This document shows, piece after piece, positions 1 to 64,000 of a stretch of 64,000 nucleotides of DNA. This DNA comes from Nitrospira defluvii (GTDB lineage: Bacteria > Nitrospirota > Nitrospiria > Nitrospirales > Nitrospiraceae). Below the pieces are notes generated by a model that ran no database searches, had not been told where the DNA came from, and saw only the letters and a program-made list of their open reading frames with translations. The stretch lies in the NCBI GenBank assembly GCA_011525625.1, contig WYAX01000003.1:186001-250000 (forward strand). The letters run 5' to 3'. The translations under genes and the position numbers were made by a program. Each line of letters starts with the position of its first letter. The first letter of the stretch is position 1.

Positions 1-966
1 CCCAGGCTTGGCCATGTCGCCCATCGGCACTTGATGAGAGCGGAAGCTCCCCTCCGTCTGCTTGCCGTCCACTTCCTTGGGACCGGTCCAGCCCTTCGGC
101 GATCGCAACACGATCATCGGCCAGCGTGGGCGGGTCGTAAACCCTTTCGTGCGAGCCTCCTGTTGAATACGCCCGATGGTCGCCACGATTTCATCCAACG
201 TGGAGGCCATCAGTCGATGCATGGTCGCCGGATCGTCGCCTTCGACAAAAAACGGTTGGTGGCCGTACCCGATCAACAGCGACTCCAGTTCATCCGGCGG
301 CATACGCGACAAGACGGTCGGCCCGGCGATCTTGTACCCGTTCAAATGGAGAATGGGCAGCACGGCGCCGTCATGCACGGGATTCAGAAACTTGTTTCCG
401 TGCCAACTCCCGGCCAGCGGTCCGGTTTCCGCTTCCCCGTCGCCGATCACGCAGGCCACGAGCAACTCCGGGTGGTCGAACGCCGCGCCATAGGCATGGG
501 CCAGGGAATACCCCAACTCGCCGCCTTCGTGTATCGAACCGGGCGTTTCCGGCGCGACATGGCTTGGAATGCCGCCGGGGAAGGAAAACTGTTTGAACAG
601 CCGCTGCAGCCCGGCCTCATCCTGCGAAATGTTTGGATAGACCTCGCTATACGTCCCCTCGAGATAGACATTCGCCACGAGACCGGGGCCGCCGTGCCCG
701 GGACCCGCAACATACAGAACCGAGAGGTCCCGTTCCTTGATGATGCGATTGAGATGGGCGTAGATAAAATTCAGCCCCGGCGTCGTCCCCCAATGGCCGA
801 GCAGGCGTGGCTTGATATGCTCCCGCTTCAACGGCTGCTTTAAGAGGGGATTGTCATACAGATAGATCTGGCCGACGGACAGATAGTTCGCCGCACGCCA
901 ATAGGCATGGATTCGCTCCACCATCTCGGGGCTGAGTGGCTGACTGACCGGCGTCGTCTGGTTCAT
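1..966 (-). CDS. xfp: Phosphoketolase, N-terminal 322 residues (cut by window edge)
   Basis: Thiamine-diphosphate enzyme that splits xylulose-5-phosphate and/or fructose-6-phosphate with phosphate into acetyl phosphate plus glyceraldehyde-3-phosphate or erythrose-4-phosphate, in the cytoplasm. The reading frame stays open from an ATG at 966 to the left edge, so the C-terminal part of a roughly 790-residue family is missing. Visible family marks are the GPGHGGPG stretch, the [18 protein letters not shown] signature, and the [21 protein letters not shown] thiamine-diphosphate/metal site. It lies 73 bp downstream of ackA on the same strand, which fits one operon turning sugar phosphates into acetate and ATP. 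Whether it prefers X5P or F6P cannot be told from this part. Confidence 0.95.
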
Positions 967-1039
967 GCGTTCCCCCCATTCACGTTCAAGTCATGCGTGA
1001 TGAATGACTGCTGTGCGACCGCCGGCTCCTCGTGCGCGA

Positions 1040-2251
1040 TCACTGGTCGGCGTACAGCGACAATAGCCGGCAGACTGAGCGGGCGATCTGACTTTCTTCA
1101 TCCGTATGGATCACGCGCACGGTCACGCGGCTCTGGCTGCTCGAAATGATCGGGGCATGCGCTTGGTTGGCAGCGTGATCCAGATGGATCCCGAGAAACT
1201 CCAGGCCCTCGCACATCCGTGCTCGCACCACAGCTGAATGCTCGCCGATGCCGCCGCTGAAGACGAGTTGATCCACACCACCCAACGCCGCGGCATAGGC
1301 CCCGATATACTTTTTCCCCTGGTAACACAACAGGGCCACCGCATCAGCCGCACGCGTATCCTGGTTTTCGTGCGCGAGGAGATCGCGGAGATCGGAACTC
1401 AGTTCCGAGATCCCCAAGAGCCCGGACTCCGCATTCACCATGTGGTGAAATTGGTCCGCGGTCAGCCCTTCGGTCCTGGCCAGATACGACACGAGGCCGG
1501 GGTCGAGGTCGCCGGATCTGGTGCTCATCGGCAGACCGGAGGTGGGGGTAAAACCCATGCTCGTATCGATGCTGACGCCATTGCGTACGGCGGCCATGCT
1601 GGCGCCGTTACCCAGATGGGCGAGAATCACCCTGCCGCGAGCGGCCTCCCGGCCGGCCACCCGTTCCAGTTCCTCCATGAGAGAGGCGTAGGACAGGCCA
1701 TGGAATCCATAGCGCCGCACTCCCTGCTTCTCATACCGGCGCGGAATCGCCATCAATCGCGCGACCGGCGGCAGATGTTGATGAAACCCTGTGTCGAAGC
1801 AGGCCACCTGGGGCGCCTGCGGATACCGACCGGCCAACGCCTCGATCAGCGCAAGTTCCGCCGGAAGATGTTCGGGATCGTAGGGGCTCAGTCGCCGTAA
1901 CTCTTCGATCATCTCCGCCGACACCACATCAGGATCGGCATAGCGATTTCCCCCGTGGACCACCCGATGACCGATGGCCTGGATCCCCGTGCCCTTGCCG
2001 CTCTCCGTGAGATGGTCGATCAACAGCCGTGCGGCCTCCGTATGACTCGGCACCTGCGCGACGCGACGCGCTTGCCGACCGGTGGCAGGGTCCGTCACCG
2101 TCACGATCCCGTCCGGCAACCCGATCCGCTCGATGTGGCCCGTGTCAGTCCGGATCGGCGGTGTGGCCACTCGAAACAGGGCCCATTTTACGCTGGAGGA
2201 TCCGGCGTTGACGGTGAGCAACGCAGAAGCATCGCGATCGGCTTGGGGCAT
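1040..2251 (-). CDS. ackA: Acetate kinase
   Basis: Makes ATP and acetate from acetyl phosphate and ADP (reversible); cytoplasmic, the usual partner of phosphoketolase. Motifs of the ASKHA fold are all present: VNAGSSSVKW near the N-terminus, GHRVVHGGNRYADP, CFDTGFH, HLGNGASMAAV, and FSGGIGEHS near the C-terminus. About 403 residues, normal for the family. The frame is open to an ATG at 2278, but I chose the ATG at 2251 because an AAAGGA Shine-Dalgarno lies 8 bases before it, whereas the upstream ATG has none. First gene of the ackA-xfp operon. Confidence 0.95.
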   Translation of the reverse strand: MPQADRDASALLTVNAGSSSVKWALFRVATPPIRTDTGHIERIGLPDGIVTVTDPATGRQARRVAQVPSHTEAARLLIDHLTESGKGTGIQAIGHRVVHGGNRYADPDVVSAEMIEELRRLSPYDPEHLPAELALIEALAGRYPQAPQVACFDTGFHQHLPPVARLMAIPRRYEKQGVRRYGFHGLSYASLMEELERVAGREAARGRVILAHLGNGASMAAVRNGVSIDTSMGFTPTSGLPMSTRSGDLDPGLVSYLARTEGLTADQFHHMVNAESGLLGISELSSDLRDLLAHENQDTRAADAVALLCYQGKKYIGAYAAALGGVDQLVFSGGIGEHSAVVRARMCEGLEFLGIHLDHAANQAHAPIISSSQSRVTVRVIHTDEESQIARSVCRLLSLYADQ

Positions 2252-2414
2252 GAGCGTCCTTTCTGCTCCTTTCACCATAGATCGACCACAGGATCAGCGC
2301 AACCGGAAAATCCTCGCCCTCTCGACTCCATTCAAACCAAGGTAGGTCTTCTGCGCCGACGATCCAGGGAAGAGTGCTAGGTCCGGATCGATCGCAAACG
2401 CGGTATGCTGGACC

Positions 2415-2711
2415 ATGCTCCCGGTGATCATTAGCCTCAGCCTGCTCGCCTTCCCTTGCATGATGCCGACGGGACTCGCGGCTGCGGCACCGGCCGCGGA
2501 AGCCGCCCTGCTTGGCGGCACGGTTGTCTCGATCGACCAGGAGACTCTGACGCTCACCATTCTGTTCCCTTCCGGAGAATCGCGTGCTCTTCCCGTGCGT
2601 GACGCTCGCCTCCTGCACGGCCTGAGTATCGGCGACCATGTCACGTTCGAGATCAACGGGGACAACCAGCTCGTCAAGATCACCAAGCTGCCCACTGACC
2701 CGGCCAACTGA
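2415..2711 (+). CDS. Small secreted protein of unknown function
   Basis: A 98-residue product that I do not recognise. It starts with a hydrophobic segment ending in an alanine-rich stretch (about residues 1-31) that looks like a signal peptide. The mature part, about 68 residues, alternates beta-type segments (GGTVVSIDQETLTLTILF, then DHVTFEING), as in small OB- or CusF-like periplasmic domains. There is no lipobox and no metal-ligand cluster. It sits between the divergent ackA operon and the DsbA-like gene, and coding-like composition supports it. A periplasmic beta-barrel or binding protein is a guess only. Confidence 0.6.
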   Translation: MLPVIISLSLLAFPCMMPTGLAAAAPAAEAALLGGTVVSIDQETLTLTILFPSGESRALPVRDARLLHGLSIGDHVTFEINGDNQLVKITKLPTDPAN

Positions 2712-2824
2712 CCTCGCCGGGCTAGGGATCGGCAACAACCCTCGCCGACCGCAATTCTTGTATAATGCCGCGCTACAGCACGGTGCTCCACGACGTGCTC
2801 CACAGTGATTCAACGGGAGGCCTC

Positions 2825-3592
2825 ATGAAACCGGGCACCGATCGCATGGTCGTGTTGGTGATAGTGTTTTTCGCCTCATGGTGGGCCTTTGTTCCCTTAA
2901 ACGCCTGGCCGACTGAACCGGCCACCGATTCCGATCCCCCGACAGGACCGGCGCTGGAACGGATCATCGAGCGCTACATTCGGACACATCCTGAAGTCAT
3001 CGAACAATCCTTACAGGCGCTGGAGAACAAACGGGCGGCTGAGGAGCAAGAACGGCAGAAAGCCGCAATTGCGACCCACCAACAGGAGTTACTCAACGAT
3101 CCGAACTCCCCGATCAGCGGAAACCGAACCGGGGACATCACCGTCGTGGAATTTTTCGATTATCGCTGCGGGTATTGCAAACGAGCGGCTTCCGCGCTGA
3201 CCGAGCTGCAGCAGCGGGATGCCGGCATCCGTGTCGTCTATAAAGACTTTCCGATTCTCGGCGAGACGTCCGAACTGGCCGCCAAAGCAGCGTTGGCCTC
3301 ACATCTGCAAGGGAAACACCAGGCGTTTCATGAGGCTCTGCTGGCCACGAAAGAAGACCTTACCAAAGAGCATTTGTTTCGCATCGCCGAATCGACGGGG
3401 TTGGATGTCGAGCGCCTGGACAGAGATCTCAACAGACCAGAGTGGCACACCGTGATCGATCGCAACCGGAATCTCGCGAAGATCCTGGGTATCAGCGGCA
3501 CACCGGCGTTTATCGTCGGCACGGAGTTGGTACCGGGTGCCATGGATTTGAAGATGCTGGAAAACCTGGTGGCTCAGGTACGCGGAAAGTAA
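2825..3592 (+). CDS. DsbA-family thiol:disulfide protein
   Basis: Periplasmic or membrane-anchored thioredoxin-fold protein of the DsbA/Com1 type, expected to oxidise or isomerise disulfides in exported proteins. About 255 residues. Residues about 7-27 form a signal or anchor helix. A charged helical segment (ERIIERYIRTHPEVIEQSLQ and following) precedes the catalytic domain, as in Com1-like proteins. The active site is FFDYRCGYCKRA (CGYC), and the cis-proline loop is GISGTPAFIVG near the C-terminus. I chose the ATG at 2825 over the in-frame ATG at 2765 because GGGAGG lies just before it. No DsbB partner is visible nearby. Confidence 0.9.
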   Translation: MKPGTDRMVVLVIVFFASWWAFVPLNAWPTEPATDSDPPTGPALERIIERYIRTHPEVIEQSLQALENKRAAEEQERQKAAIATHQQELLNDPNSPISGNRTGDITVVEFFDYRCGYCKRAASALTELQQRDAGIRVVYKDFPILGETSELAAKAALASHLQGKHQAFHEALLATKEDLTKEHLFRIAESTGLDVERLDRDLNRPEWHTVIDRNRNLAKILGISGTPAFIVGTELVPGAMDLKMLENLVAQVRGK

Positions 3593-3649
3593 CGGCCCGT
3601 TATGTCCGCACGGCCAGGCACTGTGACGGCCTCGACAATCCCCGCCCGT

Positions 3650-4262
3650 GGCCCGACGCCTCCGACACAACGAGGTTTCCCCCGGCACAACTGCGGGAAT
3701 GCCCATGGGCGCTCCCGCTGTCTACCGATGAGGACCGGCACTGCATCCAGACGGCAGCTCTCCCTTGAAGAAAGGCCGCCGGACGGCCGGAAATCCGCTC
3801 CGCCAGGAAGTTCAAGCTGCCACCCGTCGTATGCGTCTCGCCGTTCAAAAACGGCATCGGCGTCGTCCTGATGTGGTCGGAAATCGGGAACGAAATCGTC
3901 CTCCCCGCCTCCAAGGCCACCTCTACCGGCTGACCGGGCGAATTCCTCGCCGTCACAATGTTGATCGTGTGCGGCACGCTGTCGTTCAACTGCACCATCA
4001 ACTCTCGGAAGGTGCCGTTGACACCGTACCCCACCGGCTCGATGATGATCGAGTCGAATCCGCCGTGGCCCCAGGTAATCCGGCCCAACGCATGGTCGTG
4101 CCAGAACACGGTGCCGACATCGGAGTCGACCCAGAACCGCTGCCGCACGAATTCGATCGTCACGATGGCGAGTACACTACGGCCCTTGATGGAACGAATC
4201 GTCATCCCCACCCGAGCGGCGACATTCCAAACAACCGGCGGAAGACAACGCCACCGTCCCGT
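3650..4262 (-). pseudogene. Decayed multicopper oxidase fragment
   Basis: The minus strand keeps a stretch that reads like the cupredoxin domains of a large bacterial multicopper oxidase: RFWVDSDVGTVFWHDHALG (an HDH copper-ligand motif), then WGHGGFDSIIIEPVG. A second conserved block runs through FRELMVQLNDSVPHTINI. Downstream (below about 3780) the homology seems to shift frame and fade. Upstream the frame runs into the 3' end of the PepSY gene without a convincing start, signal peptide or first copper site. Two of the usual copper-binding regions are missing, so this is a remnant. Exact ends are uncertain. Confidence 0.6.
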
Positions 4263-4276
4263 CAGCCGGACGACGA

Positions 4277-5083
4277 TCACGACAGGGGAGGAACCTCCTT
4301 TGGTTCGCCCGCTGAACGGGCTGTAACCAGCGGCTGATCCCGGACACGCATTGCCGCGCGCGACCGGCGAACCCGGGCACGATGAAGCAGCCATAAGGCG
4401 CCACCCGACAGGCTCATCAGAAGAATGGGCACACCCGGAATGTTCAACAGGGTTTTCTCAAACCCGAAGAAATTCAGTTGATGCAACTGCATCACGGCAA
4501 AATGCACCCGCCGCCATCGACCTTCGTCTTCGAGGATCTCCCCTGTCTGTCGATCCAGCACAATCTCCGTGGCATCGGCATCATTGAATCGCACACGCAC
4601 CGCATCCTGAGCCCGCTTCTTTTTCCGGGGTGTGTACCGCTCCAGCTCCACGGCCGTTACCGTCGCCGGCGTCCGCACATACTGCTGCGCAATCACGGGC
4701 GCCAGATCCGGCGAAATCGGCGAGAGACGCTCGCCATTCATAGCATCGAGCAAGAGCGTGGTAGCCACGCCCTCAACCCGCAATTTGAGTTCATAGAACA
4801 AGCGGCCGAAATCCGACCGCAGCAGCACCTGCTCCACCAATGCCCGCCCGCCCACGGCCTCCTTGGCCGCGACGATCGCGCGGTCCACCGGCAGTGTGGC
4901 CGTTTCCAGCGCAGGGCCAGCCAGCGGACGGACCTTCTCCTTATAGTGGTCATCCCAATAGAGAAACTTCGCATCTGCCCACAGCAGGCCGGTGACGACA
5001 GAGAGCAACAGAAATCCCAACGCACCCATCCCAAGCCAGCGATGGACCAGTCTGATGATGCGTTCGGATCCGCCGCGACTCAT
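4277..5083 (-). CDS. PepSY-associated membrane protein
   Basis: About 268 residues. One transmembrane helix near the N-terminus (LGMGALGFLLLSVVTGLLWA) and one near the C-terminus (IPGVPILLMSLSGGALWLL) flank a periplasmic region, the layout of PepSY-TM proteins that accompany TonB-dependent iron receptors. In related systems these are linked to ferric-siderophore reduction or uptake; here the role is inferred from context. I chose the ATG at 5083, one base after the stop of the DUF4198 gene, with CGGAGC in front of it. The frame is open further upstream, but that part reads as a shadow of the neighbour. Last gene of the iron-uptake unit. Confidence 0.8.
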   Translation of the reverse strand: MSRGGSERIIRLVHRWLGMGALGFLLLSVVTGLLWADAKFLYWDDHYKEKVRPLAGPALETATLPVDRAIVAAKEAVGGRALVEQVLLRSDFGRLFYELKLRVEGVATTLLLDAMNGERLSPISPDLAPVIAQQYVRTPATVTAVELERYTPRKKKRAQDAVRVRFNDADATEIVLDRQTGEILEDEGRWRRVHFAVMQLHQLNFFGFEKTLLNIPGVPILLMSLSGGALWLLHRARVRRSRAAMRVRDQPLVTARSAGEPKEVPPLS

Positions 5084-5084
5084 G

Positions 5085-5894
5085 TTATTGCTCCGCGGGG
5101 CGCTCGGCCCGCACCTGCAGCGCCAAGGTGCTGCGATGGCGCAAGGCCTCATAGGCCGTTCCCTCGAACTCTCCTGGCGTCTTTTCGACATGAATCATCT
5201 CCAGCACATATCGCCCGGGCCAGAGCGGCGTGAAGGACACGATGCCGTCGGCATCCGTTTTGAGCTCCTTGTCCCAACCATTCGGCGCATGCACCAGTAC
5301 TTGCGTCCCCGGCAAGCGCTGCCCATGAAACAGCGCTTTCACTACGATCTCGCCGCCAGGCCCAGGGGTCACACGACCCGCCGCAAGATTCATCCCTGTC
5401 GTGAGCGGGATCAGATCCAGCGCCAGTGGCGTTGAATGATCTCGCTCGTGCTCGTTGACCCGGCTCTCTTCCAGACAGACGAAATAGGTCCGCGCATAAA
5501 ACATCGGCTTGACGATGCCCAGGTCATGCTTGCGCAGATCCTGAACCGGCGCGTTCGCCTGTTCGGCCACCACTGCGTTCCGCCCTGGCACACAGGATGA
5601 GAGGGCACCGGCAAAGTGGTTGATCTGCTTCGTCAGCGGGACATCGGCCTTGCCGCGTCTCGGATCTTGCACGCGCACGGTGACGCCGTCGATGGAATCA
5701 AGCCGGCCACCACGCTCTTCCCGCAAGAATTCAGCATATTCTCCGAAATATACCTTTACTGGTTGCCCCGTCTCAGCCGGCGCCGTGGCTTCCGTTTCCA
5801 CCCAAACAAAATGGGCCTCCGAGGGAACAGCGCCCAACAACCCTGCCGCCACTACGATTCCCCACATTCCACGATTGACGATGGTGCGTTTCAT
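5085..5894 (-). CDS. DUF4198-family exported protein
   Basis: About 269 residues. A signal peptide (GMWGIVVAAGLLGAVPSEAHF) is followed by the HFVWVE opening typical of DUF4198, a periplasmic family often found beside TonB receptors for metals. The C-terminal half contains a carboxypeptidase-regulatory-like beta domain (TDADGIVSFTPLWPGRYVLEM). The start at 5894 is set by AAGGAG 7 bases upstream. Lies 46 bp after the TonB receptor and touches the PepSY gene, so it is probably cotranscribed with them. A periplasmic metal-handling role is inferred from context. Confidence 0.85.
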   Translation of the reverse strand: MKRTIVNRGMWGIVVAAGLLGAVPSEAHFVWVETEATAPAETGQPVKVYFGEYAEFLREERGGRLDSIDGVTVRVQDPRRGKADVPLTKQINHFAGALSSCVPGRNAVVAEQANAPVQDLRKHDLGIVKPMFYARTYFVCLEESRVNEHERDHSTPLALDLIPLTTGMNLAAGRVTPGPGGEIVVKALFHGQRLPGTQVLVHAPNGWDKELKTDADGIVSFTPLWPGRYVLEMIHVEKTPGEFEGTAYEALRHRSTLALQVRAERPAEQ

Positions 5895-5940
5895 TCCGGC
5901 TACTCCTTGTTCAATTTCAGCCTCAGGTTGCGGCTTCCCG

Positions 5941-8439
5941 TTAAAATCTCCACGACACACCGCCATAGAAATTCCGGATCTCACCGGGCTGTATGCCGAT
6001 GAAACTACCGGTGGTGCGTTGTGCGATGAACGATTCATCGGTCAGATTACGCACGCCGGCGAAAATCGCCCACTTCGCCTTCGGCGGCGCATAATTGAGC
6101 CGCAGGTTCCAGATCGTATAGGAAGGGATGGCGCCGTTCGTTCCCAGGGCATTTTCTGTCTGGGTATTCGCGCCGTCGGTGAATTGCTGCGCGATATACA
6201 TCGCATCGGCTTCGATCGACGCACCGGTCGGGTGGTAGTAGCCCACCAACCCGTAGAACGTCATGCGCGGGGCATAGGGAAGGTCTTTTCCGTCGGTCGC
6301 TCCGAACAGCGATTTCGGCCGCAAGAGCGTGATGCTGCCTCTCGTCACAAAGCCCTGCAACGGACTGACGATCTCGCCCCAATCGAGGCTGACCGTGCTC
6401 TCAATGCCTTCCATCAGTGTCTTGCCGGCATTCACAAACTGGCTGCCTTGCTGGACAATTTGATTGCTGAATTCGGTGCGAAACAACGCCACTTCGGCAC
6501 TCACACCGGGCACGAGGACGGATCGGATGCCGATATCTGAACTCAACGCGCGTTCTGCGGAGAGGTCTTGCGTGGTCCCGCTTGTGGGATCGACCGCATT
6601 CGCGAAGGTCGGAGGTCGGAAGGTCGTATGGACATGGCCGAACAGCATGCTGTCCGGGGTGAGTTGATACTTCACCCCTGTCCCGTAAATCAGGCCTTGC
6701 GTCGTTTTGTAACCCTTGAAATTCCCTCCCGCCGGTGGAACGGCGTTCATCGTCTCGCGGCTTTGATTGACCTGCTCCCAGCGTATACCAGGCGAAATGG
6801 TGAGGGCCTCGGTCAGACGAATCGCCGTTTCCGTATAGGCGGCATAGGCCACCGATTCCAGATCGGCATTGTTCGTCGTGCGACTGATCTTTGAGCCGGC
6901 TGTCCCGATCCCGGTGATGTCGGTCAGACGCTCCGCATGATACCGGACGCCGGAGGTGATCTGTTGATCCAGTCCAAACAGTGAGAATTTGAACCGGTGT
7001 TGCGGCATCACGCCGAACACATTGAACTTGCGTAAAAAGTTGGTGCTGGTCGAGAGCAACGTGCCGTTGGCGGCCTGGTCCTGGATATACCAGTTCCGCT
7101 CGAACACGTTGCCGTACACGATGATCTTAGCCGTGTTGTGGGCGTCGATCTCCCGGCTTGCCGTCACGTCGATGGCTCCACGCTGCCCTTTGAATTCATC
7201 ATTCGGTTTGCCTGCCAGCGTACGATCGGTCCGGTATTGCGTAGGCGTGATACTTCCTGGCGTCTGCGTTGTTTCGTCGTACCAGGAGATGTTCGTCGTA
7301 ATGCGCGTCCGATCATCAGGGCTGGCTTCGAATCGCATCGTGAAATCATCCAACTGCGATTTGCTACGGTCTCTGAAGCCGTCTGATTGGCGCCTGAGGT
7401 AGCCGAGCTGCGCGCCGAAATTTCCCCAATGGCCCCCGTACTGAGTGTCCGACTGAAACAAATTGAAACTGCCGAACGTGTTCGTGGTGGAGAAGGTCGG
7501 AGTCGTGGGAATCCGCTTCTGAATGAAATTAATCAGGCCACCCTGAGTATTGGGTGAATAGAGCACCGTGGCTCCGCCTTTGATCACCTCGATATGGTCG
7601 ATCCGTTCGATCGGGACCATGTAATACGTCGAGGCATCTCCAAAGAGGGCCGGTTGTAGAGGAATATCGTCCATCATCAGCAGAATATTTTTGCTGCGCC
7701 GGGGATCCATGCCCCGAATGCCGATGTTGGGCCGCAACCCCTGGCCGTATTCGTCCAGCACGTTGACACCGGGCACGCGCCGCAACATCTCATCGGCGTT
7801 CTTCGGCCTGGCGCGCTGAATTTCTTCGCGTGTCACGACATTGACCGATCCGGCGATGTCCTTTACCTGTTCCTGGTCCGGCTCGTTCCGTTCGTGCACA
7901 TCTTTGACCACGATTTCCGGAACGACCACGGGCTTGACGCCGGATGGGGGTGTCGCCGATCGAGCACTTCCTCCCACAGCGGCAGCATGGCCAGGGTCTT
8001 CATCCCGTGCCGGGGAAAGATGGGAGCGGTGTGTCCGCTCCAGCGTGACAGTATCGATGCTGGTAAAACGGAACGAGAGTCCGCTGCCTGCCAGCAATTC
8101 CGATAGGGCCTCTTCAGGGGTATAGGCACCGGCGACCTCGCGCGACGTCCGTCCCAGCGTCACATCGTCGGGGAAGCTGACCTGTAGACCGGAGGTCAAG
8201 CCAAAATCGCGCAAGGCCGTGTTCAACGGCTGTGACGGAATCTGATACTGAGTTTTCCGCGAGGACTCCGAACCGGAAGGCATTCCATCGCCCTGCGCGT
8301 CAGCGCGATCGAGGGGCGCCAGGGTGACGGCAACTATGACGAGCATGAGGGGGATCCGAAGATGCATGGCGGAGAAGGCATCAGGCCATCCTCCCCATGA
8401 GCACAGAGAGGCACGTGAGTAACCGGCACTGTTCCGCAT
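5941..8439 (-). CDS. TonB-dependent receptor with STN signalling domain (FecA-like)
   Basis: Outer-membrane receptor, 832 residues, probably for a ferric siderophore. In order: an N-terminal extension with a signal helix (about residues 25-48), an STN domain (from YQIPSQPLNTALRDFGLTSG to about residue 125) that talks to FecR, a linker with a TonB-box-like stretch, a plug domain (IRGMDPRRSKNILLMMDDIP, then IEVIKGGATVLYSPNTQGG), a 22-strand-type barrel, and a C-terminal aromatic end (FYGGVSWRF). The ATG at 8439 has a good GGAGG site. An ATG at 8367 would give a more usual signal peptide but lacks a clear ribosome site. The STN domain plus the upstream sigma and FecR genes indicate cell-surface signalling. 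The exact ligand is unknown. Confidence 0.95.
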   Translation of the reverse strand: MRNSAGYSRASLCSWGGWPDAFSAMHLRIPLMLVIVAVTLAPLDRADAQGDGMPSGSESSRKTQYQIPSQPLNTALRDFGLTSGLQVSFPDDVTLGRTSREVAGAYTPEEALSELLAGSGLSFRFTSIDTVTLERTHRSHLSPARDEDPGHAAAVGGSARSATPPSGVKPVVVPEIVVKDVHERNEPDQEQVKDIAGSVNVVTREEIQRARPKNADEMLRRVPGVNVLDEYGQGLRPNIGIRGMDPRRSKNILLMMDDIPLQPALFGDASTYYMVPIERIDHIEVIKGGATVLYSPNTQGGLINFIQKRIPTTPTFSTTNTFGSFNLFQSDTQYGGHWGNFGAQLGYLRRQSDGFRDRSKSQLDDFTMRFEASPDDRTRITTNISWYDETTQTPGSITPTQYRTDRTLAGKPNDEFKGQRGAIDVTASREIDAHNTAKIIVYGNVFERNWYIQDQAANGTLLSTSTNFLRKFNVFGVMPQHRFKFSLFGLDQQITSGVRYHAERLTDITGIGTAGSKISRTTNNADLESVAYAAYTETAIRLTEALTISPGIRWEQVNQSRETMNAVPPAGGNFKGYKTTQGLIYGTGVKYQLTPDSMLFGHVHTTFRPPTFANAVDPTSGTTQDLSAERALSSDIGIRSVLVPGVSAEVALFRTEFSNQIVQQGSQFVNAGKTLMEGIESTVSLDWGEIVSPLQGFVTRGSITLLRPKSLFGATDGKDLPYAPRMTFYGLVGYYHPTGASIEADAMYIAQQFTDGANTQTENALGTNGAIPSYTIWNLRLNYAPPKAKWAIFAGVRNLTDESFIAQRTTGSFIGIQPGEIRNFYGGVSWRF

Positions 8440-8741
8440 TCAAACCTCCGTCGGTGGACTGTGAGGAGAGGGCTCCGTGCTCCTCAATGGTGGTGTTCTC
8501 CCTGTGCCTGGACGTATGGCAAAGAGAAAATCCCCCCCGGGCGGGTCGAGAGGGGGCGGAATTCTTCGCGGCCGGCAGAGATACGCCGACAAGGAGGCCG
8601 GCGTTGATGCGAACGACCCTCCGGCATGGCGCGCAATGGCACGGTGAACCGCTGAGGTTCACGACGCGCTGAAGCACGCGCGTCACGCCTGTGCACACCG
8701 TCGAGACGGTGAAGCGGCCGTGCCCGGCGAACACGCGCGGG
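8440..8741. other. 302-bp fecR-receptor intergenic region
   Basis: Gap between the end of fecR and the start of the TonB receptor on the minus strand. It contains no convincing gene; the open frames here lack ribosome sites and family features. It holds the paired hairpins described separately at 8644-8684 and probably the promoter read by the FecI-type sigma factor. I could not identify a clear Fur box. Confidence 0.5.
8644..8684 (-). promoter_or_regulatory. Two adjacent perfect hairpins between fecR and the receptor gene
   Basis: Two side-by-side inverted repeats: GTGAACC/GGTTCAC with a 5-base loop (8644-8662), and GACGCGC/GCGCGTC with an 8-base loop (8663-8684). Read in the minus direction they lie about 58 bases after the fecR stop and 200 bases before the receptor start. 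This fits a partial terminator or attenuator setting the ratio of regulator to receptor. There is no T-run, so a classical rho-independent terminator is unlikely. Confidence 0.5.
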
Positions 8742-9749
8742 CTAGCGAATGACGATCAGATGGTCCGTGAGCCGAACCATATGAATGGGCAGCGTATCCG
8801 CCAGCGTGGTGATGACGTGGGATGGATCGGCAAGGTTATAGATGCCGGTGATCGGGAGCGCGCGCAGGGCGGGATTCCAGATGAGGATATACCCGTGATG
8901 GTACCGGGCCAGATCGTGCACGACATCGGACAGGGGTGTGCGGACGAACACCAGGCGACCGTGCATCCAGGCGGCCACAGCAGTCGTGTCCACGCGATCG
9001 ATCGCCCCGGCGCCATTCGGGCCGACGGACACCTGATCGCCTGCGGCCAATCGAACGGCGGAATCCGATCGTCTCTTCCCGTCGGCAACCAGTACCGAAC
9101 CGTTCAGCACGGTGACTTGCACATTCGTGTGACGATCCTGGACCACAAATTCCGTCCCGACGGCCGTCGTGGCCACTCCGCGACTCTCAACGGTAAACGG
9201 CCGCTCTGCATTGGGTTGAACGGCAAAGAAGGCCTCTCCTCGCAACAAGTCCACGTGCCGCCGATCTGGCGCATACCGAACCGCGATCGCGCTGTCGGTA
9301 TTCAACCTGACGGTTGATCGATCCGGAAGGGTCACGACACGTTGCTCTCCGACACCTGTCGAATAGTCGGAATGGATCCACATCAAGATCGCCTCGCTCC
9401 AGAGCGCCATCCCGACGAGCAGGAAGACGGCTGCGGCCGCCACGCTTCCCCGGCGCCAGACAGGTCCCGCCGACCGCCGTGCCGCATCGACCCCACCGCG
9501 CGGCATGCGCTCGAACGCGGCGCGTTGCAACTCTGGTGCATGCCACAACGCCCGAACCTGCTGATAGGCGCGCGCATGCGCCGGACTTTGGGCGCACCAT
9601 TCGTCCAAGCGTCGGCGGTCGGCCTGAGAAAAACCGGCAGCGGCCTCGCGCATAAACCAGGCGGTCGCTTCTTTCATCACTTCAGGATCTGACGGTAGGG
9701 GCCCGGCCCCAAACGGCGAACGGTTGTCTTCAGGTCGCATGTGGCCCAT
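8742..9749 (-). CDS. fecR: FecR-family anti-sigma factor
   Basis: Inner-membrane regulator, 335 residues, that senses the occupied TonB receptor and controls the ECF sigma factor. The N-terminal cytoplasmic DUF4880-like part has WFMREAAAGFSQADRRRLDEW. One membrane helix follows at about residues 102-123. The periplasmic FecR domain contains TLPDRSTVRLNTDSAIAV and RGEAFFAVQPNAERPF, and a C-terminal STN-like segment (LPITGIYNLADPSHVITTLA) follows. It sits between the sigma gene and the receptor on the same strand, the classical order. Two nearby ATGs (9749 and 9740) are possible starts; neither has a strong ribosome site. Confidence 0.92.
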   Translation of the reverse strand: MGHMRPEDNRSPFGAGPLPSDPEVMKEATAWFMREAAAGFSQADRRRLDEWCAQSPAHARAYQQVRALWHAPELQRAAFERMPRGGVDAARRSAGPVWRRGSVAAAAVFLLVGMALWSEAILMWIHSDYSTGVGEQRVVTLPDRSTVRLNTDSAIAVRYAPDRRHVDLLRGEAFFAVQPNAERPFTVESRGVATTAVGTEFVVQDRHTNVQVTVLNGSVLVADGKRRSDSAVRLAAGDQVSVGPNGAGAIDRVDTTAVAAWMHGRLVFVRTPLSDVVHDLARYHHGYILIWNPALRALPITGIYNLADPSHVITTLADTLPIHMVRLTDHLIVIR

Positions 9750-9844
9750 GAGGGATCGGAGAACCGGTGCACGAGAGCAATCGAGATACTATAGGCTCTT
9801 CTCTTCGACGTGTCAGCTCGCGCTTTTCCCCCTCTCTCCCCCCG

Positions 9845-10366
9845 TCACGCAGACAGGTCGTCGGACGGCAACGCCTCCTGACAGCAGATCATGGCTCTCA
9901 CGAGATGTTTCTCGACCGCACGTTCCGACATCCCCAGTTGCGTCGCAATTTCCTGGTAGGAATACCCGTACACCCTCCGCATAGCAAAGACAGTTCGCGT
10001 GCGATCCGGGAGCGTGGACAGCGCCTTCTCCAGCGTGGCCACCAACTGCTTGTCATAGGCCTGGGCATCGACGGGTCGTGACTCGGTGGGAACCTGTTCG
10101 GCATCTTCGAGCGACGTCTGTCTCTGACCGCGGAACTTCTGCTTTCTAAAATGGTCCAAGGCGAGATTGGTCGCAGTCCGAAACAAAAAGGCGCGGGGGG
10201 ACACCACGATGTGTGAGCTGGGAACGTCGGCAAGACGAATGTACGCTTCCTGAGCCAGATCAGCTGCCGTTTCCTGACATCCGACCATGCGCCGTAGCAT
10301 GGCCAGGAGATCGCGCTGATGTTCATGAAACAAGCGTTCTAGATCGATCGAGGGTGAGGCGCTCAT
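9845..10366 (-). CDS. fecI: ECF sigma factor, FecI type
   Basis: About 173 residues. Sigma region 2 is seen in LFHEHQRDLLAMLRRMVG...AADLAQEAYIRL and FRTATNLALDHFRKQ. Region 4 is seen in LPDRTRTVFAMRRVYGYSY followed by IATQLGMSERAVEKHLVRAM. It should direct RNA polymerase to the receptor promoter when released by FecR. The frame extends upstream to a TTG at 10387, but the ATG at 10366 is the more likely start. First gene of the sigma-fecR-receptor-DUF4198-PepSY group. Confidence 0.93.
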   Translation of the reverse strand: MSASPSIDLERLFHEHQRDLLAMLRRMVGCQETAADLAQEAYIRLADVPSSHIVVSPRAFLFRTATNLALDHFRKQKFRGQRQTSLEDAEQVPTESRPVDAQAYDKQLVATLEKALSTLPDRTRTVFAMRRVYGYSYQEIATQLGMSERAVEKHLVRAMICCQEALPSDDLSA

Positions 10367-10557
10367 GTCGTCGTTTCTCTGGCTCAATCGGTGCGGCCGC
10401 CGTGCCGTGCTCGGCGGCCTGCGATGCCCGGCACTGGTGACACTGCGGGCGCCAGCCTAGTGCCTCCCAGGGGAAAAGAGAATGATCGAATTCCTGATCG
10501 GCCAGGCGAGGCCTTGATTGTGAGGACGGACGTCGCGGGATCGAGATTGTCGGTCCG

Positions 10558-13500
10558 TCAGGCGGCAGGATGGAGGGAAGCGGCCCTGGCGCGCACCCAG
10601 CGCAACCGTAGGCGATCGAGGAACAGGTAGACAACGGGCGTCGTGTACAGGGTCAGGACCTGACTCACAAGGAGACCTCCGACGATCGCAATGCCCAACG
10701 GACGCCGCAATTCCGACCCCACCCCCGTGCCCAGTGCCAGCGGGAGCGCGCCCAACAGGGCTGCCGCCGTGGTCATCATGATCGGACGGAACCGGAGCAA
10801 ACAGGCTTCGTAAATCGCCGCCTGGGGAGTCTTGCCCTCCCCCATGCGTTCGCTCTGCAGCGCAAAATCGATCATCATGATGGCATTTTTTTTCACAATG
10901 CCGATCAAGAGCATGATCCCGATCAAGGCGATCATGCTCAGTTCGGTCTTGAACAACAGCAACGCGAGCAACGCCCCGACGCCGGCCGACGGAAGGGTCG
11001 ACAGAATCGTAAGCGGATGGATGTAGCTCTCGTACAGAATCCCCAACACAATGTAGACCGTGACGAGGGCCGCCAGAATCAACCACGGCTGATTCTCCGC
11101 AGACGACTGAAATGCTTTGGCGGTTCCCTGGAAGGTACCGCGCACGCCAGCAGGCAGACCGATGTCATGCATCGCCTGATCGATCGCCGCCACGGCCTCG
11201 CCGAGCGACGCGCCCGCCGCCATATTGAACGACACGGTCACTGCGGGGAACTGCCCCTGGTGATTGACGGACAAGATGGCATTGGCCGGTTCATACCGGG
11301 TCACCGCGCTCAAGGGCACTTGCGCACCGCTCGGCGAGCGCACATAAATGTCATGGAGCGCGGCGGGGTTCTGCCAGTACTGCGGCGCGACCTCCATCAC
11401 CACGTGGTATTGGTTGAGCGGTGTATACATAATCGACACCTGTCGTTGACCGAAGGCATCGTACAGCGTGTCATCGATCAGTTGAGGCGTCAGGCCGAGT
11501 CGCGACGCCGTGCTTCGGTCGAACACGACCAGCGATTGCTGGCCGCGGTCCTGCTGATCGCTGTTCACATCCACGATTTGCGACAGCGTCCGCAGCTTGC
11601 TCTCGACTTTGGGCGCCCAGGTATTGAGGTCGTCCAGGTCCACGCTCTGCAGGGTATATTGATATTGTGCGCTGCTCGCCCGCCCGCCGATACGCAAATC
11701 TTGAATCGCTTGCAAATAGGTCGGCGCACCCGGAACCTTTGCCAGCTTGGGGCGCAACCGAGCCATCACCTCCTCGGAACTCATGCGCCGCTCTTCAAGC
11801 GGCTTCAATGCAATGAACATCCGCCCCGTGTTCGTCGTACCGGAATGACTCCCGCCGCCGGTGAACCCCGTAATGCTCGCCACCGCCGGATCGCTCTGGA
11901 TGATGCCCACCACCTCGGTCAGCTTATCGCGCATGGCTTGGAATGAAATATCCTGCGCGGCGCGGATGTTTCCAAAGAGGCGCCCTGTATCCTGCTGCGG
12001 AAAGAACCCTTTCGGCACGAGTATATACAGATAGATCGTGAGGGCCATCGTTGCCAAAGTCACCACGAGCATCGTGCGGGGATGCCGGAGCACCCAGGCC
12101 AGACTCGACGCATACCCTCGCGACATCGCATCGAAGCCCCGCTCGCTCAGGCGATACCACCAACCATGGCCGGCGTCCGCCTCCGATTTCAACACCCGCG
12201 CGCACAACATGGGAATCGTCGTCAGCGACACCACCAATGACACCCCGATCGCCACCGACAGCGTCACAGCAAACTCACGAAACAAGCGGCCCATCATCCC
12301 GCCCATCAAAAACACCGGAATGAAGACCGCCACCAGGGAGAGGGTCATCGACACCACCGTAAACGCGATGTCCTTCGCGCCCCGCAAGGCCGCCTCCATG
12401 GCCGGCACACCCTGTTCGCGATAGCGCGTGATGTTTTCGAGCACCACGATCGCATCGTCGACCACAAAGCCGGTGGCGATCGTCAACGCCATCAGCGACA
12501 AGTTGTCGAGGCTGTAATTGAGGAGATACATCACGCCGAACGTGGAGATCAGCGAGACCGGGACCGCCACCGCCGGGATCAGGGTGGCACGTAGATTTCG
12601 CAGAAACACGAACACCACCAGAATCACCAAGGCCACGGAGATGGCCATGGTGCGCTCCACGTCGTGCAGGGAGGCACGGATGACGGGAGTGCGGTCCATC
12701 ACGATCGACAACGACATGCTGCCCGGCAGCGACGCTTCCAATTGCGGCAATCGCGCACGGAGTCGATCCACTGTTTCGATGATGTTGGCCTCGGGTTGCC
12801 GGTAGATGATCACCAGCACCGCCGGCGTACCGTTCGCCACGCCCATGGTCCGCAAATCTTCGACCGACGATTCCACCGACGCGATATCGGACAGATGCAC
12901 CGCCCGCCCGTTGCGATAGGCCACGATCAACGGCAGATACTCTTCCGCCCGGTGGAGTTGATCGTTGGTTCGGATCTGCCACGTGCGATCGGCGGCGGTC
13001 AGCTGCCCCTTCGGCCGATTCACGTTCGTGCTGGTCAGGACCTCGCGCACGTCCCCCAGTCCGATCCCGTACTTATTCAACGCCGTGGGGTTAAGATCCA
13101 CCCGAATGGCAGGCAGCGACCCACCGCCCACGGCCACTTGGCCGACACCTTCCACCTGCGACAGTTTCTGCTGCAGGATGCTGGAGGCCGCGTCGTACAT
13201 TTGACCGCGCGTGACCAGGTCGGAGGTGATGGCCAAAATGAGAATGGGCCCGTCGGCCGGATTCACGATGCTATAGCGAGGAGCGCTCGGCAAATTGGGG
13301 GGAAGGTCCACACGAGCGGCGTTGATCGCCGCCTGCACGTCGCGTGCGGCTCCGTCGATATCGCGGGTCAGTTCGAACTGGAGCGTGACGTTGGTGCCGC
13401 CCATCGTGCTGGAGGACGTCATCTCCGTCACGCCGGCAATCCGGGTGAACTGCCGCTCCAAGGGCGCGGCCACGGACGAGGCCATCGTCTCAGGGCTGGC

Positions 13501-13659
13501 CCCCGGCAACGAGGCCGAGACATTGATCGTTGGGAATTCGACCTGCGGCAATGCAGCGACCGGCAGGAACGGAAACGCCACGATCCCGATGAACGTCGCC
13601 CCGAGGGTCAATAACGTCGTGGCCACCGGACGTCGGACAAAGGGAGCCGAGATATTCAT
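10558..13659 (-). CDS. mdtC: RND multidrug efflux transporter, MdtC-like subunit
   Basis: Inner-membrane proton-driven exporter of 1033 residues, the usual RND length. It begins [17 protein letters not shown] with the first membrane helix. It shows the conserved intramembrane block [17 protein letters not shown] in the first half, with the two aspartates that carry protons, and the matching helices in the second half ([23 protein letters not shown]). Its start overlaps the stop of mdtB by ATGA, so translation is coupled. MdtB-MdtC pairs form a hetero-trimer fed by the adaptor MdtA; an outer-membrane channel is not encoded here. Confidence 0.93.
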
Positions 13660-16600
13660 GGACGACCTGTCGGCAACGCCTCGCCCACGAGGTCCCGCCC
13701 AGGGCTGCGGCGGAAATGCGCCGCCAGCCGATCCAAGGCGAGGTAGACCACCGGCGTCGTATAGAGCGTCAGGAGCTGGCTCAAGATCAACCCGCCGACG
13801 ATCGCGATACCCAGCGGACGTCGCAGTTCCGAGCCGACCCCAGACCCCATCGCCAGCGGCAGGGCCCCGAAGAGCGCGGCCATGGTGGTCATCATGATGG
13901 GGCGAAACCGCAAAAGCCCGGCCTCGTAAATGGCTTGTTCCGGCGACTTGCCTTCATTGCGCTCGGCGTCCAAGGCAAAGTCGATCATCATGATCGCGTT
14001 CTTTTTCACGATGCCGATCAACAGAATGATGCCGATCAGCGCGATGATGCTGAAATCCATCCGAAACAATAACAGAGCCAAGAGCGCGCCGACGCCGGCG
14101 GAAGGCAGCGTCGAGAGGATGGTGAGCGGATGAATGTAGCTTTCATATAAAATGCCCAGGACGATGTACACGGTGATCAATGCCGCCAGAATCAGCAACG
14201 GCTCATGCTCCAGGGAGCTTTGAAACGCCTGCGCGGCGCCCTGAAAATTCCCGCGGATGCTGGCCGGCAACCCCAACTCTTGCGTCACCTGCCGGATCTC
14301 CGCCACCGCCGCGCCGAGCGAGCCGCCGGGCGCAAGGTTGAATGAGATCGTGACCGCAGGAAACTGGCCCTGCCGGCTGATCACGAGCGGCACCGCGGTT
14401 TCCGTCACCCGAGTAAAAACGTTCAACGGCACGGATCCGCCGCTGCCTCGCACTTCCAACGACTGCAACGCCTCCGGCCCCTTCTGAAATTCCGGCATCA
14501 CCTCAAGAATCACGCGGTACTGATTCAGCTGCGTGAACATGGTCGACACTTGTCGCTGCCCAAACGCATCGTACAAGGTGTCCGTGACGAGCTGGGGGGT
14601 AATCCCCATGCGGGAGGCCGTATTCCGATCGATTTCCACCAGGGACGCGAGTCCGTGCGTGAGCTGATCGCTGCTCACATCGCGCAACTCAGGCCGTTGT
14701 TGCAGCGCCTCCAGCAGTTTCGGCGCCCAGCGGTTCAACTCCTCCGGATCGGCGTCTTCCAACGTGTATTGGAACTGGGTCCGGCTGACGCGATCTTCCA
14801 CGGTGAGGTCCTGCACGGGCTGCAGATGCAGCGTCAGTCCCTCCACCGCAGCGACACGCGCCTCAAGTCGCCGGATGATGTCGCCGGCGTCGCCGGACCG
14901 TTCCCGGAGCGGCTTGAGATTGATATACATGCGCCCGCTGTTCAGCGTCGTGTTCGTCCCGTCGACGCCGATGAAGGACGTCAGGCTTTCCACCGCCGGC
15001 TCTTCCAGAATCGCTTGCGCCATCACTTGCTGCCGTTCGCTCATGGCCTTGAACGACACGGACTGCGGCCCCTCTGTGATGCCGAGAATGACGCCGGTAT
15101 CCTGGAGCGGGAAGAAGCCCTTGGGAATGAGGACGTACAGCGCGACCGTTACGACCACCGTCGCACCCGTCACCAGCAACGTGGCGCGCTGTCGGCGCAA
15201 GACCCAGCGCAAGCTACGGCCATAGCCTGCGATAATTCGGTCCAAGATCCGCTGCGAAGCCCTCGCCATCGGGCCAAGCCGTTCCTCGCGCCGTTCACGC
15301 AGCAACCTCGCACACATCATCGGCGTCAGGGTCAGAGAGACGAGCGCTGAAATCAGGATGGTGATGCTCAGCGTCACGGCGAACTCGCGGAACAGACGCC
15401 CGACCACATCGCCCATGAACAACAGGGGAATCAACACCGCGATCAGGGACACGGTGAGCGACAAAATGGTGAAGGCGATCTGCTTGGAACCCTTGAGCGC
15501 GGCCTGAAACGGCGAGTCCCCTCGCTCGATATAGCGCGCGATATTTTCGATCATGACGATGGCATCGTCCACGACAAAGCCGGTAGAGATCGTCAGCGCC
15601 ATCAAGGTCAGGTTGTTCAAACTGAATCCCAACAGATGCATCACGCCGAAGGTCCCGACCAGGGACAATGGCACCGCCACCGCCGGGATCACGGTCGCGG
15701 GGAGCGTCCGCAGAAATACAAAGATCACCAGAATCACGAGCGCCACGGCCAGTACCAGTTCCACCTGCACGTCACGGACCGTCGCGCGGATCGAGGTCGT
15801 CCGATCGGTCAACACCGACACCTGCACCGAAGAGGGTAAGGTCCCCTGCAACTGCGGCAACAAGGCCTTCACCCGGTCGACCACCTCGATCACGTTCGTG
15901 CCCGGCTGACGCTGGATGTTGACGATCACTGCCGGCGTCTCGTTCATCCAGGCGGCTTGTTTGGAGTTCTCCACGTCGTCGAGGACCTCCGCGACCTCCG
16001 AGAGACGAACCGGCGCGCCGTTACGATAGGCGACGATCAGCGCCCGGTAATCCTTGCTGGAGAACAATTGATCCGTGGCATTGATGATCGAGGCGCGCCG
16101 CGGGCCATCGAACCCGCCCTTCGCCTGATTCACGTTCGCCGCCGCCACCACCGTGCGCAGGTCCTCCAGGGTCAGCCCATAGGCGGCCAACGCGCGCGGA
16201 TTCGCCTGGATGCGCACGGCGGGACGCTGCCCTCCGCTGATGCTCACCAGACCGACACCGGACAACTGTGAAATTTTCTGTGCGAAACGGGTTTCCGCCA
16301 GATCCCGCACTTGAGGAAGCGGCAACGTGGCCGAGGTCAGGGCCAGCGTCAGGATCGGCGCATCGGCGGGATTGACCTTGTTGTAGACCGGCGGGGCCGG
16401 AAGATCACGCGGCAGGAAGGCGGCCGCGGCGTTCATCGCCGCCTGCACCTCTTGCTCCGCGATATCCAGCGCGATATCCAGACTGAATTGCAGCGTGACG
16501 ATCGAACTCCCGCCCGAACTGCTGGAGGTCATCTGGTTCAAGCCGGGCATCTGCCCGAACTGGCGCTCCAGCGGCGCGGTGATCGAGGAGGTCATGACGT

Positions 16601-16769
16601 CCGGCCCGGCCCCGGGGTAGAACGTCAGCACCTGGATGGTGGGATAATCGACTTGCGGCAGGGCGGAAACGGGCAACTGGCGATAGGCGAGGCCGCCGGC
16701 CAGGAGAATGGCGATCATCGTCAGAACCGTCGCCACCGGCCGGACGATGAAAAGCCGCGAGGGATTCAC
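13656..16769 (-). CDS. mdtB: RND multidrug efflux transporter, MdtB-like subunit
   Basis: Partner of MdtC, 1037 residues. Features: N-terminal [18 protein letters not shown] helix, periplasmic porter segments ([20 protein letters not shown]), [17 protein letters not shown] with the paired aspartates in helix 4, and a C-terminal bundle ([23 protein letters not shown]). It resembles the downstream mdtC throughout, as expected from an old duplication, for example the shared [20 protein letters not shown] block. Its start overlaps the mdtA stop by ATGA. MdtB is named from order in the operon and the MNPSRLFI opening. Confidence 0.93.
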
Positions 16770-18004
16770 GTTCGCGTCCCCTGCATTCGCCGTTCGCCTT
16801 CGGGCGTCGGCCCCTCCTGACCGGCCGGCACGGCACCCGCTGCCGGTCGCAGGTCAACCTTGCTGCCTTCACGCAGTTTTTCAGTTCCGTCGACGACGAC
16901 CATCTCCCCCGCCGCCAACCCGGTCTCGATCGCAGCCTCTTCTCCCTGGGTCACGCCCACGGTGATCGCACGTACGCTGACCGTGCGTGCGGCTTCGTCG
17001 ACCACATAGACGAATGTCCCCTTCGGTCCGCGCTGCACGGCGGCGGAAGGAACCACAACCGCCCCCTGTTTGGTATCCAGCAGCAACCGGGCATTCACAA
17101 ACTGGTTGGGAAAGAGCGCGCCGTCTTCGTTCGCAAAGACTGCCTTCAAACGCACGGTGCCGGTCGTCGGGTCGATTTGATTGTCGACAGTCAGCAAGGT
17201 CCCGATCGCCAGTTTGCGCTTTTGCTCGCGATCAAAGGCCTCCACGACCAGGGGCGTGCCGGCCTTGAGCCGTTGAAAGACCGCCGGAAGATGATCCTCC
17301 GCCAACGCGAACACCACCGTAATAGGCTGCAACTGCGTGATCACCAACAAGCCGTTGGGATCGTTCGCGTGCACGATATTGCCCGGGTCGACGAGGCGTA
17401 ACCCCACTCGCCCGTTGATCGGCGCCGTGATGCTCGAATAGGTCAGCTGCAGTTTCGCGTTGTCGATTTGCCCCTGGTCGGCCCTGACGATCCCCTCGTA
17501 CTGGCGCACCATCGCTTCCTGCGTGTCGAGCTGTTGCTTGGGAATGAAGTTCTGTTTGAACAGATCCCGGTATCGCTCCAAATCCAACTGCGCATTTTTC
17601 AGCTGCGCCTGATCGCGCGCCATTTGCCCTTCAGCCTGGATCAACTGTACTTCGAAAGGTCGCGAGTCGATCTGCGCCAGCAATTCGCCGCTCCGCACGA
17701 GTTGCCCTTCCGTGAAGAGCACGCGCATCAACTGCCCGTCCACGCGACTCTTCACGGTCACCGTGTTCATGGGAATGACCGACCCCAGGCCGTTCAGATA
17801 AATATTGAGGTCGCCGGTTTTCGCCGTGGCTGCCACGACCGGCGTATTGCGCGCGGCGGGTGACGGGCGTCTTTCCGCCTGACGCGGTTGCGCCTCCCCG
17901 GACCTGGTCATCAACACGTAGGCCCCGACCGCAACCAGACAGGCCGCGGAGAGTCCGATCAACCAGCGTTTCAGCAGCGTCGCAAATCGCACGGATTCAG
18001 CCAT
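16766..18004 (-). CDS. mdtA: Periplasmic adaptor (membrane fusion protein) of the RND pump
   Basis: 412 residues. An N-terminal anchor helix ([19 protein letters not shown]) is followed by the barrel-sandwich (lipoyl-like) half ([17 protein letters not shown]) and the helical hairpin (about residues 110-165). The second lipoyl half follows ([21 protein letters not shown]), then the beta-barrel and membrane-proximal domains. It links MdtB/MdtC to an outer-membrane channel, probably a TolC homologue encoded elsewhere. First gene of the coupled mdtABC operon, 180 bp downstream of the LysR gene and in the same direction. Confidence 0.93.
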
Positions 18005-18184
18005 TGCTTTGCGTCCTTCCGTCCCCCGACATGCCGATCGTGCGGCAGAGGTTCGCCCTCACGGGGTCTCCCGCCACGACCATCGGCCCGGCCTCCGTCA
18101 CCGGAATTGGAAGCCCCTGGCCTGCGCCCGTCCCATCATACCCTATCCACCGGGCTGTCCACAGCCGTGGCGCCTCGACCCCGT

Positions 18185-19081
18185 TCACACAGGCCAATGC
18201 TCCTCGACGACCAGCCGGACCTGATCACTTAGGGCTTTGGCCGCCCCGCTTCGATACCCGCCCTTTCTCCATAACAATCCGACCGCGCGCCTGGGTGTGG
18301 GATTCATCAACGAGATGCTCCGCAGCGCCGCATTGCCCTTCAATCCCAGCGACAACCGCGGCAGCAGGGTCGCCAATCGGCTTGTCCGCACCGTGGCCAG
18401 AATGCCGTCGATCGAGTTCATTTCGACGGCCACCCGGGGACGAATCCCGACCTGTTCAAAACTGGCATCCAATAACCGACGCGTGCAGTACATATCCGGC
18501 AAGAGTACCAGGGGCTCATCCGCCAGGACCTCCAGGGGCAACCGGCGACGTGAGGCCAGGCGGTGCCGGGACGAGGCAATCAGCACGAAGTCTTCTTCGA
18601 AGAGCGGCTCACACTCAATGCGATCGGACCCGGCCGGAACAAACCCGATGCCCAGGTCCAGCACCCCGTTTTTGATCCGGTCTTCGATGTCCGGACCGGA
18701 CAATTCATCGAATTTGAGCAACATTCGCGGATGGAGCGTCGAGAATCGGCTCACGATTTCGGGAACCAAATAGGCATTGACGGTCTGGACGACGCCCACC
18801 GTCAGCGTACCCCGCTGCAGGCCTTCTTCTTCGGCAATTGCCGTCTGTGCCAGTTCCATCTCTCGTAGGGCCCTGCGGGCATGGTCGCGAAAAATCGTTC
18901 CTGCCCGCGTCAACCGAACCGAGCGACCCACGCGATCGAACAGCGGCACTCCGACCTCCTGCTCTAACTGCTTAATCTGAGCGGACAGGGCCGGCTGGGA
19001 CACCGGCAACCCCTTGGCCGCCTTGGTAAAATGCAGGGCATCGGCTACGGCCAGGAAGTACCGGAGGTGGCGAAATTCCAT
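18185..19081 (-). CDS. LysR-family transcriptional regulator (CynR/OxyR-like)
   Basis: 298 residues with the usual two parts. The N-terminal winged helix (MEFRHLRYFLAVADALHFTKAA, PALSAQIKQLEQEVGVPLFDR) is followed by a periplasmic-binding-like effector domain (RGTLTVGVVQTVNAYLVP, DLGIGFVP). It lies just upstream of mdtA in the same direction, so it may regulate the pump and be partly cotranscribed with it. LysR genes are more often divergent from their targets, so control of mdtABC is an inference. The inducer is unknown. A candidate LysR box lies directly upstream at 19098-19118. Confidence 0.92.
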   Translation of the reverse strand: MEFRHLRYFLAVADALHFTKAAKGLPVSQPALSAQIKQLEQEVGVPLFDRVGRSVRLTRAGTIFRDHARRALREMELAQTAIAEEEGLQRGTLTVGVVQTVNAYLVPEIVSRFSTLHPRMLLKFDELSGPDIEDRIKNGVLDLGIGFVPAGSDRIECEPLFEEDFVLIASSRHRLASRRRLPLEVLADEPLVLLPDMYCTRRLLDASFEQVGIRPRVAVEMNSIDGILATVRTSRLATLLPRLSLGLKGNAALRSISLMNPTPRRAVGLLWRKGGYRSGAAKALSDQVRLVVEEHWPV

Positions 19082-19393
19082 TCCACCTCATATCATAATT
19101 AGGAGTGATCATTCTAATCAGAACAAACACTTTGACGTATCGTCCGGCTCGGCACTAGGCTAGCAGTGCATTGGCAACCCCTCCGTCGCCCCAGAAAAGA
19201 CTTGGGTACACGGTGCCTGATCGAATTCGGACACCCTGCAGGCTGGGCAGAAAGGTCGTCCGGCAAGGCCGTAGCGAGGGAAGTGGCCTATCGTACTCGT
19301 GCCGTACGGTGAGCCTCGAAGCGACGCGGGCACCTCGCGGGGGGACTTTGTCGATTGCCTGCGAACAGCCGCACACACCCCCTGGAGGACCTC
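19082..19393. other. 312-bp intergenic region between LysR and MOSC genes
   Basis: Divergent promoter region. It contains the inverted repeat listed at 19098-19118. The rest shows no supported gene, and open frames here are shadows without ribosome sites. The ribosome site of the MOSC gene lies at its right end. Confidence 0.5.
19098..19118. promoter_or_regulatory. Candidate LysR operator (T-N11-A type)
   Basis: ATTAG and CTAAT form an inverted repeat separated by 11 bases, starting 17 bases upstream of the LysR start. This is the position and shape of an autoregulatory LysR box. It also lies in the divergent gap shared with the MOSC gene. No binding evidence exists beyond the pattern. Confidence 0.45.
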
Positions 19394-20218
19394 ATGACCG
19401 TCGAGCAATCTGAATGTGTCGGTACCGTCGCCACCATCTGGCGCTACCCCGTCAAATCCATGCGGGGCGAAGAACTGAATGCCGCGGAGATCACCCTGCG
19501 CGGTCTGGACGGCGACCGGCGGTTTGCCGTGATCGATGCGGAAACCGGCAAGGTCGCGAGCGCCAAACATCCCCCCAAATGGGGGCGGCTGTTCGACTGT
19601 CGTGCGCTGCTGGAGCCAAACGCGACGAACGACCAAGCGGCACCGGTGCATGTCATGCTGCCGGACGGACAGTGGACCAGAAGCGGAACGAGCGACATGG
19701 ACGAACGGTTGTCGGCTCTGCTAGGACGGACCGTACGCCTGACCGCCGCAGTGCCGGTCACCCCGAAACTCGAAGAATACTGGCCTGACGTGCCGGGGCG
19801 CGCCAGACAGGATACCGTGACCGATGAAGTGATGCCGGCCGGCACCTTCTTTGATGGGGCGCTCATCCACCTGATGACGACCGCCACCCTGGACGCCCTC
19901 CGGCGGCTGTACCCGGAAGGCCGTTTTGAAGTGCGACGGTTCCGGCCGAACCTCGTGGTGGCCTCTCCCCCCGGCGAACCACGGTTTCTGGAAAATGATT
20001 GGATCGACCGCACGCTGGCAATCGGCCGAAATCTCCGACTGAAGGTAACGGGGCCTTGCGCCCGTTGCGTCATGACGACTCTCCCCCAGGGAGACCTGCC
20101 GGAAGATCCCGGCATTCTTCGGACGGCGGTACAACATAATCGCGCCGCCGTGGGACTGTACGCCACGGTCCTTACTCCAGGTCGAATCGTGCGGGGAGAT
20201 CAGATCCGGCTGTTGTAA
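19394..20218 (+). CDS. MOSC domain protein with N-terminal beta-barrel
   Basis: 274 residues. The N-terminal MOSC_N barrel (IWRYPVKSMRGEELNAAEIT...GLDGDRRFAVID) is followed by the MOSC domain, with FRPNLVV and a conserved cysteine in GPCARCVMTTLPQGDLP, the sulfur/molybdenum-cofactor contact in this family. Such proteins move sulfur or handle Moco-bound substrates, as in YcbX-like enzymes that reduce N-hydroxylated bases. The start at 19394 has GGAGG 8 bases upstream; the in-frame ATG at 19355 has none. It precedes a second MOSC gene on the same strand. Confidence 0.9.
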   Translation: MTVEQSECVGTVATIWRYPVKSMRGEELNAAEITLRGLDGDRRFAVIDAETGKVASAKHPPKWGRLFDCRALLEPNATNDQAAPVHVMLPDGQWTRSGTSDMDERLSALLGRTVRLTAAVPVTPKLEEYWPDVPGRARQDTVTDEVMPAGTFFDGALIHLMTTATLDALRRLYPEGRFEVRRFRPNLVVASPPGEPRFLENDWIDRTLAIGRNLRLKVTGPCARCVMTTLPQGDLPEDPGILRTAVQHNRAAVGLYATVLTPGRIVRGDQIRLL

Positions 20219-20268
20219 TCAGCAGTGTTACAGACTGAAACCAGAACCACAGGTCAAGGACATCAATC

Positions 20269-20985
20269 ATGTCGACAGGGCGTCTTCGATCCATTCAAAT
20301 CGGCCTTCCACGCATGGAAGCGTCCGACTGCGCCGACGACCAGATGCCGAGACCTTGGAGCACCGGCCTCTTCAAGCGGACGGTGGCCGGACCGGTCCGG
20401 CTGCATCTCCACAATCTGGAGGGAGACGGCCAGGCGGATCTTGTCCATCACGGAGGCCCCGACAAGGCGGTCTGTGCGTATCCTTCAGAACATTGGTTTC
20501 ATTGGCACGGTATCCTTCCGCCGCATCAGCTCATCGGCGGGGCCTTCGGGGAAAACTTCACATTACAGGGCCTCACCGAGGACAACGTCTGTATCGGGGA
20601 TGTCTTTACGGTGGGCACGGCCGTTGTCCAGGTGTCACAACCGCGACAACCCTGCTGGAAACTGGCTCGCCGCTGGCAACGGAAGGATCTGGCCCTTCAG
20701 GTCGAACAAACGGGGTTCACGGGTTGGTATTTCCGGGTCCTTCAGGAAGGTGTCGTGGAATCGAATGCCGCCCTGCACTTGAGGGAACGTCCGTTCCCGG
20801 AATGGACCATCGCCGCCGCCAACCACATCATGCACCACGAACGGGACAACCGAACCGCGGCCGAACACCTGAGCCAATGCCCGTTACTCTCCGCTGGCTG
20901 GCAACAGACGTTGCGGCAACGGGCGGAGAACCAGAGCGAGCCGGACCCGCAGCGACGACGACTTGGAGACCAACATGCTCGATAA
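20269..20985 (+). CDS. MOSC domain protein, YiiM-like
   Basis: 238 residues of the YiiM type. Marks are GDGQADLVHHGGPDKAVCAYPSEH, the GGAFGENFTLQGL block, IGDVFTVG, and the conserved cysteine in QPRQPCWKLA, followed by the helical YiiM C-terminal tail. E. coli YiiM reduces N-hydroxylated substrates using molybdenum cofactor; the same job is a reasonable guess here. It starts 50 bp after the first MOSC gene, with AAGGAC before the ATG, so the pair probably forms an operon. Confidence 0.88.
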   Translation: MSTGRLRSIQIGLPRMEASDCADDQMPRPWSTGLFKRTVAGPVRLHLHNLEGDGQADLVHHGGPDKAVCAYPSEHWFHWHGILPPHQLIGGAFGENFTLQGLTEDNVCIGDVFTVGTAVVQVSQPRQPCWKLARRWQRKDLALQVEQTGFTGWYFRVLQEGVVESNAALHLRERPFPEWTIAAANHIMHHERDNRTAAEHLSQCPLLSAGWQQTLRQRAENQSEPDPQRRRLGDQHAR

Positions 20986-21010
20986 TTTTCTCGTCAATAG
21001 GAGGTGTGGT

Positions 21011-21349
21011 ATGACGCGTGCGCTGTTCCCCGCCTGCAGCTTGGCTGTGGGCATGACACTCGCCGTGAGTTCCTGGTGCGCGGCCCAAAGTGCGACCACC
21101 ATCAACATTCTGTCCCCGCGCAACGGGGACACGGTGGCCGGAACGTTCGATATCAAGTACGAGATCTTGAACGCCCCGGCAGGCAACCACGCACACGTCT
21201 ACCTGGATGGGGCCTATCAAAAGGGCTTCAAGGGGACCTTTACTCACGTGCCCAAGGGAGAGCATACGATCACGGTCAAAATCGCCGATCACGACCACAA
21301 GGATACGGGGTCTGCGACGGACAGCGTGACCGTCAAGGTCGGGGAATAA
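21011..21349 (+). CDS. Small secreted beta-sandwich protein (DUF4399-like)
   Basis: 112 residues. A signal peptide (residues 1-25, cut near CAAQ) is followed by an Ig-like or cupredoxin-like segment with SPRNGDTVAGTFDIKYEI, HVYLDG and THVPKGEHTITVKIADHDHK. The histidine-rich tail of this domain could bind metal but need not. The start at 21011 has a strong AGGAGG site. It follows the YiiM-like gene by 25 bp and ends before a bidirectional terminator. Function unknown. Confidence 0.75.
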   Translation: MTRALFPACSLAVGMTLAVSSWCAAQSATTINILSPRNGDTVAGTFDIKYEILNAPAGNHAHVYLDGAYQKGFKGTFTHVPKGEHTITVKIADHDHKDTGSATDSVTVKVGE

Positions 21350-21383
21350 CACCGACGGCGAGCCGGTGCGAGGAGTGTGACCG

Positions 21384-21412
21384 GGGAGGCGGCGACGAGA
21401 TTGCCGCCTCCC
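21384..21412. terminator. Bidirectional terminator hairpin
   Basis: GGGAGGCGGC and GCCGCCTCCC form a perfect 10-bp stem with a 9-base loop. It sits exactly between two convergent genes ending at 21349 (+) and 21426 (-), the expected place for a shared terminator. There is no long T-run on either side. Confidence 0.75.
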
Positions 21413-21425
21413 AGTACGACGAAGT

Positions 21426-22109
21426 CTACGGTCCTCCCTGCGTCGAGGCCCGGGTGGACGTGCTCTGCAGATCCATTTCAAACACCACCGCACCGTCAGG
21501 ATTCTTCGGGTCCAGACGACTCGGCAGCCGGTCTGCCGCCAGCTTGACCAGCGGCACGGCGACAATATGCGGGGCCTTCTCCGACTGGTTCGAATGCAGG
21601 GCAATCCGAACAGTTTTCGGCCGTTGGCTTGGCGTTACCTGGGACAGAGTGTCCTTCCCCACAAATCCCACCACCATACCGCTGCCGTCGGCCAGCTTAT
21701 GGATTTCGTAAGCATTGCCGACTGGAGCCGCGCGATCGACCGCCAGATCCGGACTCTGCATCACCAGCGCCATGCCGAGAAGCCTCGGCACAATAAAGCC
21801 GAACGAACCGGTGGGAGCCTGCGAAAACAGCATTTTCGGTGTGACGGCGCCGAGTTCGGCCACCCCGTTCTTGCTCCGCAATTGGCGACGCAACTCCGCT
21901 TCATTTCCGGCCCCATCAATGGTGACGACCGCCGGGGCAGCCTTTTGGATCGGCAACACCTCGGTCTTCCCGCCCCCAGGGCTTGTCCCGCCTCGTGCGG
22001 CATGGAGCGGAGCCGGAAGGAGCCCTATCAGACACAGTCCCACCAAGCCTGCGGCTACGAGGGAGTGAAGCGAAGAGCGGGGAATCCATCTCACTATCAC
22101 ATCACACAT
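21426..22109 (-). CDS. Secreted protein of unknown function
   Basis: 227 residues, not recognised. A signal peptide (residues about 14-38, ending in PAPLHAARG) precedes a soluble domain. Notable blocks are PTGSFGFIVPRLLGMALVMQSPDLAVDRAAPVGNAYEI written here as landmarks: FIVPRLLGMALVMQSPDLAV, then EIHKLADGSGMVVGFVG. No catalytic motif is visible. Convergent with the small secreted gene and separated from it by a terminator hairpin. The start is the first ATG in the frame with a plausible signal peptide. Confidence 0.65.
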   Translation of the reverse strand: MCDVIVRWIPRSSLHSLVAAGLVGLCLIGLLPAPLHAARGGTSPGGGKTEVLPIQKAAPAVVTIDGAGNEAELRRQLRSKNGVAELGAVTPKMLFSQAPTGSFGFIVPRLLGMALVMQSPDLAVDRAAPVGNAYEIHKLADGSGMVVGFVGKDTLSQVTPSQRPKTVRIALHSNQSEKAPHIVAVPLVKLAADRLPSRLDPKNPDGAVVFEMDLQSTSTRASTQGGP

Positions 22110-22178
22110 ACCTGCTGATCCTCCTAAGCCAACAATAGCGGTCGTTCAGAAGGATTCTAGAAAGCCGCCCATCGAAAA

Positions 22179-22547
22179 TCAAACATGGAAAGAGTGGGCC
22201 GGGGTCAGGGATACAAGTGACTGGGCCAGGCGTTCATCATGGTAGCCGGTCAACACAATGACCGGGAGAGAAGGATACTGGGCACGAAAATAACCAATGG
22301 CCTCCACCCCATTGATCCGCGGCCTGCGGTTACCGCAAATAATAGCATCGAGCATCAGCGGGTTGTCGCCGTGGCCTAAGACCTCGACCGCCCGCCCGCC
22401 GTCCTCTGCTTCCTCCACCTCGTATCCCGCCTGTGTCAACGTTTTGCGGAGCAGTGTGCGGATGGAGTCTTCGTCGTCTACCACCAAGACTCGCCCAAGG
22501 CACACCTTCTCGCTCGTCTCCTGCCCGAGCGGCCGCGCCCTTCCCAT
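22179..22547 (-). CDS. Response-regulator receiver domain without phosphoacceptor Asp
   Basis: A lone receiver domain of about 122 residues with no output domain. The acidic pair is intact (VLVVDDEDSIRTLLRKTL), and the switch threonine is present in PVIVLTGYHDE. The position of the phosphoacceptor reads AIICGNRRPRING, where active relatives read D-x-R-M-P, so the aspartate is glycine. The end also looks lost: after RLAQSLVSL the chain stops in place of the usual K-P motif. I chose the ATG at 22547 because GGGAGGAAGG precedes it; the upstream ATG at 22637 lacks a site. It is either a pseudo-receiver acting without phosphorylation or a decaying gene. Confidence 0.75.
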   Translation of the reverse strand: MGRARPLGQETSEKVCLGRVLVVDDEDSIRTLLRKTLTQAGYEVEEAEDGGRAVEVLGHGDNPLMLDAIICGNRRPRINGVEAIGYFRAQYPSLPVIVLTGYHDERLAQSLVSLTPAHSFHV

Positions 22548-22770
22548 GACGTCTTCCCTTCCTCCCGGCTCGTGTATGCCGGCGAAAACAGAAGGCACGG
22601 ACGACGCCTCAGGGATCGAGTAACCCAGGCTCACCAATGCAACAGGTTACGAATCGCTTCGGTCTCGAACACAGCGGTGCGGGGAAAACGGTGGTGGAAT
22701 CACGCCAGCCATGCTGCAACTGTGCATCATCACCAGATAGCATCACCTGTTGAAACGGAGGCCACTGGCA

Positions 22771-23934
22771 TCAGACGAGGCCGTCTGGTAGCTGATCTGA
22801 AGATGTAGAGCAAGATCCCGCCGCCTGCCCGCTGCGCCCGGCTTCCCGGGCAAGCAAGACGCGTTTCCGCTCGACGCCCCAGCGGTACCCAGCCAGATCG
22901 CCGTCCTGACGCACGACTCGATGGCAGGGGATCGCGACAGCCACAGGATTCGCCCCGCAGGCCTGCCCCACCGCTCGCACCGACGCCGGCCTGCCGATGC
23001 GACGGGCTATCTCACCATAGGTCGCCGTCGACCCAACGGGGATGCGCTGCAGCGCATGCCAAACCCGTTGCTGAAAGACTGTCCCCCGGATATCGAGCGG
23101 CAAGCTCAGCCCACGCTGCGGCTCTTCCACAAAGCCCACGACAATCGACACCACCCGTTCGAACGCGGCATCCCCGCCGATCAAATGCGCCCGAGGGAAA
23201 CGAGCCTGAAGATCCCGCACCAGTAGCTCCGCATCATCTCCCAGGAGAATGGCACAGACCCCCCGCAAACTTTGCGCGACCAGAATGGCGCCCAGCGAAC
23301 AGTGCCCCACGGCAAACCATAGATCGGTCTGCATGCCACCGGCCCGATATCGAGAAGGAGTCATGCCCAGCAATGCATGGGAGGCGGCATAGAACCGGCC
23401 GCTGGACTCAAAGCCGGCGTCATACATGGCTGCGGTCACCTGGCGCCCCCGCATCAATTCCACTCGCAGGCGTTTCGCCCGCTGCCCTACGGCATACGCT
23501 CTCGGCGTCAACCCGACCAGGGATGTGAACAGCCGATGAAAATGGGAGGGGCTTAGCTGCGCTCGCTTTGCCAGCTCAGCAAGAGACGGCATGTGGTGGG
23601 ACCGCTCAATCAATCGGCAGATCTCCTCCATGGTAGCGGTATGCCGCTCGAGCGCGGAGGAGAGCTCGGGCCGACAGCGGCGGCAGGGCCGAAATCCTGC
23701 CTGCTCCGCGTCCTCGCCGCTCGCATGAAACCGGACATGCTCAGGCCGCGGCCGACGCGACGGGCAGGATGGCCGACAATACACACCGGTCGTCCGCACC
23801 GAGTAGTAGACCCGCCCGTCCATGGCGCGGTCACGGGCCAAGATCGCCGCCCAACCCTGCTCCCACGACAAGGCGTGCACACCCACCCGGTCAGCCCGTG
23901 AGGAAGTCTTTGCTGTCGATCGTTCCTGTCCCAT
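22771..23934 (-). CDS. ada: Ada: DNA-methylation repair protein and transcriptional activator
   Basis: 387 residues with all three Ada parts. The N-terminal zinc/methyl-phosphotriester domain has VRTTGVYCRPSCPSRRP and FRPCRRCRPE (four cysteines). The AraC-type helix-turn-helix follows (SLAELAKRAQLSPSHFHRLF). The C-terminal O6-methylguanine methyltransferase carries the acceptor cysteine in VAIPCHRVVRQDG. Methyl transfer to the N-terminal cysteine turns such proteins into activators of alkylation repair genes. No alkA or alkB gene lies beside it. Length and order are normal for Ada. Confidence 0.95.
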   Translation of the reverse strand: MGQERSTAKTSSRADRVGVHALSWEQGWAAILARDRAMDGRVYYSVRTTGVYCRPSCPSRRPRPEHVRFHASGEDAEQAGFRPCRRCRPELSSALERHTATMEEICRLIERSHHMPSLAELAKRAQLSPSHFHRLFTSLVGLTPRAYAVGQRAKRLRVELMRGRQVTAAMYDAGFESSGRFYAASHALLGMTPSRYRAGGMQTDLWFAVGHCSLGAILVAQSLRGVCAILLGDDAELLVRDLQARFPRAHLIGGDAAFERVVSIVVGFVEEPQRGLSLPLDIRGTVFQQRVWHALQRIPVGSTATYGEIARRIGRPASVRAVGQACGANPVAVAIPCHRVVRQDGDLAGYRWGVERKRVLLAREAGRSGQAAGSCSTSSDQLPDGLV

Positions 23935-24019
23935 GGCGTTCCTGCCGATATCCTAGCGCCTCCCGCCGGACACCACACTCCGATTCTGGCTCTCGCATTC
24001 ACGCTGGACCGGTCGCGGA

Positions 24020-24385
24020 CTACTTGGTCTCCACCGCAATCCCTTGCACTTGCGTGCACGCCCGTGAGAACAGGATAAAATATTGGAAGTAGCCGTCGAC
24101 CGTCACCTCGACGATCGCGTCGGCCAACGGTTTGGTGCGCAACGCATCCTCGACCGCATTGCGCATCTCATTGCCGCCGGTCACGGGAATGAATCCCAAC
24201 AGATAATAGACACAGTCCTGCCCGCGCACTTTCCCGAGTTCCGTGTATCCTCCCGGAACCAACGGCTTCGTCGAGGGGGCAATGCCACCGGGGTGATGCA
24301 TACAGCCGGCCGTGAGACTTGCCGCCAACAATACCGCCGCCGTCCAACCGCGAAGACACCAGTGCGTGGGAAACTGTTTCATCAT
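24020..24385 (-). CDS. Small lipoprotein (TRL-like)
   Basis: 121 residues. A signal segment ends in a lipobox (ASLTAGC, cysteine about residue 28), so it should be lipid-anchored. The mature part has the spaced pattern seen in TRL-like lipoproteins: a central CVYYLLGFIPVTGG stretch, then an Ala-rich helix, then a beta segment ending FSRACTQVQGIAV with a second cysteine that may pair with the first. Function unknown. It stands alone between ada and a long upstream gap. Confidence 0.7.
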   Translation of the reverse strand: MMKQFPTHWCLRGWTAAVLLAASLTAGCMHHPGGIAPSTKPLVPGGYTELGKVRGQDCVYYLLGFIPVTGGNEMRNAVEDALRTKPLADAIVEVTVDGYFQYFILFSRACTQVQGIAVETK

Positions 24386-24818
24386 GACGTGTCCTTCCTT
24401 TCGTGTGCACGGCCATCGCCGGCCATGCGGTGTACATCCACGTTGGGAATACCAGGGGGATGATGGTCAAGGAGTCTGTACGAGAGTGACCGAGCAGAGC
24501 AACGACCGCTAGGATGTGGTCCTATCTTGCACGTCTCCAGCCCCGTCCTCAACCCTAAATCCAACGTCGCCGCCCATTGACCGTTTGTGACACGGCGGCG
24601 AAATGATTGATCAGCGGGTATGAGGATAGAACGACGGGAGCCGGTGAGGCCGCTATGCCTCCCGGACTCCGGCAATTTTGTTGCCCCTCAGGAATTACCT
24701 GATACTATTGGCACGCTGAACATGAGAACCTGCCGGACGCCGATCTCACCAAGTTCCCATATGGAACGTGCCTCCCCATGACAACAAGGGCCATCATGCG
24801 CACCGCCGTGGGAGTGCC
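24386..24818. other. 433-bp intergenic region before the SGNH gene
   Basis: Divergent promoter region. I see a short inverted repeat TCAGG-N5-CCTGA at 24688-24702 and the ribosome site of the downstream gene. No gene is supported. A TGGCAC box at 24709 recalls the -24 half of a sigma-54 promoter, but the -12 half is absent. Confidence 0.4.
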
Positions 24819-25904
24819 ATGAATAAACAACTCGCGATGGTAACCGCGTCAGGCTTCTTGATGCTCCTGCTGATGGCGTGCATCTTGGCGCTGGGGGAAG
24901 TGGTGATCCGCTCTGTGCATTTGTTACGGGACGGGATTCCCTTCTTCGAGAGCAACGCCGGCGGGAGAGTCGGCCCCATCACGCTGGATGCAGAGCTGGG
25001 ATGGAAGGCCACCGAGCACTACCAGGAAGCGCTAGTGGAAAAAACCTACCGAGGCGCACTGTACCAGGTTCGGCGTTCTCAGACCCAGTATGGATTTCGC
25101 AGCTATGGGGATGTGCACGCCCGTCGCCCCAAGATGCTGGTCATCGGTGATTCTTTCACCCATGCTACCGCAGTCTCTGACGATCGAACCTATCATGCCC
25201 TCCTTTCCTCTCTACTTAACGTCGAAGTCTTCGCCTATGGAGCCGGCGGGTACGGCACGCTGCAGGAGTTGCTCATCCTCGATCGGCACTTCGACGCCAT
25301 TCGACCCGATATGATCCTCTGGCAATATTGCGTCAACGACTTCATCAATAACGACAACGAACTCGAACGCCTCAGCCGGCTGAACAACAATGGCTGGGTC
25401 CGGCCCTATTGGCGAGAGGGAACGATTCAGCTGTTGTCGCCGAAGGACTCATCTATCCAGGTGCGGGATTGGATCAACCGTCACAGCCGGTTTCTCTACT
25501 TCATGATCACCAGGCTGGATCGGCTACAAGCCATCAGCACGCGGGACACCGTCGAGGTGGATATTGAAGCCGAGGGCCTGCGTCACCCCGGGTTTGCCCG
25601 TTCGGTGCGCGTCACAGATGAATTGATGGGGCGGGTGCGGGCACGCGTCGGCACGCGCCCCATCATGGCGTTCAACTGTGGACAGTCCGAGCCCTACAAT
25701 CAAGCGTTTCGCGACATCTCCACACATCACGGTATAACGTATTGGGACGACGTGGCCCCTACGATTCAGGCGGCGGCGGACCGAGGCGAGGATGTCTATG
25801 CCGCAGACGGCGGCCACTGGAATGAGCGCGGACATGAACTGGCGGCACGGGTACTTGCGGATCACCTACAAACGGAACTCGCACGCACGCCCCGACGACA
25901 ATAA
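24819..25904 (+). CDS. SGNH/GDSL-family hydrolase, membrane-anchored
   Basis: 361 residues. An N-terminal membrane helix (about residues 8-30) is followed by an SGNH hydrolase domain: the catalytic serine block is MLVIGDSFTHATAV, the glycine block is FAYGAGGYGTLQELL, the asparagine block is ILWQYCVNDFINND, and the C-terminal histidine block is GGHWNERGHELAA. Such enzymes de-acetylate or hydrolyse esters of cell-surface sugars, often next to carbamoyltransferase and DUF5989 genes. Here DUF5989 is 1.7 kb away on the other strand, with an insertion sequence between. The start at 24819 has GGGAG close before it. Confidence 0.88.
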   Translation: MNKQLAMVTASGFLMLLLMACILALGEVVIRSVHLLRDGIPFFESNAGGRVGPITLDAELGWKATEHYQEALVEKTYRGALYQVRRSQTQYGFRSYGDVHARRPKMLVIGDSFTHATAVSDDRTYHALLSSLLNVEVFAYGAGGYGTLQELLILDRHFDAIRPDMILWQYCVNDFINNDNELERLSRLNNNGWVRPYWREGTIQLLSPKDSSIQVRDWINRHSRFLYFMITRLDRLQAISTRDTVEVDIEAEGLRHPGFARSVRVTDELMGRVRARVGTRPIMAFNCGQSEPYNQAFRDISTHHGITYWDDVAPTIQAAADRGEDVYAADGGHWNERGHELAARVLADHLQTELARTPRRQ

Positions 25905-26047
25905 CTTCCCTGCTGTTCGTGTAAGCCTGCACCACAACCCAGTCGGTACCGCCTCATGACACTCTCTCGTCCCACTTCCGCCGATACGGGTTCATGCCCC
26001 AGGCAGAGGTGGCTCCAATTGCTTGGACAGTGTAGCCCCTTCCTTAG

Positions 26048-26068
26048 TTGTGTGATTCGCACGCATCC
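26048..26068 (+). repeat. Left terminal inverted repeat of the IS481-type element
   Basis: The 21 bases here match the reverse complement of 27089-27109 over the 12-base block TTGTGTGATTCG and the 5-base block CATCC, with four bases between that mostly differ. The TGT start is typical of IS481. I see no clear target-site duplication outside it. Confidence 0.7.
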
Positions 26069-27108
26069 GTTCAACTAACCTTCGGTAAACTTAGGCCATG
26101 AATTCTGTAATGCGCAGGCGACGTCTCTGGGTACAGTTCTATCAGCAAACGGGTGACGCAGGCCTGGTGTGCCGACGGTGCGGGATCTCGCAACCCACTC
26201 TCCTGAAGTGGGTACGCCGTTTTTTTGATTCGGGGGAGGCCGGTCTCCTCAATCGCAGTCGTCGCCCCTTGCGGTCACCCAATCGGCGGGTGTTCGAGAA
26301 GGAGAGACTGTTGATACTCAGCTTGCGAGACGAACGGAAGCTGGGAGCACGACGAATTCAGAGTGAACTACGGCGACATCACGATCTCAGGCTCTCGCTT
26401 GACTCGATTCACAAGACCCTGATCGGCAGTCAGGTACCCCCGCTAGCGCGCCCGGCTCGGCGGAAGACCCGACATCGGTATGCTCGACTCACTCCCGGTG
26501 ACCGCGTGCAGCTCGACACTTGCAAGATTGCACCAGGAGACCATCAATACACCGCTGTTGCCGCTTGTATGCGTTATCGGGTGATGGCGATCTTCCGTCG
26601 ACGTACGGCTCCCAAAAAGCCGGCATACTTGGAGCACACCCTGGAGGAAATGCCCTTCCCTGTGCAGCGAGTCCCAACTGACCGTGGCCGCGAACTCTTC
26701 GCAGTGGGGATTCAACAGTGGCTCATGGAGCATTGCATCAAATGCCGTCCCAACAAGCCTGCTTCACCGCACCTGAATGGCAAAGTGGAATGCTCCCAGA
26801 AGACTGATCGGGAAGAATTCTGGGCAATCGCGGATCTGAGCAGCCCGGAACTGGAATTACGGTTGGCCGAATGGCAACACTATGACAACTAGGACCGGCC
26901 TCATGGATCGTTAACCGGCCAGTCCCCATCGAGAGGTTACACACCAAGAGTGAGGACACGCCATTGGGGGATGAAGTTGCAGCCAAGTACGACCCTCGGA
27001 GCGAGCAATTCCAGGGCGCTCACTACCAGACAGATTCGGCGCTCCGTCGACACGCCCAAGCGCGACAGACGACCGCCACAAAGTGAAAGGATGTCCACGA
27101 ATCACACA
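26049..27108 (+). mobile_element. Decayed IS481-family insertion sequence
   Basis: About 1.06 kb bounded by imperfect inverted repeats that begin TGTGTGATTCG at both ends, enclosing one transposase gene broken by a stop and a frameshift. Size, single DDE transposase and TGT ends agree with IS481. It lies between the SGNH hydrolase and the DUF5989 gene, and may have separated parts of one surface-sugar locus. Without an intact copy to donate transposase it is probably immobile. Confidence 0.75.
26098..27086 (+). pseudogene. IS481-type transposase, broken by a stop codon and a frameshift
   Basis: The N-terminal helix-turn-helix (GLVCRRCGISQPTLLKWVRR) and the DDE catalytic core (GDRVQLDTCKI, VPTDRGRELF, GKVECSQKTDREEFW) are intact to residue 264. 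There the frame hits TAG where relatives have a tryptophan (WQHYDN-stop-DRPHGSL). Reading on, homology shifts into another frame, where EDTPLGDEVAAKYDPRSEQF matches the usual C-terminal end and stops at 27086. So two separate lesions inactivate it. Confidence 0.85.
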
Positions 27109-27109
27109 A
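27089..27109 (-). repeat. Right terminal inverted repeat of the IS481-type element
   Basis: Inverted partner of 26048-26068, beginning three bases after the decayed transposase stop. It marks the right end of the element. Confidence 0.7.
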
Positions 27110-27431
27110 GCCATCGCCTCCCGTGTATCGATCTCTCGACTGGCAGAGGAAGCCCCGCCACTGACGTCGCTTTCTCAAGGCCACCGATGCCTCAGGACAG
27201 CGGCCGGATGCTTCCTAACTAAATCCGAGAACCAATTGTCCAAATTGACGGCGATGCACTATCCGACATCGGCCTGAGCCTATCGTATGTTGTTCCTGGG
27301 AGAACCGTACGATAGGCTCCATATTCTGTCGATACTGTTCAGGCACCACACGTGTCCGGGCATTTCTGACCTCGACCAGAGGGCCAACCTTAGGGTAACT
27401 GTTCTGCTGCCATACGCAGGCTCGCCACAGG
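27110..27431. other. 322-bp non-coding stretch right of the insertion sequence
   Basis: No gene is supported. Its one clear feature is the large inverted repeat at 27276-27319. The stretch is downstream of the DUF5989 gene on the minus strand. Confidence 0.5.
27276..27319. repeat. Perfect 12-bp inverted repeat with inner stem
   Basis: GAGCCTATCGTA and TACGATAGGCTC pair perfectly around a 20-base loop, and the loop itself contains GTTC/GAAC. It lies 113 bp past the DUF5989 stop. It could be a terminator of the polyferredoxin-DUF5989 unit, although no T-run follows, or a protein-binding or recombination site. Confidence 0.7.
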
Positions 27432-27611
27432 CTAAAACACTGAATAAATAGCCGGAGCCAGAACACTGCCTTCAAGAAAAAACGCCAGGGCACTCATTGC
27501 TAATAGGACAAAAATCACAGGCGCCAGCCAATACGACTTCTTTTCTCTCAGATACATGGAAAATTCTGTGAACAAGCTGCAGTATTCGTGTACTCGTGTA
27601 GTTGTATTCAT
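27432..27611 (-). CDS. DUF5989 (SxtN-type) small membrane protein
   Basis: 59 residues. A short helix (SMYLREKKSYWLAPV) leads into one membrane helix (about residues 33-50), and the protein ends with LEGSVLAPAIYSVF. This is the pattern of DUF5989, a small family named from saxitoxin clusters and often encoded between a carbamoyltransferase and an SGNH hydrolase. The start at 27611 is set by AAGGAGG 5 bases upstream. It follows the polyferredoxin gene by 63 bp on the same strand. The molecular role of the family is not known to me. Confidence 0.75.
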   Translation of the reverse strand: MNTTTRVHEYCSLFTEFSMYLREKKSYWLAPVIFVLLAMSALAFFLEGSVLAPAIYSVF

Positions 27612-27674
27612 CCGATCCTCCTTGGTTGTACCGCCCGATGCAAAGCCCAAACTCTCCTTGCGACGGGCTATGTC

Positions 27675-28949
27675 TCAACAGTTGAAGTGAGGCACGTGCT
27701 TCTTCCGCTTGGCAAACCAATTGCCCGCATAGCTACAACATTCTCTAAACACGATGAACGAGACAATAGCTCCTGGATAAAACCAGAATCCCCCGAACCG
27801 TGATGTGAGACCTCCGCAAACTAGCGCCACGATCATGGATATGAAATCAGCCGCCGGACCGAGCGGCTCGAACACTTGCATATGCCTCGCGTTTGTCAGC
27901 CGGCCGTCTCTACGTACTACTTCCTGCTGCCAAGGACGTTTCTCATACGGTTTCAGTCGATTTGTTTGGGGAACACCTGGCGCGGCCGTGTCTTTTAGAA
28001 CATTGTCGTCACAGGCATCGATACAGGCATAACATTTGATGCATTCGGCATTTGTTACTTTCCCGTCGAAATGGAAGATCTCTCGGCTGACGTCGATGCC
28101 CTGCGGGCAGGCGTTACTGCAATCCCGGCAGCCCGTGCACTGGGCCACACGTGTGATTTTTGCTTGCATCGGAGAAATATTCATAAGTGGGACCATCATC
28201 GGAGCATAGGGACACAAGATGCGGCAAAATGCGCCCTGTCCGTAACGCAAGTTCATCACAACGCTCATCGTGAATTGAATGAACACGGCCAAGCCAAATG
28301 CCAGGAGGTAGTCATTCCACGTCGGATTGATGTCGAAATTGAAAAACGCGGTCTTCTTGGCAAACGCCTTGCCTTCATAGCCAGGCAAATCTGCCATTGG
28401 CACCGGTGCCATCACATTCACCTTAGGAACAAATCCCACGTTGTGAATAAGAATGATGACCGGCAACAGCAGTACAAACAGTGCCCCTATCCTCAGAAGC
28501 CAACGATGGGGCGTATTCACCAGAATGTTTTTCTCACGCAGGTTTAGGTATTGGCGTATCTTAAGTTTTCGCAATATCCAGTCGGCGAATTCGATCGCTC
28601 CACGCATGTGGCAGGCCCACCCACAGAAGCCGCGTCCCCAGATCAAAATCGAGCCTAAGATAAGGATGACCATGATTGCAGCAGCATTGATGGTCCCTTT
28701 GGCGAGAGAGGGCACACCCATCATCGCAGTTTTGCCAAAAATCTCGATACCGAATACGTGCCAGGAAATCAAATGGAAGGCGATATAGGCGTGCACCGAC
28801 GCTAACGCAATCATACGATACCGGTGTCGCTTGCTGGAAGAAACATTCGCCGTAGGGGGAACCGTACAGGAACCGTAGGAATTCTCTTTGCCGGTGTCGA
28901 TGGTAATAAGTTGGAGTTGAGTAGTCTGTCGGGAAGCGGCAGTGTTCAC
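27675..28949 (-). CDS. Membrane polyferredoxin (CcoG/NapH-like 4Fe-4S protein)
   Basis: 424 residues with a GTG start and a G-rich ribosome site. Several membrane helices (about residues 46-66, 82-106, 150-172, 215-237) alternate with cysteine motifs. A CX3CP-like pair GFCGWACHMRG and FCRILCPYAPM sit at the membrane face. Two ferredoxin clusters follow: CTGCRDCSNACPQG and CIKCYACIDACDDN. The fold matches the NapH/FixG group that passes electrons across or along the membrane. No obvious partner reductase is adjacent, so its electron donor and acceptor are unknown. The closing segment has another helix and two cysteines (FRECCSYAG). Confidence 0.85.
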   Translation of the reverse strand: MNTAASRQTTQLQLITIDTGKENSYGSCTVPPTANVSSSKRHRYRMIALASVHAYIAFHLISWHVFGIEIFGKTAMMGVPSLAKGTINAAAIMVILILGSILIWGRGFCGWACHMRGAIEFADWILRKLKIRQYLNLREKNILVNTPHRWLLRIGALFVLLLPVIILIHNVGFVPKVNVMAPVPMADLPGYEGKAFAKKTAFFNFDINPTWNDYLLAFGLAVFIQFTMSVVMNLRYGQGAFCRILCPYAPMMVPLMNISPMQAKITRVAQCTGCRDCSNACPQGIDVSREIFHFDGKVTNAECIKCYACIDACDDNVLKDTAAPGVPQTNRLKPYEKRPWQQEVVRRDGRLTNARHMQVFEPLGPAADFISMIVALVCGGLTSRFGGFWFYPGAIVSFIVFRECCSYAGNWFAKRKKHVPHFNC

Positions 28950-29152
28950 TTCGACACCCCCTCAAAAGGACCGGGCCTGGATATGGCGCCATGCGTTGCG
29001 AATCACTCTGCACTACGAAGCATAGGACACAAATCGCTATTCGACTATTCCACTGAGGGAGTACCTCTAAAGAAACAGCCCATGCTAGGTACCCGATTTT
29101 TCGCACCGCCGGCACATTCCCCTAAGTTTGGAGAGAGATCGAACGGTCGTGG

Positions 29153-29716
29153 GTGAAGAAGCGAGAGGATGGATACTGGCTCTGTCTTCCACCAGCCGCA
29201 AGTCGTATCAAAGGAACTCCGCAAGAAGTGCCGTTGAACCGCACCGCGATGCTTGCCTTAGGCGCTGAGGTTCCTTCTCTTGCCGATGGTCGAGTATTCC
29301 GCCGTTGGACTCATCAGCGGGCATTTAAGGAATATTGGAGTGAAACCTGTCGCCGGGTCAGGATTCATGACCTGCATTTTCATGACCTGCGGCATACGTT
29401 CGCAACCAGACTCCAGCGCATCGGTGTGGATTACGAAGTCCGTCAGGCGCTCCTGGGCCATCGCATGCCCGGCATGACGGCGAACTATTCTCATGGGGGC
29501 CCGGAGTGGGACCGAAAGCTCAGATCAGCCGTGGAAGGACTCGAAAAAGCCTATCCATTGTCCTATGGATTGTCCTATGAGACGAGGGCGGCCGAGGGGG
29601 GAACTGCAGAAGTGATTAATTTTTGTATGGTGAGTCGGCTGGGATTCGAACCCAGGACCCTCGCCTTAAAAGAGCTTCTGGGCTGGTTGCTCTCACGAAT
29701 GACCAAGTGCGATTGA
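29153..29716 (+). pseudogene. C-terminal remnant of a tyrosine recombinase
   Basis: Only the catalytic half survives. HDLRHTFATRL (His and Arg of the active site), LLGHRMPGMTANYSHG (second His and nucleophile Tyr) are intact, but the first active-site arginine region and the N-terminal DNA-binding domain are absent. The chain ends by reading through the left att copy (MVSRLGFEPRTLALK), just as the intact integrase at 36726 reads through the right copy. It is therefore the leftover of an older element inserted at the same tRNA. Confidence 0.8.
29626..29672 (-). repeat. att site: 47-bp fragment of tRNA-Lys(UUU), left copy
   Basis: Identical to 37799-37845. On the minus strand it reads from the anticodon loop CTTTTAA through stem GGCGA, variable GGGTC, T-arm CTGGG-TTCGAAT-CCCAG, acceptor CCGACTC, discriminator A and CCA. 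The 5' half of the tRNA is absent, so this is a displaced 3' end produced by integration, not a working tRNA gene. Confidence 0.9.
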
Positions 29717-29850
29717 GTGAAAAAAAATCTTTGCAGAACGACTGGTTACGCGTAGCGAAGTGTGCCGGGCTGAGATTACGACACATTGGCAATCGGAACC
29801 AAAACCGTGCCCGAACCGGGACCAAAACCGGGACCAAAATTCCCTTCTCA

Positions 29851-30564
29851 CTATCTCAAAACGGGCATTTCATCCCAGGTCCGACCGCCAAGGGTACGAC
29901 CAGCTTTCTTTTTCTGAGTTCCACCCCATTGCTTGAAGAAAAATGGCACCTCCGCCGAGCGGCACTGATTCTGTAAATCCTCAACCCACGCGGCGTTCAT
30001 AGGTCTCGCATTTGGCCCTGATTCCCCCCCAACGATGACCCAGTCTATTCCCATCAAGTTAAGATTACATAAAGGGCCCAGTAGTGGTTCTAGCGACAGA
30101 AACTTGATGTGCGCAGTAGTTGCTCGAAGACGGTCGATCCGAGTCCGATGATCGTCACTCTCTACACTAACGCCCATCCATATATTAGAGGTCCATTTGA
30201 GAGATGGGCTAACTGATAACAGCCGATCCGCCCGCTTCGTCAAAACTTGGAACCGATGCCAGTTGGCATCATTCATGACTTTAAAAACCCTCTCAATGTA
30301 TTCGAGAGGCACATCTTCATGAAACAGATCACTCATTGAGTTCACGAAGATTGTCTGTGGTTTCTTCCATTTGAGCGGAACCTCAAGCATATGTGGTTGA
30401 AGGGTAAGATTGAAGCCATTCACATAGTTCGCTTGCCCCATAGCTTGCAGACGCTCAGCCATCCGTTCAGCATAACAATGCTTGCAACCAGGACTGATCT
30501 TGGTACACCCAGTCACCGGATTCCAAGTGGACTCCGTCCATTCTATGCCAGATCCTTGTGCCAT
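29851..30564 (-). CDS. DUF5131 (phage Gp37/Gp68) radical-SAM-like protein
   Basis: 237 residues. The N-terminal three-cysteine motif [22 protein letters not shown] is the family mark and resembles a radical-SAM iron-sulfur site. [15 protein letters not shown] and [10 protein letters not shown] are further conserved blocks. The start overlaps the tcmP stop by ATGA, with GGGAGG before it, so the two are translationally coupled. These proteins are common in phages and mobile elements. Their substrate is unknown; a nucleic-acid or peptide modification is possible. Confidence 0.88.
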
Positions 30565-31469
30565 CAGCGCACCTCCCTGAGTAAATGCTGCGCGATGCGC
30601 AATGCAATATCCTTCCCTCGTTCGTTACCCACAGCAAAGCAAAGGAGGTAAAGCGGATTATTTGCCGAGTTGCGCAGTACACCTGGCTCTTTCGCAACAC
30701 CAGCAAAGATATCTTTGAGGCGATTCGTGAAATATCGCCCAATAGTTTCCATTGTTGCTTTGACTACACGCTCCTTGTCATCGCCAAAAAGCGTGGGCAT
30801 GGATTCTACTTTATAAAACTCATCGTACCATCCTTCACTTCCGAGTAGCAGACTGAGCCTGCGACGCCACGACTTGGGTATCTCGCCTGACTTTGTAAGA
30901 AGCCGATTAACTCCTATACCGAGCGGAAAGAGTAGCCATAGGTCGATAGCCTTTGTATGTGCAATGGCTTCAATGGTTTTCCACTCCACCTGCATTCCGT
31001 AAGGATCGAGAAACAGCACAGCACGATTATGTCGCCAATCCCTCGCGCACAATTCCTGTATTTTAGTGTTTGCATCTCCCTGAAGAATGCTCACTTTATT
31101 GGTGAGTCCGGGGAATTCTGACTTCAGACTTTCAAGATGAATGCACCATTCAGGATTACGTTCGATGAAGATGTATTGATCAAAACCCGGCTCAACCTGA
31201 AGTGCAAGGCGCGCAGAGCCGGCCAGAAATGACTGCGGCTCAGGCTCGACCATATCGGGAAAAAGTATACTCTGCGACGCCACATCGTCACCCTCGCGTC
31301 TAATGTCGCGGTAGCCGGTTCCGGCGAAGGCATCGATATAGAGCTTATGAAATGGGGCTTTCTTCAGAGCATTCGTATAACTCTGAAGATAATCCGACAA
31401 AACTTTCAGCTTAACGGTGGTCCACTCCCCGCCAAACTGATGTTTTTTCTGCTGCTCATCCTGAGCCAT
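30564..31469 (-). CDS. tcmP: Three-Cys-motif partner protein TcmP
   Basis: 301 residues. The name describes a family almost always encoded beside the three-cysteine DUF5131 protein, as here. Marks are [16 protein letters not shown], then [16 protein letters not shown] (a methyltransferase-like motif with D and G-G), and [14 protein letters not shown]. The Rossmann-type order suggests an S-adenosylmethionine-linked fold. It starts 19 bp after the RM gene with GAGG upstream and overlaps the DUF5131 gene by ATGA. What the pair does is not established. Confidence 0.85.
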
Positions 31470-31488
31470 CCGCGCCTCAATTTTGTCA

Positions 31489-34320
31489 TCACTGGTTACT
31501 AAGAGTCACCTGCCTCGCATGACCTGGTGGAAGTAGCGGTTTGGTTATTTTTTCATACAAAGCAAACAGATGTTCTACCCTCTCGCGGTCACTACGAAAA
31601 GACTCACGCTGGTAGCAGCGCTCAACGGAACGATCCAAAATTGCATGAGCATCAACTAACTGAGGAGGCATCAGGAGCGGATCATATAAGTCTGCCAACG
31701 TAGAAGTGCCCTTCGGCGCAAGAAATTCACCTCGTACATCCAGTACAGTCTGTGCGGCTTTTTGAACCGAGGCACGATTCCTTTCCCGCAGGTCAAGAGG
31801 CCATGGGAAGTTGTTGTAAACAACGGTGTTTGAGTAACGATAATCCGATTTCATTCGACCGCAAACCTGCCGCGTCCATGCCATATGCATTGATGAAGAA
31901 AGCACACCAAACTCATATAAGCCGGCATCTGGCACAAACATTACCAAATTGCTTGCAATTACATTCTGTCGCACGAAACCAATAGGGATATACTTACGGT
32001 TTATTGAAGAAACAGACGGTACAAGAAGGTAGTCTTTAGCTGGTTGGCGGATTTCGGCAAACAACATCGGGTATTCCGCCTTTTGTCTGGTGGGCTTTTT
32101 CTTACTCGCCAAACGGAACTGCCGTACCGCGTCTACTCTTTCTCGAATCATTGGAACCGATCGGATTTCTTCCGGGGGGCAATCCTGCAACCAAAGGCAC
32201 CAGCGGGGTAGACTGTTAATGAACTCCTGTGAGCCAAGAAATGGGCGGATGAAGCGCTTAATTCGAGGATCTTTCCGTATCAACTCCGGCAATTCATCAT
32301 CCTCTATTATTAAGTTCCCTCCATCGACCGGCTTGCTGCCATAGACGATTTCAGGCACTGGGCAAATTGGCTTAGACCTCACAAGGACGCACACATCGGA
32401 CGCATTTACAAGATACGGGCTAATATTGGCTACAGCAGATTGCGTGGGCGAGTGAGGATCGCCATCATAATCGTAGATAGTCTTGTGCGCGGCATCGAAG
32501 GCAGCAAAGCCTATAATTACGACATGAACATGCGCTTTTCCTCGTGCTTCGCTCTCCCATGAAAATGTGCGATGGGCGAAGTGAATCTTAATATGGAAGC
32601 GTTCGAATAGTGGCTGCCAGAGTACACCTACCTGTTCCCCTTGACTGATAGAATTTGTCGAGACAAAACCAACAATAATTCGGGTTCCTTGAATAAAGTC
32701 TGCGGCCTTGCGATACCAACCCGTAACATAGTCAAGCAAACCCGATCCTGCATGTTCCCCCCAGACAGCCTCCATATCTGCAGCCTGATCCTCAGTCATG
32801 AGATGCTTTCCGACGAACGGCGGATTACCAAGAATAAAACTGCACTGTTGTTTGGGAAGAACGCTTTGCCAATCTATGCGAAGGGAATTTTCTTGAACGA
32901 TGTGAGGAGTACTTTTCAAAGGGAGTCGTCGAAAACTTTCACCAAATGCCGCGGCTACTTCAACATTCATTTGATGATCCATCAACCAGAGTGCCACCTC
33001 AGCAATCCGGACAGGCCATTCAAATAATTCGATTCCGTGGAACTGATCGACATCTACCTTGCACAAATCACGGACATCTAGAACCCGCTGTGTCCCAGCA
33101 ATCAAACGGAGCACATCAAGCTCTAGCCGCCGCACCTCACGGTACGTGAGCACAAGAAAATTGCCGCATCCGCAAGCCGGATCAAGAAATTGAAGCTTGC
33201 GTAATTTTTCGTGAAAGTCCTGCAGTCGAACTTTTCTTCGAGTCGAGCGATCACCAACTATCGTTTCAAACTCTGCACGCAAATCGTCTAAAAAAAGAGA
33301 CCGCACAACTTTTAAGATGTCTCGTTCACTAGTATAGTGAGCGCCCTGTTGCCGACGTTCCCGGTCATCTATAATTCCTTGAAAGAGTGAACCAAAGACA
33401 GCAGGCGAGATCCTCGCCCATTGAAAACGACAACACGCAACCAGAGCATTGCGCATATCCCGATTGAAATCCGCAAAGCCCAGACGTTCGGCAAATAGAG
33501 CTCCATTAACATATGGGAAAGCAGCTAGGTCTTCATCTAGAGTCTTTTGACGTCTTTCCTCTGAGGTGTTCAGAACCTCAAACAACCTGTTCAGCTGGGC
33601 GCCCAAATCAGAGCCGTCCTCACGTGTCCGATGAGTGAGAAAGTTCTGAAACGCTGCCGGCTCAAAGATGCCGGTATCTTCCGCGAACAGACAAAAAAGC
33701 ACCCGCACAAGAAATCGCTCCAGATCGTGACCTGAAAAGCCCCCATTCCCCAAGGTGTCATGGAGTTGGGCCATAATCCCGTAAGCCTCCTCATTAGCAG
33801 GATCTTCCGGGTCTAATCGGACTGGTTTTTCCCCCTTTATAAAAGCGAAAGCATGTATATGCTGGTGAAGCTCCGAGAGAAGAAACTCCTGACTACATAC
33901 CCTCCATTGATCAAATAACGGGAGATCTTTCTGATCTTCAGGCTCCAAATCGTGAAGCGCAACGCGACGAAAATCAGACACGATCACATAGCGTGGAACT
34001 TCTGAATGGCGTCCTTCTCGTACAAGATCCTGGATGTATCGAAAAGCTTGAGATTGTGCACGACCGAGATCCTGCCCAGAGGATTTATGCTCGACTAGAA
34101 CAACACCCGCCCAAAATAGATCAATGAAGTTGTACTTACCTCTAATATTGCGGACTGGCTCTTCAAACGAAGCTACGCTACGACGGCGAATCCCGAATAT
34201 TTCAAAGAACTCATTCCAGAATGTTTGCTTCTCCGCGCTTTCACTCGTAGTGCCCGCCCACTCACGGGAGAACCTGATAGCGCGATCACGAACTTCATTC
34301 CAGGAAAGGATAGGTGCCAT
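31489..34320 (-). CDS. Type IIG restriction-modification enzyme (MmeI-like)
   Basis: 943 residues combining nuclease, methyltransferase and target recognition. A PD-(D/E)XK-type nuclease is seen near residue 70 (FIDLFWAGVVLVEHKSSG, with D...EHK). A helical linker leads to the adenine methyltransferase: motif I LDPACGCGNFLVLTYREV and motif IV ILGNPPFVGKH. The C-terminal part is a target-recognition region. A single protein of this kind can both mark and cut DNA. First gene of a three-gene operon with tcmP and DUF5131. Its recognition sequence cannot be read from sequence. Confidence 0.85.
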   Translation of the reverse strand: MAPILSWNEVRDRAIRFSREWAGTTSESAEKQTFWNEFFEIFGIRRRSVASFEEPVRNIRGKYNFIDLFWAGVVLVEHKSSGQDLGRAQSQAFRYIQDLVREGRHSEVPRYVIVSDFRRVALHDLEPEDQKDLPLFDQWRVCSQEFLLSELHQHIHAFAFIKGEKPVRLDPEDPANEEAYGIMAQLHDTLGNGGFSGHDLERFLVRVLFCLFAEDTGIFEPAAFQNFLTHRTREDGSDLGAQLNRLFEVLNTSEERRQKTLDEDLAAFPYVNGALFAERLGFADFNRDMRNALVACCRFQWARISPAVFGSLFQGIIDDRERRQQGAHYTSERDILKVVRSLFLDDLRAEFETIVGDRSTRRKVRLQDFHEKLRKLQFLDPACGCGNFLVLTYREVRRLELDVLRLIAGTQRVLDVRDLCKVDVDQFHGIELFEWPVRIAEVALWLMDHQMNVEVAAAFGESFRRLPLKSTPHIVQENSLRIDWQSVLPKQQCSFILGNPPFVGKHLMTEDQAADMEAVWGEHAGSGLLDYVTGWYRKAADFIQGTRIIVGFVSTNSISQGEQVGVLWQPLFERFHIKIHFAHRTFSWESEARGKAHVHVVIIGFAAFDAAHKTIYDYDGDPHSPTQSAVANISPYLVNASDVCVLVRSKPICPVPEIVYGSKPVDGGNLIIEDDELPELIRKDPRIKRFIRPFLGSQEFINSLPRWCLWLQDCPPEEIRSVPMIRERVDAVRQFRLASKKKPTRQKAEYPMLFAEIRQPAKDYLLVPSVSSINRKYIPIGFVRQNVIASNLVMFVPDAGLYEFGVLSSSMHMAWTRQVCGRMKSDYRYSNTVVYNNFPWPLDLRERNRASVQKAAQTVLDVRGEFLAPKGTSTLADLYDPLLMPPQLVDAHAILDRSVERCYQRESFRSDRERVEHLFALYEKITKPLLPPGHARQVTLSNQ

Positions 34321-34725
34321 AGCGAAACTTTCACACTTATGAGGTCAGACTCAGAGGTTGCGCGAAGATACTTTAATCCTGTTCAAATATCCAGAGAACT
34401 TGATCCTCGTGGTCCTACTTTGACCATATAGATCAAGTGAAGCGGGGGCTGCGCCCCCGATCCCCCCGGCCGTCCGGTCCAGTGGTCCGGAACGGCCGGG
34501 CGGCCTCGTCGGGCGAGTCTTTGCGTTCCTAATCTCCCCATGGCTTCAGTATTCCTTTTCTCTTCTCTACCTTAGTAAGCAACGATCCAACAGAATGGCG
34601 GCCAAGCGGGACGCATCGCCGCCATCTTCAATAGATGAGGCCATCCATTTCCCCTCTCACCCGTTGGGATAATGGACGGGTGACAGGGTGAGATTTATCA
34701 CAGCGGGCTAGAGTGCTTTCGGAAC
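34321..34725. other. 405-bp intergenic region with strong hairpins
   Basis: Region between the putative Rep module and the RM operon, both on the minus strand. No gene is supported. It holds the two hairpins listed at 34443-34500, and probably the promoter of the RM operon at its left end. Confidence 0.5.
34443..34500. repeat. Paired GC-rich hairpins
   Basis: CGGGGGC-TGC-GCCCCCG (34443-34459) is a 7-bp stem with a 3-base loop. Five bases later CCCGGCCGT and ACGGCCGGG (34465-34473 and 34492-34500) pair, with inner CCGG/CCGG. Such stacked hairpins can end transcription, or serve as initiation structures for rolling-circle replication. The Rep-like gene lies 0.5 kb away. Confidence 0.65.
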
Positions 34726-34974
34726 CTACCCTTCCTTTATTCCCGCGCAAGACGCACAGAGCCAGACCTCATAGGGAGCCTTAGAAATATGAGCCCGCAT
34801 TTGCACTCGCGCCCAAGCCCGCTCAGATTGGCAAAATTCGCACAACCGCTCTTGATGATGTGACGTACAGATCCAATCTTTCCTGGCCCGATCATAGAGG
34901 GTGGCGGGCTGTCCGCAACAGGTGAGGCCCAAGGTGCTTTGGATTTTCACGACACAAGTGTGGGGGGCTTTCAT
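34726..34974 (-). CDS. Small cysteine-rich (zinc-binding) protein
   Basis: 82 residues. Several paired cysteines and histidines (CCGQ, ICTSHHQERLCEFCQ, WLCASCAG) suggest one or two zinc ribbons. I do not recognise the family. The start at 34974 overlaps the stop of the Rep-like gene by ATGA, with GGAGG before it, so the two are coupled. The inovirus module at 60-61 kb also has a small zinc-ribbon gene just after its Rep gene, which suggests a comparable role in replication. Confidence 0.7.
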   Translation of the reverse strand: MKAPHTCVVKIQSTLGLTCCGQPATLYDRARKDWICTSHHQERLCEFCQSERAWARVQMRAHISKAPYEVWLCASCAGIKEG

Positions 34975-35684
34975 AGCGGCCTCCATACGAGGCCCTGCCC
35001 CAGGACGAGTTGCAAAATGGTGTCGCAGAACCAGATGGGATGCCCCGAAAGCAGATCCTCCCAGGTCTTGATGAACACGATTCGAGGGATTTCGATCTCT
35101 CCCCTGATCCGGCGATAGGCGTTCCTGGTGGACCACTGGTGCCGCATTTCTTCCCACAACCGGCTGATGGGAAAGCCAAGAGACCGTTTCCAGGACCAAC
35201 ACATGTTCACGTAGCCACATTGATCCTGGACGTACTGGCTTATGACATAGCGGCTCAGACGATTCCGGGAACGATGGCTAGGCTGATAGGCCTTGATCCA
35301 GACAACCGGAGCCCCGTGGAGGCCCTGCCATTGGGCCGAGAGCCATTCCTGAGAGATCCAGAAGCGCCGGGGACGTTCTCCGTCCGGCACTCGCCAAGCC
35401 CAGAAGATATGGAGCACGCCATGCCCTTCCTCCGTCCGGACCTGGTAATACTCCAACCCCTGAAACCCCAGCTGGCGTTCAATCCGCTGGCGTAATTGCT
35501 TGTGATGGTAGGTCAGCTTTTCCGCATCCCCGCCTTCTGCCGTGGACAGCGTGACCCACAGCACTTGGAACTGATGGCACTCCCAGAACCAGAGCAGCGA
35601 CCGCACCCGGTGATAGCCCCGCTTCTGCTTCCTGGTCCATTCCCCGGCGACTGGCTCCCGCCGGAACTCCTTCCAGCGGCTCAT
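34971..35684 (-). CDS. Putative replication-initiation protein
   Basis: 237 residues. GVLHIFWAWRVPDGERPRRFW contains a histidine in a hydrophobic strand like the HUH strand of rolling-circle Rep proteins, and SRYVISQYVQDQ resembles their tyrosine helix (a Y-x3-4-Y/K pattern). The canonical second histidine is missing, so this is a weak match. Position supports it: it sits between a small HTH gene and a zinc protein, with ATGA overlaps at both ends, as in the phage module further right. It could instead be an unrelated mobile-element protein. Confidence 0.5.
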   Translation of the reverse strand: MSRWKEFRREPVAGEWTRKQKRGYHRVRSLLWFWECHQFQVLWVTLSTAEGGDAEKLTYHHKQLRQRIERQLGFQGLEYYQVRTEEGHGVLHIFWAWRVPDGERPRRFWISQEWLSAQWQGLHGAPVVWIKAYQPSHRSRNRLSRYVISQYVQDQCGYVNMCWSWKRSLGFPISRLWEEMRHQWSTRNAYRRIRGEIEIPRIVFIKTWEDLLSGHPIWFCDTILQLVLGQGLVWRPL

Positions 35685-35887
35685 CGAGCGCCCTCCGCTT
35701 GAGGAATGGCCGGACGAAGACCGGCAGACAGAATCCGTTCCAATTCCTCAATGGGAATTCGCACGGCACGCACCGACGGCTTCACATAGGCAATCTGCCG
35801 CTTCAGGATGTATTTCCTGATCGTGCTTTCTTTGAGTCCTAGCCGTTCCGCCGCTTCGCGAATCGTGATCAATTTTGTACTGACCAT
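35681..35887 (-). CDS. Excisionase-type helix-turn-helix protein
   Basis: 68 residues, nearly all one MerR/excisionase-like DNA-binding domain: KLITIREAAERLGLKESTIRKYILKRQIAYVKP, with landmarks EAAERLGLKESTIRKYI. Such proteins control excision or replication of integrated elements. The start has AAGGAGG upstream, and its stop overlaps the start of the Rep-like gene. Directly upstream lies a perfect inverted repeat (35923-35946) that could be its operator. Confidence 0.85.
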   Translation of the reverse strand: MVSTKLITIREAAERLGLKESTIRKYILKRQIAYVKPSVRAVRIPIEELERILSAGLRPAIPQAEGAR

Positions 35888-35922
35888 CTGGCACCTCCTT
35901 GGTAATGAGTTATAGATTTAGT

Positions 35923-35946
35923 TATGCCTCATATCGTTAAGGCATA
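35923..35946. promoter_or_regulatory. Candidate operator in divergent promoter region
   Basis: TATGCCT and AGGCATA form a perfect inverted repeat with a 10-base spacer, 36 bp upstream of the HTH gene and in the gap shared with the divergent zinc-finger/integrase genes. A TTGACA box follows shortly to the right. A switch between replication and integration functions is plausible. Confidence 0.55.
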
Positions 35947-36085
35947 TCCTCTATTGACACGCATTACCACTACCGAGGTACACTCTTCAAGCGATTTCAC
36001 CTCCGCGCCTACCGCCGGTCTTAACTTTTTTTGTCTGTACTAGGATGGAGTGAGATTCTCATCCACTCGTCAGGAGGAGTTCCCT

Positions 36086-36751
36086 ATGCCGGTTGATCGA
36101 GTCGGACTCTACGAGCAATTTCACGGAGAGATGAAGAAGGCGAGAGAGAGGATTCTCACCACGGCAGACGGCGAGGTGGGATGGCTCCTGAAGTTTATTC
36201 AGACGGACCTGGACACGCTCACGGCCAGTGAATGGATGGTCTTGGCGTTTGAGATCGCCAGCTTTGTCGATGACGTTGCCAATCGCCGGGGGGCGGAAAT
36301 CGCCACAGAGGCTGGTTGGAGCGTTCGATCGATTCCAGGAGAAGGATTTCGTGGCACGCTTCCCAGTCGTGGAGAGGCCAAAGAGATCCAGGCGATGGTC
36401 CTTGGCAGTCTTGAGAAGCTATGGGAAACCGCCGTCGCCGCCTTTACGTTTCCGCAATTCACGATCATTGTCACGCTGCCAGTCGAAGACGAACGCAAAG
36501 GCAGTGTGTTTGTGGCGACAAAGCGGAAAGTGAAGGAATTTGAATATCGGTTCGCTCATTTATTGGTCGACTATTCCGGGCGCATTCGCCGTTGCCCAGA
36601 GTGCCAACGAATTTATCTCGCCATTCGTGTCGATCAAATCTACTGTGGCCCTCGTTGTCAGACGCGAGTCGCGACACGCAAATGGCGAGAAAATCACAAA
36701 GCAGACCAGCGAAAGGAGAGCCATCGTGGCAAGAAAAGAAGGCAAGGATAG
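36086..36751 (+). CDS. CGNR-like zinc-finger protein upstream of the integrase
   Basis: 221 residues. The N-terminal two-thirds is an uncharacterised helical domain. The C-terminal end carries RRCPECQRIYLAIRVDQIYCGPRCQTR, a C-x2-C...C-x3-C zinc finger similar to CGNR-type DNA-binding fingers, followed by a basic tail. The start at 36086 has GGAGG upstream. Its 3' end overlaps the integrase start by 26 bp, so the two are likely made together. Probably a regulator or accessory factor of integration. Confidence 0.75.
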   Translation: MPVDRVGLYEQFHGEMKKARERILTTADGEVGWLLKFIQTDLDTLTASEWMVLAFEIASFVDDVANRRGAEIATEAGWSVRSIPGEGFRGTLPSRGEAKEIQAMVLGSLEKLWETAVAAFTFPQFTIIVTLPVEDERKGSVFVATKRKVKEFEYRFAHLLVDYSGRIRRCPECQRIYLAIRVDQIYCGPRCQTRVATRKWRENHKADQRKESHRGKKRRQG

Positions 36752-37868
36752 AGGCATCACCCAGCGGAAAGGCCGGGAAGGGTGGTGGGTGCGTGTGTAT
36801 GTCGATGGGCGGGAGCGCTGGTATCGGTGTGACACCAAGAGCCAAGCCAAAGCCCTCTATGGCCGTCTGAAAAGCGAGCACCGTGAGGGAAAGTATTTCG
36901 AAAAGACCAAGGCCGTTCCATTCCTTGAGATTGCCAAGGAATACCTGCAGATGGTGGATTCTCGCCGCGCACGCAAAGGCGACGATTTGGCGCGAATGAA
37001 TCGGTGGATCACCGCCTTTGGCGAGCAAGACGCCGCAACGATCACGCCCCGACAGATTGAAAAAGTGCTGACCGCCCTCCAAGCGGAAGGAAAAGAACCC
37101 GCCACGCTGGTCCGGCATCTCACCGTACTGAAGGCGACATTGAATCGAGCCAGACGGTTGGGCCTGTTGCGGGATAACCCTGCCACCCTTGTGAAAGCCC
37201 CCAAGCCGAACAATGTCCTGGTGCGATATCTGACTCCCGACCAGGAGACGCTGCTCCTCGAACGGTTGCCGCTCGCCTACCACTCCATTGTGATCACGGC
37301 AATGCATACCGGCTTACGGCAAGGAGAACTCCTCAGACTGACCTGGGCTGATATTGATTGGCACGTGGGAGTCTTGACGATTCATGAAACGAAGGCCGGA
37401 GAACGTCGGAGAGTCCCGATGAACTCAATCGTCGTGGGGCTGTTCAGTCAGTTGAAAGAGGAACGGTCCCCTTCACCGCTCGATCCGATTTTTCCGCATG
37501 ATGTCCGGTACCTCCGACGTGCCTTTGATCGGGCCGTGAAAGCGGCAGGGATACATCCGTTTCGTTTCCATGACCTTCGACACACGTTCGCATCACGATT
37601 GGCTATGCGGGGAGCCAACGATCGAACCCTTATGGCACTTGGAGGCTGGAAGTCACCCGCGATGTTGAGTCGATACGCACATCTGTCGCCCGCTCATCTC
37701 TGGCAGGCAGTGGAAGGACTCACGCAATCTTCAACCGTGACCAAAACCGTGACCGAGCCACTAGTCGAGTCAGAGGAAGCAGCGAAGTTATTGAAAGATA
37801 TGGTGAGTCGGCTGGGATTCGAACCCAGGACCCTCGCCTTAAAAGTTCGGCAAGTGGCAATTTACTAG
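36726..37868 (+). CDS. int: Tyrosine recombinase (integrase) of element B
   Basis: 380 residues, GTG start with AAAGGAG upstream. The N-terminal part has an AP2-like arm (GWWVRVYVDGRERWYR) and a core-binding domain (about residues 65-150). The catalytic domain shows Arg in GLRQGELLRLTWADI, HDLRHTFASRL, a tryptophan in GGWKSPAMLS where many relatives have His, and the nucleophile in SRYAHLSP. The last residues (MVSRLGFEPRTLALK and on) are encoded by the right att copy, so excision would change its C-terminus. It should integrate the element into tRNA-Lys. Confidence 0.93.
   Translation: MARKEGKDRGITQRKGREGWWVRVYVDGRERWYRCDTKSQAKALYGRLKSEHREGKYFEKTKAVPFLEIAKEYLQMVDSRRARKGDDLARMNRWITAFGEQDAATITPRQIEKVLTALQAEGKEPATLVRHLTVLKATLNRARRLGLLRDNPATLVKAPKPNNVLVRYLTPDQETLLLERLPLAYHSIVITAMHTGLRQGELLRLTWADIDWHVGVLTIHETKAGERRRVPMNSIVVGLFSQLKEERSPSPLDPIFPHDVRYLRRAFDRAVKAAGIHPFRFHDLRHTFASRLAMRGANDRTLMALGGWKSPAMLSRYAHLSPAHLWQAVEGLTQSSTVTKTVTEPLVESEEAAKLLKDMVSRLGFEPRTLALKVRQVAIY
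37799..37845 (-). repeat. att site: 47-bp fragment of tRNA-Lys(UUU), right copy
   Basis: Perfect second copy of 29626-29672, lying inside the 3' end of the integrase gene. The 5' half of the tRNA does not follow on the right, so this is a junction between two stacked elements. The intact tRNA is expected beyond the right edge of the window. Confidence 0.9.
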
Positions 37869-37997
37869 CGGCTTGATTTTTGCGAAGGTTTCCCCATTTT
37901 TATCGAGGAATCAAGCGGTTATCTAACTTCCATCGATTCTATGGTTTCCATTAAATCGAGCCCATTTTGAAAATTTTTAGCACAAATTTAGCACATC

Positions 37998-38020
37998 CGT
38001 TTTACGTAAATCGTAAAACG
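37998..38020. promoter_or_regulatory. HigA operator
   Basis: CGTTTTACG and CGTAAAACG form a perfect 9-bp inverted repeat around TAAAT, ending 17 bases before the higB start. Toxin-antitoxin operons are normally autoregulated by the antitoxin at such a site. Confidence 0.8.
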
Positions 38021-38037
38021 ATGATAAAGTAAGGACC

Positions 38038-38316
38038 GTGATCAGAAGTTTTCGGGATAAGAAGACGGAGCGCCTGTTTGCCGGGATGCCCGCCAGAGAG
38101 TTCTCCGGTATCCGCAATGGGGCTGAACGGAAACTCACGATGCTAGACAGTGCTGCGGATTTGAAGGATTTGCTCGCTCCTCCGGGCAATCGCTTGGAAA
38201 AGCTGAAAGGTGATCGTACGGGGCAGTATAGCATCAGGATCAACGACCACTCGCGCATCTGTTTCAGTTGGATGGCGGATGGCCCCCATGATGTCGAGAT
38301 CACAGACTATCACTGA
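38038..38316 (+). CDS. higB: HigB toxin (RelE-type mRNA interferase)
   Basis: 92 residues. It opens IRSFRDKKTERLFAG and ends QYSIRINDHSRICFSW...DVEITDYH, the standard HigB/Killer pattern with the basic RINDHSRICF region of the ribosome-dependent RNase. GTG start with AAGG upstream, directly after the operator. The antitoxin follows 12 bp later. Toxin first, antitoxin second is the normal higBA order. It likely stabilises element C. Confidence 0.93.
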   Translation: MIRSFRDKKTERLFAGMPAREFSGIRNGAERKLTMLDSAADLKDLLAPPGNRLEKLKGDRTGQYSIRINDHSRICFSWMADGPHDVEITDYH

Positions 38317-38328
38317 AGGAGAACGGCC

Positions 38329-38649
38329 ATGGTGAAGAACGGCATGCGACCGGTGCATCCAGGAGAGATTTTGGTGGAAGAGTTCATGAAGGCTTCCGAC
38401 CCCGGCATCAACGCCAACACACTCGCCAAAGCACTGGAGGTACCCGCAAACCGAATTACGGCAATTATTAAGGGACAGCGAGGCATTACCGGGGATACTG
38501 CCCTGCGTCTGGCAACCTTTTTTAATACCACTGCCGAGTTCTGGATGAACCTGCAAAAGACCTATGAACTGCAGCTAGCCGAACAAGCATTACCAGATAA
38601 GATCAGGAAGCATATAGAGGAGAGACGAAGAGTTCTCGTTCCGATGTAA
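38329..38649 (+). CDS. higA: HigA antitoxin
   Basis: 106 residues. It starts with MRPVHPGEILVEEFMK and has an HTH_XRE fold (LAKALEVPANRITAIIKGQRG, then ALRLATFFNTTAEFW), as in HigA antitoxins. It binds and neutralises HigB and represses the operon through the upstream inverted repeat. AAGGAG precedes the ATG. Confidence 0.95.
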   Translation: MVKNGMRPVHPGEILVEEFMKASDPGINANTLAKALEVPANRITAIIKGQRGITGDTALRLATFFNTTAEFWMNLQKTYELQLAEQALPDKIRKHIEERRRVLVPM

Positions 38650-38758
38650 GTACCCGCTTCTTGTCACAATTGCACCATACTGAAGAGCTACATGAAGGGA
38701 ACAAACGCTATCTCTTTAGATGCCCTCACAATGATCTCGAAAGGCCAATAAGATCATT

Positions 38759-39199
38759 TTATCGAACCATTCTCCAGTACACTTGCAGATCAGTGAGATT
38801 CACTTCGCATGAAGTCGGACTCTGCGGCGCCTCTTTGAAGTGTTCAGCACTGACTAATCCATTTAAGAAAAATACAAGCGCCGCCCAGATTGCCAATGAA
38901 AGCTGTTGGCCATGCTTGAAACTATCAAAGGCGGTAGAATCACCGTACTTTCTGAAAATCACAAAATATTCGAACCAGAACCACACTGGAGTGACAATTA
39001 CCCAGAACGTTAGCCACGGATAAATCAACTCAACTTGTCGACACTTCCAGCCCGCATACGCAAAGTGAAGAGAACAGAAAGCTAAAATCGCCGCCAGAGT
39101 CCCGGCGGCTGAGCATATCAAATACCCACGCTTGCCCTTCGCTCCATGATAAATAACATGGTCGCCTCCTGTAGGCCCGGGATCCTTTATCCTTCCCAT
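38759..39199 (-). CDS. Small multi-pass membrane protein
   Basis: About 146 residues with three membrane helices: GYLICSAAGTLAAILAFCSL, IYPWLTFWVIVTPVWFWFEY, and LSLAIWAALVFFLNGLVSA. The start at 39199 is the choice that does not run into the upstream gene; it lies 14 bp after the stop of the alpha/beta hydrolase, so the two are probably cotranscribed. Not recognised. It may anchor or accompany the neighbouring lipoprotein hydrolase. Confidence 0.6.
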   Translation of the reverse strand: MGRIKDPGPTGGDHVIYHGAKGKRGYLICSAAGTLAAILAFCSLHFAYAGWKCRQVELIYPWLTFWVIVTPVWFWFEYFVIFRKYGDSTAFDSFKHGQQLSLAIWAALVFFLNGLVSAEHFKEAPQSPTSCEVNLTDLQVYWRMVR

Positions 39200-39213
39200 C
39201 TGAGTGTGTCCAA

Positions 39214-40986
39214 TCAATAATGGCCAAGTTCGCGATAGCACTCCCTTGGATGCTTTGGCGGGCCAGCCCAGCATTTCGGAATCCAGAACTTAAGTCTTCC
39301 TCCAAAGTCGCCATGCTTTTGTGGACTTAATACCCCTTCTCCAACTCCAAACTTTACAATACTAATAGAAGGTCGAATTAGGGCCGGGGTGTGATGAGCG
39401 GCTGCAATAAAATTTGTAAAACGACCAAGAGTACGATCCTCTCTGCTCAAGGGATGACTCAAGAAATTGTCCAACCAAACGAGTAACGATCCGCGTGGAA
39501 AAGGGTCCAGAATATCGTTAAACCATTCCCCAGATTCAGCCGCTTCGTGAAGCATGAGGTGATAGACGCAGACAATATTCCTACCATCAGCGTTGGAATC
39601 ATTTGATGCGTTTTTTGTGTCACAAAGGCTAGTGAGATCTCCCGAGGCTGTTCCCACATTTCTTTCTAAAAGATAAGGAAAGATAGTATCTTGGTAATCC
39701 TTAATGGTACTAGCTGCTGCCATATAAACCACATTCCTGATCGGGAGATCTCCGAACTCTCTTATAATACGATTAACGATGATGGCTCCCGTCGAATGAC
39801 CTACCAGAGTTATTTCCCAACTATCCTTATTAGGACAACCCTCTCTATGAGAGCTTCGTGTACTCACGGTCTGTTTATCGTAATTGCAAATTTTCGTTCG
39901 TAACTGGTCAAAAAACACAGCCAGAGCGCCTGTGCGTGTGAAGTCATATTCGACGTCCTCAGATTCATCTTCGTTCCTATTGGGAAGGGGGGAGCCATCG
40001 TAATGGAATAGCTGAGCAACGCTTCGGAGCATCACATCCCAAGAGCTAGTACCGAATGCATCGATTATCGGAGCAGAAGCCAGCTTGAAAGGAGACGTAA
40101 TAACATACTTGAGTGACGCCCAGAATTTGTCTGACCATGCTCGTTGGTCGAGACCGAGCCACATGTTAAAATCTTCGCTATTCTTAGCTTTCGGGTCACT
40201 GAGTTCGCCCTTCCTGGCTCCTTCAGTTTTTGGACAGTCGGCAATTTGCTTATCCAAGGCTGTCATGTACTCGTACAAAGCGCCTTCAACCCACGCGGAC
40301 GGACCAAACCTTCTACGACAGAGTTCATCAAATGTTGCTTGTTGAGCAAGTACAAGGTCGGATGAATGAAGAAAGCGGAGGGCAGGCACAGTCTCAATAT
40401 CATTGCGGACTTGAAAAAACGTCGCAGTTGGGATGCGAATGGCTGATCGTGCAATGTCTGCACTGAGATAGAAGGGCGCGGTGGCATAAGCCCATCCCTG
40501 GCTCCATGATCCCTGAGACCAATCCTCGGCTTGGCGAATATGTGTCAGGTGATTCCAATAACTGGGAAAAAACGATGACTGCCAATTAATGAACACTGGA
40601 TAAGCGTCTGTGTCCTTCAAGACATCTTGACTAAGCTCGATGGCACGCTCGACTGTTCCGGTCTGAAAATTAAGACCGCCGTGCACATGAATTAAAATTT
40701 TGTGAGGTCTCCTCTCTTTCTTATGCTCCTCAAGCCCCTTCAATACATTCTTAATGTGACGACCATATTCGCTAATAGTTCCAAACTGTGAATAACTTCT
40801 AAGAATACTCTGCCGTTTGTTACAGTTTCCTTCTGTGTCCAGCTCGCATGGGCCATATCCTCTCGGATCAACAGGATGACCGTCCGCATCAACCATAATG
40901 ATGTTGGCATAAGGTACGCTCTTTACCAAGCTCCCACACCCTAACGTGCCAAGTATCCCGATTAGCACCGCGAATCGAATCACCAT
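39214..40986 (-). CDS. Lipoprotein alpha/beta hydrolase
   Basis: 590 residues. The lipoprotein signal ends GILGTLGC (Cys about 17). The fold of a serine lipase/esterase is seen in KILIHVHGGLNFQTG (oxyanion region) and in the nucleophile elbow ITLVGHSTGAIIVNR (GHSTG). A later histidine in AAAHHTPALIRP may complete the triad. It should act at the inner or outer membrane face. It lies between a DUF2235 lipoprotein and a small membrane gene, in a row of envelope hydrolases. The substrate is unknown; membrane lipid or ester-linked cell-wall groups are plausible. Confidence 0.75.
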   Translation of the reverse strand: MVIRFAVLIGILGTLGCGSLVKSVPYANIIMVDADGHPVDPRGYGPCELDTEGNCNKRQSILRSYSQFGTISEYGRHIKNVLKGLEEHKKERRPHKILIHVHGGLNFQTGTVERAIELSQDVLKDTDAYPVFINWQSSFFPSYWNHLTHIRQAEDWSQGSWSQGWAYATAPFYLSADIARSAIRIPTATFFQVRNDIETVPALRFLHSSDLVLAQQATFDELCRRRFGPSAWVEGALYEYMTALDKQIADCPKTEGARKGELSDPKAKNSEDFNMWLGLDQRAWSDKFWASLKYVITSPFKLASAPIIDAFGTSSWDVMLRSVAQLFHYDGSPLPNRNEDESEDVEYDFTRTGALAVFFDQLRTKICNYDKQTVSTRSSHREGCPNKDSWEITLVGHSTGAIIVNRIIREFGDLPIRNVVYMAAASTIKDYQDTIFPYLLERNVGTASGDLTSLCDTKNASNDSNADGRNIVCVYHLMLHEAAESGEWFNDILDPFPRGSLLVWLDNFLSHPLSREDRTLGRFTNFIAAAHHTPALIRPSISIVKFGVGEGVLSPQKHGDFGGRLKFWIPKCWAGPPKHPRECYRELGHY

Positions 40987-41263
40987 TTCTTTACCTTCGT
41001 CCTTGAAGTCGCGTTATTGCTGGTGTGGCGGATCAGAGAAAACTCCTTAACGGTCTACGCAACTTATTGAGTGCAACAGAATTCATACTGAGCCATACCA
41101 TAGTTCAGCTTACAGAAACCAAGAATGTGCGGGAGTGAAGGCTGCAGTTCACGGTGACCCTATTGGTATGCTATTACTCAGCTTAAATCTCAGGCTGAAA
41201 AGCCTGTGCTTCGGCCATTTACGGTGTGAACAGCAGGTATCACACAGTCGTGAAATCGATGCG

Positions 41264-42694
41264 CTAGTCTACGACCACGAAATTCTTCTCGAAATACTCT
41301 TTGGCGTTACCTGGATTAGGCCGGCCTAAAAATAGATACTGCCCGTCCTGTTCACGTTCAGGGTGACCACGGAACAATTTTTCTAGTGCGATTCTTCGAA
41401 GCACACTGCGATGAATACTATCCCCGCTGTGCGGTTTTCTTGGAAAGCTTCCCATCCACCTCAACCATCCGAACGAACCGTCGAAATATTCATCGTGCAA
41501 AAGGCCACAGTCACACTCGATAAACGGACCGCCCCCCTGGTCACAACCACACCTAAGAGAAGAGGTTTTATCTTGATGGGCCATTTCATCCAGCTCTTGA
41601 ACTGAAGGAAGTATTTCGAACTTCGATAGTTTTTTAATCATCCAATTTAACGGCGTAGTAGCGATACCCCTGAAGTCGTCCTTAGATGTGCAGTTGTATT
41701 CCAGTGAATAACTTCCACCAACATCGGAATGCACCCCGGCAAACCACACTTCTTCAAGCTGGCTACCTTCTGTCGCACGTAAAGGGTCGAACCGGAGAAG
41801 CCGAAAATCGTCGCGTTGCTCATCAAGAGCAAGTGCATGGAAGCCGTATTGCGCATAGAGATCCAATCGATGGTCGTCCGGCTCATCATCACGAACCAAC
41901 CCCAATGCTGGAACTGTATCAAAAACCCCTATTGCTGTTACTTTTACTTTCTGTGAGTCTTTAAATACCTTCATGTTGCGTGCTCTAATTATCTCATCCA
42001 ATTCTTCTTTGACTCTTTTTTCGAATCCAGGTCTCCCATCGAAATTTTGATGATAAACGTCATAGAGAGCGCCTATACTAAAATGCAGATTTGTTACACC
42101 AGGCAATGGAAGATAGTCATGCCACTTCTTCTGAACAGTTTCTTCGTCGACTAGGCCAGCAAACTCAATTAGTCCATTTAGTGATCTTGCAGTGAATGCT
42201 CCTCGGCTAAACCCGATAAGGTAAATTTCATCTCCCGGCGTATAGGCCTCCACTAAAAATCTATAGGCTTGACGAATATTTAAGCTAGTTCCCCTTCCTC
42301 CGATTCCGCCTGTGACACGGTTAATCCACTTAGCGCCGACTCCTTTGTCATAATAAGGAATCACACGATTTCCTTTACAGGCATGTTGCACGGCTAACCG
42401 ATACAGCTTCCTCACATTTGTTGATGATGTCTTGTCATTACCGGTTCCGTCCATGAATACAATCAGTTTGCGGGGCTTGCCGCCCTCTGGTTTTTGCGGA
42501 TCTCTGGCATAACGCTTGTCGAATGTTTTCCAAAATTCACGATTTGCCAAATATGTATCACTCAGCCCATCGGCCTCCATCGCCTTGAAGGAATCACACA
42601 GTCTTGGAAGCTCACCTTCGTTTTGGGCGAGCATTCCCTTGGGGACACATCCAACGATGAGCACAGTCGCCATGATCAATATGAAGACGCTCAT
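41264..42694 (-). CDS. DUF2235 lipoprotein (Tle1-like phospholipase fold)
   Basis: About 476 residues. The lipobox is IMATVLIVGC. The DUF2235 core follows: KLIVFMDGTGNDKTSSTNV, then the nucleophile elbow YLIGFSRGAFTARSLNG, and GVHSDVGGSYSLEY with the expected Asp and His neighbourhood. This fold is shared with Tle1 phospholipases of type VI secretion, but no secretion genes are near, and the lipobox points to attachment in the producing cell. The start at 42694 has a GGGGGAG site; the upstream ATG at 42727 has none. Confidence 0.85.
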   Translation of the reverse strand: MSVFILIMATVLIVGCVPKGMLAQNEGELPRLCDSFKAMEADGLSDTYLANREFWKTFDKRYARDPQKPEGGKPRKLIVFMDGTGNDKTSSTNVRKLYRLAVQHACKGNRVIPYYDKGVGAKWINRVTGGIGGRGTSLNIRQAYRFLVEAYTPGDEIYLIGFSRGAFTARSLNGLIEFAGLVDEETVQKKWHDYLPLPGVTNLHFSIGALYDVYHQNFDGRPGFEKRVKEELDEIIRARNMKVFKDSQKVKVTAIGVFDTVPALGLVRDDEPDDHRLDLYAQYGFHALALDEQRDDFRLLRFDPLRATEGSQLEEVWFAGVHSDVGGSYSLEYNCTSKDDFRGIATTPLNWMIKKLSKFEILPSVQELDEMAHQDKTSSLRCGCDQGGGPFIECDCGLLHDEYFDGSFGWLRWMGSFPRKPHSGDSIHRSVLRRIALEKLFRGHPEREQDGQYLFLGRPNPGNAKEYFEKNFVVVD

Positions 42695-43177
42695 TCTCCC
42701 CCTGCCATCAATAATAAGTCGACTCAAGCGCTTAAATAAGCATTACCACTAGAACCATAAGAGAACTGTCGTAGCTTAGAATTTCAATTGCTGCGCCTCG
42801 TGACTCAGATACGCCATTATCGGAATGTAATTCTTCATCCTTCTGGAGTAGTAGTAGATACAACTACGTTTTACAATAGGGCCGAATGGCCCTGACTACT
42901 TATATTGGCTCGTCGTATTTAGGTCGCGATTTTGTTGGGGTTCCGATAAATAAAGGCCATTCCAAGGCTGGAATCAATGAGAGGGCAATTCTAATGAGCC
43001 ACAAAAGAGTCGATATCGCATGCACAACGTGATGGCGCTTCGCGCCATCAGATATTTTACAACAGCGAGAGTGAGAAGCAGACAGCATTGCCCCGATCAC
43101 TAGCCTGCCTGAGCTCTACAGTGTCGACGACCACAGAAGGATTTTCAGCCCTAGGCAGCAAGAATCCAATATGTTGG
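42695..43177. other. 483-bp gap inside the hydrolase cluster
   Basis: No gene is supported; short open frames lack ribosome sites. It contains the terminator-like hairpin at 43031-43049. It probably separates two transcription units of the hydrolase cluster. Confidence 0.5.
43031..43049. terminator. Terminator-like hairpin
   Basis: GATGGCGC and GCGCCATC form a perfect 8-bp stem around a TTC loop, 129 bp downstream of the beta-propeller gene. The T-rich stretch is on the plus-strand side only, so termination strength on the minus strand is uncertain. Confidence 0.5.
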
Positions 43178-44314
43178 TCATTTGGCACAGACATGAGCCT
43201 GTTTTAGATCACGGACAGGCACAGCTAAAATGAATGGATCAAAAACTTGCCCAATATAAAGGGTGTTATTGAAGTAAACGGCTGAGGAGGGTGCACTGAG
43301 CATAGTCCCATCTGTTATGAAAACCTTGTTGAGTGTCGGGCTCCCCTCAATATCGGTAATGCGAAAAATAGAGCCACCAGCCGTCATAATTTCTGAGCGG
43401 TGTAGCATAAAAGATAATCTTGAATTGTGAGATGCCGTGAGGACATCGTGATCAGGACCTTCGCTCATATTGTCAGGCATACTCATTTCCAGAACTTTCT
43501 TCTGCCCTGTCGAGCCAGGCAGAGGATGTATCGTAACAGTGTCTGCCAAAGAATCTCCGATGAGTAGATAGTTTCCGTGTATAAGAACGCCGTTCGGAGC
43601 TTTTGCGAGGTCCGCTACGGATTCCCATCCTTTAGTTGACAAGCGCAAAGTGGGGGTGGTCCGCATGCCCAACACATTCGACTTTAACCAATTTACTAGG
43701 AAGCTTTTCCCTGTCGAGGAGTTGGTTACATAGATATTTCCATGTGCATCCGCGTCTACATCATTCGGATTAGTCAGTTCTTCATTAGGGCCAAGAGTCT
43801 TATCGTAGACGAGTTCGTTTTCAAGAACAGTGTAGCGCACTATCCATTCTTCAGTTCCATGTACAACGACATATAGAACTTTCCTGTCGTCAATCATTGC
43901 GAGATCAAGGCCATGGGGATGAAAGGAGTTGATCAGCTGAGCAGGCTCTCCCCTTCGAGGCATTTCACGAATCTCATGCGTGACCAGATCAACGTGAAAT
44001 ATCTTTCCTCGCGTTTTGGTCGCTCTTCTATTCTGGGAGGATATGATTAGCCTTGGCCGTTCAGCGGATACGTCTAATGCCAAATCCTCGGGGCCGAACA
44101 TCCCAAGAGCGATTTGCTGCGAAGCTGCCGGTAGCTGCGTACACTCGACACGGACCTCTGCCGGTAACTGTCCGCACCCAACGATGAGGGCAAGGATCAG
44201 GCTGGCGCACGTCGCACCAAGATATCTTGAATGCACCATCCATAGTCGGCGCCCTTGAGAGGTCTGTCGGAGAAGACGCGCGGCAATTAAATCCCTTCGT
44301 GCAGGAACGTTCAT
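43178..44314 (-). CDS. Lipoprotein with beta-propeller (SMP-30/paraoxonase-like)
   Basis: 378 residues. After a positively charged leader and a membrane helix, the lipobox is LALIVGCGQ. The mature part has propeller blades: FGPEDLALDVSAERPRLIIS, HPHGLDLAMIDDRKVLYVV, NPNDVDADAHGNIYVTNSS. These recall the calcium-site ND motif of paraoxonase/lactonase and SMP-30 proteins. It starts 9 bp after the MBL-fold gene and has AAGGAC before it, so the two are an operon. A lactonase or esterase activity at the membrane is likely but unproven. Confidence 0.75.
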   Translation of the reverse strand: MNVPARRDLIAARLLRQTSQGRRLWMVHSRYLGATCASLILALIVGCGQLPAEVRVECTQLPAASQQIALGMFGPEDLALDVSAERPRLIISSQNRRATKTRGKIFHVDLVTHEIREMPRRGEPAQLINSFHPHGLDLAMIDDRKVLYVVVHGTEEWIVRYTVLENELVYDKTLGPNEELTNPNDVDADAHGNIYVTNSSTGKSFLVNWLKSNVLGMRTTPTLRLSTKGWESVADLAKAPNGVLIHGNYLLIGDSLADTVTIHPLPGSTGQKKVLEMSMPDNMSEGPDHDVLTASHNSRLSFMLHRSEIMTAGGSIFRITDIEGSPTLNKVFITDGTMLSAPSSAVYFNNTLYIGQVFDPFILAVPVRDLKQAHVCAK

Positions 44315-44323
44315 GTAGTGTCC

Positions 44324-45355
44324 TTACTGAAAGGCTTTTATGTCAAATGGTTGAAAAAGAGGCATAAATTGTACGGAGATGCGATCCCGCTCCGCCATTC
44401 TTAAAAGCGTTTTGTATCCACCAGTGAAGTCATCCACGAGATAGGGCATCGGCAATAAGGGTTCGTCAAGCGGACGAAGAAGATCGTCCCAATGGATTGG
44501 AACTACAAATCTTGCTTTACTAGCTAGTACTACGCTCCTCCAATACTCTTCCGCAAAACATTCCGACTGCGAACCAAGCATGCCCAGGCTCAGAAAAACC
44601 ACATCAGCTTTGATATTCTCAAATAAGTTAGGTGAGAAGTTTGCACTCGGATGTATGAGGACCGTTCCCCACCGGTGACGTATAAGGAAGGAGAAATTTT
44701 TTCCTGCTCTATACTCTCCAACCCGCGCCGGAGGTTGAAGAGTTTGGTTGATGTCCTCAGAGAACCACGGATCTGGAGAATGCGGTGATTCAAAAATCTC
44801 AACGATAAAATCCCCATACCGCAGCTTATCACCATGATTCACTTCAATTATCCGATCGTCTGGCAAGCCTTGACCTCGCCCGATTTTGGCGGTCGATTTT
44901 GAGCCAACAAGTACTGCACTTTTGCGAACCGCCACAAATGCTGAATCCATAGCATGGTCATAGTGGGAGTGCGCGACGAGTACGGCAGCCAGGTTTCCTA
45001 CGCTGCCCTTTGCGAATGCATAATTTATCCTGTCTATATCCGGCGAGATTTTTCCGAACAGCATCTGCGCTAATCCTGGACGAGAGAAAAAACCATCAAT
45101 CATCAGGGCAGTGTTCCCGTCATCGATTTGAATAGTAGTAGCGCCAAAATATCGTATGTGAAGCGACTCCTTATTCAGCCCATCAACAGTAGCTTTCATT
45201 GTGTGCAGCATTACTTTCTCTACGGAGGGATGAGTAAGCCTGTCGCAGCCCAAAAGCCCAACATTGGTTAGAATTGTGAGTGCGAAGGAGAGACTAACTA
45301 GTCCGAAGGATCTGAGCGAAGTCGCACAAGCTTTTATTATTGTGAATTTGCGCAT
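44324..45355 (-). CDS. Lipoprotein MBL-fold metallohydrolase (UlaG/RomA-like)
   Basis: 343 residues. The signal ends NVGLLGCDR (lipobox). The zinc motif VAHSHYDHAMDS (HxHxDH) is present, with further ligands in SPHSPDPWF and PIHWDDLL. This resembles the NAPE-PLD/RomA branch of MBL enzymes, some of which act on N-acyl-phosphatidylethanolamine or lactones. Next to lipase-like lipoproteins, a lipid substrate is a fair guess. It is closely followed by the beta-propeller gene. Confidence 0.8.
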   Translation of the reverse strand: MRKFTIIKACATSLRSFGLVSLSFALTILTNVGLLGCDRLTHPSVEKVMLHTMKATVDGLNKESLHIRYFGATTIQIDDGNTALMIDGFFSRPGLAQMLFGKISPDIDRINYAFAKGSVGNLAAVLVAHSHYDHAMDSAFVAVRKSAVLVGSKSTAKIGRGQGLPDDRIIEVNHGDKLRYGDFIVEIFESPHSPDPWFSEDINQTLQPPARVGEYRAGKNFSFLIRHRWGTVLIHPSANFSPNLFENIKADVVFLSLGMLGSQSECFAEEYWRSVVLASKARFVVPIHWDDLLRPLDEPLLPMPYLVDDFTGGYKTLLRMAERDRISVQFMPLFQPFDIKAFQ

Positions 45356-45452
45356 AGGAGCATGAAAATTATTACACGTGCAATAACTACGTATACATCG
45401 GTGAACCTAAGCTCCGGAATATTAAATGAATAAGCATCCATCGACCAGCGTT

Positions 45453-47078
45453 TCAAGTGGGGATTGAACTTCCCCTCTTCACGACATTTGGCTTATGAAT
45501 TATCCTTGCAATCAATGCCCAAGCGCCAAGACAGATAAAATGGCAACAGAGCATAAGTAGCGCCAGGAGCTTAGTCCCCGTAAGTCCTGCAGTGAGCCAT
45601 AAGATAACGTCATGAGTTCGATAAGCACCTACCGGCTCATTCAGCAAATACAATGTAAGTGTATTTTCGACCACATCGCTTCCGATCAAAATCCACAAGG
45701 GTATTAAACTGCTCCAGTGTGCGGCACGATGAAGAACAGGCTTGGTGGTTAGCTCAGCCACGATTCGACGGCCATAAACTAGAAGCCAGCATACTGCACC
45801 GGAGTAGGCAAGAATGAATAGGTAATCGGCGAGATATCGTTTAATCATTCGGCTGGCATTCACGGTGCCGAAAAGGTTCTCAATACCATCACCCCGAATC
45901 ACATCAAAAAAGAGGGCCATATTGAATTCGTGACGAAAAAGGTCGGAGGGATTAAATTGATAATCACATGGCATGGAACAAGCCCAGTAACTGAGCAGCT
46001 GGACTACAAACAACATCACAAGCGTTCCGCTGATCCAGCTCAATGCCGACAAATTTTTCCGTAAAGGCTTCCAGACTGCCTTGATGTTTTTCGCCTTTTC
46101 ACGTTCGCTAAACGACCAATGTGGTTCGACCCCGAGGACACTTAGACGCGTCCGCAGACCTGACAGAGCCCAAAGTGGCTGGCTAAACGCCTGGTCGTGG
46201 GCAAGCCCCAACGGATCAATTTCAATGGAGTTGACCTTGGCCAAATCGCACAGCAATCCTTTTTCTATTGCCTCCTCGACCATCCACTTTAAACTACAGT
46301 TGGATAATCCAGACTCTTTGTATGAGCCTCCGACATCACTGTGAGCACCGGCAAACCGTAATTGCTTTAGTGAGGTCCGACCATGGTCGAAATTGTTGTC
46401 TTTAAATAGCCTTGGTTCGTATGCATAGCGATACTCATGAGAAGCCACAGCATGGCGAACATGATCGTAATTTTTCCCACTAATGGTTCCGTAACTTGTA
46501 ATATTCTTCTTCGACCCTGGAAGACCTCCAACCGTACTGACAGTATCCCAAACACCCAGGAAGTACACCCGAGCGTCTCGACCTTCGAGTGTAAACACCG
46601 CGCGTATATCATCGCCATAATCTTGCCTGGTACTTCCGGTACGCCCCGTCCCCTCGATTGGTTGAAAATAGATACGCGTTAATGAAGGAATCATTGCTTC
46701 TGCCCCTCGGCGAACAATTCCAAACAAATTGATCATGCCTGCCACGCATCGCGCTGTGAACGCTCCACGGGAAAAGCCGAAAATGAAAACACGGTCCGTG
46801 GGCTGATAATGCTCGACCAAAAAGCCATAAGCCTGTCCGATGTTTTCGTAGATACCACCACCAATCGCTAAACCCACTATTTCTTTCGCTCGCGCCTTTG
46901 CACGACTAATTTTTCCTATTGATGGATATGTATCGCTTGTACCGACACCTGGATCGTAGAAAAGTATTTGCTGTTCATTTTTCTGAATAATTCGGACGAG
47001 TTTGACGACGTTCGTATCGCAATCGTTCCCCCATATATTCCCTGTCCCATCACAGCAAACCACCAGATTTCTAGACAC
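45453..47078 (-). CDS. DUF2235 hydrolase with C-terminal membrane helices
   Basis: 541 residues, GTG start with AAGGGTGAG upstream. The N-terminal half is DUF2235: NLVVCCDGTGNIWGNDCDTN, then the elbow FIFGFSRGAFTARCVAG, and FAGAHSDVGGSYKES. The C-terminal half holds about four membrane helices (near residues 346-366, 420-440, 456-476, 495-520). This is a common DUF2235 form whose lipase domain faces the cytoplasm. First gene of the hydrolase cluster on the minus strand and a second DUF2235 copy within 5 kb. Confidence 0.85.
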   Translation of the reverse strand: MSRNLVVCCDGTGNIWGNDCDTNVVKLVRIIQKNEQQILFYDPGVGTSDTYPSIGKISRAKARAKEIVGLAIGGGIYENIGQAYGFLVEHYQPTDRVFIFGFSRGAFTARCVAGMINLFGIVRRGAEAMIPSLTRIYFQPIEGTGRTGSTRQDYGDDIRAVFTLEGRDARVYFLGVWDTVSTVGGLPGSKKNITSYGTISGKNYDHVRHAVASHEYRYAYEPRLFKDNNFDHGRTSLKQLRFAGAHSDVGGSYKESGLSNCSLKWMVEEAIEKGLLCDLAKVNSIEIDPLGLAHDQAFSQPLWALSGLRTRLSVLGVEPHWSFSEREKAKNIKAVWKPLRKNLSALSWISGTLVMLFVVQLLSYWACSMPCDYQFNPSDLFRHEFNMALFFDVIRGDGIENLFGTVNASRMIKRYLADYLFILAYSGAVCWLLVYGRRIVAELTTKPVLHRAAHWSSLIPLWILIGSDVVENTLTLYLLNEPVGAYRTHDVILWLTAGLTGTKLLALLMLCCHFICLGAWALIARIIHKPNVVKRGSSIPT

Positions 47079-47589
47079 GGCTCACCCTTCACTTCACAGC
47101 TAGGTTGTGCTAGTTCACAGCCTCACCCAGAACAGGGAGAGGGGCTAACAGTCCTCCAAGTATAATCAAGAAGGAGGATGAACTAAGTTGCCGCGGAGAG
47201 TAGCTCTTACAAATTAAATCGTCAATGCGCTTATTACGGCTACGTACAATGCGTGGAAAAACCCAAGGAGTCACCGGGGCCATATGGCCATGGGCCGAAT
47301 GGTGAATTGGCACCCCGTAATTATGTCGTGCCAGTCGCAGCTTTACAAAACGGAGCAGACGTGAAGTCAACTGACTGTGGAACACGTCAACTTAAAAGAA
47401 TTCCTTTTACTCATGCGGGCTTTAGCCGAATAAAATACTAATTTGCGTAGCGATACGCATTCTGCTACTTAAGCGATAAAGCCTTGTTAGCGCAGACTCG
47501 GCGATATGGGGCTGTTACGATCGGGTATAATCGCTTGCACGTTAGGGGTATTTGGCAAATGAGGAGCTGTTTCGCTTAGAGATACGGCG
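47079..47589. other. 511-bp divergent intergenic region
   Basis: Region between the DUF2235 membrane gene (minus) and the small two-helix gene (plus). It should hold both promoters. I see no supported gene and no strong hairpin. Confidence 0.45.
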
Positions 47590-48027
47590 ATGGAAATTAT
47601 TTCCTCCATGAAGAAGCGTATCCAGGAGTGTGAGCGGGAGCGTGATATTTATTCCGCATGGCTGACTAAGCTTCGTTTCCCAAACTTGATCTTTGTTGGG
47701 ATAGGGTCTTTGCTCGCCTTCTTCGGTGGGGCTGCAACGGTCACTGAGCTTTTGGGACCCAAGGTGGGCGGAATAATGGCCCTGATAGGTGGAGCTCTCA
47801 CAGGCCTTCACAATTGGTTGGGGTGCGAAGCACATCAGTTAGAGTGCACAAAGTTGCACGGACAGTTCGAAAGCCTTAAGTCGCGTTACGAGGCAAATCT
47901 AGTTGAACCCAACCAAACTCTTCAACTCGAGGTCTTCAGAGAACTGGAGCTTGAGCTTGCGAAAGTAAAACAAGAACGCAAAACAAGGGCATGGAAAGGC
48001 TTTCTGGACTTTGGCACCAAGACATAA
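47590..48027 (+). CDS. Small protein with two membrane helices (SLATT-like)
   Basis: 145 residues. A charged helix (residues 7-27) precedes two hydrophobic segments (FPNLIFVGIGSLLAFFGGAA and VGGIMALIGGALTGLHNWL), followed by a long charged coiled-coil-like tail. This layout resembles SLATT-type pore-forming effectors of nucleotide-signalled defence, though I cannot confirm the family. No nucleotide-producing or SLOG sensor gene is adjacent. It is the only plus-strand gene between higA and the phage module. Confidence 0.55.
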   Translation: MEIISSMKKRIQECERERDIYSAWLTKLRFPNLIFVGIGSLLAFFGGAATVTELLGPKVGGIMALIGGALTGLHNWLGCEAHQLECTKLHGQFESLKSRYEANLVEPNQTLQLEVFRELELELAKVKQERKTRAWKGFLDFGTKT

Positions 48028-48387
48028 ACATTACCTATTAACTTAACCCTCTCTAGATAGATTTCCGATTACAATTTCCTCTAGTTCCAGCGCCAGCGAT
48101 AAAACGATTACAAAAATACCACATAATGGCGGGCAGGCGCGCTGTGGATGTAGGTCTTGTCCCGGCAGAGGAGTTGATAGAGTGATTTCTGTTGCTCACC
48201 TGAAAAACGCTTTCGGCCTTTTATTGAATCAGCGTATCAGGCGGCCCCTCGTCTCGTACGCTGGTCATCGGCATTTCCGAAACTCCTTCACTGGGCAAAG
48301 TCGAGGCGACAGGGTTGGCTGAGGCGGCTTCTACAAGGAGGTATTGAGCAGATACGCCAGCCTCGCACCAGCCCTTGCGAGTTGTAA
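48028..48387. other. 360-bp stretch with no intact gene
   Basis: No open gene is supported. One minus-strand stretch near 48135-48215 reads like a protein fragment (EQQKSLYQLLCRDKTYIHS) but has no start or matching context. It may be debris of a lost gene. Confidence 0.4.
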
Positions 48388-48965
48388 TTACATCGGAAGG
48401 GCTGGTTTGAGGTACTCCTCACCAAGGCGCTTGTCTGCGGCGAACCTGTAGGCATGATCCCTGGCTTGATCGTGGGACTGCCTCGCCCACTGGAGGATTG
48501 AGGCCTGCGCCAACTTGGTTTCGTTTTGCCCCATCAGAAAGTAATCAATCTGATCCACGGCCTGTGTCGCATCCACGGCGTAATGGTCGAGTAGCCCATT
48601 ATCCCCAACCCTGATGAAGATTCCATGTTTTTTGGTAAAGGGATTCACGGCCTTCCCCAGTGATTCCGCCTTCACGTTATTGCCGCCTCTGTCCTGATTC
48701 TGGCAGGCATGAAGCGGATGGTGAAGACCCCCGACAAAGTGCACCAGGCACTTGATGGCTTGCTGTCGTTTGTCAAATGGAACCCGAGAATCACCTGGCG
48801 TCTCACGAAACCGTTCGATCTGCCCCACCACACTGCGATCCGGACAGTGTCGATCAGGCTCGTACTGCGTCAGAAACTCTAGCGGTCGGAACCAAGCGCT
48901 CCCCTGCCAGCATCAACAAGATGGCATGACCATTCGTATCCCAGCCATAGAAGCCTAGAACATTG
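48388..48965 (-). pseudogene. S1/P1-type nuclease, internally deleted
   Basis: The 3' part keeps the zinc-site region of S1/P1 nucleases: KCLVHFVGGLHHPLHAC and QDRGGNNV, then a helical end. The 5' part survives in another frame as YGWDTNGHAILLMLAGERL, the usual WGxxGH opening. Between them most of the N-terminal half is lost and the frame is shifted. The gene is therefore broken. These enzymes normally are secreted and need zinc to cut single-stranded DNA or RNA. Confidence 0.75.
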
Positions 48966-49209
48966 AAGGAAGAGGACTAACGTCAAGATCGCCTGGATGC
49001 AATTCTGCGTCATGTTTCGAATGGTTATGGCCCCTTGCATCCCCGTTCGATCGTCTAGCCTTAAAAGAGACCCAGGGGATAAGTAAAATCAATGTCTTAT
49101 GTGCTGAAAAATTCCAATCTGATACACGGTTTTACAATGGCTTACAAATAGGCTGTCCTATATAGGACGCGCCTTGATGGGAGGCGGCTAACCGGCAAGA
49201 ATGTTCCAG

Positions 49210-50112
49210 TTATGTTCCGGGCAAATTGAGTTGGGGCGGCTGCTTAATAACCTCTATAACTTTCAATATTTTATATTCGGTGACAATTCCTTTATGATCT
49301 GTTCTTCGACTTACTGTTTGTACATGAACCTTTAGGCTGTCGCCTTTACGGAAAGACAGCTGACCTTCTTCGACTTTCTTCACGAAATCGTCGTCGTGCA
49401 CTGCAACATTAAAGTTCCGTTCTCCGTCTGACAGCGTCCATTTGTACCGTTCCTTAAATGAGACGCGGACAACCTGAAATACAGCAACGTGGTCGCCTTC
49501 GTGGACAATGTTTTCTGTAGGCGTGGGGGTAGCGAGAAGAGAACTTTCTTCCTTGGAAATAGACTCAACGGTCTCCTTACCCTTCCTCATTTCTAGCCTC
49601 TCTATGCCTTGTCGCTGCAAAGGCTTAACCACTCCATTAAAGTGGCGCCTTACCCCGTAAGCGCTGTACAAAGCATAGACATCGGGCTTAATGATGATCG
49701 TGCTATTGGAAATGGTGCTTCCTGAAAGGTCCACCTTCACCGTCCCATTTTCGAGCTTTGTTACAGTTGAAGGAGTACGCCCCTTCAGCCATTTGAGAAA
49801 TTTTAGTAGGCCATCCCCACCGAACAAGCCCAAGAGTTGTGCAATCTCTGCTGCTTGTTTTAGGTCCCCGGCGACGGACAATATTTGACCAACTACGTGC
49901 TGTACAAGTTCAAGATAGATTCCAAATGAGCCTTTCTTGAAGTCAGATCTTACTATGACAGTGACATATGCTCTGTCTGCATTCAGAATAAAATTGGCTT
50001 CTTTGAAAAGTGCCTCAAAAGATAGCAACGCAGGCGCAAGATCGCCTATTTCCATTATGCCCGCCTCAACTGCATCGCCGACATATGCTATTTCGATTTG
50101 AGCTGTGGACAT
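49210..50112 (-). CDS. Unknown protein downstream of the AIPR gene
   Basis: About 300 residues, not recognised. The N-terminal part (IEIAYVGDAVEAGIMEIGDL to about residue 100) looks like an alpha/beta domain, and includes a hydrophobic helix-like stretch (VQHVVGQILSVAGDLK). A C-terminal beta-rich region (EGDHVAVFQVVRVSFKERYK and following) could be a small barrel. The upstream TTG at 50145 is less likely than the ATG at 50112; neither has a good ribosome site. It lies 116 bp after the AIPR gene on the same strand and may be the last member of the defence operon. Confidence 0.6.
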   Translation of the reverse strand: MSTAQIEIAYVGDAVEAGIMEIGDLAPALLSFEALFKEANFILNADRAYVTVIVRSDFKKGSFGIYLELVQHVVGQILSVAGDLKQAAEIAQLLGLFGGDGLLKFLKWLKGRTPSTVTKLENGTVKVDLSGSTISNSTIIIKPDVYALYSAYGVRRHFNGVVKPLQRQGIERLEMRKGKETVESISKEESSLLATPTPTENIVHEGDHVAVFQVVRVSFKERYKWTLSDGERNFNVAVHDDDFVKKVEEGQLSFRKGDSLKVHVQTVSRRTDHKGIVTEYKILKVIEVIKQPPQLNLPGT

Positions 50113-50228
50113 AGTCGTAGAATAAGAATTCCTGGCATAGAGCAAATTAAGGCGATTCTAGTTTGGCGGACAAAATGTAGGTATAGGCACTTGTGCACAA
50201 CGCAATAAGGATTTTGCGGTGTCCGTAC

Positions 50229-51971
50229 TTAGTCAGCTGACCATCTTAACGAGTACTTAGATGCATCCAGGACCAACTTTTTTTTGAGATCAGACCCGCC
50301 TGGCATCGAGGACATCATACCCATATACATTCGTAGTGATGCCTGCACTTTATTCAGGCTATCTTTTGCCTTTAGCCAATTCTGTGGGCTGAACACTCTA
50401 CTCTTTTCTTGGTACTCGGATACTGCGGCATCGAGCGCCGAGTTGTAGCAATTTGCCGCGAGTGTGATTATAGGATCAGGATCACTGAGAGCAGAGAGCG
50501 TCGCCGATGGCGAAGGCACTTTGTCTGCGTGATTGCTAGCAATGCTAAAGCAAACCTGCACACCGAAGAGCAGATGAAATTTCGCATAGCTTGGGACAGC
50601 CATTAAGGCCTCGTTCAAACCGAGACTTCCCTCTTGCCAACGGCGCTCGATATGTTGCATCCACTGATTTAACGTATGAATGTCTGCTGGCGAATAGTCA
50701 GAGCGGAATAACTGGTCAAAATACTTATCGAACAGTTTGTTTTCGTTGTAGGCAATATTCGGTCGCTGGCAATGCCAGGACATAATGCATTTGGCCAACA
50801 GCCCTATATCTATCGTCTTCTTTTCATCACGGTCTGCGGGCCTTTCTTGGCCGCGCTTCGTAATCAGGAAGCCGTCGCGATACGCATTTTCGTAGGCCGT
50901 CTTGATCGCGGCTATCCTTTTGTCATTGCTTCGTAAGTCGCGTGGTTTAACAGCGCTTTGAGAATTCGTATAAATGCTAATTCGGTCGGCGATGTCGGCC
51001 TGCGGAATCTCGTAAAACCGGAACAGCACATAGGAGCCCGTCGATCGCTTTATTTTTTCAGAGCATGCAAAAATTGTATTGATGGACTGGCAACCATTGA
51101 CCACACTCAAGCCTTCTAGCACTAGGTTGTTTGAAGCAGTATCAAGAGAAAGCTTGTCGCATATCGCCGTGATGCCATTGTGATAAAGGAAAAAGAAGTG
51201 AGAATTGTCCCCCATTAACGTCTGCTTCAATCCCTTGTTTATCTTGTTCGTGAGACCAAGAGACTGGCGAACATTTTTCCTGAAGAGGGTTTGGTCGTTG
51301 ACGCCAGGCAGGCGTAGGACATCACTGAGCTTTACCGCCGCAAGTACCGTCTTGAAGTTTGCCACCTGCAGTGAGAGGTATCTGCCGGGTTCCAGCGTCA
51401 AGCTGTGTTTCAACTTGGGGAGTGCGACCGAAAGAGCATCATCCCATCGAGCCTGCAGAGTTGCTGTATCGACAAGAGTGATACTGGCCACGGGATGCTC
51501 ATACTCAGTAATAGTTTCGCTAAAGGACTTCAGATCGTTCTTGGCCGACTCAGTGAGTGTGCCAGTCGTCAGTAATTCGAACACCACTTCATACTCATCC
51601 TGCAGCGCTTCAGATACCGCCTCTAGCTTGACACGCAGTCGCTTATTGGAACTCTCCTGCAGCGCCGGAAGATTCTGGATATGGAGCCATGCCGCGAGCA
51701 CTTCATGCAGCGGAGCTTGATCTACCTTGGTTGTCGTGAAAAATTTCCCTTGAATAATGATGACTTGACGTTTTTCATCGTCGACAATCACAGCATCGAT
51801 CTGTTTATCATCCTGGCCGTCCGTAATGTCGTCTCGCACTTGGATTGGAGTGCGAAGCAAAACGTTTCGCAAATACCACGCAATGAAGCTCTCACCATCG
51901 TTAGCGAAATTTTGACTGTAATAGCTATCCTGCTGAAGGTCTCTTTGGATACGCGCAAGAATATCGCTCAT
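50229..51971 (-). CDS. AIPR-family (abortive infection phage resistance) protein
   Basis: 580 residues. The N-terminal part holds a PD-(D/E)XK-like nuclease core: DDKQIDAVIVDDEKRQVIII followed by QGKF, with Gln in the usual Glu position. The AIPR domain follows, with FFFLYHNGITAICDKLSL, VVNGCQSINTIF and YTNSQSAVKPRDLRSND as conserved blocks. AIPR proteins are linked to phage resistance. Start at 51971, with GAGGAG upstream, only 3 bp after the methylase stop. Third gene of a tight operon after the helicase and methylase genes. Confidence 0.88.
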   Translation of the reverse strand: MSDILARIQRDLQQDSYYSQNFANDGESFIAWYLRNVLLRTPIQVRDDITDGQDDKQIDAVIVDDEKRQVIIIQGKFFTTTKVDQAPLHEVLAAWLHIQNLPALQESSNKRLRVKLEAVSEALQDEYEVVFELLTTGTLTESAKNDLKSFSETITEYEHPVASITLVDTATLQARWDDALSVALPKLKHSLTLEPGRYLSLQVANFKTVLAAVKLSDVLRLPGVNDQTLFRKNVRQSLGLTNKINKGLKQTLMGDNSHFFFLYHNGITAICDKLSLDTASNNLVLEGLSVVNGCQSINTIFACSEKIKRSTGSYVLFRFYEIPQADIADRISIYTNSQSAVKPRDLRSNDKRIAAIKTAYENAYRDGFLITKRGQERPADRDEKKTIDIGLLAKCIMSWHCQRPNIAYNENKLFDKYFDQLFRSDYSPADIHTLNQWMQHIERRWQEGSLGLNEALMAVPSYAKFHLLFGVQVCFSIASNHADKVPSPSATLSALSDPDPIITLAANCYNSALDAAVSEYQEKSRVFSPQNWLKAKDSLNKVQASLRMYMGMMSSMPGGSDLKKKLVLDASKYSLRWSAD

Positions 51972-51974
51972 TAA

Positions 51975-54900
51975 TCAACTCTCCTCTTCACCCTCTGCAT
52001 CGCGGCCCATGCGGTACTTGATGTCATAATTGATGATGAAGTCCAACTCCTCCTCCGTAAACCGGAAGTGCTGCGCAAGAATCTGGTCAATTTTGTCAAT
52101 GATGTTTTTAGACTTATCTGGATAGAACTCATCGTATTCGACTTTTCCCGATGCTTCATAAGTGTAGACACGTCTTTGGGAGTTCTTTTGCAGATCTTTC
52201 ATCAGCTCTCTAAATACTGCTTTAAGCGGGGCCAGCGTTCCTGTCCTCAAATCTCCAATCGGGAAAGAAAATATATCGGGGCCTGCAACATTCCTACAAT
52301 TGCCTTGAGCCGTGAACCACAAATAGAAGAGGGTGCTATTGAGTAGTGCCCCTACTCGGCTGGCATCAGCCTCTCTGTCGAAATATACGTCCTTTAGGTG
52401 ATCTGTCGACCGATCTTTTGTAGCGGATTTGAAATAAGGCTCGAAGTCCATTGACCTAATCCAGAACACGGGACTTCTGTGGTAGTTGATATGACCTGCA
52501 CCGCTTTCGCGAATATAAGAGCCTATCGGAGTTTGTTTAGACACAACCTTCTCTAACACTCGTGCAGCCAACGCATTGCCGATCTTTGCAAACCTCAGAA
52601 ACCCGGTGACGAAGGAACATCCTGAATAAGCTAATTTGGGAAACAAGAACGGTCGCTCGACTGCATACCAGCGCAAGTACTCACTTGTCTGGACTTTCGA
52701 AGATATGTTTTGTCCTGGTTTACCTATAATAATGCAAAGACGGTATTTGACCCCATTGAACATGACCGAGGGGTGAGCATCACCACTGTAATAGGAGATA
52801 TACAGCTGCTGATATCGATTCCAAACATGGTTTTGATATGTCTGCATGCGTTCAGTCGAAAATCCACTGAGTGGAACGATCATGCTGAAGGTGCCATTGG
52901 TTGAAAGCAGTGTGGAGCTGCGCTCGACACATAGCGGGTAGAGGTTCCCACAATCTAGGCTTTCGTAGTTAAGCAGCTTGTAGCCCCTGACTTTGCTCAG
53001 CTCGACATAGGGTGGATTTCCGATAATTACTTCGAAACCTCCATCTTTCATGATCCCGTAGAATTCGATGAACCAGTGGAACGGTTGATGGGACCGTAGC
53101 CACTTGAGATATGAGTCTTTCTTGGCGGGGTTGATACCATACTCATTTGCAAGATAGTGGTTCAATTCCGCACCTAGTGCTGCCAGGCGTCCTTGCAGCT
53201 CCTGTTTATGTAGGGTGGGCACTGCCCCGTCGCCTTCGACCTGTCGCGCCCGGAATGCATCGAAGGCCTGTTGAAGGTCAGCCGCACGAATTTTTATCGC
53301 TTCGATGTCCTGCTGCCTGAGCCAATTACCTTCAGCACTCTTCAGCACCTCATCAAAGGTTGCGTAGCCAACAAGTGTGTTCCCGGCACGGATGTTGAAA
53401 TCGATGTCCGGCAGGGGTTCAATGCCTAAGTTGTCCCGTGCCGTGTCAGGTGAAACTTGTGCTGCGAGTTTGAGGAAGAGACGGAGCTTACAGATCTCGA
53501 CCGCCTCTTCCATGATGTCTACGCCATAAAGATTGTTGAGGATGATGCTCTTGAAGATGAAGTAGCGACGGTTGGGATGCTTATCCACGTGCTGTAGGAC
53601 TCTGCGAAAATCGGAGAATTTGTCTGGCCTATGTTTCTCGCCGGATCGGTCAAGGTCCTCGACAAACGTCTCCATACGATCAAGGCAAGCCTCATACAAC
53701 GGTTCAAGAATATTGAGCGCTGCGAACAGGAAAGCGCCGGAGCCGCAGGTTGGGTCTAAGATTGTGGCCTTTTCTATGGAACGCCAAAAGGCGCGAAGCA
53801 ACTCCGGGCCTTCACAATTTTCGATGATGTCCTGTGCGAACTGGCGAATGTCGAGGTTGTAGGCAATAAGCTCATTAACGTTGCGGACCTCGCCTGCGGC
53901 AAGCTTACGCTTAACCTCCTCGTAGTGCTTTCGTCGATCAATTACTTGACGCCATGTCTCGGTCGGCAATGCATGCGTGGCGGACGCCGACTTGTTCCAT
54001 CCCTTACGCATTTCCAAGGTGGGCACCGGACCGTCCTCGACGATGTGATGTAAAGAAGGCAGTTTGAGCCCGGCGTTGATCTCTCCTGGGAGGTCAAAAG
54101 GCTTCTCAAGTGGCACACCGTTGTGGGGATTATCGAGCTGGTAGTCCCAAGTAATGCCGTGACGCAGTGCCGGGTAGATGTAACGGTCAGGGTCGTCTTT
54201 TAGGAGATCCCAAACAGTGGGCCCATGGGAGTTTTCGAACGCCACTGCGCAGTCGGCTCGTGCAGCCTCGAACAGGAAAGGAATAACCGTGTACTTGCTA
54301 ATATACTCCGTAATGTCTTCTTTGGTGTAATAGGCCCCCATCTGCTTTTGGTTGATATAATTCTCGAAAATATAGCCTAGAACATCTGGATTAATCTCTT
54401 TGTCGTCTCGCAGTGGGCGGTCGTCGAGATGCCACTGATAGCCATCAAAGTAGTCGAAAATGCGCTCGAAGGCCTGGTCGGGTATCTGGATATTTTCCCC
54501 ATAACGATCTGGCCGTTCGAGTTCATGGACATCGAAGAGACCTCCGTTCAGGTAGGGAATACGCCCTATCAGTTGCTCTAACTCTGCGTTGCGTTTCCTA
54601 CCCCCAAGTCCTTCGTGAAAGAGTCGCAGTAGGAAGTAGCGATAGAATGAATAAAATTTGTTCGCGCCCTGCTCTTCACGCATCCGCTTGAGCCGATTGC
54701 GGAGGTAGTTTTGATCCCCATCGAGGAAGCCTTTTCGTTGAATAAAGTAAACGAACATTAAGCGGTTGAGCATGACCGAGGCATACCATTCGTGATCAGT
54801 TTTCTCGGTAATGCCCTTTATGAACTTCAGAAATGCCGTGTGCTCATTTTGGAATCGGTCGTAGAAGCGTTTGGTTATCTTCTCGACATCAAAGCCGGCG

Positions 54901-55364
54901 CGCGCACGGCTGGCCACGTCGACCAGCGAGAGTCGTTCTTCCTCTTCCAATGTGAACGCGATGGCACTGATTTTCTGAAGAAGTGCCTCGCCGGATTGGG
55001 ATCGGTAAAATGTATGTTCTCGGCAGGCAGCTGGCTTGCCAGGTTCCCGCTTCACCCACTGCCAAATTTGTGTCTCACTTGGTGCGTCGGCGAACACGAT
55101 CAGGTGTTCATGCGCGGATTTGGCAACTTGTTGCTCTATCTTGCGACGTTGCGCATGATCCGGTAACCGCTGCCCCGGAGGCGTCGGGCAATGATAGGCC
55201 ACCATGCCCCGTTTCTGAGCCAGCGCGTACAATGTGTATGTGGCGGCTCGAACGACGATCTCCAACGTGGCATTGTGGCGATCCCATCCCAGCTCTTCAA
55301 TGAACAGGTTGCGTAAGTCGCCGTTGACGAGCAACTGAGAGGCGCGTTTGGCATTGAGAGGCAT
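51975..55364 (-). CDS. Eco57I-type DNA methylase, large defence form
   Basis: 1129 residues. A long N-terminal region includes a helical part with FVYFIQRKGFLDGDQNYLR and MGAYYTKEDITEYISKY. The adenine-methyltransferase core follows: motif I TILDPTCGSGAFLFAALNIL, then YGVDIMEEAVEICKLRL, and motif IV VIIGNPPYVELSKVRG. The C-terminal part should recognise the target. No nuclease motif is evident, so cutting probably needs partners. It sits between the PLD-helicase and AIPR genes with 3-8 bp gaps, so all three are made together. Confidence 0.9.
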   Translation of the reverse strand: MPLNAKRASQLLVNGDLRNLFIEELGWDRHNATLEIVVRAATYTLYALAQKRGMVAYHCPTPPGQRLPDHAQRRKIEQQVAKSAHEHLIVFADAPSETQIWQWVKREPGKPAACREHTFYRSQSGEALLQKISAIAFTLEEEERLSLVDVASRARAGFDVEKITKRFYDRFQNEHTAFLKFIKGITEKTDHEWYASVMLNRLMFVYFIQRKGFLDGDQNYLRNRLKRMREEQGANKFYSFYRYFLLRLFHEGLGGRKRNAELEQLIGRIPYLNGGLFDVHELERPDRYGENIQIPDQAFERIFDYFDGYQWHLDDRPLRDDKEINPDVLGYIFENYINQKQMGAYYTKEDITEYISKYTVIPFLFEAARADCAVAFENSHGPTVWDLLKDDPDRYIYPALRHGITWDYQLDNPHNGVPLEKPFDLPGEINAGLKLPSLHHIVEDGPVPTLEMRKGWNKSASATHALPTETWRQVIDRRKHYEEVKRKLAAGEVRNVNELIAYNLDIRQFAQDIIENCEGPELLRAFWRSIEKATILDPTCGSGAFLFAALNILEPLYEACLDRMETFVEDLDRSGEKHRPDKFSDFRRVLQHVDKHPNRRYFIFKSIILNNLYGVDIMEEAVEICKLRLFLKLAAQVSPDTARDNLGIEPLPDIDFNIRAGNTLVGYATFDEVLKSAEGNWLRQQDIEAIKIRAADLQQAFDAFRARQVEGDGAVPTLHKQELQGRLAALGAELNHYLANEYGINPAKKDSYLKWLRSHQPFHWFIEFYGIMKDGGFEVIIGNPPYVELSKVRGYKLLNYESLDCGNLYPLCVERSSTLLSTNGTFSMIVPLSGFSTERMQTYQNHVWNRYQQLYISYYSGDAHPSVMFNGVKYRLCIIIGKPGQNISSKVQTSEYLRWYAVERPFLFPKLAYSGCSFVTGFLRFAKIGNALAARVLEKVVSKQTPIGSYIRESGAGHINYHRSPVFWIRSMDFEPYFKSATKDRSTDHLKDVYFDREADASRVGALLNSTLFYLWFTAQGNCRNVAGPDIFSFPIGDLRTGTLAPLKAVFRELMKDLQKNSQRRVYTYEASGKVEYDEFYPDKSKNIIDKIDQILAQHFRFTEEELDFIINYDIKYRMGRDAEGEEES

Positions 55365-55372
55365 TAGTGTAC

Positions 55373-58300
55373 TCAGTCTTTCTGGTGCTCAGCGGGAGCG
55401 AGTCCAAGTGAACAGAGAATGCGAGGCTCGCCGGACTGTTCTTCATCTTGAACGATGCAAAACCGATCATCCTCGCGCAGAGCCATCACCAATTCCGCAA
55501 GCCTTTCGTCCGTAATCCCCGCACGAAGCTGGCGGTTGAGGGTATCGGTCGCTGACTGACGCAGTGGGAAGCGGTGGATTTCCTCTATTGCCTTTGTCAG
55601 ATCTGGTCGGTCAAACAATGTCCCCTTGACGTATTCAGCATATCGTTTTAGGCGCTCGTACGTGCGGAATCGTGCGCCCGACGGTCGGCCCAATTGTCCT
55701 CCAATTGATTTCTCCTCGACCACCACAAAATCAATGCCTTTTCGCACCAAATCATGGTGGTTATCCTGCCGAGGCAGGCCCGGTGTATCAGGCGCGCATT
55801 CAGCTGCTTTGATGATCTCGAACTGTGATTCAGTGACGTTGTTACCATCCTGGTCCACCCAGGACAGTGCGTCGTTTCCCTCGGCTGTCCGAAGATAGAG
55901 AAGAACTCCGCTTGGTTTTTTGTCCGTTGCCTGATGAGGCTTGGTCGAAAACACGACGGGAGGCAAGGCTGGAATTGTCTTTTGCAGTTCTGGGAAACGA
56001 TCAATCGCATTCTTCCAGATCTGGTAGGCATAGGAAGCGAGGTCTACCTCCGTGTCGGCGTCGCCATCTAGGATGCCCGCCTTCTCGTGGTATAGATCGA
56101 GAAGCTTCTGACGCTCCTTCTCATCTTCGAAGAAGGCCTCATCCGTCCCCACCACTTCCGCATTTTCGTAGAGTCGCTGTCGAACGCGCGCCCGAAGACG
56201 AATCAGGTTTTCCACTCCTTCGGCGGGCAGGAAGGAATAACACAGGATCTTTTCCGACATCTGGCCGATACGATCGACGCGTCCCGCACGCTGGATTAAT
56301 CGGATAATAGCCCAGGGCAGATCAAAGTTGACAATGATGGCACCGTCCTGAAGGTTCTGTCCTTCGCTAAGGACGTCGGTCGCGAGCAGAATGCGCAGCT
56401 CTTGGTCGACAGCAACCTTGTTGCGCTTCTTGTTACTGACGGGGCTGAACCGCCACGCATAACCCGTTGGATCTTCGTCTTCACCCGTTACTCCGGCCAG
56501 CTGATTTACACCCCGTGCACGCAGTTGTGCCTGCAGATATCGTACAGTGTCAGCAAATTGGGTGAATACAATAACTTTCTCATTGGGATGGCGGTCAGTC
56601 AAAAGCTTGTGCAGAGCATCAAGTTTGGCATCCTTGTTCGGATTCCAGTCACCGCAGCGCTGGAGCACACTAAGCAGATTGGCTGCGTCATCTGCCAGGT
56701 CTTTCGCAAGTGATGCGACAAACAAATCGGGACGAAGCCACTTGAAGCGCCGCTTGAACTGGGTTGCATAGTCTTCGTAAGTCTCGGCCGCACGCTTACT
56801 GAACTCAGGGAGACTCCGAAGGCGCAAGGAGGCCTTGGGCTTCGGTTCATCCCCGTTGTCCTCTTCGAAGAGTTCAGCACTTGCAGCCTCGTCGTCCACA
56901 TCCTCATCGTAGTTCCCCGTATCGAGAAGGCCAGAGTCCTGGGTGCCAAGCGGGATGGGCAATCCCCTCTCAATGGCATGCAGTACAATATAGTTCCGCA
57001 AAATGTGACGTTCGATAGATTGCTGAAACGCCGATCCGCTACTTTCCAGACGCTTGAATAGGTTGGTTCGGCAAAATCCCATTAGCCGCTTGCCGGCTCG
57101 TGAAAGGTCTTGCAGCTGTTTGCCTTCAGTCGACGTTGGAGGCTTGTGTGGAGAAGCAGCGATGTAGTTGGCTAGTCCGTAACGGGGGAGATTGAGCGCA
57201 TTGATGGTAGCCACCACGTCGGCTGCATATAGTCGTGCATACTGATCAGATGGATCCTGCTCATCTATCCTGAACTTGACTGTCTTAGGCACACGCTCGG
57301 GAAAGTAGGACCGCGTTCCATCCTCAAATGTCAGGTATTTGCGGCCTGTCGAGGAGTCAGTATCGGCGTAATTTTCCTGAATGAAACTCCGCGTCCGCCG
57401 AACCATGTACAGGCGCATCAGCTCGCGCCAGTCATCGGCATGCTCGCTCTTCTCGAATGCAGCCAGTGAACGCACTGGGCATTGATGGCGTCGGATGAAC
57501 TCTGTTTCACCTAGCCTTCGCAACAAATTCTCTGGCCTTATGCCTAGGTCCTTATCTTCCGGAACGAACAACCGGAGTTGGCTCGACAGGTCTAGGTAGG
57601 TCTTGTTGTAAGGGGTTGCTGACAACAAGATACACTTGCATTCGTTCTTTTGAAGGTACTCCTGAATGGCGCGGTAACGTTTCCCCTCTCGGTTACGAAG
57701 GTTATGGCTTTCGTCGATGAGTGCCACGCGGTAGCGCCGTAGTTCCAGGAGTTCACGGGCTGCTTTGGTGATAGAAAGGACCTTGGCTAGCAGTCGATAT
57801 TCCGCGACATAATCCTCCCACATTGGCACTAGGTTCTTCGGGCAGATAATTAGCGTTTCGGTGAAGTGATCGTCCTGGAAAATCTTCGCGAGGGCAGTTG
57901 CCATCAACGTCTTTCCCAATCCGACTACGTCACCGATTAATACACCGCCCCGCTTGTTGAGATGACGTGCGGCTATTTTGACTGCGGCAACCTGATAATC
58001 GAACAAGCGATTCCCGAATTCCGGCGGGACGCGGAACTCTGAGAGCCCGGCACGTGCTTCCTGCGACAAGTGGTAGGCCATCTTCACGTAGATGTGATAC
58101 GGCGGAAGCACCTCTTTCCTAGCCCAGCTTCCTTCGATAACTTGTACCAGTTCAGCAGAGATGTCCAAACACCAACGGTCAGTCCACCGGTCTTCAAACC
58201 ACTTTGCCAGCTTGCTGCAGGCATCGTGATCTAGCACATCGACGTTTAGCTCCCCCTGCTTGGACAGACCTGCAAAAGTCAGATTGCTACTGCCCAAGTA

Positions 58301-58768
58301 CCCTATAGTTGGGTTGACAGGGTCCGACCGAAATAGGAGATATAATTTAGCGTGTAGCGGGTGTCGGAGGAATAGTTTAACGATGACTTTCTGCTCTCTG
58401 ATTTGCTTGGCCAAGTTCCGCAAACCGGCTTCATCTTCATTGGTCGGAACGCCGACACTCAATTGTTCGCGAAACTCCTCGGCAAGCTTCTTTTTCAATC
58501 GGATTGCGGTGTTGTTGTCTATCTCAGCCTCATGTCTTATGAGGCTCAGGGCTTCGCGTAGTTCTTCTTGCGGCAACCTCTGCATTCCAACCAATAGACG
58601 GCAGCCATTCCCTTCCCCACCGGACCATTTCTCTATGTAGGTGTCGAGTTGTTTCCATCCGCGCAGATTAAAGTACCCCACACAGAAGTCAGCCCGATTA
58701 GCGACTTGAATGGTTTCGCGGAGTGCAGGGAGAAGGGATTGATCAATATTGTCAAAAATTCTTGGCAT
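55373..58768 (-). CDS. PLD-like nuclease fused to an SNF2-type helicase
   Basis: 1131 residues. The N-terminal phospholipase-D-like domain has HPLHAKLYLLFRSDP and LGSSNLTFAGL (HxK and SN pattern). The helicase core follows: GDVVGLGKTLMATALAKI (Walker A), VALIDESHNLRN (DESH box), LLSATPYNKTY. The second lobe has KVIVFTQFADTVRYL, LLATDVLSEGQNLQ and QRAGRVDRIGQ. Such proteins move on DNA and may cut it or recruit a nuclease. First gene of the methylase-AIPR operon. Confidence 0.92.
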   Translation of the reverse strand: MPRIFDNIDQSLLPALRETIQVANRADFCVGYFNLRGWKQLDTYIEKWSGGEGNGCRLLVGMQRLPQEELREALSLIRHEAEIDNNTAIRLKKKLAEEFREQLSVGVPTNEDEAGLRNLAKQIREQKVIVKLFLRHPLHAKLYLLFRSDPVNPTIGYLGSSNLTFAGLSKQGELNVDVLDHDACSKLAKWFEDRWTDRWCLDISAELVQVIEGSWARKEVLPPYHIYVKMAYHLSQEARAGLSEFRVPPEFGNRLFDYQVAAVKIAARHLNKRGGVLIGDVVGLGKTLMATALAKIFQDDHFTETLIICPKNLVPMWEDYVAEYRLLAKVLSITKAARELLELRRYRVALIDESHNLRNREGKRYRAIQEYLQKNECKCILLSATPYNKTYLDLSSQLRLFVPEDKDLGIRPENLLRRLGETEFIRRHQCPVRSLAAFEKSEHADDWRELMRLYMVRRTRSFIQENYADTDSSTGRKYLTFEDGTRSYFPERVPKTVKFRIDEQDPSDQYARLYAADVVATINALNLPRYGLANYIAASPHKPPTSTEGKQLQDLSRAGKRLMGFCRTNLFKRLESSGSAFQQSIERHILRNYIVLHAIERGLPIPLGTQDSGLLDTGNYDEDVDDEAASAELFEEDNGDEPKPKASLRLRSLPEFSKRAAETYEDYATQFKRRFKWLRPDLFVASLAKDLADDAANLLSVLQRCGDWNPNKDAKLDALHKLLTDRHPNEKVIVFTQFADTVRYLQAQLRARGVNQLAGVTGEDEDPTGYAWRFSPVSNKKRNKVAVDQELRILLATDVLSEGQNLQDGAIIVNFDLPWAIIRLIQRAGRVDRIGQMSEKILCYSFLPAEGVENLIRLRARVRQRLYENAEVVGTDEAFFEDEKERQKLLDLYHEKAGILDGDADTEVDLASYAYQIWKNAIDRFPELQKTIPALPPVVFSTKPHQATDKKPSGVLLYLRTAEGNDALSWVDQDGNNVTESQFEIIKAAECAPDTPGLPRQDNHHDLVRKGIDFVVVEEKSIGGQLGRPSGARFRTYERLKRYAEYVKGTLFDRPDLTKAIEEIHRFPLRQSATDTLNRQLRAGITDERLAELVMALREDDRFCIVQDEEQSGEPRILCSLGLAPAEHQKD

Positions 58769-59208
58769 TACGTTCCTAATGCTGTTGGTTGGTACCGTAA
58801 TTTAGCCTAACTTGCGGAAGAATACCTTCTTTCCTCAAATAAATCACTGGTCTTGGAGGGGAGGGCAGGAGATGCAGTTTGTGCAGAACACACTTGAACA
58901 GCAGAAAATGGTAGGCGGGCCGCTTTTCCGCGGCTCTTATTAAGCCTTTTGCTTCGGCTGCTCGTGCCGCTCAGTCCTAGCCGCTGCTTTCGGCGGTACC
59001 ACCACCCAGCCAATGCTTCCCACACGACCGTGTCGTTTTTTGACTCTCCTCTGACCTATTGTTGCTCCGCTTCCGGGAGACAGCCTTTCCGTGTAGTTTA
59101 TTGCTCTCCATTAGGTCAGCGTTCGAGACACCCCCCTGTTCGCATTCTATTTGCACTGGGATTGATCGTTCATGATCTGGCTGGCCATCGTGACTGAGAG
59201 CGGCATCG

Positions 59209-59396
59209 CTACTCGATAGGGCCATCGAACCGGTAGTCGGGTCGGTATCTGATGAGCTTATGGCGGATGTCGTCCTCCGAGAGCGAGCTGTGAAAGCGGT
59301 TCAAGAAGGCGATTTTGCCACGGATTCTGTCACGAATTGCCGAAACATCCGATAGCGAATGTTGGCTTAGGGCCAACTGGCTCTGCCATAGGCAAG
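59209..59396 (-). pseudogene. C-terminal remnant of an unidentified protein
   Basis: About 60 codons read coherently to a stop: SDVSAIRDRIRGKIAFLNRF, then IRHKLIRYRPDYRFDG. A stop codon lies directly upstream in the same frame and no start is evident. The pattern has the look of a conserved helical C-terminus, but I cannot name the family. Confidence 0.4.
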
Positions 59397-59621
59397 TTTA
59401 TCGTCCGGAGCCATTTCTCCATCACATAACCTTCCGAACTAAAAACGTTTCGATTGTCGTCCATTCCTCGCCGTTCGTCCCTATTGAAGCCGGTAATTTT
59501 ATTTCCATAAGTGCGGCCTATTGTTTCGATTCGTCCAGCCTATTGGTGTTTCTCCTCTCTGCGCTCATTAAATCCTAGTCGCTGTGCGGCGCCCAATGAC
59601 GATGTGTCTCGTGGGAATGGT

Positions 59622-59679
59622 GCGCACAAAAGCATAGGAAAGCGCACTAAAGCGCACATAAGCATAACTATGCATAGTT
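59622..59679. promoter_or_regulatory. Repeat array and palindrome upstream of the phage replication genes
   Basis: GCGCAC occurs three times (59622, 59642, 59652) and AGCATA twice (59631, 59661), ending in the perfect 14-bp palindrome AACTATGCATAGTT (59666-59679). The HTH gene begins 67 bp later. The array could be an operator bound by that HTH protein, or iteron-like Rep sites. Confidence 0.6.
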
Positions 59680-59746
59680 CCCGAGGTCGCGATGCTCGCG
59701 TAGTGTCTTCACCATGTTGAGTGATTGAGAAAGGGTGGTCTGACGG

Positions 59747-60034
59747 ATGTTACTCACGGCCAAAGAATTAGCCCAAGAGCTCGATGTGCATGTCTCAACA
59801 GTTCGACGGGCTTATCGTACGGGGCGGATTCCGTACGAACGCCTCTGCAAAATGTATTTGTTTGACCTCGAAAAAGTACGGCATGCGATGCGGCTTAACG
59901 GATTTACTCTCGTCGCGACCGAGGACGGCCTGCGCGCGACCGGCGGCGATAGCGGGCGGCGCGCGCAGCCGATCAGCCCCCGACTTGGTAAGACGGGGGC
60001 GTCTATCGCACAGAAGCCAAGGGGGAAGAAATGA
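59747..60034 (+). CDS. Phage helix-turn-helix (excisionase-like) protein
   Basis: 95 residues. The N-terminal two-thirds is a MerR/excisionase-type DNA-binding domain (LTAKELAQELDVHVSTVRRAY, with LFDLEKVRHAMR). The tail is basic and disordered. AAAGGGTGG precedes the ATG. It overlaps the Rep gene by ATGA and follows the repeat array, so it likely regulates the phage module. Confidence 0.85.
   Translation: MLLTAKELAQELDVHVSTVRRAYRTGRIPYERLCKMYLFDLEKVRHAMRLNGFTLVATEDGLRATGGDSGRRAQPISPRLGKTGASIAQKPRGKK
59976..60000. repeat. Hairpin inside the HTH gene, candidate replication origin
   Basis: GCCCCCG and CGGGGGC form a 7-bp stem with an 11-base loop ACTTGGTAAGA, 31 bp before the Rep gene. Rolling-circle origins often carry the nick site in such a loop near or inside rep. 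Alternative: a transcriptional attenuator within the coding region. Confidence 0.4.
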
Positions 60035-61023
60035 ACGGTTCTGGAGGATTCACCCAAACCATCGATTGGTTGGCCTTCACGCTGCCCAAAGCGGAAGTCG
60101 CCGACGTGATTGCGCTGATTGGTGGCGATTGGTTCCAGAGTGAGACCGGGTTTCGGGGCTACCCCGTCGCTCAACTCATGTCACAGGGCAAGACGGGTGT
60201 CGGCAAACTGGGGACGGGTGCTCCTCGCAATCCAAAGGAAGTGCATGTGGATCTATCAGCCGGGATTGTCTCCCAGTGGGATGAATCCAAGTTGAAGACC
60301 GTGTTGGCCTGGATCTTTTCCCAGAAAGGCCATGTGACCCGCATCGATGTGGCCTTGGACGACCGGGAGGCGTCTGTCGCAGTGGAGACCGTGCGCCTCG
60401 CCGTGGAGGCCGGACAGGTGGTGAGTCGTTCGAAGCAATTCAAAGTCATCCAAGCTTCGAATCATCGTGAAGGCGTCCGGACCGGCGAGACGCTCTACTT
60501 CGGGAGTCGAGAGAGTCAAACGATGCTCCGGGTCTATGACAAACGGCTGGAACTCCAAGCCAGAGGACGGGAAGACGCGGGATTGTATGGGGTTCGATGG
60601 GAACTGGAATTTAAACAGGATCGAGCTCAAGCCTGCGCCAAAGCCCTCCTTACGCTCGATCCCGAAGATTGGCGAGCGTTCCTAGTCGGCGTCCTCCGCT
60701 CCTATGTGGATTTTCGCGAGACCACGCGAGAAGCGGAATCCTATGAAAAGTATCGTGCGCCGTTGGTGAGCTGGTGGAAGGCCCTCACCGAAGGCTTCAT
60801 GCGCTGCCGGCTGGTGGTCGAACGCATTCAGCAGCGGTTGGATGATGTGGCCGCCTGGCTGGCGAACGCCATCAGTCCCATGCTCGCGGTGGTGGTGGCC
60901 TGTCGGGGCGATCAGTTTCTGTTCGAGATGATCTATGCGGGCACCAAACGATGGACGCAGAAGCACTTTGCTTTACTGAAGCAACGTAAGAGAGGCACCC
61001 CCTATGTCCTTAAGTTTTCATAA
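60031..61023 (+). CDS. Phage replication initiation protein (Rep_trans type)
   Basis: 330 residues. Family marks are GHVTRIDVALDDREASV (metal-ligand strand), TLYFGSRESQTMLRVYDKRLE (with the reactive tyrosine region), and YGVRWELEFKQDRA. It should nick the phage origin and start rolling-circle replication. The start overlaps the HTH stop by ATGA. Length and motifs fit inovirus Rep proteins. Confidence 0.9.
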   Translation: MNGSGGFTQTIDWLAFTLPKAEVADVIALIGGDWFQSETGFRGYPVAQLMSQGKTGVGKLGTGAPRNPKEVHVDLSAGIVSQWDESKLKTVLAWIFSQKGHVTRIDVALDDREASVAVETVRLAVEAGQVVSRSKQFKVIQASNHREGVRTGETLYFGSRESQTMLRVYDKRLELQARGREDAGLYGVRWELEFKQDRAQACAKALLTLDPEDWRAFLVGVLRSYVDFRETTREAESYEKYRAPLVSWWKALTEGFMRCRLVVERIQQRLDDVAAWLANAISPMLAVVVACRGDQFLFEMIYAGTKRWTQKHFALLKQRKRGTPYVLKFS

Positions 61024-61375
61024 CGGCGCCTGGCGGCGTGGCTGTCCTGGCTGTGGCGCGCATGGCGCGGCCTGCAAATGGGTGAATGGCGCATTATTTG
61101 TGAGCTGTACGGAATGTGATTCAGAATTTCAGTATCTCTCAAAATCTCGGCCGCTCGGCCGGGGCGTGTGGGTCAGGCGCTTAGCTGATCCGATTCAACA
61201 CTCAGCGGAAGGAGGCGATCACGATGCAAGTCAAAGCGGAGGGTGCAGTCCAGGGGTATGTGGAACGGAGGAGCCGGGAAGGGAAGGTCTTCAGATCGGT
61301 GGACTTCTATGTGAAGGGCAAAGATCCGGGGATTCTGCGCTTGGGTATTCCGGAAGACCAGATGACCTTAATTGA
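61004..61375 (+). CDS. Small zinc-ribbon protein
   Basis: Up to 123 residues, but only the first 80 or so look real: CPGCGAHGAACKW and FVSCTECDSEF form a CxxC...CxxC zinc ribbon. The rest overlaps the ssDNA-binding gene in another frame and may be translated as a non-conserved tail. It starts 20 bp inside the Rep gene with an AGAGAGG site, which suggests coupling. Function unknown; an accessory to replication is plausible. Confidence 0.6.
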   Translation: MSLSFHNGAWRRGCPGCGAHGAACKWVNGALFVSCTECDSEFQYLSKSRPLGRGVWVRRLADPIQHSAEGGDHDASQSGGCSPGVCGTEEPGREGLQIGGLLCEGQRSGDSALGYSGRPDDLN

Positions 61376-61487
61376 GGTCTGTAAACAAGCGGAAGGCAAG
61401 CAGGCCCGGGCCTCCATCGAAGTGCGGAAGTTCGAGCAGACGGGTCGTGTGTTCTTCGATTTGTCGGCTTTAGAACTCGTGAAGTAA
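61224..61487 (+). CDS. Phage ssDNA-binding protein (gV-like)
   Basis: 87 residues with an OB-like alternation: GYVERRSREGKVFRSVDFYV, then ASIEVRKFEQTGRVFFDLSA. Filamentous phages encode such a protein right after Rep to coat the single-stranded genome before export. AGGAGG lies 7 bases before the ATG. It overlaps the zinc-ribbon tail in another frame. Confidence 0.75.
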   Translation: MQVKAEGAVQGYVERRSREGKVFRSVDFYVKGKDPGILRLGIPEDQMTLIEVCKQAEGKQARASIEVRKFEQTGRVFFDLSALELVK

Positions 61488-61508
61488 CGGCTAGAGGGAG
61501 GAAGGCCG

Positions 61509-61583
61509 GTGGATCTGACGATTATTCTGGTCGCGATCTTCTTACTGGCCTTCCTCACCGGTCTTGGAGTTGGACGATTATGA
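61509..61583 (+). CDS. 24-residue membrane peptide (pVII/pIX-like)
   Basis: GTG start; the product is almost wholly one membrane helix (TIILVAIFLLAFLTGLGVG). GGGAGG lies upstream, and its TGA overlaps the ATG of the next gene. Filamentous phages encode tiny end-cap proteins at this place. It is a small but well-supported gene too short for automatic calling. Confidence 0.75.
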   Translation: MDLTIILVAIFLLAFLTGLGVGRL

Positions 61584-62848
61584 AGCTCCTTTCACTCACC
61601 GGTTATCTGTCGCTGATCTGGGGCCTCTTGGTCTCTTTCTGTCTGGCGCCAGCCGAATCTCTCGCGCAAACCGCCACGCAATATTCGCGGGTGGTCGCGC
61701 AAGCCGAACGCATGGCCTATCTGGCCGCGCAACGCTCGGCCTTCGCTTCTCAAGTTGCGACAGCAGCCGTGGCACCTTCCACCGCTTCTATGGCCGTACG
61801 CATGGTCGCCGGTCCCATCGGATGGGCAGCGCTGGGGGTCAGCGCCGGATTGGTCCTCGCCCAGATGTATTACTCACAAACTGACCTCTCTGCCGTGAAA
61901 ACCGCTGCATCCACGCCGGGCGGCTGGCAGGTCACAAGCTCGAACGCAGGCGTCCAGACGTTCCCTGGTTTCGGTACCAATACACCGGGTAATCCGGCCT
62001 ATCCCAATGCGACCATCCAGTTCAGCGCCACGAATGTGCCGCTCTGTGCAGTGGACACCGAGTATCAGCATGACTGGGTGGTGGGACCGTTTCAAAGCCT
62101 TAGCACGGCCGTCTTCTTCACCGGGAACTTCTTTGTGAATGGGCCTGCGGTCGGCGGATACACCTTGTATGTCTGCCATCGAAAAGGCATTCCCGGATCC
62201 ACCTCACCGATTCAAGAGGGTTTGATTCCGCCGACGCAGCAGCAAGTGGCCAACTTTGTCGGGGGCCTCCCGGCCAGTGATCCGAAGTCGGTCGAAGCTC
62301 ACACCAATCCGGTCGGCACCACTGGCACTACACAGCCGGCCGATACCACCATCTCCCAGGCGGTGGCGCCGACCGAGATGCCGACGACCGTGAAGCCGAA
62401 GCCTGTACCGGCCGGGGATATCGTCGTGGTGGATACGGTCCCACCTCCGGCGAGTACGCCCCAACAGAACACGCAACAGCAGACGACGACCACAACCACC
62501 ACCACAACCCAGAATCCGGACGGCTCGACCACGCAGCATGAAGAGACACAAGCCACGACCTCCTGCGCGGTTGGCTCCCATGAGAGCCGGACATTTGGAA
62601 CCGTCCTGCAAGCCCATCAAACCACGTGGGAGACGAGCGGGTTACTGGGTACGCTAAATCTCCTGAAGTCATTGACCTGGCCTTCGACCTTGCCGGTGAT
62701 TGCCTTGCCTTCAGCCTTCTTTGGCAGCCAGCAGGTGGACTTCAATCAATGGGCCTGGTTCTTCACGGTGCTGCGGACCTTGGTCATTGCCACAGCCTCC
62801 ATTGCGGCGTACCGCATCATCTTCGTCGGTGGAGGCCAAACGGCATGA
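61580..62848 (+). CDS. Minor coat / adsorption-type protein (TspB/pIII-like)
   Basis: 422 residues. A signal peptide (residues 1-29) is followed by an Ala-rich domain, a globular middle with paired cysteines (VPLCAVDTEYQHDW, LYVCHRKG), and a long Pro/Thr/Gln-rich linker with a run of nine threonines. The C-terminal end has a membrane anchor (VLRTLVIATASIAAYRIIFV). This matches adsorption proteins at the phage tip. It overlaps both neighbours by ATGA. The receptor-binding part usually varies, so homology may be weak. Confidence 0.8.
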   Translation: MKLLSLTGYLSLIWGLLVSFCLAPAESLAQTATQYSRVVAQAERMAYLAAQRSAFASQVATAAVAPSTASMAVRMVAGPIGWAALGVSAGLVLAQMYYSQTDLSAVKTAASTPGGWQVTSSNAGVQTFPGFGTNTPGNPAYPNATIQFSATNVPLCAVDTEYQHDWVVGPFQSLSTAVFFTGNFFVNGPAVGGYTLYVCHRKGIPGSTSPIQEGLIPPTQQQVANFVGGLPASDPKSVEAHTNPVGTTGTTQPADTTISQAVAPTEMPTTVKPKPVPAGDIVVVDTVPPPASTPQQNTQQQTTTTTTTTTQNPDGSTTQHEETQATTSCAVGSHESRTFGTVLQAHQTTWETSGLLGTLNLLKSLTWPSTLPVIALPSAFFGSQQVDFNQWAWFFTVLRTLVIATASIAAYRIIFVGGGQTA

Positions 62849-63120
62849 CCGCGATTCTCACGCTGATCTATTGCTGGCTGCAGGAGTTCTTCTTCTCGCT
62901 CAGCGATTGGGGCCTCGGCATCTGGGATTCGCTGCTTTCCGTGGCGGACAGCACGCTCGCCACCATTGGCACGGCAGGCCTCACGCTGCCGGTGATTCCG
63001 GATCAATACGCGTGGGTGCTGGGCGCGACGGGTATGAGTCAGGCGCTGGCCATCCTGGCGAGCGCCATGGGCACCCGGTTCATTCTGCAAACCATTCCAT
63101 TTGTGCGGTGGGGCTCATGA
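62845..63120 (+). CDS. DUF2523-family phage membrane protein (pVI-like)
   Basis: 91 residues with two membrane segments (around residues 2-20 and 60-82: LGATGMSQALAILASAMGTRF). DUF2523 proteins lie between the adsorption protein and Zot in inoviruses and are thought to cap the virion. The start overlaps the previous stop by ATGA. The frame is open further upstream, but that part shadows the previous gene. Confidence 0.85.
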   Translation: MTAILTLIYCWLQEFFFSLSDWGLGIWDSLLSVADSTLATIGTAGLTLPVIPDQYAWVLGATGMSQALAILASAMGTRFILQTIPFVRWGS

Positions 63121-63203
63121 ATCAGCTGGTGATCGGGTGGGCCTATGCCTGGACGGCGGTCTTAGCCCTGTGGATCTGGGTGTATCTCAGGAGTCTTCGA
63201 TGA
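63117..63203 (+). CDS. 28-residue membrane peptide
   Basis: A single membrane helix (IGWAYAWTAVLALWIWVYL) with a basic tail (RSLR). Its start overlaps the DUF2523 stop, and its stop overlaps the Zot start, both by ATGA, which supports translation. Role unknown; a small assembly or cap protein is plausible. Confidence 0.7.
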   Translation: MNQLVIGWAYAWTAVLALWIWVYLRSLR

Positions 63204-64000
63204 TCGAACTGTATGAAGGCGTGCCCGGATCGGGAAAGTCGTATCACGCGATCTGCGAGAAGTTTCTCCCCTGGGTGAAACAAGGTCGACGGCTCTATAT
63301 CGCCGTCGATGGGATCTATTTAGATCGTCTTTCCCTGTTCACCGGTATTGAACTGTCTACTCTCGAGCAACAGATCACCATCTGGAAGGATTCCGTCGAA
63401 GTCCTCCAAGCCTTTCCCCATGTCGAGCCGGGCTCAGCGGTCATCATTGACGAAGCCCAGACCGTCTTTCGGTCCATGCAGAAGGTCGAGCCAGGACTGC
63501 TGCGTTGGCTCGAAACTCATCGGCACTATGGCGTGGATATTCTGCTCATGAGCCAAGACTTCCGCCAGATGTCGCAAGGTGTCACGCGATTGATTGAAGC
63601 GACGGTGAAGTTTCGGAAGCTCAGCTTTGTCGGGCTCTCCAAAAAGTATCAGGGTAAGGTGCGCGGGAACCCGGAAGATAACGAAGTCATCCGGGCCTTT
63701 GTCGGGACCTATTCGCCGGCGATCTATGCCTACTATTCCAGTTATGCGTCGGCAGCCATTCGGGAAGAGAAGCGCAGTCATACCGTCTTTAAGTCGGCGC
63801 GGGTCGCGATCGGCATTGCCGCAGGACTGTTTGCCATCGGCCTCATGGTTTGGCGTCCATGGTCGTCGTTAAGTGCGAGCAAGCCAGTCTCTTCCGGCGG
63901 GTCAACTCCTGCCGCAACCACCACCATCGGCGCACCAGTCTCCGGTTCGGCGACTCTGCTGAATCCATTGGGCATGTCTTCTCCGACAGCAACTTCTCCG
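63200..64000 (+). CDS. zot: Zot-like phage assembly ATPase (cut by window edge)
   Basis: 267 residues visible. The N-terminal ATPase has Walker A YEGVPGSGKSYHA and Walker B AVIIDEAQTVF. A membrane helix (VAIGIAAGLFAIGLMVW) follows at about residues 206-222, then a Ser/Thr/Pro-rich periplasmic part that runs off the window. Zot/pI proteins drive virion assembly and export through the envelope. ATG at 63200 overlaps the stop of the 28-residue gene. Confidence 0.92.
   Translation, partial: MIELYEGVPGSGKSYHAICEKFLPWVKQGRRLYIAVDGIYLDRLSLFTGIELSTLEQQITIWKDSVEVLQAFPHVEPGSAVIIDEAQTVFRSMQKVEPGLLRWLETHRHYGVDILLMSQDFRQMSQGVTRLIEATVKFRKLSFVGLSKKYQGKVRGNPEDNEVIRAFVGTYSPAIYAYYSSYASAAIREEKRSHTVFKSARVAIGIAAGLFAIGLMVWRPWSSLSASKPVSSGGSTPAATTTIGAPVSGSATLLNPLGMSSPTATSP

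What the first reader, a model, noticed from the sequence alone, without database searches (positions are those of the whole stretch)
38759..47078. Cluster of envelope lipoprotein hydrolases, possibly an undescribed system
Six minus-strand genes in element C include four consecutive predicted lipoproteins with different hydrolytic folds (alpha/beta hydrolase GHSTG, DUF2235 GFSRG, beta-propeller lactonase-like, MBL-fold HxHxDH), plus a second DUF2235 with membrane helices and a small membrane protein. I know of no described system with this set. No type VI secretion, VgrG or recognised immunity gene is near, and the lipoboxes place the enzymes in the producing cell. They could act on membrane lipids, defend against phage entry, or degrade lipid-like signals.
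Basis: partly seen in the sequence, partly recalled or inferred. Interest (0 to 1): 0.8.

Follow-up and report, generated by a model that had tools for sequence, protein, structure and literature searches.

The report
Mobile cassette of envelope lipid hydrolases
A phage-like DNA island, almost identical in two different Nitrospira-family bacteria, carries a row of six genes, four of them predicted to encode membrane-anchored enzymes that likely cut lipids or lipid-like esters at the cell envelope; our literature searches found no description of such a set.

The parts
38759..39274 (-). M1: small ORF with two hydrophobic stretches; likely start at codon 26 (39199) if it is a gene
   Evidence: no family match; present in G028
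39214..40986 (-). ABH: lipoprotein alpha/beta hydrolase of an unnamed family (GHSTG Ser398, His558 invariant)
41264..42727 (-). TLE_lipo: Tle1-like (DUF2235, PF09994) hydrolase with lipobox; likely start at codon 12 (42694)
43178..44314 (-). PROP: paraoxonase (PON1)-family six-bladed propeller lipoprotein
44324..45355 (-). MBL: metallo-beta-lactamase-fold lipoprotein, HxHxDH and the other ligands kept
45453..47078 (-). TLE_TM: Tle1-like hydrolase domain without signal peptide, C-terminal membrane helices
47590..48027 (+). SLATT/2TM-like membrane protein, divergent neighbour; membership in the cassette unproven
   Evidence: weak PADLOC 2TM (E 1e-3) and NCBIfam SLATT_4 below cut-off
37801..37845 (.). 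45-bp repeat of the tRNA-Lys(ttt) end: left end of the carrying island (right copy at 66969-67013, outside the window)
60031..61023 (+). Rep_trans replication initiation protein of the island
63101..64000 (+). Zot/pI-like inovirus morphogenesis ATPase (runs on to 64207 in L160); integrase follows at 65745-66953, outside the window

Best explanation
Four lipobox-bearing hydrolase genes, a membrane-anchored Tle1-like hydrolase gene and a small ORF lie side by side as cargo of an inovirus-like island, and their products likely work at the producing cell's own envelope to hydrolyse lipid esters and lactones, probably so that the host can scavenge or turn over lipids. Shown: gene content, families, kept catalytic residues, recurrence of ABH with MBL, DLH, paraoxonase, patatin and FadL genes in other loci, and recent transfer of the whole island between species. 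Inferred: lipoprotein export, enzyme activity, lipid substrates and the benefit to the host. In the proposed route ABH and the lipoprotein Tle1 release acyl chains from phospholipids or other lipid esters, the paraoxonase opens lipo-lactones or aryl/lipid esters, the MBL enzyme cleaves a phosphodiester or lactone, and the inner-membrane Tle1 handles lipid arriving at or inside the inner membrane.
Confidence: 0.4

Rival explanations
1. Envelope defence or superinfection exclusion: the lipoprotein enzymes alter the host's own envelope lipids or receptors so that other phages cannot enter, and the membrane Tle1 may act as a membrane-damaging effector.
For: The island also holds HigBA-like, AbiU/AIPR, PDC-S42 and type IIG restriction genes. 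In 7 sister islands, 10 of 20 large cargo proteins scanned match PADLOC models at 1e-15, in 4 of 7 islands. Inovirus genes can cause superinfection exclusion (PMC6813254, passages).
Against: None of the six matches PADLOC at E 0.1. ABH loci elsewhere show no recurrent defence family (no control set was run). None of the 12 fetched sister stretches carries the cassette.
Confidence: 0.27
2. Signal quenching: paraoxonase and MBL open acyl-homoserine or other lipo-lactones, the esterases remove acyl chains.
For: Two folds known for lactonases side by side (PON; MBL with HxHxDH).
Against: MBL is far below the NCBIfam cut-off for L-ascorbate-6-P lactonase (30 vs 306 bits); two Tle1-like and one ABH hydrolase are not needed for quenching; no lux-type genes were sought.
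Confidence: 0.12
3. Chance gathering of unrelated hydrolases on a mobile island, without joint function.
For: Gaps of 277 and 483 bp between some genes; six-gene set not seen outside the island; PROP found in 3 of 235 genomes.
Against: MBL lies within 3.4 kb of ABH in 4 of 4 genomes and in a Verrucomicrobiales contig; PROP lies 6 kb from an ABH relative in G132.
Confidence: 0.13
4. Antagonism: Tle1-like and other enzymes are toxins against neighbouring cells.
For: DUF2235 is a toxin domain in polymorphic systems (PMC3482391, passage).
Against: No VipB in the genome, lipoboxes and membrane helices keep the enzymes in the producer, no immunity-like gene identified.
Confidence: 0.08

Closest known systems
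Tle1/DUF2235 phospholipase family (PF09994)
   Same: Catalytic domain over the Pfam cut-off, GFSRG, D and H motifs
   Different: Lipobox or C-terminal membrane helices instead of T6SS delivery; no VipB in the genome
Paraoxonase (PON1) family
   Same: Sequence profile, full-length predicted fold, site residues
   Different: Bacterial lipoprotein inside a hydrolase cassette; about 25% identity
UlaG-like / Lactamase_B_2-B_3 metallo-hydrolases
   Same: HxHxDH, further His, Asp, His ligands
   Different: Lipoprotein; below NCBIfam cut-offs for named members
Alpha/beta hydrolases of the PF05990 (DUF900)/lipase type
   Same: GHSxG, predicted fold
   Different: Large insertion, no Pfam family over cut-off, mostly lipoproteins
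Inovirus-like integrated elements with defence cargo
   Same: Rep_trans, Zot, integrase, att repeat at tRNA-Lys
   Different: 29.2 kb against about 5-15 kb (size from PMC6813254, passage); this one also carries envelope hydrolases

Membership tests
T6SS Tle1 effector | PF09994 catalytic domain with GxSxG | tested here: met
   (207 and 236 bits, cut-off 27); GFSRG in both sequences
T6SS Tle1 effector | T6SS in the genome | tested here: not met
   VipB 0 of 1, control rings in E. coli; Hcp and VgrG not searched
Paraoxonase | PON1-like propeller over its whole length | tested here: met
Paraoxonase | calcium and His site residues | tested here: met
   E76, D77, H134, H152, N184, N241, D281, N282 invariant in 13 of 13; H, H, N, N, D, N positions align with PON1; E/D pair matched from recall
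Paraoxonase | lactonase/esterase activity | not testable with these tools
   needs an assay
L-ascorbate-6-phosphate lactonase (UlaG) | NCBIfam PRK11709 cut-off | tested here: not met
   30.2 of 306 bits
MBL-fold metallo-hydrolase | metal ligands | tested here: met
   H129, H131, D133, H134, H192, D251, H288 in 21 of 21
Alpha/beta hydrolase (ABH) | GxSxG nucleophile and His in an alpha/beta hydrolase fold | tested here: met
Known anti-phage defence system | match of the cassette proteins to PADLOC-DB models | tested here: not met
   0 of 6 at E 0.1; library of 2023
Bacterial lipoprotein | lipobox after a hydrophobic signal | tested here: met
   four of six by sequence; processing not testable here
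Inovirus | Zot/pI and replication initiator | tested here: met
Inovirus | genome of about 5-15 kb | tested here: not met
   29.2 kb between the repeats
Inovirus | major coat protein | not tested
   small ORFs near Zot were not examined for it

The most novel reading that the evidence does not exclude
An inovirus-like island arms its host with a lipoprotein-based envelope shield: four different surface hydrolases and an inner-membrane phospholipase remodel the host's own lipids to exclude competing phages, a kind of defence that works by lipid chemistry at the envelope and not by nucleic acid or suicide.
Probability: 0.15. Interest if true: 0.78.

Novelty: new variant of a known kind. Interest (0 to 1): 0.5.

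Why it matters
Nitrite-oxidising Nitrospira are hard to grow and few of their envelope enzymes are known. A transferable set of paraoxonase, MBL, Tle1 and ABH lipoproteins would show that lipid hydrolysis at the envelope is under strong horizontal selection, either for lipid scavenging or as protection. It also links bacterial paraoxonase relatives to phospholipase neighbourhoods, which gives a testable hint about what such enzymes do outside animals. The island family shows a variable cargo position in inovirus-like elements where unknown genes sit among defence genes.

Tried and rejected
T6SS effector reading: rejected as membership because VipB is absent. Plasmid or phage relatives of the cassette: no DNA match in plasmids, no ABH protein match in plasmids or phages, no TLE_TM match in phages. 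ABH in viral contigs: 2 distant loci (26% identity), not followed. Zot of this island in viral contigs: no match. First ABH scan of genome contigs found nothing; the permitted second scan with the alignment gave 37 loci. DLH as a fixed partner: it occurs in 67 of 235 genomes, so it is partly a core gene; only its clustering is informative (genomes are related, so no probability is claimed). Promoter scan: 10 sites against 12.5 expected, no information; terminator-like sites 12 against 8.0. Rfam: no match in the window. The S1/P1 nuclease ORF at 48388-48831 was considered as a seventh part and left out because it lacks its N-terminal part. Barrel-like neighbours of ABH in five loci are my reading only; Pfam gave no barrel family for the two scanned.

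Full report
WHAT IS THERE. I call them, in transcription order, TLE_TM (45453-47078), MBL (44324-45355), PROP (43178-44314), TLE_lipo (41264-42727), ABH (39214-40986) and M1 (38759-39274). Four consecutive ones have a single N-terminal hydrophobic stretch that ends in a lipobox Cys by direct reading. TLE_TM has no signal peptide and four C-terminal hydrophobic windows, two overlapping. MBL has Asp after the lipobox Cys; in E. coli that would favour the inner membrane (recalled rule, not tested for this phylum).

CONSERVATION OF THE NEIGHBOURHOOD. Across 235 Nitrospirales genomes ABH is found in 53 at E 0.001, 28 of them with a segment of at least 110 bits (counted). MBL is found in 8; four are strong (376-781 bits: G000, G028, G069, G136), the other four reach at most 47 bits. 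In all four strong cases ABH is near: 3.3 kb away in G000 and G028, 45 bp away in G069 and G136, where the order is DLH-MBL-ABH. G000/G028 share one island and the G069/G136 loci are 96.3% identical, so these are two independent cases. A third is contig L101 (Verrucomicrobiales): ABH (cut by the contig end), DLH overlapping it by 4 bases, then MBL 26 bases on. PROP is found in 3 of 235: G000, G028 and G132, where it lies 6 kb from a divergent ABH relative; between them are two patatins over the Pfam cut-off, a weakly matched metallopeptidase-like protein, and a Het-C/Zn-phospholipase-C-like protein. In the homologue tables five ABH rows and five MBL rows share exactly the same longest contig length (11330, 7615, 44632, 13521, 5670), all five among the 11 best ABH rows, and one PROP row shares 11330 (using 50 of 120 listed ABH rows, all 120 MBL rows and all 12 PROP rows); that these are the same contigs is inferred. 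DLH, in 67 of 235 genomes, is within 10 kb of ABH in 11 of 15 genomes that have both. FadL (PF03349) lies 18 bp upstream of ABH in L053 and, in two pieces, directly upstream in L056. Results against a tight unit: the six-gene set is in 2 of 235 genomes; Tle1-like genes are in 90 of 235, five in this genome, and the TLE_TM paralogue in L063 (61% identical) has no MBL or PROP within the 20-kb stretch; of two MBL plasmid contexts read, Alteromonas has a lipoprotein that I read as an alpha/beta hydrolase 53 bp upstream (not scanned against a library), while Variovorax has GIY-YIG and HipA neighbours.

DEFENCE OR NOT, BY NEIGHBOURS. I took up to four nearest proteins of 150-1000 aa within 5 kb of ABH at 29 loci, 114 in all. 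Against PADLOC at 1e-10, 88 families matched, of which the 25 commonest are shown; none matches more than 3 of 114, and OLD/Gabija-like models match one member. Against Pfam the commonest are response regulators (5 of 114) and oxidoreductases; FadL 3 members (2 loci), PhoD 2, Lipase_3 2. No control set of random loci was run.

THE CARRIER. A 45-base repeat of the tRNA-Lys(ttt) end lies at 29628, 37801 and, outside the window, at the tRNA gene at 66969. The unit from 37801 to 67013 is 29.2 kb. In G028, a one-contig genome, the sequence from 37785 to the tRNA gene is 99.84-100% identical; mismatches begin at the first base after the tRNA gene, and beyond it most aligned segments are 72-79% identical (range 67-83%). 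The island was therefore exchanged recently, and contamination is unlikely because each copy sits in its own flank. It holds Rep_trans, a Zot/pI-like protein (E 9e-29), RadC and a tyrosine integrase. G+C is 0.47 in the cassette stretch, 0.50 in the next 12 kb, 0.57 in the phage part and 0.60 in the first 29.6 kb of the window. Zot relatives are in 44 of 235 genomes, four places in this genome. Twelve sister stretches share Rep (86-96%) and Zot (86-92%), but upstream of Rep carry other genes; none matches ABH, TLE, PROP or MBL at E 1e-5 in the DNA fetched, some of which ends early. Of 20 large cargo proteins from 7 of the 12, 10 match PADLOC models at 1e-15, in 4 of 7 islands: Hma, type IIG and type II restriction, a Lamassu-like LmuB match and others. 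For L180 and L187 the left end was not seen, so that all scanned genes belong to the island is inferred there.

HOW IT LIKELY WORKS. Shown: families, residues, lipoboxes, linkage, transfer. Inferred: that the lipoproteins are exported, that they act together and that the common denominator is lipid esters or lactones. I prefer lipid scavenging or turnover (0.4) because ABH outside the island keeps company with FadL, PhoD, patatin, Zn-phospholipase-C-like and DLH proteins and not with defence genes. The position in the island argues for defence (0.27), and both can be tested in laboratory strains.

LITERATURE. Seven searches listed no paper on such a cassette; I saw listings with abstract starts, and passages only of PMC6813254, PMC3482391 and PMC5080386 (it mentions Nitrospira only in passing). 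The library holds open-licence papers only, so absence is limited to it. Family membership of the host: contigs of G136 and G069 have the lengths of named Nitrospira contigs (27162 and 297908) and both genomes are of the same family as G000.

Noticed in passing
L180-L191 (sister islands), upstream of Rep: Inovirus-like islands in Nitrospiraceae share Rep/Zot but carry different cargo, in several cases restriction, Hma or other defence genes; a cargo position for defence discovery.
   Followed up: partly
L183:6387-13898 and L190 (oriented 6622-13986): Giant cargo proteins of 2,503 and 2,454 aa beside Rep; the first has no PADLOC match at 1e-15, the second was not scanned.
   Followed up: no
L060:1513-10430 (G132): Paraoxonase, two patatin lipoproteins, a metallopeptidase-like and a Het-C/Zn-phospholipase-C-like protein and an ABH relative in a row.
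   Followed up: partly
L044:6109-10710 (G124): SIR2-like, PhoD-like and ABH genes in a row on one strand.
   Followed up: no
L114, L118, L123, L127, L129, L132: A Tle1-like protein of about 530-570 aa is followed by a small conserved lipoprotein (the family name DUF3574 is recalled, not searched) in many genomes of one genus.
   Followed up: no
window:48388-48831: S1/P1-nuclease ORF lacking its N-terminal part (profile 87-236 of 258).
   Followed up: partly
window:29628-37845: Second unit between two copies of the 45-bp tRNA-Lys repeat, with an MmeI-type enzyme and an integrase: tandem insertions at one tRNA gene.
   Followed up: no
L038, L045, L050, L054, L055: A signal-peptide protein ending in Phe, read as a possible outer-membrane barrel, lies beside ABH in five loci; Pfam gives no barrel family.
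   Followed up: partly
window:47590-48027: SLATT/2TM-like membrane protein divergent from TLE_TM, inside the island.
   Followed up: no
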